Below, piece by piece: positions 1 to 64,000 of a stretch of DNA of 64,000 nt. Within the stretch, counting starts at the first letter, position 1. Every line of letters begins with the position of its first letter. Made by a program: the position numbers and the translations under genes. This DNA comes from Xiphias gladius (lineage: Eukaryota; Chordata; Actinopteri; Istiophoriformes; Xiphiidae). The stretch lies in assembly GCF_016859285.1 (NCBI RefSeq), contig NC_053408.1, positions 12,471,213-12,535,212 on the forward strand. The letters run 5' to 3'. The notes under the pieces were generated by a model, which ran no database searches, was not told the DNA's origin, and saw only the letters and a program-made list of their open reading frames with translations.

Positions 1-2050
1 TTTGGCAGAATCAGTATCCGTATTTTTAAGACATATTTTGTGTGTTTATTTTGAAGGCATAACGTTTTGTTGTATGCAGTTTACATCCTGTTTCAGATTT
101 ACGTCACTAGGTCACGTGATTCATTGAGCTTTGGTACATTGCATATAAATATATAGATTTAATGGTAGTTATACTTTGGGTCTAATAATAATATTCATTA
201 TAATAATAATAACAATAACAACAATAATAATAATCTTATTTGCAAAATGCAAATAATAACAGATATTAAGGTAATAAAACACTAATTTAAGACTTAATAC
301 AGGAGGATGATTAAAACCCCATAAAAACTCCATGTGATACATTCATATTTACTGAGATATTTAATTCTGGACCAAAGTTGTGGACCAACTGTCAGACCAG
401 CAGAGCCATTTGTAGAGTCATGCTGCTAGAAAGGCTAAAAATTCTATAATTAAATAAAAACGGACTGAAAAAACTTTATTTGTATATTTCAAATTGACTT
501 TTTAAAATATATTTTTTATTCACTATTGGCCATTTTGGTGTTCCACATGAAGCATGCTTGCTTTTGGACTTTCGACCCTGGCCAGTGTGTATTCTCTGTG
601 AAGGCTTTATGAAAGCTAAAAAATAAAACTAAATTAGATGGCTTGCTCACATTTGCCTTAACAGAAGTTGTTGTGTCTGCAAAATTTAATCTAACCCAAC
701 CAACCCTCCATTTACAGGCTACAAAGCTGTAGAAACTTATTCAGAATCCCACCGTAACTTTTTATGAGTTTAAATAAAATTTGAAGGCTGTTAAAATCAG
801 TGTTTTGGTTATAATCTTCGGAGGTTATGTATAAGGTGAGAAAAAAAGCACGGAGCATTCCTGAAGTCGTAAAATCTTAATCTTCAAATCATGAGATCAA
901 ACATTATAAACTTTTGTAATAGTTTCTGTAGCATACACACAATTGATTTATATGGTTTCATGGTTACTAGTGGTTCAGTAATGGCTCAGGACTTCTATGG
1001 CAATAATCTATGGACTGACATTGATCTGAAGACAGAGTGTGGTCCTTCTCCTTACAAGGTTCGTATTATTCTTGTCTTATTACGTGTTTCCATTATTTTG
1101 TGCCTCTCTCCTGTACATTTAGGGTCACGAGTTGATGCTGCATGGAGAAAATATCGGAAAAATGTTTTATAAAAATGACACTGAAATTCAGCATGATGTA
1201 TAATATTTGTATTTTTTGGTGTTGGGACTATGAGTAGACCCTTAAAGTTCAGTAGTTTTGACCAGTACTTATCCACAATTACTAACCACCATTTAAAAGT
1301 ACCCTATCCAAACCTTGATCATGTTTATGCATATTACAGTCAGTGTGCAGTCAGTGCTCTACAGCGCTGTCCACAGTCAACCTGTAGTGCTTTCGCCCTT
1401 GCCCCAACTTAAACCAACAGACACGGTGTCGTACGAAATATAATGGTTTTATTTGTGCTTCTTTTTTCGTTACAGTGGAGACAGACACAGTCACAACAAC
1501 AGGAGAGAAACAGCAGTGAGAGGGAGGAAGAAGAGTCAGAAACCAAGCTATTTTACTTTTGTTTATTTCTTTCCTGCCTCCCTCTCACCATCTTTCACCA
1601 TCTCTTTCTCTATTTACAAGATTTAAAGTTTGAAAAAGCCACGTTTTCCTCTTTTCACTGCAACTTTTCCTTTTATACCAGTGTATAAGAATGGGAGAGA
1701 GAGAGATTTAAAAAGAGAGGGGTAGGGAAACTATTGTAGTACAGTACTCCCACTCTTTTATTCTGCATTCCTCTCCAATAAAAACAAGGGGACAAATCCA
1801 TTAAACACTCTGTGTCAGGTTAAGACTAACAGACCACTTGGGTCAGGCTGCTTACTTGTTTCAAGCAAGTGACTGTGCATGCAACACAGCACCCAAGAGA
1901 CGTTTTTTGACTGACCGCTGCATACACTAGACTGCATATGCATACATGCTGCACATAGGTATGATGCATGCACTGTTGGCCTCAACATAGAATGACAGAA
2001 TGAGTGATGGGAGGAAAAGGAGGAGGAACAAGAGGCATGGATAGAGATAG
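1..2050. other. Intergenic stretch left of mylpf, no firm gene
   Basis: AT-rich DNA with short ATT/ATA-rich simple stretches around 185-235. No recognisable protein family reads through it. The only coding-like signal is a possible two-exon reading at 981-1203 on the plus strand, listed separately. An AATAAA lies near 1777. The rest shows nothing I can assign. Confidence 0.5.
981..1203 (+). CDS. Possible small or terminal two-exon gene (unrecognised)
   Basis: Two short open blocks join cleanly. Exon 981-1058 starts at an ATG two bases after a CAG acceptor-like site and ends AAG|GTTCGT. Exon 1123-1203 follows a pyrimidine-rich acceptor ending TTTAG and runs to a TAA. The 64-nt intron is in phase 0. 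The joined product is 52 residues with one Cys and no recognised domain. It could be the last coding exons of a gene whose start lies off the window, or chance. I do not recognise the family, and the donor is not consensus. Confidence 0.18.
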
Positions 2051-2077
2051 AGAGTGTTTCAGTGTCACAAGATTATT

Positions 2078-2083
2078 TTTATT
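2078..2083 (-). terminator. Polyadenylation signal of mylpf
   Basis: TTTATT on the plus strand reads AATAAA on the minus strand, about 240 nt downstream of the mylpf stop codon. This is a normal spacing for a 3'UTR end. Confidence 0.6.
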
Positions 2084-2322
2084 GAAAATAATCCCATGTT
2101 TCCCTGTTGGTACTCACACACAAACATCCCCACAGCCTACAGTCCTCTCACTGAGTATCTCGATAAAGGAGACAAGTCTTTTTGTAGTGAGTTGGCAAGT
2201 GGAAAGTGTGGGCTGGGGTGCGAGCGTGTGCAAGAAAGCCACGGTGCTGGAGAAGAGGGATGGAGTAGATGGTGGGGAGAGTATGGGCTTGAACGGAGGT
2301 AGAGATCTTGAGAGAGGGAGAT

Positions 2323-4982
2323 TTACTCCTCCTTGTCCTCTCCGTGTGTGATGACGTAGCAGATGTTCTTGTAGTCCACATTGCCAGCCACATCAGGGGG
2401 GAAAGCAGCCCACAGATTGGTCATCTGCAGAGGAGGGATTAAAGACATGACTTACAACCCTGAGCAACTGAGGGTAATGACAGAATGTGAATACTGAGTG
2501 AGACTGATCAGCTCACCTCCTCAGCGCTGAACCTGTCACACTGGGTGGTCAGGAGCTCCTCAAGGCTGGAGAAGGAAAGTGGAGAAAAATGAATATGAGA
2601 TGGCCTATCCTGTTTCAAGATTTTGCCACAAAAGGATCGAGAGAGTTGTAAGTTAAAGTAAAATTCCGTACAATTCCTTCTTGATGGAGCCAGTGCCCTC
2701 AGGGTCCAGGACCTTGAAAGCGCTCACGATGACGTCCTCGGGATCAGCGCCTAAAAGTAAAAGCAGGCAAATTAGTCTCAATTATAGAGGATTAAAAAAA
2801 AAAAAAAAAAAAAAACCTCGAAAAAATCCTGAATTATATCAAGCATGCAATGTGAATTGTTTTAGGCAAATAATAAGATAAATGTGCTCCTAGATTATAT
2901 TTTATGAAATACGAAAAAAAAGATAGGGTGAATTGAGCTAAACTTCTATGTCAACGCACCCTTCAGCTTCTCGCCAAACATGGTCAGGAAAACAGTGAAG
3001 TTGATGGGGCCGCTGGCCTCCTTCACCATGGCCTCCAGCTCCTCATTCTTCACATTCAGTTGGCCCATGGTGGCCAGCACGTCCCTGAGGTCATCCTTGC
3101 TGATGATGCCATCTCTGTTCTGGTCGATGATTGTGAAAGCCTGCCAGTGAACAATTAGGACATTATAAATTTTGAGAAACTTTTTTTCGGAAAAACATTC
3201 AGTTGTGCTTGATATGTTGCGGGTTGCTGCACCAAAGGTTCACCACCTCCTCAGATGACATTCACAAGCTCTTAAACTATCAACTACAATACAGCTAATT
3301 AAAAGTGATAACTGAGATCCTCACATTTCTCGCAAGTCCTTATCATAAGATTTGCTTACGATAATTATTTGTGTGAGATAGTCTGCCAACATAAACGTGC
3401 AAATGTGGAGCTGTTCTCCACTTCTCTTTCCACGCAGCTGGGCGTAGCACTTAGTGAAACCAAAGATGGCATTGGAAACCTTTTGGGACTTGGCAGCTGG
3501 TCGGCCACTTGTCTTTCTAAGGTGTTAAAATGGTCTCGGAATTTGAGACAAGCCCCTTGCGACATTTAAGGATAAGGTATTGATTACAGCTGTCACCCCC
3601 TCCCACCCACCAATTTTTGTCTTATGACTAAATCGTCTGACCTGTCCCAAATGTTCTTTCACCTTTTAATGCCTACAAAAGGGTCAGCTACTGTTGCCAT
3701 TGTATTCTCTTCGATTTCTACATGTATACTGAAGGACAGCCCCAGTGCGCCTCTTGATTTTTGTAATCTAGCAGCGACATTAATTTTCTTGTTGAGCAAA
3801 GTGCTACATCCTTAGAAATTTAAAAAAAAAAAAAAAAACTTTCTTGGGGTAGCAAAACAAAACTTTGTTCCCCCTTTTCTTCTCTAAGTGTAGGCTCAAA
3901 ATTATATCTACAGACCCCAAATGTTTTCTCGTTCTTTCTACCTTGAGCCCCTCTTTCCTGCTTTGATTAATATTACTGCCCACCAGCTGTTGGGCGGCAT
4001 TCCAGTGCGGTCACAGCGCGAGTGTTTTGAGTCTCTGAGGAGGATTACTACGCTGCCAAAGGGGAGAGGTAGCTGCTGTTATCAGAAAAGCTGTTCTGTC
4101 ATGCTGATGAGGACATCTTTGCTGTCATGCAGCCAAAACGATCAGGTCTATATCTTCCGGAAGCTTCCTCAAATTACCTTTTAGGTCAGATGATACGTGA
4201 AGTCATCAGTTATATGAGCGCCACAAAATGTCAATTTTTTCTCACATGGCGTAGAAAGACCTCAAATCTTACTATTAGGAAAGTTAGAAGTGTGTGAGAT
4301 CTAATGAAGGAAAGGTTACCTCCTTGTACTCCTGGATCTGGCTCTGCTCAAACATGGAGAACACATTGGAGGATCCACCCTCACCCTGCTGCTGCCTCCT
4401 CTTGGCCTTCTTGGGTGCCTGGGAAAGGATTAAAGTTAAAATACATTTCAAAATTACAAAACATCAACCAAACAAATAGATCCTGGCTAACCCTGAGGAA
4501 AAAATATAAAGACTGTCAAGGGGGCTTTATGTGTTGTCAAAAACAAAAGGACACAAGGGACTTCTTAACTGAAGGTTTTAGTTACTAGTATTGTGGATTT
4601 TGCCAAATTGCCAACAGAATCACACATTCTTATGAAGAGGTGATTCTTTTCTTTCAAAAGAAATCTGCCATTTTTAAACGTATCACTTAGTTTAGGGTAA
4701 ATTACTATGTAATGGCTTTGGGGAATTTAATCATAAGGCAAAGATCCCCAAACAGATTGTAGTTCAGTATTTCATCGTGGTTGAGGATTGAGATGTTAGC
4801 CAAACTTCAACTCAAGCAAGCAGATAAAAGTAAGGCTGGGTCCACATCCACAGTTTAAGAGACTCCTGCAATTTCACTTAACGGGATGTTGGTAATCCAG
4901 ATAGCAAATGCATCAGTGATGCTCTCATCTCATCAGTTTAGTGTAGAGAAGATCCTAGATCCCTAGATCCCACACTCACCAT
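2323..4982 (-). CDS. mylpf: Fast skeletal myosin regulatory light chain (MYLPF)
   Basis: Six coding exons on the minus strand: 4980-4982 (the ATG alone), 4320-4418, 2960-3140, 2672-2750, 2517-2565 and 2323-2424. All are flanked by GT/AG and join to a 170-residue protein, the usual length. The N-terminus [10 protein letters not shown], the phosphorylatable serines in [11 protein letters not shown], the first EF-hand loop (Asp-x-Asn-x-Asp-Gly in [12 protein letters not shown]) and the C-terminal [19 protein letters not shown] are diagnostic. The protein binds the neck of fast-muscle myosin heavy chain and tunes contraction after phosphorylation by myosin light chain kinase. EF-hand 1 keeps its metal ligands, while the later ones are degenerate as in the family. 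The fish paralogue (a or b) cannot be told from this window. Confidence 0.95.
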
Positions 4983-5071
4983 CTCTCAAGTTTGTGGGGT
5001 TGTTGTTGGTCAAGAAGAGAAGCCTACGCCAAGCCGATGTGACTGACATGTAAGTATTGGACCCTAGGGGC

Positions 5072-5079
5072 CTTATATA
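5072..5079 (-). promoter_or_regulatory. TATA box of mylpf
   Basis: TATATAAG on the minus strand lies about 90 bp upstream of the mylpf start codon. It suits a strong tissue-specific muscle promoter, with transcription probably starting near 5045. A MEF2-like AT-rich site (CTAAAGTTAG, imperfect) lies just upstream. Confidence 0.6.
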
Positions 5080-5099
5080 CTAGCCCATGGCAGGCTAAC

Positions 5100-7700
5100 T
5101 TTAGCCACACCATCAGGTTTGGCAGGAAAACAGAGCTGAGGGGAAAGTAAGAGAAAGAGGGAGGAGCGAGGAGGTGGCAGGGCGGCTCGGCTTACTGATG
5201 CTCCAAAATAGGCCCCAGGAGTCTTGGAATGAGGTGAATTCAATGCCAACACACAGGCGTGACTTTCGTGTTATCTGTGGACTAATATGGCCAAACCGGC
5301 AGACAGGACATGCTGAGGGACAACTGAACTGCCCCCGTACCCTTCTTCTTCTGACATACTGAGAGTCTTTGTTGTGGCTATTTTTGTTTCTTTTCTACCC
5401 ACTGTGAGAGAACAAAACCCAGTGTGCTATAGGATGACAGGCTATTGCTGCTTCACTCTCTTGATACACACACAAATGGGACAGTTGTCCTGCAGTCGAC
5501 CTGACCAACACTTTCTATTAATTAACAGCCTTGAGCTGCCCAAAGTGCCAACATGTATTTGCGGTTAACATATCCTGAAGTCATCACCTGTCAAAATGAT
5601 AGGTTTGGTTCAAGGTTTGTGCCCACTACCAGATCAGTAGTGGCCAGCGGGGTATATAAACAGTAATGAAACTTGAAAACAGTTGGCTGATGGACATTGG
5701 TCCAGCTCCAGTAATGACACTCGACTACTAGGCCCTTTGCTTCAGTGAGAAATGTAAACAGTTCTTTAATATTGACTCAAGTGGTAGGAAATACCTTGTG
5801 GAAACACTGTATGTTTTACTTTTAAATTGTGTTTCTAAAAAGAAAAACTTAATGTAGACCACATTTCCCGCAAAAACAATAGCAGACTTATAAAACTGTT
5901 CACATACAGTATATTTAAACTTCTACAGGCAGCCTGTTGCTTTCTATTTCTTGTTTTTCCATTGTTTTATGCACCTGTACAAGTTTAAGTGCTGCCATAT
6001 ACAGCTAGAAAAAACAAAATAAAAGTTAAGATATTAGCAGCCAACAAGAATCAAGTTTCATAGCACGACAGAATTTTCAAATGCTTCGTCTTGAATAGCA
6101 GGACCTGTGAATGTCTGTTTCTGTGATAATTATTCACATCTCTGATGGGAAACAGCAAATGATGATTAGACTAAATGAGCAGCTTTCCCACCATGGATGC
6201 ACTAATTTGGGATGCTCCTGGAGGTTCCCAGTATAGTTGCTTTAGAACAGGAGGACAGTGTCCCACCCACCTAACTCCATATATGAGCTACTGAGGCTGC
6301 CATCAATCATGCCACTGTACAGCTTAGGTATGTATTGGGATCCAGCACCAATGTGAACTGATACTGCGTCTTCAGTCATTCGTAGGCCTAGTATTTCAAG
6401 TGACAAAATATGACCTAATTTTTCAAAAAGGCACAAATGTTGCTGTGACTGTTTTATAACATTCTATTAATTGATTTTATCTGATCCAACATCCTGCCAC
6501 TGATTATTTAAAATCAGAGAGTTATTTGAGGAAAAAGCAATCAAAAATTAAATCCCATGGGGAGAAGGTCACGAGCAGAAGAGCAGCCACTTCAAGTATG
6601 GGACTGAAGGTGAAACGAGAGAGAGAGACAGAGGGAGAAAGAGACCAAGCTCTGTCAAAGACCATAAAAACAAGACAGCTGTACAGACTGAAATAGCTCT
6701 GCCCCCCCTGCCATTCTCTTTCTCAGCCATTTTGACTCTCTTCTAAAATTCGACATACTTCACCCTTCTTGGCCTGCTTTGGGCCCATACAACTGGTAGA
6801 CTTTTCTTTACCCACACAGTTATCGATCTGCTTTAAAGTGAAAGTGGTTAGGAAGGTTAATGCACTGGTATACAGACAAACTGGAAAAAAAAAAGATCAA
6901 TATAATCTGATTATTAATTAATTGGTATCTAACCGCAATTTCTTTTTTAGTATTAAAAACAAGAACTTGTCTAGTCCAGAGAGGTGGCATGAAATTGCTT
7001 AAGACTCGCAAATCTTTTTACTTATTCTTTGATCAGATCAGTCATTTTCCAAACAAAAATATTCTCTGTGTTTGTCTTCTCACATAAGAGGCTTTGCTGT
7101 ATTTCCCTGTTTTATATCATTGAAAGGTGAATATATTTTTGGGTTTGGGACTGTTTGTTGGACAAAACAGACATTTGAAGAGGTTAGTAGAGACTAGTTG
7201 CAGCCTTAGTTATCTTTCTCAGGGTATCTGAAAAAGTATCATTATGGTATCTGTACAGAAACTCAGGTATCACCTCAGCAATGGTATCAAAAAAAATTTC
7301 ATACTATGGCAACTGAAAATTCTCAATTCTAATTGGCTGGCAGGTGTAGATTCATTTCTTGTAACCGGACAGCACAACCATACACATATGATGCACTAGA
7401 ATTAAAAACATTCAATTTGATGTCACTATTGAATTTTTTTTTACCTATTTCACGTGCGCAATCATGGAAAGAGCAACTTAGCAGGGTTTAGCGCAGCCAT
7501 ACTGACAACTCATACCATATCTCCAATGGTGCTGGAACAGGTAGAGCAGATGAAGATCAATTAGATAAAGACCACACTTGCAGTTGGTGTTTTGTGTCTT
7601 TACAAAACGTTATGGTGTGTGACCTGTTTTTCAAAACTTCACATGATGAAATAAATTCACTGTAATAAGGAACAAAGGTCTATAGAGCAAAAGATCACAG
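5100..7700. other. Intergenic stretch between mylpf and the PH-domain gene
   Basis: About 2.6 kb without a supported gene. It holds short purine-rich tracts (GAGA-type near 6620) and AT-rich DNA. I see no exon with a family signature on either strand. It is likely to carry mylpf upstream regulatory sequence near 5100-5300. Confidence 0.5.
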
Positions 7701-7889
7701 ATCATTTATTGAGTCTATGGCATAAGTAAAAAACAAACAATATGCTCTTCAACAAAATATATTCAAGTATATCTAAAATATATCTTAACATAATTTTTTG
7801 TAGTTGTCATTCCAATTCACATAATAGCTTTGCAATGTAACTTTGGTTATTGAAATTAAGGTTAAGACACTGTGTACACTTCATATTTA

Positions 7890-10800
7890 TTATCCAAAAT
7901 CTATTAAATTTTCTCCTTGAACAACTTCACCTCCTTGTCCTCTTTTCGACCAATTAGCAATCAGTTCCTTGACTTCTTTTCCAAAATCTTCATGCATTTT
8001 ACTAAATTCCTCCTTGGTGCCTAAGCAGACCCCTGACCACTCCCCCATGGGTGGAGCAGGAGTGTTAATAGGCACCACATTTGCACTCCTCTTGGGCCAG
8101 AGTTTGGGTGATTTCTTACTAGTTGATTTGGATGAAACAGTCGGAGTCTGAAGCATTGGATTGGAGCTCAGGCTGGGTCCTGCTCCCACAGCTGGTGCTG
8201 GGTATGAAGGCAGCGTTGAAGTTTGTGTGCTCTGACAGGCTGCAGGATATCCTGCCTCAGTTGTGTTGAAATTTGGCAAGCTGAAAGTGTTTGCTGGTTC
8301 ACTGGAGAACGCAACTAATGTGTCTGAGGAAAGAGCAAATACAACAGCGAAATACATGACCAAACAGCTGAAGTTACAGGAACAGAAAGACAAAAGCCTC
8401 TTGCATGACATTCCATTAATTTGACAGATGAGGTTTGTCGGTTCAGTGTCTTGCTCAAAGACATTTTGACATGTTAATGGGAGGAGCCATGGATCAAACC
8501 ACCAATCCTACAATCAATGGCTGTCCTCCTCTGCTACCTGAGCTACAGCCATCCAGGACGTGTGAGAACATCTTACATCTAAACGATACAAACATATCAA
8601 CTTTAATTTTAAAAGATTTATACCTTTGAAAAGCCTCTCTTTGTATTATTAAATCAAAAATCAGTATTAAGCACTCTGATCACAAACTATCCACCCAGGG
8701 GCCAGATCTGGCTCATGAAACTGTTTCATAACCCTACATGATTTGAATTTATTGTTAAATCCAGCCCTCAAATTAACTGTTTAATTTTTTACCCATTTTG
8801 ATTTTCCCCAGTCTTCTATTTTAGAGTATCCATTTTATTTTCCAGCAAAGCTGTAAAACCAAACCAACTGATAAAAATTGGCCAAACTGTGTGACTTTCA
8901 AAGTGTTTATGTCAACACACATTGACATAAACATTTTTAGGTTGTAGTTTGTGTTGTTTTTTGTTACACTGGATTTTATTCCCTGTCCCACATTCGACAA
9001 CAAAACACTGTTTATACCTTACAATGTATTGCAAATACAACAAAACCACAGACTATAGCTTGAAAAACTACTAGAGTTGAATTAACTCATCTTGGATCAT
9101 TACAAACTTGAGTTATTGTATTCACAATAATGTGGCAGATGTTATGATATTATAACCATGTACCACGATGTACACGGTATCTGATGTGGAGCAGTAAACA
9201 CTGATGCAATGCCTCTCACAGCTGCTCTCCAGAACAAAGGCTGCTCTCTTTCACCCACAGAGATAAAGATACCCAGCCTTTCTGCCTCTCACCTCTGTAC
9301 TTCTTCTCCAGGTCCATCACTAGCAGGGCCAGGTAGTTGTGGTTGGCCGACAGCAGGGCTTTGATCCAGCTCTCCTGACTGGCCTGGTCCTCGGCAGCAA
9401 ACTTGTATGTTCGCAGTCCCGGCTCGCTCCACACCAGCGAGAAGGCGAACTGCTCCTCGGACTCACACAGCTGGACGGTGCAGCCCTCCAGGACAATCAC
9501 TCCTATCAGGTCCCGTTCAGCTGGCCGGTCCTTGTAGAAGAGGAGGTTCCCCTTCAGCACAAACCAGCGCTTCTGATAGGAAGTCTTTATCTCACCCTGT
9601 GTGACAATCGTGTGTTACCGACTCATTTCAAAATGGGTTTTTTTAGTCAATTTCTTACACAACTGCTTTGGTGAAATAGGAAGCTTACTGGGAGGTTAAA
9701 TGATACAGAGAACTGATACAAACACCAAAAAGTGAAGTAGAATTTTTATGTTTTTCTATGTGTTAAAAAGTTCAAAATATAACATTATTGTGAAAGCTGT
9801 ATGGATTGACAGCCTTGCAGACACTTTATACAACTTTATTTGCCTGGTTTTATTTAGTTGTTATTTAATTGTGCTATAATTTCTTAATCTTAGTGTCACA
9901 TGTAAAGCACTTTGGGGATTTGTTTTAAAAAGGTGCTGTATAAATATATGTATTTTTATTTATTAAGATAGTATTTCAGATATAACAGGCAAAGTCACTG
10001 GGTGTGTTTTTAAATCAACAATTGCCTTTTATTTTATTCATATATTCATATATCTTTTAGTTTTTCATTAGGCAAAAAGTGGATTAAAAAGATTAAAATG
10101 ATGACAGATTTTTGACTCCAATTATCACAATTATGCCATTTTCGAGATAATTGTGAAAACATAAACTTGATTACTACAGGATCATCTTGAAGTCAATGAG
10201 TGTCATTATATGCACCGGAGCAGTGGGTGGAATTTGTAACCCACCTGCCAATGTTTTGTGTTTCTACGTCTTACAGTATTCGCTGCACACACGCTTTTAG
10301 CAGAGAACAATAATAATAAAAAGATTTTATATTAATTGTATATTTGTCCCAGTAGATTGGGAATTTGAGGGAATATGAGTAAAATTAGTAAAGTACTGGA
10401 CTGAAGTCAATGCGAGTGTTTAACTTAATGATCTGTAACACTTAACTGTTTATGTTTTATGGTAAGTGATCCGGCAATCATGAGGGTCCTTAAATGCTAC
10501 ATGCAATAATTTATGCAGATTGGACTTCAACCTAAAATGACCTGGAAAAAGTGCGTTTTTGCATATTTTTCTGACTTTGTGCCAAAGCGCCACCTAGTGG
10601 CCAATACGCACCAGATTGTGCAGGGAACCTCGGTGTGGCACGGCAATCTACCGGCCCAAGTTGTGTGTTAATTGGACAGAGACCGACACAAAGGTATGAC
10701 ATCACTTCCTTTGAGTCCGTACAAAGGTTCGCCTTTATAACCTCTGCATCTCTCCGAGTATAAAAACTAGTTTAATAACTCCCGAGCATGAGAGCACACA

Positions 10801-11734
10801 GACGACACAGCCCAAGAGCAGTTTGGAAAAAAATAATTTCAGCATATTCCGTGATTTTTGCACAAAACAAACACCCGGTGGCCGATTAGTGCTGAGTGTT
10901 GCACCGATCCCCGGTGTAGCACGGGAAACTACTGGGCCGGGTTTGGTGTTGATAGGAGTGATTGTTGCGAAGGTATGCAACACTTCCTGATTTGACTGCA
11001 ACCTAAAGGACGTTGTTCCTTTGTAACTTGCTATTTGTTTTGGATTATCGAAATTCTTTTTAATAACTTTTTTCAACATGAGAGTCCATAGATTCTATGT
11101 GTAAAAGTTTCGTGCAGATCGGACACACAACCTAGGAGGAGTTTGAAAAAGGTACGTTTTGCATATTTCGCGATCTTACGAAAAAAAAAAAAAAAAGATA
11201 CAGGCTGCAATGGGCGTGGCCTATATTACGATGTTTAGCTAAATTCCGGGAACGCGTGCACGTGAGGTTTTTTGAATGTGCCGTGTCATGTGTGGGAGTT
11301 ACTGGACCAAACACGCTTACCTTCATTACAGCACCGCCCTGCTGACGGACCTGTCAGTGTTGGTGTCTGACATGTGTGCACCATTCTATACCTGCCACCT
11401 CTACGGTGTATGCTGCAGTAACACTTTAACCAACGAAAGAATAAAAAAAAAAAAATAAAAACAAAACCCTGAGCGATTACAATAGGGTTCCCAGCACCGC
11501 TGGTACTGGGAGCCGCCCCCAGCCCCGCGGGCTTGGACCCCTATTAACATCAACGAGAGGGAGAACATTTTAAAACATGAATATATTGTGGTCTACTTCC
11601 CCTTGAAGTTGAATATTTTTTTTTAAATTTAAGAATGATCCAAAGTGTCTTACCTTCTTGTAGAGGTAGCCCTCCTTGTCCACAGGTGAGGGGCAAGATT
11701 CAAAATAGGTGACAATTTTTTCATCAATCTTCAT
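7890..11734 (-). CDS. Sesquipedalian-like PH-domain endosomal adaptor (PHETA family)
   Basis: Three coding exons on the minus strand: 11654-11734, 9293-9596 and 7890-8323. They join in frame to 272 residues, close to human PHETA1/PHETA2 (about 250-260). The product starts MKIDEKIVTYFESC. A PH domain spans about residues 18-125 (EGYLYKK, QKRWFVLKGNLLFYKD, GVIVLEGCTVQL, final-helix SQESWIKALLSA). A Ser/Pro/Thr-rich linker follows. Near the C-terminus EFSKMHEDFGKEV carries the F&H motif (Phe235 and His239), which in Ses1/Ses2 and APPL1 binds the ASH-RhoGAP region of OCRL. The expected role is endosome-to-Golgi and recycling traffic with OCRL. From memory, canonical PHETA1/2 have the coding region in a single exon, so this multi-exon gene may be a separate paralogue. 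An AATAAA overlaps the stop (7886-7891), and another lies near 7705. Confidence 0.85.
8430..8565 (+). repeat. Dispersed teleost repeat fragment in intron 2
   Basis: The pattern of CAGTGTCTTGCTCAAAGACA, then a GACATG block, then GATCAAACCACCAATCC and a CTACCTGAGCTACAGCC end matches a short repeat I recall as very common in teleost genomes. It is not part of the PH-domain coding exon that starts at 8323. Confidence 0.55.
9860..9965 (+). repeat. Retroelement 3'-tail-like fragment
   Basis: TGTAAAGCACTTTGGGGATT followed by AAAAGGTGCTGTATAAATAT and a TTTATT-rich tail is the typical 3' end of a teleost non-LTR or SINE family with a short-repeat tail. It lies in intron 1 of the PH-domain gene. Confidence 0.55.
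10500..11220 (+). repeat. Three diverged tandem copies of a ~300-bp repeat
   Basis: Related blocks recur around 10505-10800, 10800-11080 and 11085-11220. Each has a cAGATtGGAC/ACAcAACCt-like lead, a GGAAAAAGTgcGTTTTGCATA-like centre (GCATAT at about 10561, 10842 and 11160), then in the first two a gCGCCAC..GTGGCC block and a pGGTaTGaCAtCACTTCC-like block. Divergence is high. The third copy is cut by a poly-A tract near 11180. Confidence 0.6.
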
Positions 11735-13740
11735 TTCAACATCACAGGCTGCTCAAAACACACACACGTGTATACAAACATACAAACACACACACACACA
11801 CCAAACAAACATTACGGAAATAATTTCGCGTTTACTTCCTCGTTTATTACGTCTGTGTGTCCGTGGAGAACTGACATTGACGGGTTTAATGTTTAACAGT
11901 CACAGTCCGTGTCTGTTCGCCAAGTAAGCGCTCTCCCGTGTTGCGACAAGGGGGACGCTCAGCAATTTATTCCATATTCATTGAGCTGGACAGAAACCAA
12001 ACTGACCGCCATTAGTAACGCGCCGCTTGTTTCTAAGCGGGTCGCGTCTTAACGTCTCTTTGTGAACAGCCTCGTGAATTTCGCTTTTTTTTCATTTTTT
12101 ATTTTTTATTTTGAACGGGCCCGCTTTAGGCTGAGAAACTGCGAGACCAGACGGTTTTCTCACATGCACATGGTTCTTGTTTTACTCACCTTTCTGAAGT
12201 GTGTAAATGTGTTTCAGTTTCCTGGGAGGGTGTGTGTCAATCGCTTCCTGGTTGCCAAAGGTGAGGGCAGCTCCGCGTCAGCAGCACGTTCTGCTGTATG
12301 TGTAGAACAACTTCAGCTGCAGCTTCGTTAAATAATAAAGGAACGTAATCAGTGCTGGTTGTCTGTGTTTCAATGGCGCCAGTCTGACTGTTTTAGTATA
12401 AAAAGTATTCCAAAATAATTATGTTTCTTATGCAAAAGCTTTCAAATGTTGTCAAAGGGGATCGCCATATCCAAGGTGATCTGCATTAGAAACAGTTATA
12501 TAATGTGCAAGGCTTTATTACCAGTTAGGCAAAGAGGGCCCAGACCTTTGTGGCCCCAAAAGGTGCCCATGTCAATGCTTTTGCCGATTTGATTCTTTAG
12601 AAATGAGTTGGAAATTTGCCCCAGGAAAGTACAATATCAACCAACGACAGGTCCTGTACTATCTGTATTATTAGGTCAATCAGAGGCTCAGTCTTGTAGA
12701 GCGATCCGGTTTCCAAATCTACTTATAAGACCTTTATTAGTTTAGGTTGTATTGTGCTCACTTCTTGTAAATAAAGTTATGTTTAACCAAATTACCACAA
12801 ACGCACTGACAAACTTAAATCTTGGTAGCATGTAGAGGAATACCAGCATTTTTTTTTTCAAAATTTTATATTATTTGTTATAAAAACAGTGCACAATATT
12901 AAGCATTTATGTTGACATTTGATGTGCTGTATCAGAGTTAGTATAAAGCTAATTTTCATATGACTGGTAGGGCTCTGCTTCCGTGGTCATATAATGAAGC
13001 TGCGATGTGTAGGCTACTCTGTTGCGTCCGCTACAGTGCAGAATACGACACAATGCACAGTGGAAGTGGGTTGGGGGGGGGTCAGGGGGGTGAGCAGTGT
13101 AGGGGTTGCAGTTGCTGTGTCAGTGTGCTGTGCAGTCAGTGCTCTGTGTTGGTTCCTCTGTGAAAATCCCTTCCATCTGTTGTGTAAAGTCAAATGGATG
13201 CACATCCTTTCTTACACATTCTAGCCTTATAATATTACTCAACCCAAATAACATGTGAAGTAAAAATGGCACATATCCACGTGTAAGCTGATGTTTGTCT
13301 GTTATTGCTTTTTAATTAATTAGGCCATGAGACAATGTTTGCTTGAAACGTCACTCGTTGAGCCGTTTGTGGTGGTAATCAATTAATTTATTACTTTTTC
13401 AGTATAAACTCTATTTTTTCAAACCTACATAACAAAACACATCTGCAATAAATATATGCAGCAAAAAGCAATTTTCACTCATTCAGGACAATCAGACAAA
13501 TTTAATGACATTCAAGCCATTCAGATTTTAAAAACTGAATAAGTTTCAATCATTGTCTTTATCATTCACTGATTTAACATGAGAGAAAACATTATGTACT
13601 TGACCAACAAAGGTGTTACACTATATAACACATTGTTAACTTAGACTGTTTTAAACCTGCTCTGTAGACCAAAGGCTCGGTGGATATACATTAGTTTAGT
13701 CCAAAACCAATACTAGTTGCTACTGCAAAGTAGAGATGCA
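11735..13740. other. Upstream region of the PH-domain gene and intergenic DNA
   Basis: The part next to the start codon (about 11820-12060) is relatively CpG-rich and probably holds the promoter and 5'UTR. A CA-rich stretch lies at 11756-11800. The rest has a G-run near 13073-13090 and AT-rich DNA, and I see no supported exon there. Confidence 0.4.
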
Positions 13741-13811
13741 TGGCTTTTTTTTTTTTTTTTTTTAAAGCAGATGTCAATGTCTAACATCTCAAAAGCACCA
13801 GGTGTTTTCAC

Positions 13812-14069
13812 TTATTCTGGCTGATTAGACTTGACAAAACTATTTCTACTAATAGGAATGATAATTGTACCGAAGTGGGTAACTTTTTGTTCACCAGCAG
13901 GTGCAACTAAGGTAACACGAGAGTGAGGGGTGATGTCATAAAGTCCCGAGGGAACATCTAAATAGCCAAAATAAGTGAAATCACCTGTATGCATGTCATG
14001 GGTGTGCAGGACCTTTGAAGCATGTGTTTTGTTTTGTTTTTTCCCAAAATCCAAAACTTTATCACTCAA
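13812..14069 (-). other. Unassigned 85-residue open reading frame downstream of the zinc-finger gene
   Basis: Continuous minus-strand reading frame about 600 nt past the stop of the first zinc-finger gene. The predicted peptide contains LDVPSGLYDITPHSRVTLVA and has ordinary protein-like composition rather than simple repeats. I recognise no family. It may be a transposon or processed-gene fragment in the 3'UTR or intergenic DNA, or chance. Confidence 0.2.
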
Positions 14070-14261
14070 ACTCTTTTGCTAATTTAACAGTTATATTGGG
14101 AAAAATTCCACAGCTTCCCAAATCTTGTCAGCTAAAAATTATATTGGTTAGAAATCAATTTAGATACTGATGCCTTTTTATCACTGCATCTCCATCTGTA
14201 AAGGCTCAGCCTGTTCGGGAAGGTGATTACCTCTTACAGTCCTGTTTTATCATGATAGACT

Positions 14262-14423
14262 TTTTCACAGCAGACATTTTAATTTGTCATAGCAGGGAAA
14301 GCACAGGTATAACAAATTTCGTTAACAATGGCTCCATTCCAGTACGCAATGACAGTGAGCCAGTATGCACAATACCAGGACACTGGAACTAACTCACCTA
14401 AACTGAATGCAGTGCTTTTCATG
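14262..14423 (+). repeat. Dispersed repeat, copy A
   Basis: This block (TTCACAGCAGACATTTT..., GGCTCCATTCCAGTACG, CACTGGAACTAACTCACCTA) aligns by eye over its whole length with 29722-29899. It is therefore a dispersed repeat, probably a SINE or MITE fragment. No target-site duplication is evident. Confidence 0.7.
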
Positions 14424-14677
14424 TTAGGAAATGTCAAAATATTTGCTGTGAAAAGGTCTTTTAGAAGGACAGACTTGTGTACTTAGCACACAAGTGACAG
14501 AAAATCCTAAACAGCAAATAACTCCTTGTAACAATTCCCAAATAGTTACAGGAGAGTAGCCTTTTCATGTATTCTGTCGTTTATGATTTAAAAAAACAGA
14601 CCAAAGAATTATCATTCACAGATTCTCCACAAACTAAGTGTGCTGACTTTAATGAGATTATGAGTCTAATATTACAA

Positions 14678-15937
14678 TCACAACTGTTGCTCCCTCCACG
14701 CTTGCTGTAACTGCAGTGTCTCTCCAATGTGGATCTTTTGGTGTCTTTTAAGATTCTCCCCTCGACTGAAGCTCTTTCCACACTGGTTGCAGTAGTATGG
14801 TTTCTCCCCCGTGTGCACCCTCTTATGTTTTTTCAGGTCTCCGGCCTGACTGAAACGCCTCCCACACTGTATGCAGCCATATGGCTTCTCTCCTGTATGA
14901 CAACGCTGGTGGATTCTCAAGTTCCCGACCCTGCTGAACGTCTTTCCACATACAACACATAAGTGTGAGTCATCTCCCCTAAAGTGCTCCCTCCTGATTT
15001 TTCTCACATCAAAGGCAGCCCTGTTGGTTTTTACAAATCCATGCCTTCTAGGTATGCTGTGATTTGGGTGGACAAAGACAAGACCGTAAGGTTCAGTGCC
15101 AACTTGTGGCCTGAGAGTCTCAGCAGAGTTCTGACGAGAGGAGTTGCAGCTTAAATCCACACATCCAGTATATTGTTCTTGAAGAGGCAGCGGTTCTGAT
15201 TTCATGCAGTCTGTTGGCTCTGGTTCTCTTTTGATTGTAGCCAGGGTTACCCCAAGCGGACTACTGGAGCAAGTACTGTGCGGATTGTTAGATGAGACAG
15301 AACTGGTGTCCCTGTTTGCACTGTGTAATGTTTGGACAGTCACTGCCTCGTCGATAACATGTGTCCTTTCCTCAGGTTGTTCTTTGCAATGTTCTGTTGA
15401 TGTTTGTGCTAAGTTACACTCATGTTGTGATTCAGTATTATTGTAGCTTTCTTGTTCTTTGCATTCCTGCTTTACGTCGTGGTCAGGACTGTGGCTGCTT
15501 ATTGGCTTTTGCTCTGTGAGAGTGATGCCTGAGTCGTGCCTCTCAGCGAGGCTCAAGTCGTGATTGTCTGTGCCTTGTTTTTCTTCAGGCAATGGTCCAC
15601 TTGCAGGTAGAACAGCTGTGAAAATGAAGATCAAATCAAGGAGTGTTTTATTTTTATTTAGTAACTCATCAAAAAACTTCAGCCAGAATGGGACTGTTGC
15701 ATTATCTGTCATGATAAACATCCCAATATGATTACGCTTGTACCCACTTTTGCTCTCTTTTGTTATCTTGTCCTGGAGCTCCTGCAGTCGTCTCTTGAGA
15801 CTCTCGTTCTCTCTCTGTGTTCTGGCAGTTTTCTCCTGGTACTCTGACACCGTCTCCTTCACAACCTCCAGAACCTCCTGCACCGCTTCAGCCAGTAGCT
15901 TGGCCACACGAGCATTCAAACGTTCAAGTTTAGACAT
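14678..15937 (-). CDS. C2H2 zinc-finger protein, fish coiled-coil N-terminal type (gene 1)
   Basis: Two coding exons, 15748-15937 (190 nt) and 14678-15615, join in phase 1 to 375 residues. The start MSKLERLNARV lies just after an acceptor (TTTCAG at 15938), so a 5' non-coding exon is expected upstream. Residues about 1-63 form a Leu/Glu-rich coiled coil with [20 protein letters not shown], a module seen at the start of many teleost C2H2 proteins and probably used for dimerisation. A long acidic Ser/Thr/Gln linker follows. Three C2H2 fingers fill about 281-360, with HTGEKPY linkers. DNA-contact positions (-1, 2, 3, 6) read R-G-N-I, Q-G-D-K and R-E-N-R. It is probably a nuclear sequence-specific regulator with unknown targets. 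The donor at the end of exon 1 (AAAA|GTGGGT) is weaker than in gene 2. Confidence 0.85.
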   Translation of the reverse strand: MSKLERLNARVAKLLAEAVQEVLEVVKETVSEYQEKTARTQRENESLKRRLQELQDKITKESKSGYKRNHIGMFIMTDNATVPFWLKFFDELLNKNKTLLDLIFIFTAVLPASGPLPEEKQGTDNHDLSLAERHDSGITLTEQKPISSHSPDHDVKQECKEQESYNNTESQHECNLAQTSTEHCKEQPEERTHVIDEAVTVQTLHSANRDTSSVSSNNPHSTCSSSPLGVTLATIKREPEPTDCMKSEPLPLQEQYTGCVDLSCNSSRQNSAETLRPQVGTEPYGLVFVHPNHSIPRRHGFVKTNRAAFDVRKIRREHFRGDDSHLCVVCGKTFSRVGNLRIHQRCHTGEKPYGCIQCGRRFSQAGDLKKHKRVHTGEKPYYCNQCGKSFSRGENLKRHQKIHIGETLQLQQAWREQQL

Positions 15938-16599
15938 CCTGAAATGAAACAGCACTCAGGGTAAGAAATGACTGTGGATCAATTATGCATAACTCTCTGC
16001 AAAATGAGCAATGATGTACACGTTTGTCATTACATAATAATGATTATGGACGAAAAAACTCAGCAGTTGGTTGATTAAATACATATCCATTCACCCACAG
16101 TATTGGGCAACTTTGGAATCTTGAGAAATTGTTCTTTCATCGACTGGTCATAACTTTTACTGTTATTACATAGGGTATCAACATTCAGTTTAAATGTTGG
16201 CAAGCTAAATAAGAATTTAAAAAGCACAAAAATCTCCCAAACCTAAAAAACTATAGAATATGTGCAAGTCATTTCAGTGTAGGTTCCAGATTTCCCACTT
16301 AACACTGATTTGGAAACTGCTATTGTACATCCAATCTTGGTTTGAGCTTTAAAATCTTTTACATAGTCTAATTTAATTGTTTGATGGTTAAATTATTCTC
16401 TGTCATACCAGGCTAAACCTGGGTGCTCTGCAGTCATTTGTTCAGTGTATTTACAAGTGGGCTGTACATTAATTACAAATTAAATGAAATGTTTCCTAAG
16501 TTAAAGTCCCTGTAAGGTAATGTCATGTTCAACATTACCGCTACGTGTTCATTTGATATTAACTTAAAATAAAACAAACAGGTGATTATTGACTCCAGT

Positions 16600-17000
16600 T
16601 AAACTACTGTCAGTTCCATAGCTAGGCCTGTTTAGAGCTGCAGTACCTGCAAGCTAGTCCTGAAGTTAGCGGCTAAGTTGAAACGTTACTAACGTGGATA
16701 GCGAACGTTAGCTACATTAGCTAACACCGTATACGTTATCGTTTTCCCTTTAAACATCCCAGAGCTCCAAAAAACCCACCATGTGCCTACAGTATTAGCA
16801 AAACTTATACTTTTAATTAATGTTGAGTCCCCTTAACTAATAAAAACAAGATTTAACCACTGTAAACAATATTCGGAGAGCAAACAAAAACGCATCATAA
16901 CAAGCCACGGCCTCCGGAAGCAGACCCTGATTCGCTTTCACTGTGCGGGGGGTTTCAAAATAAAAGCCCGAGTTTACTAATTAATACTGATAATATGACT
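16600..17000 (-). promoter_or_regulatory. Probable upstream region of zinc-finger gene 1
   Basis: Moderately CpG-containing sequence about 0.7-1 kb upstream of the coding start. It fits a promoter with a 5' non-coding exon, which the acceptor immediately before the ATG implies. No individual site is assigned. Confidence 0.3.
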
Positions 17001-17150
17001 CTTTTGTTTATTTGACATCCGACCTCGAGCAGTTAACTTCACCTCCTACTCATACTGCCAATACAATGTTACAGGAAAAATGACCCCGGCTATGTTCTAA
17101 TATTAAATTCGGTTTTAAAATTACACATGGTAACAGTACAAAAAAAACCC

Positions 17151-17178
17151 AAATTAAATAAATAAATAAATAAATAAA
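17151..17178. repeat. AAAT tetranucleotide microsatellite
   Basis: Six or more tandem AAAT units, followed by a short imperfect repeat of GGTGTATTAA/GGTGTAATAA. Confidence 0.9.
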
Positions 17179-17424
17179 GGTGTATTAAGGTGTAATAAGG
17201 TGTATTAAGTAAAATCTCAACAATTTAACTGTAACATAATGCACTTCTATACGCCTATGTACGCCATGTACGCCTATATCTGCCTGAAGTGCAAACATGA
17301 TATTCCCATACACTTACCCAAGCACATGAATCCTTGTATATGCACAGAAACAAACAGAAAAGCACATTCAAAGATGTACTTTATCACATCAAAATAAAAT
17401 AATTATATGAAACTATAACTTCCA

Positions 17425-17785
17425 AGACTCCACAAGGTTTCTTGGTGGGAGCCGAATGACTGAGAAAGGCCTGCACAGCCTCATCAAACAGCTCATCCAG
17501 TCTGTCTTGGTTGATGGAAGCAGACTCAAGATAATTAACAGCCTCAATTTGCCTTGCCATTGTTGTTTCCTGCTGCTGGGTGAGTGTGGTCAGATTCTGT
17601 TTCTCCAGTTTCTATAGGACATGCTGGACCTCATGCAAGTCACTCTTAGTTCCCACAGGGCGAATAGGCACATTAGGGCGATGGTGTTTAACCTCTGGAA
17701 GCCACTTATGCTTGACATTCTCATAGGATGTCAGATCAGCAATGGAGTAGCAGATGATGATGACACAGGCTTAGTTTTGGCAGAA
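17425..17785 (-). pseudogene. RhoG-like small GTPase pseudogene (3' part)
   Basis: Minus-strand reading resembles the second half of a Rho GTPase: [20 protein letters not shown], then PVGTKSDL at the guanine-binding G4 position, then EAVNYLESAS at G5, and a C-terminal Cys after KK. The match is closest to RhoG. An in-frame TAG follows EVQHVL, the frame shifts near 17760 before CYSIAD, and the first half with the P-loop is missing. No introns interrupt the match, so this is likely a truncated processed copy. It lies between the two zinc-finger genes and should be non-functional. Confidence 0.7.
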
Positions 17786-18335
17786 AGGGCAAGTTTTTAA
17801 GATTTACACATGAATCCATCTCCTTGCTGATAGAGGTGCTCTAAAAGCAGGAATGACTATTAATTACTCTGCCCCCTTTGCACACAATTATTTTTTGGAT
17901 TCAGATTGTATAGGATCAGTGTAAACGTATCTTGTTATTGGCAATACAGAATAATTTACCATACAGAAGTACCAAATACATTTATTTGATTTAGAAATGT
18001 ATGTGGAGGTTCATACAAGCTCCAGGATACAGAAAGTAACACAGTAAACAAACTTCTTAACATCTGACAAACATCAGTAAGGCAGGAACAGTAGGAATAG
18101 TTTGATTGTGCTTCCACTTTTGAATTTGACGTGCTCTACAAAAGGCTTGTTCTACTTTGATAAAAGAAGGCACAATTAATCATGTAATAAATAACTTTTC
18201 CATGAAGCTACATTATTTTTATAAACACCATTGCAGTTCGCTCAGCTGACCTCCAAAAAGACGCTCGCGCACTTTGCACCTTGCATTATCCTTCTACGGC
18301 AGCTTAAAGACCAGCTTTGCAAAAACACAGCAGCC

Positions 18336-19512
18336 TCACAGATGAGTTTGCTGGTGTTTTTTCATGTTACTCGAGTGGCTGAAACTTTTGCCACAATGAC
18401 TGCAGCCAAAAGGCTTTTCTCCTGTGTGGTAGCGCAGATGCACCGTCAAGTAGCCCGACTGACTGAAGCGCTTCCCACACACCGAGCAGCAGTACGGCTT
18501 CTCCCCCGTGTGCACCCTGTTGTGTTTCTTGAAGTCACCTGCGTGCCTGAAGGTGCGACCACACAGCGAGCAGCTGTAGTGCTTTCTGATGTTTCTCTGG
18601 AAACCTCCGGAGTCTGAACCGGCCGCTTTAGTGTTTGTTAGAGTGTTATGTTGTTTTTCTGCACTAACACTATTTGTGTTAGTGTATCTTTGAGTTAGTG
18701 TCTCTTCTATGCCATTTTGTCCCAGGCTGAAGACAACCCCTGACGAACTGTAGAGTCCTAAATTGATTTGAGGAGGTTCTAGGTTTATTCTGTTTAAGGA
18801 TGTAGAGCTCGTTGCAGCATTGACATGAAAATAATTTGTACGTTCGCGAATGGTGTCTTCATCCGATGTGGGCTCTACTTTCATCTCATTTGATTTAAAG
18901 GGTAAATCAGAATCATTTTCATTGATTTCAATAGTAATAATGGGGTCTACATGATTTGTTGCTGGTGTTGACAGTCCATTATCATTCTCAGTTTTAAGAG
19001 TTCTTGGATTGTACAAGTTATCACCAGCTAAATGTGGTCCTATCACAGCTTTAGGGGAGAGACAGGGGGTGGCTATTGATGTGATGGATGCTTCACAGTC
19101 AAGGTCTTCAAATGAATCTGCAATGTCCTTATCAGTAGGGAGGAGATCAATGTCCTTTTCCAGCTCTTCTCTCTGTCTCTCTTCCACCTTGCCCTGCTGG
19201 GTTGCAGTGGAAATTTGTGGCACAGTCCCTGCAAGTAAACAAAGATAATGAACCATAAAATAGACTAATATTTTATCACTCTCAACGTCTTTGGGCACAA
19301 GTGCTTAGTTGTGGTTTCTTACCACTGCTCTCCAGGTTTATCTTATCCTGGAGCTCCTGCAGCTTCCTCTTGAGACTCTGGTTCTCTCTCTGTGTTCTGG
19401 CTGTTTTCTCCTGGTACTCTGACACAGTCTCTTTCACCACATCCAGAACCTCCCGCACCACTTTAGACAGCAGCTTTTCCAATCGGGCATTGAGACGCTC
19501 AATTTTGGACAT
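18336..19512 (-). CDS. C2H2 zinc-finger protein, fish coiled-coil N-terminal type (gene 2)
   Basis: Two coding exons, 19323-19512 (190 nt, the same length as in gene 1) and 18336-19228, join in phase 1 to 360 residues. The splice sites are strong (AGTG|GTAAGA and TTGCAG|GGA). The start [11 protein letters not shown] follows an acceptor by ten bases. The N-terminal coiled coil ([20 protein letters not shown]) is almost identical to gene 1, so the two are tandem duplicates. The acidic linker has diverged strongly. Three C2H2 fingers at about 280-360 end the protein, with contact positions H-G-D-K, Q-G-Y-V and H-S-N-K. Two fingers have the usual core Leu replaced (Phe in finger 1, Met in finger 3). 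It is probably a nuclear regulator with different DNA specificity from gene 1. Confidence 0.85.
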
Positions 19513-19606
19513 CTTTATGGACTGAAAATTAAAAAAAAAAAAAATGGAGGTACTGATCAGTGTCTGCATATTTAATATGCCATTGTAAGAGCCATTGTAA
19601 GAGCAA

Positions 19607-19632
19607 CATATATATATAATTAATATATATAT

Positions 19633-19676
<44 letters not shown>
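19607..19676. repeat. AT dinucleotide microsatellite
   Basis: Long run of TA units with short interruptions, just upstream of the coding start of zinc-finger gene 2, in its first intron or 5' region. Confidence 0.95.
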
Positions 19677-19681
<5 letters not shown>

Positions 19682-19699
19682 TTGTTTTTTATTAACAAT

Positions 19700-20730
19700 T
19701 CTTAACAGAGAGAAAAGGAGCAAACCTTAAATCTAATGCGGTTCCCATGAAATACGGTTGCAGTCTTGGATGAATCCCAGATTATCTGATCGGGATGAAA
19801 GCGTTCATTGTTTACAATATTCACATTCACGCAGATACTCGCATTCAGGTTGCAGAATCCTCAGGACACAGCAGACCAGGATGTCCATTCAGGATCGACG
19901 CCTTTCGCTATTATACCCGTTAAACCTTGTCGGAGTCCAAAAACGGTTTGGAAAATACATAGCTCAATAGCGGCGAGTATTTTTGGGTGCACTACACGTT
20001 ACCACGCACAACCTCCCCTTCCTGGGTTTTTACGGCGGCTGGAATCCAGGAGGTGCGTTGCTGCCACCTACTGGTTAATAAGTAAACAGCGTTTGAAAAC
20101 ATCCTGAGTAGGATTGACCCCCTTAAAAAAAAAAAGAAAAAATCTACATTCATCCTCTCTGATGCATATCCTTAACAGTCTGATTCAGTGAAAATGACGT
20201 TTTCAAATGGACTCCTCCACCATTAATGGGCCTGTCATTGACCCGGTCTCTGATGGTTTAAATAGCTTTTTCGATTCACATGAAACTCGACAAGTGCTCG
20301 TTTCTGTATTTTTAAAGTTCCTTATACTAAAAAACAAATTCCACAAGTTACGATTCTGCTTTCCTCCTCATTTTATTTTCTTTTGTAACTCTTGAGGTAC
20401 ATGACTCAGAGTACACCAAGCTAATGATAACATTTATATAACAATAAACCATTACTTGTCATTTCAGCAACAGATTGCATTTATACAAACATAAAAAGTG
20501 CTTTATCGTCTGATTACATATTCAAGCCTTATCCCCAAATTCATTTTTTCAAATGCATGTTAAAAGAAGCTGCAGTACAACTTTTACAAAATGGCAAAAA
20601 AAAAACCCAAAACAAACAAACAAAAAAACAGTTCAAGCAAACTAAGTAGTGAACTTAGTACATTCATACATTAGGTTGTTTTTCCCCTGACACCTTTAAG
20701 TGAAAGACCGTGTCCCCGAAGGTAAACTGG
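19700..20730. other. Intergenic DNA between zinc-finger gene 2 and pkmyt1
   Basis: About 19740-20060 is CpG-containing and fits the promoter and non-coding first exon of zinc-finger gene 2. From about 20150 to 20730 is the AT-rich 3'UTR/3' flank of pkmyt1, with a minus-strand AATAAA near 20372 and an A-rich tract with AAAC units near 20600-20630. No other gene is seen. Confidence 0.4.
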
Positions 20731-20736
20731 CAGTCT

Positions 20737-23700
20737 TCATGGCTGTCCCTCTAGAGCTGTGTCCTCGAACAGACAGAGCAGGTTCTTCGGTTCAAAGTTG
20801 GATCGGGGTACAGCGTCCTCTGCTCGGACCCAGTTGCGACCATGTTGCTGTGAGGACTTGGTGGATGAAGAGTGTCTGCTCTGCATGGACTTTTCATTCA
20901 TGCTGTCTGAAAGAAGCTCTGCATGAGTGGGGCTTGCACTGGGGGTCAGTGTGTGGCAGGAACCATTGGAGTGGATGCTGGAGGGGGTCTGAGCCAAGTT
21001 ACAGGAGGACCAGTCCCCCAGATCTGAGCAAGATGGTGTGTGGGCAGGACTTGGATGAATGTGTGTCGGTGAACCTGGCAGAGGAGTGGATGTGCTTTCC
21101 ACAGACAGTCTAGATTTGACCCTGTGAAATGGGGTAAATGTCCAAAATTAAGCAGGGAATCTGACAGAAACAACAAATTTAGCTCAAGGCAGCGGCCAAT
21201 TACGTGGCGCAGCAGCTGTTTCTGGATATTTGTACAAGAAAGACATTCCTGCGATATTTTGAAAAAAAAAAAAAAAAAAAGTTATGAATTTGTTAAATTT
21301 TGCATGGATGTCCCAATCAAGATTTCTTTGGCCCCAATCCGAGTCTTTTAATATTGGGTATCTGCCGATACCGAGTCCAATCCCAAACTTATATTTACAT
21401 TACTTAACGTTGATTGATGTATCTGACACACTGAAATAACACAGCTGTAGACCACTTAATCTCACCTTATTTTTTCTGAGCTTCTCGACCCAAATACTGA
21501 AGGCCAGGGTTCAGAACTATAAGGCTTACAAACTCGAAATTACTGATACGATATGAATGATAATGCATTCAAATCGGGAGAATGTCACCCCTGACAGTGA
21601 CGAGGCGGGATCCGCTAGAAAGAAGACGCCTCACTCTGTTGGATTTGTTGGAACAAAGACAAACTCAGGTCACTCCTGGTTGTACAATGGTGTTACAGAG
21701 TGGGGGCTCTTCACTTGAAAGACTGTCTTTGATAAGTACTGAGAGTGGGGTGCAGAGAGCACACAAACCGAGAACAGCCAAGTGTAATTTGGGCCTGTCA
21801 TCAAGTTACTCAGGATCAACTTTAATTATTGACAGCCGATATAACTTACTGCCATCTTAACCTGCAAAAGCGACGCTCAGCGCTCAGCACCAGCTAAAAA
21901 TGAGAAGCTGCAGTTGAATGTTTCCAACACTGCTTTTCTAATGTTTATTAGTATTTTTCTAACTTCAGCGTCTGAACATTCACACAGGCTAATTTTCACT
22001 GGCTTATGCAGCGGGACACTGCACTGTCTTAATGGAGAGGAGCTACAACACTAGCAGGCTGAGGGGGTCAAAACACAGCAAAATACAGCAGCCAAATGAT
22101 AGAATTGTGGTATTTCAGATCGCTCTGATTACAATCGGATCAGGACATCTCTAAATTGTTCTAAATACTTAAGTAATCCAAAGAGAGGAATTCTCTTTTG
22201 TGCATTCAATTTAAAGAGCAGGGGCTACAAGCTTGCAAAGAACATCAGACAAAGATTCTCTACCTGTGTGAGAAGGTGGGGGAAAGCTCTGGGTCTGCGG
22301 GATCCAGCAGAAACACTGCATCATCCTCTGGGCTACCTGAGTCAGCGTGCATGGCACTGAGGGGCAGGGTTAAATCCCTGTCCCAACTGTCCTTAGGAGG
22401 AGTGCAGGGCACTGGCTTGGTCCAACGAGGAAGAAAGGACAAGTGAAGGGAGGACAGGAGTCTACACCCGAAGCACACCACCACCTATGAGAAAAAGACC
22501 AGGAAAAATATACAAATGGCACAACAACACTGAGAAGAAGTGCACTTCAATGTTTAGGGTTTACATTAAATGTTGTATATTTTCATATAAGCCTGTTTAA
22601 ATCTTGTGAGCTAATTGTTTTGCAAAAAGCAGCGTTATATTTTGAATATTACTTTATTGTGGTACTTGGTTTGCACCTCTGCCTTGGTAAAGGCTGCTGA
22701 TTGTCGACTGTGTCAGCTAACATATTAAATCACCCTTTGCAAGGCTACATTTTTAATACATTTAATTATTTAATCCAAACTCAAAAAGTTAACGTTTAAA
22801 AAGTTTGATAGATGCCTTACCTGGCAGAAGGAGGCCAGAGTCAGAAAAGTCTCAGCAACCATAAGATAGATGCGCCTCTTCCACCTGTGTTTCCTAACAG
22901 AGGGGAGGGCAAGAAGCTCAGAGACTGTTGGTCTCTCAGAGGGCTCTGGGGCAAGCATCATCTGCAGTACTGTCTGCAGCTCAGTTGACAGACCTGCAAA
23001 TACAGATGGAAATGTTAAAAACACAAGTCATTTAAATAAAAAAATTTAAAAAAGGGACCATTTAAGAGGACATAAACTAAAGTCGATCTCACCACTGGTA
23101 AACTCTGAGGGGAGGCAGCCTTGTCTGAGCTGTTGCCAGCCCTCACCACCATTTGGAACTTCAATATTACAGGCAAGCTCCAGAATAGAAACACCGAGAC
23201 TAAATGAAAATGACAATATTTAGGCACTAATTTGAATTAAATCAATCAGTTCCATATTTTAGAATATCATTTAATTTTCTCATTTATGGTATTTGTACCT
23301 GAAAACATCTGCAGCAGGTCCATATTCCCCATGGAGAAGCTCAGGGGCCATATATCTGGGATCTCCCTCCTGAGCATCCTCTTTGACTTTCCCGTCTATA
23401 GGCTCGGTACTCTTCTGTTTGAGCTCAAGCAGCAGCCCAAAGTCCCCCAGCTTGAGACGACCAGAGTCAGTGATGAGGACATTGGCGGGTTTGAGGTCCA
23501 GATGAACAAAACCATGAGCGTGCAAGTGTTGCAGTGCTGAGAGGAGGTCGCACAGGTAGGCCCATGCTGCAGGCTCATCTGGATTAGTTTTAAAAGACAG
23601 CCCTGTCAGTAGTGCCCAGGATTTGAGATTTAACTGGAGCAAGAAGCACAGAACATTATGTGTATCAAAAGCCAATGCGAGCATCTGCATTATTGTCCTT

Positions 23701-24886
23701 TTCACACAGACCTGGGCCAGGGGGCTGGTTCTCAGCATGGAGCAGCAAGCTGGTGCTACACAGCTCTGTCTGAATGTACAGTCGGCCACACTCCTCCCAG
23801 GCTGCCACAAAATTCAGGATGTGAGGGTGAGGACACAGGCGCTCATGGTTCCTGGCTTCCCGCACGCTCCGGTTCCTCTCACTGTTACCCCTGAAGCGAT
23901 GAGCAGACCGCTTCACTGCATACTGGCGACCATCCTCGTTGCTTTGCACCTAAAAAAAAATACAGAAAATGCTGAGGTTTTGTCTTTGGGGATCTCTAAA
24001 TGATAATCTTGGTCACAGAGAGAAAATAAGGCTTACAGAGATATCTAAATTTGTATTGTGAGCTTCCCCCAGACAAAGCCACAGCACAGATGTTGAAACA
24101 GTCAAGACTTTATGTACTGTTGCTGAACATAACTCCCTTTCAAGCTTACCCAATGTAAAGACTGTTTTTTTTGGATATAGAAGATAAGTTAAAAGGTAAC
24201 AGGCCATGCCTGTTAGCTTGTAGTAAGTTTTCAAATGGGCTTTAAACTTCTTCTTCATCTTAGAGACTTAATTTCTTAACCTTATTGTATTGTTTTTGTC
24301 TGAAGTGTCTTAAACTTGAACTCTTATGGCAAATTTCTCACAAAACTGTAGTCCTTAAAATGCAGCATTTAAATTTACTTAATGTAAAGATACAGCAACT
24401 TATAATGCGTAAGTATCATATCACTTTCATACACATATAGACTCAGACACAAATTTTTGTCTTGCTCACCTTGTAGACCTCTCCGAAGGATCCTCTTCCC
24501 AGTAGGCCCAAATTAGTGAAGCACTGATTGAAATAGGTCTGATGTTTGCTGGGATCATATACAGAATTCGGAGGCGGAGACTTACTAAGGGAACAAGACA
24601 GAGGTGTCCAAGGAGACTGATGCTGGGGGAACATCCTGCTCAAAGGGGGGCATCCCTTGGATGGTGGCAGCGGAGGCAGAGAATGTGAGAGCCGGGCAGG
24701 GGATAAGTAGGATGAGTTGGACATAGACGACAGGGAAAACGGGAGATGCCGCTTTTTGAGGGAGAAGGACTGCTCTGCATGGGAGAAGTGAGTCGGAAGA
24801 GGGAGAGGCCCCCTGGACACTGTTGTTTCCACTGCCACTGACATTCTGTATGCACTTTTTCAGTTCCTTTCTCTGAAGATAGTGTG
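20737..24886 (-). CDS. pkmyt1: Membrane-associated Tyr/Thr Cdk1-inhibitory kinase Myt1
   Basis: Seven coding exons on the minus strand: 24470-24844 (ATG at 24844; the exon extends to 24886 with 5'UTR), 23712-23949, 23299-23578, 23093-23199, 22821-22993, 22264-22484 and 20737-21121. They join to 592 residues (human about 500). A Pro/Ser-rich N-terminus precedes the kinase domain. Key motifs are the Gly loop [12 protein letters not shown], Lys138 in QYAVKR, the catalytic loop HLDLKPANV with Asp232, the DFG-type [10 protein letters not shown] with Asp250, and [12 protein letters not shown] hydrophobic stretch at about 374-401 ([18 protein letters not shown] onward) is the ER/Golgi membrane anchor typical of Myt1 and absent from Wee1. 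The tail ends NLLCLFEDT, the conserved C-terminal region. It phosphorylates Thr14/Tyr15 of Cdk1 to hold cells before mitosis. A non-coding first exon is expected near 25.75-25.85 kb. Confidence 0.93.
21301..22156. mobile_element. Non-autonomous repeat element in pkmyt1 intron
   Basis: The left end reads GGATGTCCCAATC and the right end GATCAGGACATCTCTAAAT, so the ends are roughly inverted copies. The left part contains the CCGATACCGAGTCC-type text common in teleost repeats. Inside is about 250 bp of unrelated open sequence. It fits a MITE or a hAT-like internal-deletion derivative. The exact ends and target duplication are not settled. Confidence 0.5.
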
Positions 24887-25814
24887 CTGCAAGAGTCAAA
24901 AGAAAAGCTTTAAAGACTAGCAGTCTTGGCTGACTGTTAACATGAAAGTACCAATGCCGTTTTTGCAGTGCTCAAGGCTGATCAGGGTACTTTTTTTCCA
25001 CTGATGCACAGACCGTTGCTGATTTAAAATTATGGGGAACTAATCTTTCGTACTCATTGGACACAGATCAAAAGCAGAAGAATTACTACCTAAATGTTCC
25101 CCAAAACCGTATTAATTTAACGCTGACAACGTGTGCTATAAAACTGAGCTGCCATTAGAGAATGAAATCTGTTCAGGCACTAATTATATCTGTGTTATTA
25201 AAGTGAGTAAAATGAGGCCTTTTCATTCAGGCTTGGTCACGCTTATTTATCACGATCTGACATCCTGAACATCCTGCCAAACTAGTTTACGGCAAGCTGT
25301 CTGATACCAACATGAATACAGTCTTCTTGATGCCTTGACGGTCAGCTCGTGTAGAATAAGTCTTCTTAGCCTGTAGATAGCTATGGGCGTTAAGAGATAG
25401 GACAGACTCGCTGAATGTAACGTAATGTTAGCCGGGTAAACAATTTACAAGAACGACAACATCAGTCTTGCACTGTAATGTAAATGTAATTTATTTTGCC
25501 GAATTAGCTTTGGCTAATTAATATTATTCTGAGCAGTAACAAATGTCACCTCCACAAAACAAAACAAATGTTGGCTAACGTTAACGAAGGGCGGACCCAG
25601 CCATCAACAACATATCAACATAACTAAGTTAGCTAGCTATCTTATATTCAAATAACGTACTGTAAGTGACAGTTCAGCGGCAGTTAAAGCAGAATGTAGT
25701 AACATTATCACACAGACCATAATCCGGTATTAACCGCAGGCAGTCTTCATAATTTAGATAGTCGCAGTGTCCAAATCAAACTGCGCGTACATCCTTCAAG
25801 CGTGAAACTACCTG

Positions 25815-25822
25815 GCGCCAAA
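25815..25822 (-). promoter_or_regulatory. E2F-type site in the pkmyt1/elob shared promoter
   Basis: TTTGGCGC on the minus strand (within TTTGGCGCC) is a perfect E2F consensus. It lies upstream of pkmyt1, whose expression is tied to the cell cycle, and about 150 bp from the elob start codon on the other strand. A CTTCCG ETS-type core lies at about 25856. Assignment is by motif only. Confidence 0.45.
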
Positions 25823-25968
25823 TTCTGAAAATGATACGTAGTGCTGCGTACCTGCCTTCCGTGAATACATACTGCTTATCTGAATTGCGCAATATCCGCA
25901 AGCGGTGCAGTCTGGGGTTCAACCAACACAGGGCTGGCGCAACTGGCTAGCTAGCTGACCACTTGAAA

Positions 25969-28688
<2,720 letters not shown>

Positions 28689-28689
28689 T

Positions 28690-31090
28690 AGCAGGGAGGG
28701 GAAACGAGCAAAGGAAGGAAGGATGGAAGTGGGTGTGTGTGGATTAACTGCAGTGGAGAATTAGCAGGGCGGAGGATATATAATATAATTTCAGATGATG
28801 GATGGGAACATTGTAGGTAACCGAGCCTATCCATGTTACCTTCATGGTATCATCCCAATATCCCCCAATTTGCTTCACAATTTTTTTTTTTTTTAACTCT
28901 TTATGATTTCCACATCACATGCGGTTCTGCTCCTTGACTTTACTCTTAAGCACCAACTGGCTCAAAATTGTTGGGTGAAGAAGTTGGTTTGGAAAGTATG
29001 ATTGTGTGTATGTGTGTGTGAGTTATTATAATTATTATCATTAATATTTTGGTTAAAAAAAAAAAAGTGAAGGCATAGTCGTGTGTCACAGTACCCTAGA
29101 CGTAACATGCATGGGAAAGGAGTCAGGTGTCTGAATCGGCAAACTGCATGAACAAATTCAGAACAATGACTTTATTTTCACAGAAACAGATGAACTTTCA
29201 GCTGACAAGTTTCTTTGGTGTAGTTCACCCAGTTTTGTTGTACATTTCAGATTCGATTTCATACCAGGAAAGAACATCTTTATGATAAATGTTTTGCTTT
29301 TTATGTTGTTGTTGATGTTGTCATTTTGTTTCTTCGGTTCATTACTTGTCAGTTCTTTGTAAGTTTCCTGCACTGAGACCAAAAGCAGGTTCCTCTTCGA
29401 CAGCAGAGGGATTTTTTTGGTCAGAGGACATTGTGTCTGTGACATACAGTAAAAACAGGAGGAGCATTTTCTTGTGTTAAACTTTAATCTTGAAATTGCA
29501 TACATCAAATGTCACCAACATCAATGTGGCACCTTCCCCTAATCACATAAACATAGCCTGTAACTGTAAGCTTGCTTAATTAAAAGTTTTTCCTGTTTTG
29601 TTTTTTTACATTGCTGAGTGATTTTATTTTAAACACAGGTTTGTGGTAACATTTACCGAAAATAACTGAATTTAAGGGTTTACTCTTAAAGAAGTTGGGC
29701 GGGCTGTAGCTACCATAGGCTTTTTTTCACAGCAGACATTTTGACTTGTAATAAAAGGAAAAGCAAAGGTGAAACAAATGTTAACGGTGGCTCAGTTCCA
29801 TCAAGTGCCCCAGTAAGCCATGATAGTGAACCGGCATGCACATTACCAGAACCCTGAAACTAGCTCACCTAAATGAAATGCATGTGTCTTTTTCATTTTT
29901 AAATAACTTTCCTTTTTTTGAATTTTCAAAGTCATATATAAAAGATGTATTGCAACATTCACATACATGTATAAAAACAACCTCAATACAGTACACAATA
30001 CGTATGCCCCCTGAAACTCACCCCCCCCACCCAACAGACTACAACATAACATCCAAAATACAATATATTTAAAAAAAAAAAAAAAAAAAATTACAAAACT
30101 AATTACATATACACATAAAAACTTATATGTTGATCTGTTGTCAACACACTCACAGAACCTTTAAATACCTGCACATAAGGAGCACTATTAGTCCAGTTTT
30201 TAAATCCCAGTAGTAGTTGTTTTTAGTTATAACATTTACACCTTTTCTAAAATGCTAAAATGGCTGCTGTGTAAAAGGTCTATTATGTAACCTGTGGAGC
30301 TGTCTTTTAGAATGACCCTGTGTCAAAATCTAACACCTTTATTTTTATAGTTTATATTGTTCTAACAAAGTGCATTTTCCTAAATAAATTTCCAACAAAT
30401 TACCAACTAACTCACCTACAGAAAACCTGGGGCTGGTAATGCCGTAGTACAGGAGCACCAGCCGGTTTCTGGGACCCTGTGCACTATATAATGACGCTGC
30501 CATCTGTATTGTACAATATGAATTATTTACTCACACCCCCAAATGTAGACTGAGAGAGTTTTTGTCCCCTGTAGTTTTCCCTGTTTGTAAAGGCTATAAG
30601 CAGGACCCCTCCCTCATAAAGTAATTTCAATGTAACTGATGGGGGAGACAATGCTTTCCTCATTCAGTGTAAAAATGCATTATAGAGATCAGCGAAAGCT
30701 CACATGAAATCACTTGAGGAAGGGATCTCTACTGCAGGTAGGGACAGGGGGAGCAACTACAGCTACCATTAACTCAATTGGAGGGAAAAAAAAAATCAGA
30801 TAATTTCTTCGATTTATACTAATGTTTGCACACAAAAAAAAGAAAATCAACCTGTCTATGGCCATGTATGCAGGAATGGGATATAAGTATATACATTTTT
30901 AAAAATGGTGATGATAATAAGTGGATATCACATTTTTCCAGAGTTTCATAAACATGTTCAAATCCCAATACTGTATTTACCAGCTTCTTTTTTAAACGGG
31001 GTGTTGGCCCCTCCAGGGTTGGTTCCCGTGAGGCCGGTAAATGCAATTTCCAATATTTAATTCTGACACGAGTTCACAAGTGCATCGTCG
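28690..31090. other. elob 3' region and intergenic DNA
   Basis: The stretch begins with the elob 3'UTR, which contains A-tracts near 29054. It then holds dispersed repeat copy B (29722-29899) and a long A-tract near 30070-30090. A minus-strand AATAAA-like signal near 29170 has no matching gene. No supported exon is seen. Confidence 0.45.
29722..29899 (+). repeat. Dispersed repeat, copy B
   Basis: This is the partner of copy A at 14262-14423, with shared blocks TTCACAGCAGACATTTT, GTAAGCC/GTGAGCC, GCATGCACATTACCAGA and GAAACTAGCTCACCTAAAT in the same order and strand. The copies differ by substitutions and small indels. Confidence 0.7.
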
Positions 31091-31562
31091 CGGCAGCGGC
31101 GGCAGCAGCAACAGCAGCAGCAACACGTCCAGCCGCAGTTCGCGCAGCTCGCGGCGCCACGAAAATCCGTCAATTTGTCTCCCAAATATGGACTAGGAAT
31201 GTCCAGGATGACGTCTTGTGTCCGGGGTATGCGGGGTTTGTAACCACATTTATTTAGCTACGCCTTCTCCGGTCTGAGGTCCTGGTAGGCATTACACAGG
31301 AAGACAGTCGTGTAGGAAAAAGAAACGGGACGCCCTCCTCCTCCTTCTCCTCCTCCTCCTCCTCCTCTTCCTCCTCCTCTTCCCCCTCCTCTTCTCTCGG
31401 CGGATAACGGCGTCCGAGAAGTTATTCGGGACCGACACAGACAATAGTGCCGAGGCTGTCCTGTCTGGCTTTGACACTCGTCCATCACTTCGAGGCTACT
31501 TAATGCCGCCCGCGTCCGCGTTGTGTCACACAAAGAGGAAAACACTCGGCTGAGGTCACATC
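31090..31562 (+). promoter_or_regulatory. CpG-rich promoter/5'UTR region of tgfb1i1
   Basis: This is GC- and CpG-rich DNA immediately before the tgfb1i1 start. It contains CAGCAG/GGCAGC-type triplets (about 31095-31130) and a 60-bp CTC/CTT polypyrimidine tract at about 31332-31395. It looks like a CpG-island promoter without a TATA box. Confidence 0.45.
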
Positions 31563-34500
31563 ATGGAGGATTTGGGTAAGCATTTGCGCCGTTCCTCGTC
31601 TCAAGCGTGTGTAACTACATGTTGAGATATCTTGAGGGGATCTTTGGGAATGGGTGGTGTGCCCAAACAGAGGAAATAAGGTCTCTGTTGACTCTGGCAA
31701 TCAGAGAGCACAAGCTCTCCCTTTTCCCAAGGACATGTATGAGGCTGTAATATAGAGGGAATTTTATTGGCTACCACTCGGTAATAACATTTTAAGGCTG
31801 AGAAAAGCAATGGTAAATCCTAACATATAACTGTCCTACAACTTCTCTGTCAGAAACAATGAAGGCTTTTTTTTTTTCTTTTTTTTCTTTTTCTCATATG
31901 ACATATTATGATATCTATAACCCTGGTGAGAGTCATTCTCCCTCATGTAATGCATATTCTTGATGCTCAAATTCTCTCCACAGTGTGCCCCCATTCTCTC
32001 AGGGTTTCGAGTGCATTATTTGCAAAAATGTGTTCTGTCTTTCCAAGCACACAGGCCACACATGCACGCATACTCGTACAGGTAACACAAGAGCTGCTCT
32101 ATATGTGCCTGACCGGCGTCGAGTGTTTCATGCATGGCCTGCAAATTCAATAAGTTCTTTGTAAATTAGATTTAAAGGGATCCACAGCGGGTCGTCTCCT
32201 TCCACTGATATTAACATGACAGGGTTGGAGAGAAAGCCGCATAACGTCAAAAAGCGTGTCTTTCATTTTGAAGGGTAGAAGACATCAAAGAGGACTAGCC
32301 AGCATCAGGGAGTATAACTGGTTCTGTCTTGCTACTGATAAAGATGTCGGTGGAGGATTTATTTTTTTTCTCTTTCTCAGAACAACATTATGAGAAGCTT
32401 TGTGTTGGGGAAGAGCTGTATCGGAAAGGCCCTGAAATAGCCCAGGGCCACATTGCTATTTCAAAAAGCCACAGAGTTCAATGAAAATAGAAGAGCCATT
32501 TGCCTCGGCTGCCCATTTTCTCTCTCAGTAAACTTTTTTTTTTCATGTAGTCCACTTGAGAACTCGTGGATTTATGCTTTTCAAGCAGTTGTCGAAGAAG
32601 TGGCTCGGTGTAGCCAAGCACATCTGGATTGGATTGCACACAGTGAGACCAAGTTACTGGGTGACTGGGTGAGTGTTAGTGAGGCCGTGGCCATGTTCTG
32701 GACGCTCAGTTTATGCTGTTGGCCGACAGTGTTGTAAGTTTATGTATTGGATCTGGCGAGCCTTTCGGTGAGAGAGACCACTTGTTAGAGAGGCCTTTGG
32801 CCAAGACAAACAAGTCGGCAGGCAGCTCTAAATATGGTCATAATTCCCATTGAGAGAAGTTCAACTCCTTATATGAGCAGTTCAGTCCGTACAAGTATGT
32901 GTGTGTGAGACAAAGACACACAGCAGGGAGGAGGAGGGCAAGTAGTATATGCACAAGATTCTCACCACATGGTCGTACCAGAAGTGTGAATCATCTGGGA
33001 CAGAAGTGACCGCAGGGATGAACTAAGGCTCGGTAAACTGATTATGTTTATGTTGAACATGTCTACCATAACTGTGCTTGCCGCAGATGTTTGAAACAGC
33101 GCTTTACCAGAATGAGAAATTGGTCCAAACATTCATCAAACATCTGCGATATCGGTTTATAAAGGCCACCAGAATCTGAGAGGCTGGGGGTCAGTGTTTA
33201 TTCTTGAGCTTGGAAACAGCAGGTAAACAGCACCTTATTAAAAAAAAAAAAAACATAACTGTGTGCTTCAGACCTTATCACTCCAGATCCTGTCTCTGTT
33301 GTCCCGTCCGTTGAAGCACTGGTTTGAGCTCTGATTTGGCTGAAGTGTTCTGTTTCCCTCGTCCCTAACTGGTTTTATGCCTGATTCTGTTCTTTAAAGG
33401 ATCTAGATCAGTGATTCCCAACCAGAGGTACTTCTGCCCCGGAGGGTATTACAGCAATTGCCAGGGGGTATATTTACTGTCACAATTAACTGTATATGAT
33501 AAACTACCCGCTTCGATAATCTGATTGCGCAGGACACGCTTCCCACCAACATCATTAGACCACGAGACGCGCTTGACAGTGCCCTGAAAACCAGTTGGCA
33601 GAAAACGATCACTAAAAAGTGGTGGATTCTGCCACTACAAAATAATGGTTGAATGAACGCAAACACGATCAAATTTGATGAGAAAGAAGATAAAGAGACA
33701 AAACCTTAACGTCAACAATCCTAAGATCATTGTGTCGTTGTGTCATGTTTGAAAAAAATGATAAGATGGATTTTTGATTGGCTCCAGCCCACAACGCGAC
33801 CCCTCACAGGATAAGCTGTACTGCTAATGGGTGGATGGACAGACGATTGGATTTTTTCTTCTGAATTAAAACTCAAACAATATCCACTTTTATCTAATTA
33901 AAGGGTTGCTGCACCAATTTTACTCACAAAGATCAGCTTATTATTCACGGGGAGTACTATTCAGTCTAAGGATAATTGACATCATGTAGGAGTTATCGCA
34001 ATGACGAGTTTCCAACCAAACAAGTACGCACGCCTCACATCAGCCGAACACCGTTGTTCAATGTAATTAAACGCAAATTTAATGGACATGGTATTGTAAG
34101 TATTTTAACCCTCTTTACAGGGGAATCTTTCTCATCTCTACCATCGATCACATATGACATGAACACCGATGGTTATTTTGACATCAGGGTTATCTCAATT
34201 TGGTCGTGCAGACTAAAGTTTTATTACAGACAGCCCACATTGTAAAATGGGGGTATTGAGTTTGAATGATGTAGCCTATTTTAGGAAAGGAGGGTCTATA
34301 CACAGATGCTGTTGAGTCGCGTCCTGGGAATTGTAGGATCCAGCGATTTAAGGGACCAAAAGTCAGCATATTTTGGTCTCTGCTGCACAGATTTTGCTCG
34401 TTCTTTTTTTAATTAGTCCCTCTTCACTCCCACAACTTTTAGGAACTCCGATACAAAATCGCTGGATTGCCCCTTTAATAGTTTTAAATAATACCCCATT

Positions 34501-37500
34501 TAAAAGCAGGCTAATTGAACTGATTGGGAACCTGACGGGTGGTTTCAGTAAAGGGGTATTTGATAGGACATCAGATCTAAAACTTTATAAAGAAGAGGGG
34601 TTGATTATGTCACCAATATTTTCATCTAACGGCCCGAAACGACTGGTAAAAGCCAAACCTGCAACCTCTCCACTACATCGTAGAGTTTGTAGTTACTCGC
34701 GGTCAGTCCACTTTTCACATACTCTGCTTTGGCCCTTTCGTCGCACGTACACGGACTCGTCAGCGCTAAATGATGTCATACAGCTGCACAACCCAACACT
34801 TGAGCGGGTTTAGTTTCTGGGCAGCTTCCACTTCAGTCTGGAGTCAGAGTGTTTGGGGGTGGGGGTGGAGTGGATTTAGATATCAGTTGCCAAACACTCT
34901 TCCTCCTCTGTTTCCTTTCCATACTGGCATGTCTTGGATATGAATGCAGAAATTTGTTTGTGTGCTCTAATAACTTCACTGTGTCGATCGATTATCTCGG
35001 GGTTATGCCAGTTCTGACTGTCCTGTCCTCTGACTGATTAGTGTATCAGGGCGCTCATTGTCCTCCATGTCATGTACTGGTCACACAGGCTGTCTGTCTC
35101 TCCTTAGGAGTGCCTGAGACACCTAACTACCCTCTCAGTCCTCGTATTGTTGTGTTTGGTACGTAACTGTCTGTGCATGTGTTTGTATGTCTTTCATTCT
35201 GTCCTCCAGTATGTCATTTACTTGTCTATGCTTGTTATAACTTCATATGTTCTGTCTGTCATCCAGTGTGTTGCACTGCATGCTTTAAAAACGCATTCCT
35301 TCACTTTTATGTCTTTTGATTCACCTTTAACACCTCATAAACAAAACTGATAACCCTATAATAAATGCACAGATACATTACGGGGCTGTACCCTGCATTT
35401 AATTCCCGTTACAAACCAACCTGAAGCTAAACTGAATTGTAAATCCAACCAAGCTTCCATCACATTCATGCTGTTATGTGTTATTTCATTCTTCTCTCTC
35501 TTATTCAGTTTCTTTTCCGTCTTTCCCCTCCAGATGCGCTTCTTGCTGATCTGGAGAACACTGGTTCTCCTCTAGCTCGGTGTCCCGTCCTGCTCACCTC
35601 TGACCCTCCTCAAAATGCTGATCCTACCACCCAGGACCCTGCCCAGACCCGGCCACCACCACCCGCCTACACCCCACAGCAGGTAGGCAATCACCAGGGC
35701 CAGTTTTCAGTCGTCAAGCCTAATCTAAAATCTCTCACCTTTGCCTACAAATATTTATATTTGTATTAGTTTTTTTTTTCTAACATTTAATCTGTAAAGA
35801 TAGATTGTCCATCTGTTTTGTCTCTCAGACTGTTTCTGCTGCAATGAAGTCCACCCAGAACTCCAACCCAGACAAATTATACAGGTAACTCCCTCCCCAA
35901 TTTTTTCACCCTATTTGACGTATTGTAATAAGCCCACTGTTCCTCTTAACTTAGTTATATATTTATCTCACTAAATAAGCAGAATAAAGTATGATCTGTA
36001 TGGAAGACATTTCTTAGCCTGGTTCCAGACCTCTACTTAGATTTTTTTCAGAATTTATGAATTAGAATATATAATATATAATATGTCCATAACCGCTGTT
36101 ATGGACAAATGAGAGAGAGAGACACCTTGATGACAAGATGTTTAATAATCTGCATTAATTTTGGACACTGTCTCTTTCTTACAGCACAGTGTGTAAACCG
36201 CGCTCTCCCCGCACAGCAGATCCCCCTCCAGCCTTCTCCTCCTCCTCGCTGCTGGGAGGAGGTCTGAGTGAACTGGACCATCTGTTACAGGAGCTCAACG
36301 CCACCCAGTTCAACATCACAGGTTAGTGAGCGTGTCCATGTGTGTTTTCATATCCCTGTGTTTAACTCTGAACTGACCCTTTTCTTATGACCTTGTTTTT
36401 GTCGTCAGATGAGATCCTAGCCCAGTTCCCTTCTTCTAAGAAAGATGAGAGGGACAAGATTAAGGACAAGGCCACAACCTCCCCCTCCAGGTACAAAATC
36501 TAATCAGTTTGCTTATATCAAAGGAAACTACAGAATTCACTGCAACATAGTGAATGTTCTGCTCTGCAACCCATTTACACAAAAAAGAGAATTGCACAAG
36601 ATAAGTAAATAAATTAAAAAGTTGAAATCAATCAGATTCTTGAAAAGTCATCATAGAGAAAGACAAGGGTTAAGGAACACACACACACACAAACCCCCAT
36701 TTCATTGGTTTGTTAAAACGAGGGTTGTCTCTTGTTTTGTAGCTCTGCGAAGCCTTCAGCAACATCGGCCACACTGGAACTGGACAAACTGATGGCTTCT
36801 CTGTCTGACTTCAGAGTCCAGAGCACAGTAAGAGTCCACACAGCAGCATGAAAATGACACGGAGTAAATGTAAATCCCCAGGATTTTTTTTTTTTTCTTT
36901 TCTAACATTCATTCCCAGCTGTACCAAGCTTTTAACACAGCTCACACTGATTCATGGTGGGTTTCTTGAAGACGTTCACTCGACTTCATGATGACTACAC
37001 TGTTACTGTGTGGTCTAGCCGCGGCACATGCCTCCTGGTTTAAATCAGTCACCAGATATGGCCTGAGGATGGAAATTAGTCTTGGTGGAGATATTTTCCA
37101 GCTTCAAAAATAGCTTCAAATAGTTGGAAGTCAGAGTTATAGATGTGCGTTTGGTGTGGTATATAATCTGCTTGTTCTCCTTTTCAGCGAGTCAGCGAGT
37201 AGCATGTGAGCAAAAAAAGTGGTTCTATCATTGCAAGGTTGCTTGACCCCGGTGTGCAGTCTAGCGGCGGGTTATAAACAAGCCCGAGCACAGGGGAACG
37301 GAGGAAAACACATCACTGGATACTGTGATGTTCAGTACTTACTGAAGTGTCTTGTCTGATTTTACTCAAGCAAGTGATTTCCTACATTCCCCATAATTAC
37401 TCCAGACAGCCAGCAGAGAACAGAAATATGGGTTCATTACAAGCCAGCCTTCTAGTTCCTTGAAAGTTGGGGTTTCTTTATAATCAAGCCCAAAAGATGT

Positions 37501-40324
37501 CCCTCAAAAAAAGAGCAAAAAATCTGTGTTGTGGCTTGCAATGTATTCCCGTATATTAAGGCCACTCTGGGTGGACAATAAGTATTTCCACTTTAATGAT
37601 GAGGATTTGTAAGGATTTTTCCCTTGAGATTCTGCAAACTATTGAGTTTAATAAGAAGCCCTGTTTGACGCTCAGGGATTGATGGTCCTAGCTGGGGATG
37701 GCATGGTACCTGGGATGTCGTGCTGTAAATATATGGGATGCAGCTCAACCAGCTATGTTGCCTGGAAACCCTCTTTCAGGAGCGCAATGTCATTAAGCAA
37801 AATTTGTGCCTTTCGCCGTGCACGACGCTCTCTTTCTCCCTCGTCCTCTTTTTCCCCACGCATTACACGTTTGGTTTCTTTGCCCTTAACCCACAGAGGA
37901 AATCAGCCTCATATCTGGATGTAGAATTAAAAAAAAACAAAAAAAAACACAGTCGCTGTTTTTCATTGCAGTTAACCTCAGGCCAACTGTAGCCGCAACA
38001 ATAAACTCTTGGAGAATTAAAATCCCAAAGACAGATGTGCCATGCATCATTTCTCTTTCTCCTCCCCCAGCCAGCTGCGCCTGTCACTCCAGTGGTGACA
38101 GCACCGCAGCAGCCCACCACCCCCCCACAGCCCTCATCTGGCGGCTCGTTGGACAGCATGCTGGGGCTGCTTCAATCAGACCTGAGCCGACAAGGAGTTC
38201 AAACATCCTCCAAGGGAAACTGTTCAGCCTGTCAGAAGCCAGTAGTAGGACAGGTGAGTTATCAGTATACATTTACCTATTGATACATATAAGTATAATC
38301 ATTTTTTAACTCAAATTCACTTTTAATTGTTTCTTCGTGCAGGTGGTGACGGCTCTGGGGAAGGTGTGGCACCCGGAGCACTTTGTGTGCACCGAGTGTG
38401 AGACAGAGTTGGGCAGTCGCAACTTCTTTGAGAAGGACGGACGACCATACTGCGAGTCGGACTACTTCACCCTTTTCTCCCCTCACTGTGCACACTGCAA
38501 CAAGCCCATACTAAATGTGAGACACTTGGACGTGCACATGTTTCTGTCTCATTTTGAGCTTATTCTGTCATGAATCATCACCTCAACCCATATGACGCCA
38601 TTTAAGTTTTTATTCCTCCTGTTGTTTAGAAAATGGTCACTGCTCTGGACAAGAACTGGCACCCGGAGTGTTTCTGCTGTGTTAAGTGCAGCCGGGCGTT
38701 TGGAGAGGAAGGTAATGGGCGGCATGTACTGTATCCTGTCTGGGTTCAACACACAGCTGTTAACAGTGAACTGTAATGACCAAATTTAAAACATTTCAGG
38801 CTTTGAGACAAAAAAAAAAACAAAACAAGAAATACTGTCAGCCATTTAAAAAACAGAGTTCTACGGAAAAGGTTCAGACAGTGTTTGGAATTATCCAGTT
38901 AATTGGACATTTATCAAAGGAACCGTAGAACTGCGTACCTCGTGTCTTCTGCAGGTTTCCATGACCGTGAGGGCCAGCAGTACTGTCAGCAGTGCTTCTT
39001 GACTCTGTTCGCTTCCCGCTGTCAAGGCTGCAGCCAGCCCATTCTGGAAAACTACATCTCAGCTCTCAACTCTCTCTGGCATCCGCAGTGCTTCGTATGT
39101 AGGGTGAGTGTTTCTCTGTGGGCTTGGAGGACGTGTCCATATATAATAAATAAAATGGTAAAATGACTCCTGGTGTGTTATGGTTGCAGCTCTCATAACA
39201 TTATTCTGAGAAAAAGTCAGGGAGGTTGGAGAAATTTTGTATTTATTTTAATCCAAGGGTCATTACCCTGTACGGGGACAGGGCCGTAGATGCTATGGAG
39301 GACAGAAAGGTAACATTTCTGGAAATTTGGAGGAGGATTATAATGACATGAAGAGGATTTTGAATTCCAGTGTTTTTAAAAGGCAGATTCTTATTTTTCT
39401 TAGACTAAATTTGAAAGTTTTATGAAAAAAGAAAATAATTAAATGAAATTACAGATATGTAATGATCTCCACCACAATTACAAGCCCGGCACCAGGCCAA
39501 AATGTAGGGAAATAAAATTCACAGAAATGTTTGAAAGGATATATAAACGAATAAATAAACTGTGAATTTTTGTCTTAAATACTCAGAAAATTAAGCACAG
39601 TTTGTTTGGTGGACTGGAGGAAATTTCTTATGTGGGTGAGGTCCTGCTGTGGCAATGTAGACCTCAGTAATTTTAAAATCCTTGCTACAGCACTGGAAAT
39701 GGCACATTTCTGAGACCAGCAAACTGGTATTTGTTTAATATGCTCTCTTGAGCGAGGCACACGACCCGCAGCTGCTACAGTGAAGCTGCTCAGTGACCGA
39801 CGGATCAGTCTGTGGTTGTGATGTGTGCATGTGTGTAATCTTGTGCATGTGTTAGGGCGTTCCTGAAAAAAAGGCGCTGATTTAATTAAAACTACCATGT
39901 AAAAAAAGGTTTTAAACCCCCCCCCCAAAAAAATCTAAAAATAAGTTGGAATTATGTCATGAGAAAGTCTTCATTTCTCATGACAACTTTCTAATTACAG
40001 CTCTGTGAGTCAGGGCTCTCCGCTGTGACTGAATCGCACTGCTTCTCTCATCTCCAGGAGTGCTACACCCCCTTCGTTAACGGCAGCTTCTTCGAACATG
40101 AGGGCAAGCCGCTGTGTGAGGCCCACTACCACCAGTCCCGTGGCAGCATGTGTCAGGCCTGCCAGCAGCCGATCCTGGGCCGCTGTGTCACCGCCATGGG
40201 GGCCAAATTCCACCCCCACCACCTCGTGTGTCACTTCTGCCTGAAGCCCCTGAGCAAAGGCTGCTTCAAGGAGCAAGAGAACAAGCCCTACTGCCACCCC
40301 TGCTTCATCAAACTCTTTGGTTGA
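31563..40324 (+). CDS. tgfb1i1: Hic-5 / TGFB1-induced transcript 1, paxillin-family LIM adaptor
   Basis: Eleven coding exons (31563-31575, 35534-35682, 35829-35884, 36185-36321, 36409-36490, 36743-36827, 38071-38253, 38343-38516, 38630-38711, 38955-39103, 40058-40324) join to 458 residues (human 461). LD motifs are LD1 [12 protein letters not shown] (1-12), LD2 [12 protein letters not shown] (about 100-111), LD3 [13 protein letters not shown] (about 157-169) and LD4 [13 protein letters not shown] (about 200-212). Four LIM domains then run from [11 protein letters not shown] (about 224) to the terminal CFIKLFG, all with Cys/His zinc ligands. [13 protein letters not shown] after LD2 separates Hic-5 from paxillin and leupaxin. 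It is a focal-adhesion scaffold binding FAK/Pyk2 and vinculin-type partners, and a nuclear receptor coactivator induced by TGF-beta. Intron 1 is about 4 kb. An AATAAA at 40939-40944 ends the 3'UTR. Confidence 0.95.
33402..33850 (+). mobile_element. Repeat remnants in tgfb1i1 intron 1
   Basis: GATCAGTGATTCCCAACCAG at about 33407 resembles hAT-type terminal repeats of fish MITEs. At about 33775-33845, GGCTCCAGCCCACAACGCGA, then AGGATAAGC, then GGGTGGATGGA is the familiar end of a very abundant teleost repeat. The interval between holds no intact transposase. The boundaries are approximate. Confidence 0.5.
35108..35158 (+). other. tgfb1i1: Candidate in-frame cassette exon of tgfb1i1
   Basis: A 51-nt block follows a strong acceptor (TGTCTCTCCTTAG) and ends TTTG|GTACGT. 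It is in phase 1-1, the same phase as the exon 1/exon 2 junction. Included, it would add 17 residues ([15 protein letters not shown] and flanks) after MEDL and change LD1 from LDALLADLE to FDALLADLE. Skipped, the normal [12 protein letters not shown] results. Prediction only. Confidence 0.45.
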
Positions 40325-40938
40325 GGACACAGCAGGACTTTGCCCCCCATCCTTTGGGACAGAGAAGCTGTATGACTATAAGTTCTCAATTTGTGTTTTT
40401 TACGGTGGGAATGAGGGTGGAGCTGGTCTCTTTCTTGGTTTTTTATTTGAGTCGATAGAGGGATGGGCGGGGGAAAGAGAATCATCCAAGCCAACTCATT
40501 TCTGTTTATGTGACGAAAAGGTGGACTGCATATAGACTGGCGGGATTAAATATAACTGTAGGAATGATTAGACAGACACAAAACGATGCCAAATGATTTT
40601 GTCATGTATGTAAGTCTTTTGCATACTGTATTGATTCAAATTGAATATTGAAAATTGAATTCTTTTGCCAAAGGTAGAAAGGAAACAGTATAATGAGAGT
40701 AAATGTATTGTTTCAGTGAAGGATTTATACTGTTGTTCAAGGAAATCCCCTTTAATATATTTGCTTTATATTTGCAAAAGTATAAGTGTCACTGCAATTG
40801 CTTTTATATATTGTATGCTGAATGCTATATATGTTTTTGTGTAACAAACCAAGCTGTCATATGTTTAAAGTCAGATATTTTGCATTATTCTTTCACTATT
40901 GCTCTATGCAATTTGCCAAAAACAATTCCAAAGAATTA

Positions 40939-40944
40939 AATAAA
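40939..40944 (+). terminator. Polyadenylation signal of tgfb1i1
   Basis: AATAAA about 615 nt after the tgfb1i1 stop codon, the only canonical signal I noted in the 3' flank before the next gene. Confidence 0.6.
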
Positions 40945-40959
40945 GGAGAACACAACTTG

Positions 40960-42066
40960 TTTTGCTGTTTCATGGGTGAATGAGTCAAAGGATCAACGGT
41001 GAAATTTGAGAAATTAAAAGAGCATTTTACAGGTAAGTACAGGTAAGCCTTTTTATACAAGGAACACGAGGAGCAGAAGCGTCCTATCAAAGTTTATTAA
41101 GAACATAGAAAAAACAAATCAGAGTCGGCTGAAGAAAGTAAATAGATTTTGAACAAAGATAAAATTACATGTAAGTAAATGAATGAAAATTGGGAGGGGG
41201 GAGATATAGGTTGTAGTTCATTCACGATACTGAATGCATAACAGAAAGCCAGTAGTTTGACATAATTCTCTGTATACATACTTTTTAAAAAAAAAGAAAT
41301 TTAACTTCTGAAATAAATACAGGAAAAACATGCTCTCAATTTGATGGGTAGACATTAGTAAAGGTTTAAAGGTGTGTTTCTTTTGCCTTTGGTGACACTG
41401 GTAATTTAAGAGTCCTACTTTACAATAGATTTAGAATAAATTTGAGCAATACCATTTGTGTTGATTAAAACTGGACATAAGATTAGAATCCAGCCATCAA
41501 ATATGTAACCGACCAGAAACCTTCTACATCCACTTATGCATCACAAAGATTTTTTTTTTTTTTTCCCTGTGTAGAACAAATCAATTATTCCATACATGTG
41601 GTGTAAATTCTTGGGTTGTAAGTAAGTTTCCCCCAAAATAACAGTGAATCCGAACTTCGTCTGCGGCCTGAAAATGCAGTTTCTCCACTAGATGTCACTC
41701 TTCGCCCACTGCTGCTCCGAAAAAGGGACCGGAGCATTTATAACCGCATCAGAATCAAAGGCAGCATCCTGAGCGTGTCCGGGATTTTAAAAAATAACGG
41801 CGGCGGGGTTTTAACTCAATGGTTCATCCAATCGTAAGCCCAACGAAATATTCACGAACTGCAGCCCACGGTCGAGGCGAGATGACAGCTACGTGCAAGC
41901 GCGTTGACGTGAGCACGCCGCTGCACCGCACAGGTGAGTTCATTTAAAAGTTGATGAGCCTCCCCCGCTGTCTGACGAGAGAAAGCAGGTAGCCCCGCGG
42001 TGAAAGTCACCGTCACACGTCGGCTATAAGTGTTTAAAAAAAAAACAATAATAATTATAATACACA
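40960..42066. other. Intergenic DNA and probable patl2 promoter
   Basis: The first 700 bp are AT-rich with nothing assignable. From about 41640 to 41960 the sequence is richer in CpG and GC, and it probably contains the patl2 promoter and 5'UTR. No TATA box is evident. Confidence 0.4.
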
Positions 42067-45000
42067 ATGAGTGATTCACAGCAGGAACAAGTAAGTCAGT
42101 ATCATTTAGCTGCTTTCTTTTTTTAAAAACGGGTGAGTATTGTTGTACTGGACAAGCGGCAGTCTGAAAGCTAGCAAACCAGGTATTCATAGCATGCTGA
42201 GAAAATTAGCTTTTGGGTCCCTCCACACAAAATGTCCGACGCCAAAAAGTTAGAATTTCATTAAGAAAAATACGCAATCCAGTGCTCAGTGTCACTTAGC
42301 TTCTTTGCAGTCTTGATACATAGGTTTTTTTTGTTTGTTTGTTTTGTAATTATTTTTATTATTATTATTTACCCCCACGTTGTCTCCATCCGCCCAGGAG
42401 TCCGAAAAAGCGTGTGAGCCCCAGTGGCCTGAGAATGGAGGTGAGTGGAGCGATGGGGAGGACGTGACCAACATGGACTGCGGGCTCCTGCAGGCCATGG
42501 CTGAGGAGGACGAGGAGATAAACGTCCACAATGAGGAGACGTTTGGAATGGGTGTGTTTAATGTCATTTTGGTCACATCATTTCCCACAGTATTTAAAAC
42601 AGATGGTAAAAGTTGGACAGCGGGCCCGTCCAGCTTTGTCTCTTTCTACACTGTGAAAATGGAAAAAGTTGAGAGAAGCTGAAACTTTAAAGAAATACGT
42701 AGACATTTTGGGAAATATGCTCATTTGTTTTCTTGCCCAGAGTGAGATGAAAAGATTAATACAGATTTCGTGACTTTACAGTAAATAATGAAGTGTAAAA
42801 GATGTGTGAACATGAAAATGTTCCATTTCACGGGGTGGCCGGAGCAAGGCTAGCTAAGAAGAACAGTTGTGATTATGTCCCTTATGAGCTACACCTGCTT
42901 AAAAATATAGCATCTAACATAAGAGTAGCAAATTAAAAAAGAAAATGTAATGGATCATAGATGATTATCAGAGACTAGCTCGGTTTGCTGCCCCAATTTT
43001 TCCTTTGAATTCTGAGAATTAAGAATTTAAAATTGGCATTTTTTACACTGTAAAAAGGTGAAAGCTACCCTCAGACTGCATCTCTACATGTCTCTGTATT
43101 ATAGATCTTGATGCACATGGGACCACAGAAGACCACAGCAGCAGTCTCCTTCAGTTTGGAGAGCCACCGCCACCGCCTCCGCCATCAACACCACCTCCAC
43201 TAGACCCCAAACCTCCGTCTCCCCACAGCTCCCCCTCCCCTCCCAGACAGAGGCCACAGTATCTGCCCCGGGCTCCCCCGGGGCAGCGTAGCAGAGGTAG
43301 GGGACAGAGGGGAGGGCTGGGCAGGGGGCAGATGTTTGAAGACCCAGCAGTGATGAGGATAGTGGAGGGGCGTCCAAGCCTCAAGGTGATGCAGATTAAT
43401 TTATTTATTGTCTGAAAATTTTAATTGGACAGCTCACCTCACAGCAGCTTGTCTTCTTTTTGGTCTGTTTTACTTTTAAGAGTCTTGACAGCGCCATAGT
43501 GGACTGTGGGAACGCCATGTACCAGAAAAGCTTTGAGGATGATGTAAGTGCCAACTTTTAAAGACATTTTACTTTTTTTTTAGGTCCTAATGTTTACTTT
43601 CACTGTTCAATTTTACTTTTTTTTTTCTTTTTTTTTTTTTTTTTTGTCCGTAGTGGATGTCACCCACTTACAGAAAAACCAGACGAATCTCAGGATCACT
43701 GCTTCAGGTTAAGATCACTAAAGAGCACAAGTGATAATCTGCACGACTTTGTTTTACTTAAAAAAAAGCTCTCTTATTTTATTCTGTTTCTTAGGACAGT
43801 GCTATAGTTTGTGTGATTGATGGTCACAGAGGCAGAGGTCAGCACCTGACCTCCAACTTCCTGGATTTGCCATATCCTGTCTCTTCCTTCAGGGGCAGGA
43901 GAGGGGAACCCAGAGGACCCTACTCCAGGAGACAGTTTAGCCAGAGAGGCCCCTCTCAGGTGGAGAACTCATTTTAACAGCTAATCATTTCTTTTAAAGG
44001 AGTAGTTCGACATTTTCCAATTTATTTGTTTTCTTGCTGAGAGTTGGATGAGAAGATCTGTCATTTGCATATTTGTCTACAGCAGAGCAGCAGATTAGCT
44101 TAGTTTAGTATAAAGACTGGAAACGGGTGAAACGGCTAGCCTGACTCTGTCCAGAGGTAACAAAATCCCCCTAGCAGCAACCCAAAAGCTCACTAATTAA
44201 CATCTTATATCTCGTTTGTTTAATCCATACAAAAACTTTAACTGTGAAAAGATCAAATTGTGGTTTTTACAGAAGGTTCTGTGTCGGACTATTTTTTTGG
44301 ACCAGTGTGGTGACTTCCTTGAATTTTATCATCACTCTCGGCAAGAAAGTGAATAAACGAATTTCCCAAAATGTGGAGCTACTCCTTTTTAACAAACACG
44401 CTGAAAATTGTTGCCTGTCAACTTCTTCACTTAATTTTAGTTTCTGTTTTACTTTTGTCTTGCAGATGCATGCACCAATAATAACAGGATCGCCCATCTT
44501 CTCACGTCAACCTTTGACTCCGCGGCGGCATTACAATCAGGTTTATTCCACTATAAATCAGACTTACTCTGACAACTTAAAACAAATAGCAAATTTATTT
44601 ACAGATTTACAGATTTTTATTTTATTTTTTTGTTTGTCCTGATTTGACGTTTTTTGTGCTGAATCAGACAGGGGGCTTCATGTTTCCTTCGAACCGCCCT
44701 TGCCCCTCCACTCCTCAGTCTCTGACTCCTAAGATGATGCAACTTCGCTTTGGTGCCAACTCTCCAAGACCGTCCCCTTTTTATAGCCCCTCGTCTAATC
44801 CAGTGCAGCATTTCAGGTGTGTGATGATCTCGTGTATCTCACAGGAATGTTTGACTTGTGGTCTGAAATATTTGTCAGCAAAGTTTGATTATCAAGTTTA
44901 TTTATAACTTGGCAGTCTTGTTCGTTGTTCATGAGTATGTGAAACTCCCTTCATTGACTTAACATTCATAAATTTTATACAATCGCTGGCATTAATATGT

Positions 45001-48000
45001 GTATTTAAAAGGTTAAGTTAGATTAATGTATAAAACTGTCATCTGGATATAAGACGCAGCTGTACCCCAGAACTGGTGCACAGCTGAACTTAGATATTGA
45101 CCAGGATAGTAGTAAAGGCAATGGACACACGACTGTTTGACGTAGATTTTTCATGTAGAGGAGAAAACTGAGCAGTGATTTTGCTGGATGCCTAAAATAA
45201 CCTGCTACAGCATGAAAGTGCATGACTGCAGATTATTGGACCAGTTTTAAAGTTAAGGAAGCAATCCGGGCTGTTTTCAATACCTAACTACCTTCAATTT
45301 TAGCATTATGTGAGAGAAAACACAACATTTCCACATAGAGATATTTTTCACGCTGTATGAATTGAGATAAATAAAATGTTCTTTGGCATCAAGATAGTCA
45401 TCTTTACCCTTTGACCATGTGCATAAAACACAGCACAACAACCAGTTTTCCTGGAAACTGACGAGGGTTACTGGGGCGCTTTAAAATGTGAAGTCTTTCT
45501 CTGACCCACAGGTACCCCGGTCCTGTCACCCAGCTTCACCCCCAACACAAACGATTACTTAGTCAAAAACAACGTATGTTCCAAAGGTCAGTTCTAAGTC
45601 AAATAAAGATTTTTAACTTGTCACATTCAGTATGTTGAGAAAAAGGAATAGGCATTATTTACAAAATGCATGATCTGTTGGTAGAAAATCAGAGGGCTGG
45701 GATCCTTACTGTAATCTCATGACGGCCAAAGAGAAGGAGTGGATCACCAGGCTGCAGATGATTCAGCTGCAAAGTGAGAATCCTTACCTCGAGGACTATT
45801 ATTACCAGGTAGGAAATCTTAGCTCTAGTGTCGTCATTATTCTTTGTCAGTTTTGAGCTAAATAACCCACCTTTGCTCTTTCTTGGTACTTTCCGTATCA
45901 TGTGAGCAAACTGTTGCATGCATGAGCAAAGAGTGAATTTTCATGGCTAGTGTAATTTATACTTCGTCACAGGAGTACTATCGACGAATAGAGGCCAAGA
46001 TGGCTGAGGAGGAGCTTGGCATCAGGAGCAAGAGGGAGCCACCCAAGCTCACCACACCTTACATCACAAAGACTGACTCCTACACACCAGGTTATTCTCT
46101 CGTCACCGTCTCGTGCTGCTAGACCACATTATTTGCCATTCTAGAATGGTTCCAGCCATATTCTGTGGCCATTTCTGCTGTTGTGAAAACATGGATACTT
46201 AAAATTGCAGAAAAACTTTCAGTGCTCTACATCTCTTTCCACAACTATAAGCCTTTTGCTCTTCTAGTGGTGCACATTGAAGGCTCTTTGGGTCAAGTTG
46301 CTGTGTCAACATGTTACTCTCCTCGCCGAGCCATCAGTGCTGTTCATGCAGTCCAAGCTCAGGGTCCACTTGAGGTGACGGTGTGTTTAAGATAAATTCC
46401 GGTATCATAGAAGTGTAATAATCTGCCATCTCTGACACTGAGACTGTTATTTTAACATTACAGGAACAAAAAGACAACAGACAACAGCGGTTAGAGGTCT
46501 TCAGCAAAATAGAAAAGGTACCTGCTCGTTACTTGTTTCTATCCAGAGAGATGCCCTATTTTTTTTTTTTTTTTTCTCTACCTTTCTTCTCTAACACTGG
46601 GTCACACCTGCTGTGCCCTCCAGTTGTTCATGGCTCTGTTGGAAGTGGAGGAAACGGAGAGGATGAAAACCACAGTCTTGTCTGAAGCAGATGAAAGAAG
46701 GCTAATGGAGAAGACCCAGAGGAAGGTGGAGCACATCTACTCCCAGCTGCAACACCACGACCCTCTGTGAGTCATATACACCCTGCCCCCTGAAAGAATT
46801 GATGCATATTGTGTAAATATTACTGGGCTTATTCTTGTTTTTCCTTTCCTAATGACGTTGTACCAAAATGGGTTAAGATTTTGTTGGGCTCTGAATTTGA
46901 GCAATGAACTTTTTGATGTAGAGATTCAGGAGGAGAGTTTCTTCCTTTCCTGCTGGTTTCAAAGGGCAAAAAGCTACTCGCCCGTCTGCTCCCATTCCTG
47001 AAACATGATTCTGCACTGAAAATCTTGCGTATTGTGACCTGCAACCTACCTACGCTGATGAGCAGAGATGCAGAAGAGGTGAGCGGTTCATGTGAAGTTT
47101 TTAAATTTCATTTTTCTTTCTATGCTGCTCTAAAGCAATTTCCTTTTGTAACAAAAACCTTAAGCTGAAAGTTCTGCTTCTCTGTTCTACTAATCTTTTT
47201 TTATTAAATAATCGTTTGAACTATAAAATGTCAGAAAATATTAAAGTGTAAATTATAATTTTCCAGAGCTGGAGGAAACAATTTCAAATTGCTAGTTTTG
47301 TCTGACCAACAGCCCCAAACCCAAAATTTTTTAGTTAAATATCATATAAGAAAAAGAATTGCAGCAAATTCTGAGTGACTGGAACCAGGCGAAGTTTGGC
47401 ACTTTTCCTTGAAAAATGACTGAAACGATTATCAAAATAGTTGCCAATTAATTTTCTGTCAACTAATCGCTACAGCCCTACTTAGCTCAGCTCCATCTGC
47501 TAAAGAGAGAACGTGAGATGTGGTTGAAGAATGTGGACACTTTGAGCTTACATAATTTTGTTCAAAAATACTTCATACACTGTTCAAAAATGAATCTTAT
47601 CATCCTCTTATCATCCTAACATCCACTTTTTAGGCTCTTCCAGTGCTCTACCCACCGCTTCGAAATGTTATCGGAGGACTGACATTCAGTCAGCTCATTG
47701 GGGTCCTCAAAGATCTGACATCATCTGAGTCTCTGTCAACATACGAGTGCCTTACGCTGGCATGTCAGAACAAGGTCTGCGCTTTCTGTTGCTGTTTAGC
47801 TTTAATTTAGTATCATTTTATTGGATGTTGCTGAGGTTTTTCTCACTTGCTGCTTTTTCTTTCAGTTTGGACTGTCCTTACTATATGCTCTCCTGTCCCA
47901 AGGAGAGAAGCTGCTGTCTTCAGGTGTTCCTCTCGAGCCTAGCATCGGTGACTTTGAGACCTGGTGGGGCTTTTTACTGTAGTATTCCAAGAAGAGAGAT

Positions 48001-48324
48001 AATTTTAGCATTCTTATGGGATTTTAACATTTGTGTTCCTGTTGTCCTTTAGGACTGACACAATATTCCAGGTGGCGGGACAGCTATCCCAGTGTTCACT
48101 GGTGGAGCCGCTCCTCCTGCCTTCAAACCTGCTCACTCTGTTCTGCCGTTACCTGGACAAGCGTACTGTGCATCAGCTGAAAAGCAACATGGAGTAAGTT
48201 TTTTGTTACGAGGTTTTAATTCAATACAAGTATACTTTCACACTGTCCACAAAGTTTGGTGGACCCTGACTCTCAAATATCTTTATTTAGGTCTGCGACT
48301 GGATTCCTGGCTCTTCCCTCTTAA
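42067..48324 (+). CDS. patl2: PAT1 homolog 2, oocyte mRNA-binding translational repressor
   Basis: Nineteen coding exons (42067-42090, 42398-42551, 43105-43385, 43481-43543, 43654-43707, 43795-43959, 44466-44540, 44668-44816, 45512-45586, 45685-45808, 45973-46090, 46268-46374, 46464-46517, 46624-46766, 46922-47078, 47634-47774, 47866-47963, 48053-48193, 48291-48324) close in frame to 718 residues. Diagnostic PAT blocks are [34 protein letters not shown], the PATL2-like [19 protein letters not shown] and the C-terminal helical domain ([47 protein letters not shown]). The N-terminus is acidic, then proline-rich, then Arg/Gly-rich. Closeness to PATL2 rather than PATL1 rests on the EGSLGQ region. 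It binds maternal mRNAs and represses translation in oocytes. If intron 18 is retained, a TAA at 48194 would end the protein after NME. An AATAAA lies near 49558. Confidence 0.9.
42689..42764 (+). repeat. Partial copy of a percomorph dispersed repeat
   Basis: AGACATTTTGGGAAATATGC, then TTTTCTTGCCCAGAGTGAGA, matches the left end of the longer copy at 43998-44238. Both are in introns of patl2 in the same direction. Confidence 0.7.
43998..44238 (+). repeat. Percomorph dispersed repeat, long copy
   Basis: The order TAGTTCGACATTTT, CTTGCTGAGAGTTGGATGAG, TTAGCTTAGTTTAGTATAAA, GACTGGAAACGGGTGAAACG, CTAGCCTGACTCTGTCCAGA, GGTAACAAAATCC, AAAGCTCACTAATTAACA, TTTGTTTAATCCATACAAAA follows a repeat family I recall as ubiquitous in percomorph introns. 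It lies between patl2 exons 6 and 7. Confidence 0.8.
47190..47480 (+). repeat. Percomorph dispersed repeat in patl2 intron
   Basis: AAATGTCAGAAAATATTAAA, then TTTTGTCTGACCAACAGCCC, CAAACCCAAAA, AAATGACTGAAACGATTATC and AACTAATCGCTACAGCCC match the order of an abundant fish repeat with an ...ATCGATTAATCGACTAATCG-type end. Confidence 0.75.
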
Positions 48325-48820
48325 GGTGGACAGAAGCTAATGAGATGCAGCTAATGAACAGGTTGTAGTGAGCCACTAGAGTGAAGGGAGCAGCAGCAGC
48401 AGGACGGCCCTGACAAAAACTCCTCAGTGTTCAGTATAACAGAAGCCATGTAATGTACTCTTGAACTGTGTTAAATGCTTAGATTCTTATTCCTTTTTCC
48501 CTCTCCCTCATCCCTTCACGTTTTTGCACTCTCAACCTGTTTCCCTTTTTTATTTCCTTTATCTGATATTTTTACTTTCCTCCCTTTGGTCTCCAGGAGG
48601 TTATGTCAGTGCAAGTTACTCTGAAATTGTAAAACCCTTTTTTTTGTTTTTTTTCTTTTTCTTCATTTCTTTTTTTTAACCTTCAAGTGTTGAGATCATT
48701 TCATGAGATTTCCATGTAATTTGGCTGTTAACATTACATTTACTAGTGGATGGAGCTGATTTATTTATCTGGCTTGTATCTAACGACTCTACATTTATTT
48801 ATTTCCATATATATATATCT

Positions 48821-49255
48821 AAAAGCCAGTTACATTTAGGACAAGGAATCTGAGATAAATTAAATTTGCTGGATCAGATATCTGTAAAACTTATTTTCAG
48901 TTAAACTGAACAAAAACTAAGAGCAAATTCTGAAGAAATACTATACAATGTATCTTAGCGGGATTATTGGATCAGTTATAATTTAAGAGTATCTACACCC
49001 ATAAAACATAGTAATCATCTCATTCGATTTATTACTTACCTCAGATAGAATAAAACAATACTACTCATTTTGTCATTGGTTAAGTAGTAAATCCTTTGCT
49101 GGTTTGAATAACCAACTTTTGTTTTGGTTTTAGCATTCTGTGATACAAGACAGTATTGGCATATTGTGAAACTCCCAAGTTTCCAAAAGTACCATTTAAA
49201 AGCCAGTTACATTTAGGACAAGAAATTTCAGATAAATGTGCTGGATAAGATAATG
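48821..49255 (+). repeat. Short direct repeat pair
   Basis: AAAAGCCAGTTACATTTAGG followed by ACAAG and a GATAAAT..TGCTGGATAAGAT-like block occurs at about 48821-48890 and again at about 49196-49250 in the same direction. This is a local duplication or two copies of one repeat. Confidence 0.7.
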
Positions 49256-50563
49256 GTGACCAGGTTGAGGATTGTCTAGTAATTGGTGACTGTACAGCTG
49301 AACCTATATGTTCATTATAATAACCATTTAAGGAAGTTGTCATGGCATGGGCCATCAACATAAGTCATGCACTTTTGTGTTTTTTGTAAAAAAAAAAAAA
49401 AAAAAGCATGCATTGTGTATCGATACTAAATATGATGTATTTGGTGTAATTTTCCATCTTATATGTTTGAGTTGTAAAGAGACTTTTATTTATTGTGTTC
49501 ATTTGGAAACAGGAATCAATCATTTAAATTGCACCCTTGTAGAGCACTTGCAACATAAATAAAAAAATCTTTAAAAATGCTCAAAAGATTGATCTGGTTT
49601 GCAGAAAATGCATTCTAGCACTAGAGTTGGAGGACTTTGCTACATTGTTTGCTCCTTTTGCTTGCAGTCAAAGTCCTGGACTTCAGGCTTTTTAGATTCT
49701 GCTTTGGATGGTGAAGTGGGTCTTATTATAACTTGATGCAAAGTTGGATAGGCAGCATCCATTCAAGCTATTACTGAGTCTGGTTGTAGCTCCATGAATT
49801 GATTAACTCTGGCTCACATCAAATCTCTCAACAAATCTGTGCTCCAGATATTGTTGGTTTTTCCACAAGCAAACCAAACTAATTGGCCTGTTCTGTGCTG
49901 AAACGCCAGTGTGTGACATTCCTAAAGGGAGAAACTGATGGGAGCAGCAAGACAGGATGTGTCTTGTACAGTATAGGGAGAGGGAAGAAGTCCTTAACAA
50001 AGTGGCAGAGTGCAAATATGAATTAATCTTGTGCTGTGCAGAACAGAAAATGGCTAATTAAAGACAGATATGGGATTCACGAGGCAAGTTATGCCAATTA
50101 CTGTATACTAATGAGAAACACGGAGAAAGCTGCAGAAAAAGAGGGAAATTGGGAAAGCAAAACCAGCAGAAGCACACACTGTCATATCTAGGTTTTACTT
50201 ACAAGAAATATACGGTTGATTCAACCTAGATGTGAACGTTTAGGTAAATGTGGTTATTGCTTAGCACAGAAGTAATGCAGTAAAATTGTGCACTATTTAA
50301 ACATAACATGGTGTCTTTTGAGATGTGTAAATTATGGCTCCCTCTTGAACCTGCATGCCTGTGTTTCTCAAACCCTCTGCTTTGTCCATATCTGCATTCT
50401 TGAAGAGAATCTGGGCTCCAAAGTACTCAGGAACACACAAGGCTGTTTTAATATAATACATTTAGGAGCGTTGTATAGAAATCTGATATTTGGTTGTTTT
50501 CAGAAGCACAAAATTTTAATTTCACTTGAGTGGATGGTGGATCACCTGGTAATGCTTTGATAT

Positions 50564-50845
50564 TTAACATGTTATCTCTTCACCTTTAAATATACTGAAG
50601 TGATTGCTTTTCAAACTCCTACTCAGACCTCTCACTGTGCTTGCAGCTGTCAGCTCTCGGCTTGTCTGCAGCAGGTTTAAAGCAACATTGTCAACTGGAG
50701 TTGGATTTCCAATTCCAAACAGCTTTGGATACTCAACAGTTGGCAGATTCCACTGGCTGTTAACCAAACACTGAGTCAGAGCCTCATTGGCCAGCCTCCT
50801 TAGAACAGCTGCACACATCTGGGCAGGGATACACATTACAGACAT
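50564..50845 (-). other. Unassigned 93-residue open reading frame
   Basis: Minus-strand frame with protein-like text (VLRRLANEALTQCLVNSQWN; YPKLFGIGNPTPVDNVALNL). There is no known family, no clear splice partners and no promoter signal. It may be a gene or transposon fragment or chance. Confidence 0.2.
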
Positions 50846-51440
50846 GGCCGTGTGGAGTAAGAGAACCCTTGTCGAACAGTGGTCGCACTGTTGTTTGGGC
50901 CCACTTTTTCTTTTCTTTTTTTTGTTTTTGCATTACACAGAGCGACACACTAACATCCTGACCACCACCTCAAACCAAACCCCACTGTAGGAGTTCAGTG
51001 AAGCCAGCTTCAGCATTAACAGCTGTCTCGATTCATGTCATCTGTGTCTCTTAAAATATTTTGTTTTAGTACTCAGCTTGGCTTTATACTGATAGTACAG
51101 GTGCACAAGGCAATAGATGTCAGTCAGGAGGTACAAGAAACTGTCAAGAAGACGCACTGTGATTATTTGTCCTCAGTCTTCTTTTTAAGCCGCCCTGACT
51201 GTGTGTACACCATAGTGTGGGAAGTCTACATAAGACATCAACGTGCCTTTGTCTGTTCTGTAAAGATTTGTAGGTAAATATATAAACGGCTTGTGGCTTT
51301 TAGGCCACAAGCCTAATGACCTTTCCACCCCTCAACAGTTTAGTTCAGTCATACATTTTCCACTCAGCATATCTGTCAGCTACTGGAAATACATGGCTAT
51401 AGAAGCCTTTCCCAGACCAGGGCATCTTTAAACAAGATGA

Positions 51441-51762
51441 AGACGTGCTAGCTAGCGGCCCTGTTAGGCTGTACTTTGGCATAGCGATGCTTTGAGCTAA
51501 ATGCTAACATCAGCATGCTAACATGCTGATGCTGAGCAGGTCTACTGTGTAATGGGGATGTCACTGTTTTTTTTAGGTATTTAGTCATAAACCAAAGTAT
51601 TGGACAAATTAAAATTGAAACTGATGATGGTGGCAGATGAAAAGTTTAGGAAAGCGATTGCAATTTACCTTGAGTTCATGAACGTCTTCAATTTCATGGC
51701 AGTCCATTCACTCGGAACCACAAAAATGAACCTCATGGTGGCGCTAGAGGAAAAGTGTCAGA
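51441..51762 (+). repeat. Percomorph dispersed repeat, internally shortened
   Basis: GTGCTAGCTAGCGGC, GCTTTGAGCTAAATGCTAAC, ATCAGCATGCTAACATGCTG, then GTCATAAACCAAAGTATTGG, AATTTCATGGCAGTCCAT and CCTCATGGTGGCGCTAGAGG are in the order of a common fish repeat. The usual middle section is missing. Confidence 0.8.
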
Positions 51763-52328
51763 AATGACTGTGCATGCTGTGATTTAAAACCAGTTATTAA
51801 TTTGGTAAGAATGTAAATGTCGCGTTGTCAATACATGCACATAAAATTAGTCAACACAAACATCTACAAATATCACATCAGTTACTCTGCTCGATCCTTT
51901 TTCCTGCCACTTAACACACTATGAGATGATTTGCATGAGATCCTGCATAAGCAAACCTTTATTCAAAAAATACTTTGTGCCCCATAAGTGGTTCTTAAAT
52001 GATTAAAGCCACGACTGTTTAAATATTTTCAAAAGAGATGAGAAGCTTGAGGATCACAGATGAATTGAAAGACACATTTGTTACCAGGTGGTGAAAAGTT
52101 AGACAGATGGTTTGTCAGTGGCAGCGGAGGTGGTGAGTGAGTTTGTTGAAAAGCCAAGTATGTGAGAGGTCTGGGTGGGCTGGGAGGCAAGATGTCAACC
52201 TCTCCTTGACCTCCTAAGGAGAGGATTTGGACTTTACGTGAGGAATCTATGTGAAAGGTGAGATATCGTTTCTCTTTTTACCTGCTTTTTTCTTTAAATA
52301 TACAAGGGGCCACTCTTATCCAACAGCA

Positions 52329-52331
<3 letters not shown>

Positions 52332-52381
<50 letters not shown>
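52332..52381. repeat. GT/CA dinucleotide microsatellite
   Basis: About 25 uninterrupted GT units, followed by an imperfect GTATGTTCGTGTGTG tail. Confidence 0.97.
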
Positions 52382-52386
<5 letters not shown>

Positions 52387-53423
52387 TCGTGTGTGTTTAT
52401 AGGCTGGGACCATGGAGACGTTATGGGCTCAAAGAGGTGTGAATATAGGATGAAGCTCACAGTTTCCACATTATTCCCCTTTTCACTGGCAAGTGACGTC
52501 GTTATTGTCATAGAGTCCAATCACAAATAAAGCTGCATATAGTCCAGACAGGTTGCACAATGAGCTCACTGTACAACACATATTCAGTCTTTACAACACA
52601 TGCAATAAGTTTTCTGTATTAGTCTACAGAGATATTTACCAAAGTGCTTGAAAAGACTGTTCTTAAAACGAAATATCGGACTAAACTGCTGCCTATTCAG
52701 ACCATTGCATGTATAGTTTTAGTTCTGTTGTGTTCCGTCACTGTGTTGCAGCCATTTGGATGATTTATTACCCTGTTATTTAGCTTATATTTATCTTAAC
52801 CAGTCTGCAGTATATGTCTTTCCATGGATGGCGGTTCAGATGATCCTTTCAAAGTTGCTTTTCTGCTTTACAGTGTGTTTGATCTTTTTACGTGACGTCT
52901 GTCCTCTTCTTCACATTATATCTGACTTGACTACAGCTCATTAAAAGTATTCTGAAGTGCACTCGCTTTCAAGGGGAGCACATTTATTTATGCATTTGTG
53001 GCATTGCATGACATTAGGAAGTGATGGCCAACACCTTGATCCAAAAATACTGCATAGATTAATTTGCTGTAAGGATATACACATATGTACAGACAGGTAA
53101 ATTTGAATGAATGGTTTTACAGACTGCTCAAAATATTTTAAACTATAAAAATGATCACAAATCAGTGCAAAACTGCTGCGTCCTCCTTTATCCAGCGTGT
53201 GTGATGCACCTTCCGCAGTTCATCAGTCACTGTCCAATCTGGTGAACTCCCTCTCTTTGCTTGTCTCTCTCTCTCTTAAGTGTTAATGTACTTTAAGCAC
53301 CCAATTATTCAGTTAGTGTGTGTACACCTCGGGTGTATCTCCCAACAAGAGTGGGGAGGATCTGGAGACCAGGAGCATCTACAAGAAGAGGTGGTGAGAG
53401 GAGGGGCGCCTCAGACCAGAGTG

Positions 53424-53430
53424 TATATTA
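53424..53430 (+). promoter_or_regulatory. TATA-like box of the repeat-protein gene
   Basis: TATATTA lies 107 bp upstream of the start codon at 53537. This fits a tissue-specific promoter with a 5'UTR of roughly 75-85 nt. Confidence 0.4.
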
Positions 53431-53536
53431 GACCCCCTCAATAAGGGTACGTTGCCCACTCTAGAACATCTGCTTCACCCTCCTCATTCTCCTGCTGGGT
53501 CTAAAAACAGTTTGGGCTTTTTCCTCCAGGTCCACT

Positions 53537-56500
53537 ATGTTGGGGCAACTACTTCTTCAGGGTGCGGTGATCCTTTGGCTGATGCAGACAGCAAATACAG
53601 GTGGTGAGTGTCTGAAGTGCAGAGATGGAGGCCCCTGCAGTGTAAAACAATTCGATAACCAATAGCTCAGTGGTCACATTGACTCCTGCTGATGTTTTAT
53701 ATTGGATTTAAATTCCTTTGTGTGGGGTGTATTTTTGTAACATTATTACATGCATGAAATGTCTTTGTGACTGAGCCTGTGAATCAGTAATGTCAGTCTG
53801 AGATAGCTGCCTTGTGCAAAAGAAGTGAAATGACAGGTTTAGTTGGAGTAAATGCAAACACAAAGGTGGCAAAAACACTGGGAAGTTCATACAGAAATTG
53901 AAAGCCAGTTATTAGAATCCTTCCAGAAGAAATTCAGCTTTGTAGTTTATTGTTTCTGGGACCTATGACGATGTAGCTGGCAATGAGGAACCGCTCTGTC
54001 TCTGCACATCAGTCGTAATTTAAAGGCCTATAGTTAGCCCCTGTGAGCGACATACAGTATTTCATTGTTTCACTTCTTGCTGCGTTTGATTTAAAGTTTT
54101 TCTAAAAAGGTGATTTTATCAGAAAATGAACCAAATATACAGAAAATCTATCTCTGCTGTAAGTGGATCTTTTCCTGTTAGAGCTAAAATCTCTTGCAAA
54201 AGTTAATTTCATTACAGTATCATAGTGAGAAAATCTTTAATTCACCCGCAATTGTTTTTTATGAAGTCTACTATAGTGCTCAATTTTCTTGTATCCACAG
54301 TGTTTTAATTGCAGCTTGCAGCTTTCCTACCAGTCAGTACGTGGGCTCTCTGCGAGTTCTGAAATGTTGTATTTTGTCTCAGTGAGTGGAAGCTTCTACC
54401 ATATTGCTTTTTTGATCAGTTTTAAATTAAACAAGAGTGGCAGCTGGAGTTGCACTCTTTCAACATCATCTACACTAATACCAGAACTCAATTATGCAAA
54501 ACTAGGCCAGAATTTAGGCTGTTGAATGATTTGAACAGAAATCCCTAAGAGAAGTGATTAAACTCTATCCTAAATAATTCTTTTTTTCAAACTGTACCCC
54601 CATACGTGTGTTTGTATATTCTGCATAGTGTTGTTGGTTAGTACAACCTGCTAAGAGTCCCGAAGAGATGAAGGAGAGATGAGACAAATGTCTTTCTGAT
54701 GGTCGGGTTTGCCTGTCAAATTTCAAACGATCATGTTAAACTGAAATCCTAGCAATGCGCGAGCAGCATAGCTTTTCCCTGTGGTTGGCCCTCTACCAAC
54801 TTTTCTTATGATGATGCGAAGCAGCCGTATAATCGGTTTTCTCTTTAACCAGCGGCCTCAGTTTGTGGAATCAAAGGCAGCATGGCTTCAGTGGCAGCAG
54901 CACTCTAAATTTAACATCCCTCTGTGAGAAGGGAAGAGAATGGTTTTACTGCTTGTACGCAGTCACTCCAATGACTTCTGCCTGAAAATGTTCATCAGAC
55001 TACTGACTCACCACCACACTGAATTTGAAAGTGGATGTGCAATTCTGATTTAGCGACCGTGTGAAAATTACTGGGGTCGGGAGGTGGGCTGAACCTGACG
55101 TTTAACTTTTTAAAAAGGCAAGCTCCTTCCTAGCATTATTAATATTGACTAAGGAAAAAAAAACATAATTAAAATACGGCAATGTAAACCTCGATATGTC
55201 AATAGAATTATAAATTAAGCTAAAGCAACCAATGTGTGCCGTTCGCAGTGGAAAGCAACACAAAGTTCAATACTACTGTCACTTTATTTTTGAATTAAGA
55301 GCGTCTAAATGAACTGTTAGTGCATGATTAAATCAGGACACATGCTGGTGGCAGCTCTGTGTCTGCTGATGGACCTAAGCACCATAATATTTGTGCCGCA
55401 CACCCAGTTTCCAAATTCTAAAATAAATAAATAAACTAATAAGTTAAAAAATATAAATCTCTCCTGCTCGCACAAAAAAGTCACACTGTCGCTCTATCCC
55501 TCCTTCAAAAATACATAACTGTGTCCCAGTTCCATCCCTCCATTTCCCGCTAACACTTTCTGGACAGTCCCTTAATAACTCACAGGGACAGTTTCCATAA
55601 TGATATGAGCGTTTTTGTCATCAGATACTGGTTCAATCTCTGGTGGGGGCCTCCAGGATGAGCTTATTCTTTGTAGAAGCCTGTCGAGAGTCGGCTCAGC
55701 AGCCAAGATAATCTACGATTATGATGTTCAACTGACCAGTCAGTTCAAGTGTGTAGTCATGGGTAGTTTTACCCATAAGCATCACCACACTCATGCTACC
55801 TTATGTTGAGCTTCGTCTCTATTGACATGAGTCTACATAACACAGCTGTATGGAGTTGTGTAGACAAAGGTCTGATTTATATGACATACTGTATATATCT
55901 TTGTAATATAATTTTCTGATGACTACAGATGTATCACCAGTGCAGTTGCCCAAATTGTAAGAGAACAGGGAGAATGTAAAGTTTTTCTTTTTCACTTGTG
56001 GAAAAAATAATGGTATTTCTTAACAGTTTAGGGGCTGTATGAAAGTTATCAGGGTGAGGAGGGCGGCTGAACAAGACCCTCTCCAGAGTTATCGAGAGCT
56101 TTAAGTTTCTCGGCTCAGTTTAGGTGAGCTGTGGATAAACGGAAAATTAGGTGTGTGAGTTCAGATCACCCATGGACAGAAGAAAAGGCGCATGCAGAAC
56201 AGATCAAATTGGTAACTTTCCAAACTGTAAACAGCCACAATCAAAACGTTTCATCTCATTAAATTGCTTAGCGGAACAATTGGTTGAACATCATATTGCA
56301 ATAATCTGACGGTAGTTTTACATTATGTGTGTTGTGTTTAAGGTTATAGTGCTGCAGCTGGAGTATCCAATGGACAAAGGCCACAACCTAATGGTGAATC
56401 CACACTTTCTGTCTTTATGAAACATGAAAATTATTACAATTGTGGAATTTTGACACAAGCCGAGGCACAGTTAACATTTATAATGTAGTTTTTTATTTAC

Positions 56501-59500
56501 TTTTTAGGAAAGAAACCCCAAAATGGTGGAGGTGTAGGAAGAATGCTGATGCCATCGAAAGGTAAATTAACAGCACATTTCTCCAACCATGAACTCACCT
56601 GTTCCTAAGAATTTGAAATGTTGTTGTTGTTGTTATTTTTTTTTCTAAGGTGTGGGTCAGACAATGGGTGCACAAAATGGATATGGTGGATACCCTACAA
56701 AAGGAGTAGGTCAGTGATTACAGAACGTGAACATCAAATGAACCTGCATGGTCGGCTGATCTTAACTGAGACTGTCATCTTCCTAATGTTGCTCTCAGGT
56801 TTTGGGCCAGCGGTTTCAAGTGCAAAAGGAGCAAAATCTAATGGTAACTCTGTTTACACACTGCCATCATGCAAATTTAGCATTTTATTATGACATTTAA
56901 TGTTTCTTTTTGTGTCTTTTTTTTTTTTGGTTGATTTTTTTTTAACCACATATATAATCTAATTAAGGCTATGGAGCAGCAGGTGGTGTGACCAATGGAG
57001 GAGGGACAAAAGGTAAGTTCACCGCATATCTGTGTTCACTCTATTTAAGCAAATCATCAGTTTAAATTGGATATTGTTGGATATTTTGATTATGTTTTTA
57101 CGTCTTGTTTTTTAAGGCTATGGACCAGCAGCTGGTGTGACAAATGGACAAGGTGGCAAACCGCAGGGTAGGTATTCTGATATGAATCCACCTCAGCTCA
57201 AAGAAAAAAAAAAAAAAACATTTTCAGGTGACTAATATTTTTGCAGTGAGGGTGTGATGGTGCTGAAGTTCTCTTTTTCACTCAATCAACAGGCTTAAAA
57301 AAGTGGATGTTAAAAGTTGGTTGTCAACAATTTAAATTCAGTTAGTCACAGTGGAGCTTCAGGCATAGAAAATGCATAGCCAAAATATAACTCAAATATT
57401 TCTGAATGTAGTTAAATACACAGCTTCTGGTGAAGCTTCACAGCTTCAGGAGACATATAGGGGCACCACAGAAAAAGTGGACTTAGCCATATTTTGCTGG
57501 GGTTTGTGCTGAGTGTTTGGAGTATAGTGAGCATACAGATGGACAGCAGTGAAGTTGAATCAGCTGCAAGAGTGAGTTTGAGAAGTTTCGCTTTTGTTCG
57601 CTCTATTTCATGCTCACAAAGCAGCAATCAGTCATCCAAAATACCCTTTTTTTTCTCCTTTTAAGTTTTTTTTTCCCCCTGATAACTGTACTGTAGCACA
57701 TTTTGCTCAGTGTTTAACCTGTGTATCGGAATCAGTATCTTTCACTAACCTTTCTATCTGTGCATACATTGTGTTTCTAATCCAGGAAGAAATCCAGCTT
57801 TTTTACCCAGTGGACATGGAGCTAAATCCAGCAGTAGATACTGTATATTGAATACAGCTCTCCACCTTTAAACTTTGCATCCACAGTAGCAATAATGAAA
57901 ACGCAACGTAATGACTGATTGCTGTAACATAATCATTCTGGGATTTTTGTTGCAGGATATGGTGTTCAGGCCGCCCCAGCCAATGGGCAACAAATGAAAG
58001 GCAACGGTATGATACTGAGGACACATGCATACGCTTTCACACACAATGAGCAACAACACCATTCAATTTAAATTTTCTTTAAGTTGCAGGCTACGGTGCT
58101 CAAGCTGGCGGATACGGTGGACAAGGAACTAAAGGCAATGGTATTTTAGATGCGATAATATACTAGATCACATTTTGGTTGGGTTTGGGTTGTGGAAATG
58201 TTTTATATGTGTTGAATATAAGAGATAGATAGATGATATCATCAATTCTCTGCTATAAAATCATTTTAGTTTAACTTCATGTGCTGGAAATAGAGTTGAA
58301 AAGTATGTCACACTCAAGCTGACATACTGTAACTACCTGACATCTTTAATTGCTGGGGTCATGAGAATGATGGGAGTTTGGAAAAATGGTTGTGATCACT
58401 TGAGAAACTGTGAACCAGATGCTGAGTTGAGGCCACATTTAAACTCACACGGTCTCCTTAACCTCCAGGTTATGGAACTCCTGGAGCTATAGCACCCAAT
58501 GGAAACAGAGGCCATTTGAATGGTAAGTCCCCATTTTCAGTCATGTAATGAAGACAGAAAGTCTGCTGTATGTACGTTACATTAATGGAAATGCAGTAGC
58601 TCCTACAGCAATTTTATGTCTGTGTTTATTTATTGGATGTTAAGAATAAAATCTTGTTAGCATACACACACAAACACACACATATATACATTCAATAAGA
58701 GCAGGGTAAGAAGAACCGTGTAATGAGATGAACCCAGTAAAGATTGTCAGATAGGTCAGATTCATAATAAATTAAAAAGGAACTTTGCAAGAATTCAGTA
58801 AAATCACTGTCAGAATCCAACATTAACATGATATAATGTATCAGCACATTTTCATCTAAGACGGCATTAGTGACTTTTAAAAGCCTTTCTCTGCAGCATC
58901 CACATTTTAAAAACCCAACTGAAATGACTGATGATTGGTTACGCTATATAGCATCAAGAGAAAAAGGACCTAAAACTGATTTTGTAGTGTCAGCAACACG
59001 TAGAGAGTTCCTATACCGATTGTACTGTATGTAGATTAATTAAAATCTTCTGTTTGCAAGGCTGTGGTGCTGTATCTGTTGTACTTTATGTAAATGTAGC
59101 TAAAACCAATAGTAGTATCTGTAAAAACCAAACTTTAAAGCCCACATTTTAATAAATATATGTAAATTGTACAACATCTTTGAATATAATAATTGTTCTT
59201 CTGGTCAAGGAGCCGCAGCTGGCCCATCTAATGGCAATGGGGCAAGACCAAATGGTGAGACGTGTAAAGCGGTTACGTGGTTATAGGCAGCCTGGTACTT
59301 TTTCAGTTTTTCAGACATAAAACATGTTTGTCTGTTTGTTTATGTAACTTAAACATGTCTGTCTATTTAAAAGGGCAGGGAGGAGCTGGAAAAAAACCCA
59401 TGAAGGGATATGGAACACAACCTTATGGGGCAGGTAATTCATCTTCTTCATCTTGTTCAGGAAATAAAAACATTCACTTTGACACAAGATTTATACATCT

Positions 59501-62500
59501 GTATTTCTGTGATTTAAGGTCCAAGTGTAGGTATGGGAACCTCCAGAGGTCTGGGAGTACCTCAGCTTGCGAGGAACCAAGGCAAGGGTGAGTGAAGGCC
59601 ATGGCACAGAACTGAGGTCACCTCCTGATACACCAGTAACAGTGTCTTAACTTGCTCTTCCAGCATATGGCAGTAATGGTTATAATGGTTATGGAACTCA
59701 GCCCATGGGAGGTGAGTCATACTCTAGTCAGTCCGTGTTGATTTCACTTATTTGGTACCATGATTAATAAAAGTAAAATATTATTTGTTAATATATATGT
59801 GTATATTTATAGGACACAATGGCGGTTATGGCCATGCTGGTTTGGTTCTGGGACCTCGGTATGGAAATGGAGGAATGAAGGGACCGAAGCAAGGTAGGAG
59901 TATCACTACTGTCAATTGAAAATAATATATCTTCAAATTTGGTTATTGTCTGTTTCTAGATTACATGTTCCTGTGTACAACTCAGCACAATTTCCTGGAC
60001 TCACCTGATGATGTTAAAATTTCAGGCTACAGTGGTGCAGCTGGTGTGCCCAATGGACAAGGCACAAAGCCCAATGGTACATCTGTAATTATTATATAAT
60101 ACAATACATCACATACAGAAAAAAAAAAGACAGGCAACCATTAAAATCATCTAAAATCATTGTGTTATAAAATGTAAAGGTTATGCAGGAGCCAGAGCCC
60201 ATAATGGAAATGGAGCCATGCCAAATGGTGGGTCAACATGCAAGAAAGTTGTTATTATTACTCTTATTACATTTACACTATAAGATTAAAATTGTTCTTT
60301 ATGTATGTGTAACAAGGTTATGGATACCCAAGCAGTGGAGCTGCCAAGCCACCAAAACCAGGTAAGGGCATGGTCACAATTGCATAGATGTAATTATTTT
60401 TGGGTAGGTTCACGCATTACTTCTTTTTGATAAGATTCTTAGATGAGCTATGGACATGTTTCCTTAATCATTACTTTTAGAGAATATTTAAAACAGAATC
60501 CACCTCTTTTCAAAAACAACACATAACTTCAGTTCATATTAGAGTTGAATCATTAGACCTCTTTGCATGAAGCTAAGATGAAGGTGTCAGCATAAATCCT
60601 GATTTTACTTTACTCCGCTGTAATATTTTTTTAGGGTATGGCAGCTTTCCAAATGGATATGGTGCCAAACCCAACGGTGAGGCTCACTTCTTTTTTCAGA
60701 TCTTTTTATGATTCAAGATACTGTTTTATTTTAAAGACATCTCAAATCCGATTATAAAGCAATTTGCCTTCATGAATGTTTTACAGGATATGGAGCCACC
60801 AGAGGTGGTACAATTAGACTCCAACCAGGTACTATTTGTATTTTCAGCATGTCATAAACATTAGCTGTAAAAGTTTAGATCTTTCTGTAATGATGTATTT
60901 GCTCTCAAGGTTACGGAAATGGAGGTGTTCCCAATGGATATGGAAGTAAACCCAATGGTAATTGATCATATTTATTGTTACATATATTCATCGTGTAGAA
61001 AGGAAGCTCTGTGGTTTAGTGTGATGGGATATTTATGTTATATTGTGCCTGACCTGAATCCCAAACCCAATGCTACATCCTGTTAATATGCACTTTATAT
61101 AGAGTAATACTTTATTATATTATATATAGAAGATTTTAAATTCCAAAATTTATAACAAAACAAATAAAACAAGTAAATTAAGTAAAATATTGAAAAATAC
61201 ACGTTTTATGTATTTCCTTTTTAATTTGAATGTGTGACCGTGTCATAATTAAGAAAAAAACAAAACATTACGGCAATTATTCAACTATTCATCGTTAATA
61301 AGTAGGTGTGACTCAAGATGTGATTGAACATTTGATTGTTTTGCATTTTGTGTGTTTCCATTTCAAAAACAGAAAATTCTCCTCTGCACCTCCTCATGAA
61401 ATCCAATGACTGTGGTTTGCATTTAGTATTGGCACTGAAATGCAATACACCACTTCACTTTGTTTTCTGTATTGTAATTTGATTTTAATGTGGCATGGAA
61501 AATTTATCACAACAAAGAGTTATTAAATTGGTTATTAAAAACAGAAAAGCTAAATAAATTTAATTTAACATAGGTTTTGCATTTAATTATGAGACCGTAG
61601 CTTTACATTATGGTGTAAAATTAATCTTTCTTTGATTCATTATAATTTTGGCATTTAAAATCTTGTATAATTTAATTTTTGTTATATTTTCTCTCAAGGT
61701 CATGGAGTTAGAAATGGTGCTTCACTTGGTGGATATGGAGGTAAAGTCAATGGTAAGCTCCACCCATCCAAATTTATTTTTGGAATTCAATAGGAGTTAT
61801 TCATTGAGCTCTGAATCTCATTTGTCAAAGTTAATCCTGTGGGGCTGTTGTGATGGTCAGCGCAACAGTGTCACTGGGATCTCTTTGTGACATTTGTAAA
61901 CCATCGTTTGCAGGATACGGAGGGCCAAGCAGAGGCTCAAAACCTCAAACTACCAAAGGAGTTGGAGCAATGTCACCAAGCGAAGGTGCTAAAACACTCG
62001 GCACTGGTAAGATTTCTTAATAATATAAATAACACATCCTGTGTTTCTGATATCCAAAACAAGCATGTAAACTTCAAGCATAATTTTGTCTAATAAGTTT
62101 TTTCATAAGTATTTCTTTTTGTATTGATCTGAAAATCATATATTTACAATGTCTGCAGTGCTTGTGGGATTTTGTGTGATTTTGTGAATTTGTTTATGAC
62201 AATGTTATGTTTTACAGGCTATGGTGGTCCTGCTGCTGTACCCAATGGACAGTTGGCTAAAGCAGCCAATACTGGTAAATGCTTGTGTACATCCATGTGT
62301 TTTGTTTCGGCTTTATCTCTGTTGTACCACATTTTTTTGTTAAATTCTACTTTTCCTTAGTGTTGACCTAACAAATTGTTTGTCTTAACCTAAAAGGTAG
62401 CATTGCAACTTTGGTTCTGCAAACTTTCTGTAGATTAATGTGTGATGTGTAATTTTGTCATGTTTTGAGTTTTACTGTGCACTCATTTTAAGTAATTTTC

Positions 62501-64000
62501 TGTCTTTTTAATTATACTCTCAGTGGTTTTCCGTTCAAATTCGGTTTGGATTTCATCTCTGTGCCGTTCTCAGGTTACGGCATGATGCCAAATGGGAAGG
62601 CTACAAAGGGTGCAGGCCCTTCCAATGGAATGGGCCTCAAAGGTGGAGTTCTCTCTCCTGAGCAACCAAGTGTTACACCTCAACAAGCAATAACTCAAGG
62701 TGCGGCACCTGTTGCCCTCAAGCCAACCAGTGGTATCTTTGTAATGGCGACACAGGAGAAATATCAAAAGCTGCCTTTACCTGTGCCACAAGGTAAAAGC
62801 TACAAACAGACGCCGCTAGTCCCTCAGGCTACACCAGAACTGGCACCAGCGCTTACTCAAGGCAAGGACCCAAGGCCTGCACTTGAACCCACACCTGAAC
62901 CTGTACCCATGGGCCCACAGGGCATGGGACCGAAGGCACCTGCACCAGTGGTTCCACAGAGTAACCCAGCACCAGAGCCAGCAGCAGTCCCATCTCAAGG
63001 CAAGTACCCTTAACCCGAATCTGTGCAGTGCTTCCGTAGCATGACCAATATATATGGTGTAAGTCTACAGTACACTGGATTTTATTTTTTTCACTTTCAC
63101 TTAAATGAAAATTGCTAAACAGATTTTATTTTTACTTGAATTGAATTATTTCTTATAAGTGGAAGTGAAGGATAAAAAAAAAAAACAGATGATAATGATC
63201 TGATAGTAAAGGGTTTGTATCTCAGGGACTGGTGCAACAAATTTTAAAACTTGTACATGGGTATATGCACCTTTCATATGTACTTCATGAGAATCAGTAT
63301 AATCCCTATGTGGATCAGCATGTTTTGCAGTGTTGTAATTATAAAACACCGAGATGAAATAGCAGAATGAGACTCTACTAGTTTATTAAAAGGGAAAAAA
63401 ACGAATTGTCTACTGAACTTTTCCTGTGACAGTGGTTGTTCGTGGCAATGTTGCCAAATTTTGCTGTGTGCTCAGTGAGAACTTAACCACTGTGAGCAAC
63501 TGATGGAATTACACAGACATTTTTTATTTTTTGTTAGCAAAGGAAATATTTTCTAAGAACGCGCTGAAAGAGATGTGCGCAGTTGCCAAACTAGGCAAAG
63601 TTATGTTTTAGTAGAGATGGATGTTCTCTTAAAACCGAATTCTTTATAAAGCAACTCACGGATTGTCATTCAAAAACATAATTCTTTGAGTAGTAATGGA
63701 AACAGCTACCATAATGCATATTCTTGGGAATCTACACACTGGTGCTGATCACTGTAGAATGTCAGTTTTCAGCCACGTGCATTTAGCTCCATGTGTTTCC
63801 AATGCAACAAGTTCGAGTACTAGTAGTAGTTTTAATGTTTTCTATATATTTGTGTATTCTGTGTTTATTAACATACGGCGGTCGCTTGCTGTAATAATTT
63901 GCAAACGATTAGCAAAATAATATGTACACATAAATGCTGATGAGATGTATGGCCTCTAGGTTATGTGACAGGAAGTGCTGTGCCTGAGCAAAAAGGTGCA
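53537..64000 (+). CDS. cmn: Secreted Gly/Tyr/Asn-rich repeat matrix protein, calymmin/GREP1-like (3' end off window)
   Basis: Exon 53537-53603 encodes a signal peptide (MLGQLLLQGAVILWLMQTAN). Then follow 24 internal exons, all phase 1-1: 56343-56393, 56508-56561, 56650-56709, 56799-56843, 56968-57012, 57117-57167, 57956-58006, 58090-58140, 58469-58522, 59210-59254, 59374-59433, 59519-59587, 59664-59711, 59813-59893, 60026-60076, 60180-60227, 60317-60361, 60635-60676, 60787-60828, 60910-60957, 61699-61752, 61914-62006, 62218-62274 and 62574-62999, then 63960 onward. Most encode one unit of about 14-20 residues, such as GYGPAAGVTNGQGGKPQ or GYSGAAGVPNGQGTKPN. Exon 62574-62999 is long and Pro/Gln-rich. 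There are no Cys. I infer a fibrous extracellular-matrix protein. Calymmin of the fish notochord sheath is the best fit, from repeat style and position near pkmyt1. An elastin-like or other matrix protein is the alternative. Confidence 0.6.
57786..57833 (+). other. Candidate weak repeat exon of the cmn-like gene
   Basis: After TCTAATCCAG an open 48-nt block reads GRNPAFLPSGHGAKSS in the gene's phase 1. It ends at a weak donor (AGCA|GTAGAT) that keeps phase 1-1. It could be a rarely used or decaying repeat exon. Confidence 0.35.
59061..59096 (+). pseudogene. Fossil repeat exon of the cmn-like gene
   Basis: After TGTTTGCAAG, a 36-nt block in phase 1 reads GCGAVSVVLYVN, resembling G-Y-G-A...N. 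The expected AATG|GTA donor has become AATGTAGC, so the normal phase-1 donor is lost, and Tyr2 of the unit is Cys. It is probably a dead copy. Confidence 0.4.

Follow-up and report, generated by a model that had tools for sequence, protein, structure and literature searches.

Fibrillar collagens are encoded by many small exons that keep the reading frame, and a collagen exon starts with a whole glycine codon (phase 0-0). Small exons are also typical of elastin genes. According to a passage of PMC7947355, each domain of tropoelastin is encoded by a single exon. Excerpts of the review PMC8875079 give 57 and 59 exons for the zebrafish elastins, with limk1 as a neighbour, KxxK motifs with proline for teleost elastins, and a two-cysteine, tetrabasic C-terminus as a feature of all described tropoelastins. 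Calymmin is another fish matrix protein of interest here. It is described in excerpts of the respective papers as a matrix protein of the zebrafish notochord sheath (PMC6981171), as teleost-specific and matrix-like (PMC12174470) and as weakly similar to elastin, the vertebral mutant being named spondo (PMC7988777). It is required for normal vertebrae (excerpts of PMC12174470 and PMC7988777), and a sea bream transcriptome contains an entry 'Calymmin isoform X1' (PMC10864312, in part). In the parts of the literature mentioning calymmin that were available, no description of its exon structure was found.

Gene model and exon phase

The window (the whole stretch of 64,000 nucleotides that was analysed) contains the 5' half of one plus-strand gene. 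Exon chaining followed this gene from a signal-peptide exon at 53537-53603 to a stop at window-equivalent position 72022, 8 kb beyond the window end. The chaining covered 53400-73000 (window and downstream DNA) and was followed by hand curation, all splicing being predicted. The script was anchored at the signal-peptide exon; phase was not supplied to it and any phase was permitted. Stricter splice-site limits in the exon search yielded 33 exons only and were replaced by looser ones. By hand, one boundary was moved in each of exons 6, 7 and 27, exons 8, 18 and the last exon were added, and the ends of exons 49 and 51 were altered. The curated prediction has 53 exons, of which 51 are internal, and codes for 1247 aa; it is less certain at exons 8, 18 and 49 and at several other exon starts and ends. 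It uses 50 GT donors, 2 GC donors, which follow positions 62999 and 71422, and 52 AG acceptors. Internal exons measure 33-426 nt, and the 52 introns have a median length of 139 nt, the longest being 2739 nt (as calculated before a 6-base shift of one exon end). The last exon (exon 53, window-equivalent 72018-72022) contributes one Asp and the stop. The features within the window are listed below; exons given with no remark come from exon chaining and stand in the curated model.

53424..53429, +, candidate TATA-like element (TATATT) upstream of exon 1, read by eye
53537..53603, +, exon 1, start codon and predicted signal peptide MLGQLLLQGAVILWLMQTANTG, phase 1 at end; hydrophobic stretch, good donor
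56343..56393, +, exon 2, GYSAAAGVSNGQRPQPN
56508..56561, +, exon 3, GKKPQNGGGVGRMLMPSK
56650..56709, +, exon 4, GVGQTMGAQNGYGGYPTKGV
56799..56843, +, exon 5, GFGPAVSSAKGAKSN
56968..57012, +, exon 6, GYGAAGGVTNGGGTK; start placed by hand
57117..57167, +, exon 7, GYGPAAGVTNGQGGKPQ; end placed by hand
57786..57833, +, exon 8, GRNPAFLPSGHGAKSS; added by hand, last base A, not G
57956..58006, +, exon 9, (R)YGVQAAPANGQQMKGN
58090..58140, +, exon 10, GYGAQAGGYGGQGTKGN
58469..58522, +, exon 11, GYGTPGAIAPNGNRGHLN
59210..59254, +, exon 12, GAAAGPSNGNGARPN
59374..59433, +, exon 13, GQGGAGKKPMKGYGTQPYGA
59519..59587, +, exon 14, GPSVGMGTSRGLGVPQLARNQGK
59664..59711, +, exon 15, AYGSNGYNGYGTQPMG
59813..59893, +, exon 16, GHNGGYGHAGLVLGPRYGNGGMKGPKQ
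60026..60076, +, exon 17, GYSGAAGVPNGQGTKPN
60180..60227, +, exon 18, GYAGARAHNGNGAMPN; added by hand, acceptor weak
60317..60361, +, exon 19, GYGYPSSGAAKPPKP
60635..60676, +, exon 20, GYGSFPNGYGAKPN
60787..60828, +, exon 21, GYGATRGGTIRLQP
60910..60957, +, exon 22, GYGNGGVPNGYGSKPN
61699..61752, +, exon 23, GHGVRNGASLGGYGGKVN
61914..62006, +, exon 24, GYGGPSRGSKPQTTKGVGAMSPSEGAKTLGT
62218..62274, +, exon 25, GYGGPAAVPNGQLAKAANT
62574..62999, +, exon 26, 426 nt, Pro/Gln-rich, GC donor
63960..64000 in the window, +, exon 27, 294 nt, truncated by the window end, ends at window-equivalent 64253

The exons of this gene obey a single phase rule. In the anchored, phase-blind run 49 of 49 internal exons were in phase 1-1, and in the curated model all 51 are multiples of 3 in the same phase; the hand-added exons were picked in phase 1-1 and hence give no independent evidence for it. 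At 41 of the 52 joints over the whole gene the codon divided by the intron is one for glycine. Of the 52 exon ends 49 are G and 3 are A, and no stop codon starts with either base. Because the exons end in G or A and are in phase 1-1, one internal exon or several could be skipped with the frame remaining open.

Controls were run with the same script. On the gene strand an unanchored run reached a score of 678, inflated because the composition model had been trained on 16 exons of the same array (the phase is not set thereby), with 50 exons, 48 of them in phase 1-1; it included two extra 5' exons which are not 1-1 and were left out of the model. Nine genomic decoys (the gene region read on the other strand, plus three stretches of the window and one downstream stretch, each on both strands) scored at most 88, with at most 9 exons and no more than 2 exons in phase 1-1. 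For ten second-order Markov shuffles the highest score was 22 and the largest number of exons 4. On the decoys and shuffles, bare chance was rejected as the source of the array.

The first-pass annotation had described a symmetric mini-exon array of 24 internal exons at 56343..64000, nearly all joined through split glycines and open to in-frame skipping. The array is real; the split glycine holds for most joints and the skippable frame for every internal exon. The range of exon sizes was also read correctly. The count has to be raised to 25 complete internal exons in this interval, 24 of them measuring 42-93 nt and the other, at 62574-62999, measuring 426 nt, and the limits, which do lie inside the gene, were too narrow, since the gene extends from 53537 to about 72022.

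Repeat units and their age

The gene contains two types of repeat unit, and each unit is one exon. Type 1 units (exons 2-25 and 28-33, n=30) lead from G-Y-G through small residues and a (P/T/S)NG turn to a Lys close to the unit's end. In a comparison with 5000 within-exon shuffles over the 30 units, for motifs picked after the exons were seen, Y, F or H stands at position 2 in 23 of 30 units (null mean 3.0, maximum 11), Lys is found among the last five residues in 21 (null mean 8.7, maximum 16) and NG within positions 6-13 in 16 (null mean 5.1, maximum 14). Lys or Arg occurs among the first five residues in only 4 of the 30 (null mean 11.1). Type 2 units (exons 38-48, n=11) are 16-24 aa long; ten of the eleven end in Tyr and five have Lys as the penultimate residue. 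Exons 26 and 27 form a middle part containing proline and acidic residues, with a composition unlike that of the flanking units. Exon 26 is compound, with five blocks, each running from a G to a Q, at whose joints CAAGG recurs; in-frame GT donors are present in its interior.

The whole protein has no Cys, 68 Lys, 69 Tyr and 22.6% Gly, and its last 20 residues are GAKNGNYDLNGFFGNSGYQD. If cleavage after residue 22 is assumed, the mature chain has a pI of 9.5 and a GRAVY of -0.59. Exons 2-25 encode 1 Glu and no Asp in 431 aa, and this near-absence of acidic residues suggests a constraint on charge. The predicted chain, of roughly 120 kDa, is basic and cysteine-free and is probably disordered. 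The unit grammar noted at first pass (GYG, NG turn, Lys-containing end) thus lies above the shuffle maximum, and the signal-peptide exon and the unit repeats bear out the idea of a repetitive, secreted, probably fibrous protein.

How recently the units were copied was judged from the DNA. In 50000-64000 Tandem Repeats Finder reported nothing but a TG run, and so no units in tandem array. Self-BLAST of 53000-72500 returned 13 pairs at E 0.01, of which 10 contain exons; these are 26-72 nt long with 75-92% identity and include at most about 22 bases of intron, as judged by eye against the exon table. The strongest pair of neighbours is that of exons 6 and 7 (92% over 37 nt). A 49-nt repeat family has nine copies of at least 61% coinciding with exon starts. 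One of the nine (59046) nevertheless falls outside the modelled exons. Since there is no tandem array and the similarity is short, of 75-92% and mostly confined to exons, the units are related but old. It had been suggested at first pass that individuals may differ in exon number. This idea found no support. No recent exon-plus-intron copy was seen in this assembly, and recent change in exon copy number was therefore dropped as an explanation; differences in exon number between species are plausible.

Identity of the gene

Database searches gave no relative. Neither half of the protein matched a Pfam family at E 0.1, and exons 2-25 had no sequence match in the PDB at E 0.1. The species' own genome (690.8 Mb assembly, 1298 contigs) was searched with exons 2-25, with exon 26 as DNA and with exons 38-53. 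Exons 2-25 gave 21 matches at E <=1, 20 within the gene and one elsewhere at E 0.5; all 12 matches of exons 38-53 fell within the gene, and the DNA of exon 26 matched nothing besides itself. Hence neither exons 2-25 nor exons 38-53 had a significant match outside the gene in these searches. The neighbouring genes identified are a kinase, a LIM, a PAQR-type and a PP1-type gene. A LIM-motif regular expression gave no match, yet LIM-like stretches are visible by eye.

With a probability of about 0.8 we take the gene to be teleost calymmin (cmn), whose product is secreted and belongs to the notochord sheath. The published description fits, and the genome searches with exons 2-25 and 38-53 gave no other significant candidate, but the name rests on fit to that description. 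The shared characters, as given in the parts of the papers seen, are those of a secreted matrix protein with a weak elastin-like character, here at a single significant locus; the signal-peptide exon and the Gly-rich, Lys-bearing repeats that lack the elastin hallmarks correspond to them. The hint of a notochord role made at first pass also agrees with calymmin, whose site according to the excerpts is the notochord sheath of the zebrafish. The gene itself is thus most likely already known, and it is its exon architecture that is worth recording.

The predicted chain runs from a signal peptide through about 30 short Gly/Tyr/Asn/Lys units, a Pro/acid middle and eleven longer units, most of which end in Tyr, to a distinct C-terminus. 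The Gly, Pro and Asn-Gly turns may keep it flexible, and the periodic Lys and Tyr could become cross-links in the notochord sheath. In evolution exon duplication and loss may have set the length of the chain, the phase rule rendering both harmless to the frame, and the same rule would equally permit exon skipping by splicing. According to an excerpt of the review PMC5593684, lowering of lysyl oxidases kinked the zebrafish notochord but did not significantly alter the three layers of its sheath; this speaks against a simple view of cross-linking by lysyl oxidase. Calymmin has been linked to teleost vertebral patterning through the notochord sheath (PMC12174470 and PMC7988777, in part). A design of one exon per unit in a single phase predicts in-frame splice isoforms and in-frame, species-specific exon counts, as well as cross-link sites at Lys and Tyr in fixed positions of the unit.

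It is unlikely that the gene is instead an undescribed fish matrix gene of the same architecture. Several Gly-rich matrix proteins are alike in composition, and calymmin is matched by description only; on the other hand the description of calymmin as teleost, secreted and weakly elastin-like does fit, and exons 2-25 and 38-53 led to no second candidate in the genome, although an exon-by-exon search might miss a calymmin that is distant and whose repeat has diverged.

Still less likely is a diverged tropoelastin that functions in the manner of elastin, its gene being a third elastin gene or a relocated one. The 53 exons come near to the 57 and 59 of the zebrafish elastins (PMC8875079, in part), the protein has 9 KxxK motifs of which 4 are KPxK, and a domain per single exon is a feature of tropoelastin too (PMC7947355, in part). 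Against this, cysteine is absent, the C-terminus GAKNGNYDLNGFFGNSGYQD stands in place of the two-cysteine, tetrabasic end, VPGVG, PGVG, KAAK and KAAAK all occur 0 times, and the chain is hydrophilic. Limk1 is not among the neighbours identified, by a procedure that included no limk1-specific search. In the own genome a hand-made elastin-like query, run with no positive control, found no match. The C-terminal motif of elastin, sought with a degenerate pattern, occurred at 7 places in the genome, no excess over the 3 and 6 of backward controls, and the 3 of the 7 that were read in context had no elastin exon upstream. Elastin itself was located by neither route. That the blocks are not one gene at all, being either open by chance or parts of two neighbouring genes, is very improbable: the composition of exons 26 and 27 departs from that of the units around them, some introns exceed 1 kb and the splicing is predicted, but the decoys and shuffles, the single phase across 52 joints, the one signal peptide and the type 1 units on both sides of exons 26-27 all speak for a single gene.

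Comparison with collagen and elastin

With the fibrillar collagens the calymmin candidate shares many small frame-keeping exons; the difference lies in the phase, which is 1-1 here and 0-0 there. Collagen was rejected, as there is no sustained Gly-X-Y (the four-triplet pattern G..G..G..G.. matched at 2 places only) and no Pfam match at E 0.1. The repeat is neither a collagen run nor VPGVG elastin, as had been stated at first pass.

The likeness to tropoelastin (ELN; elna, elnb) is closer, going by the parts of the elastin papers seen. It comprises the many small exons with one domain in each, the flexible, Gly-rich chain and, less clearly, the KP-type Lys motifs, and much as in the elastin gene the loss or copying of any of the tiny exons would leave the frame intact. 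What differs is that hydrophobic repeats of the VPGVG type, KAAK, the Cys pair and the tetrabasic end are missing and that the neighbours identified are others. The alternation of hydrophobic and cross-linking domains is also not found here, as Lys sits within most units. Membership in the elastins was rejected on the lack of cysteine, of the tetrabasic end and of VPGVG. We infer that the product works like elastin, and it is not classed as one. It could be possible, though it is doubtful, that calymmin and elastin share an ancestry at the level of exons; calymmin would then be a mini-exon gene of elastin type from which the hydrophobic repeats and the cysteine-basic end had disappeared, its units would have become Tyr/Lys cross-linking modules for the teleost notochord sheath, and exon number would have been tuned both between lineages and by splicing. 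The structure of the genes offers a way to test such a kinship where their sequences are too dissimilar.

Compound exon 26 and the GC-AG introns

Five G...Q blocks make up exon 26 of the calymmin-like gene (62574-62999); CAAGG marks the joints between them, and from its sequence the exon looks like several units fused. Within it, donor-like GT sites lie in-frame after 62699, 62732 and 62792, and if used as alternative 5' splice sites they would all keep the frame. The gene has two GC-AG introns, one at 62999/63000 after exon 26 and the other at L002:8422/8423 (in DNA past the window end) after exon 51; under the predicted splicing both come after compound or unique large exons.

Neighbouring genes

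9216-9614, minus strand: PH-domain gene fragment (Pfam search)
14678-15955 and 18336-19701, minus strand: two adjoining C2H2 zinc-finger genes
23280-24859, minus strand: protein kinase gene (Pfam kinase match), presumably PKMYT1
35476-40300, plus strand: LD-motif-like and LIM-like stretches
73087-74567 (window numbering carried downstream, in L003), plus strand: PAQR-type (HlyIII) gene
About 86175 (same numbering), farther downstream: PP1-type phosphatase

The two zinc-finger genes are apparently a tandem pair, judging by sequence; their N-terminal starts are closely alike and coiled-coil-like (MSKLERLNAR and a ten-residue counterpart). The stretches at 35476-40300 resemble a paxillin-family gene, perhaps TGFB1I1/Hic-5. 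The PAQR-type gene adjoins the calymmin-like gene on its downstream side.
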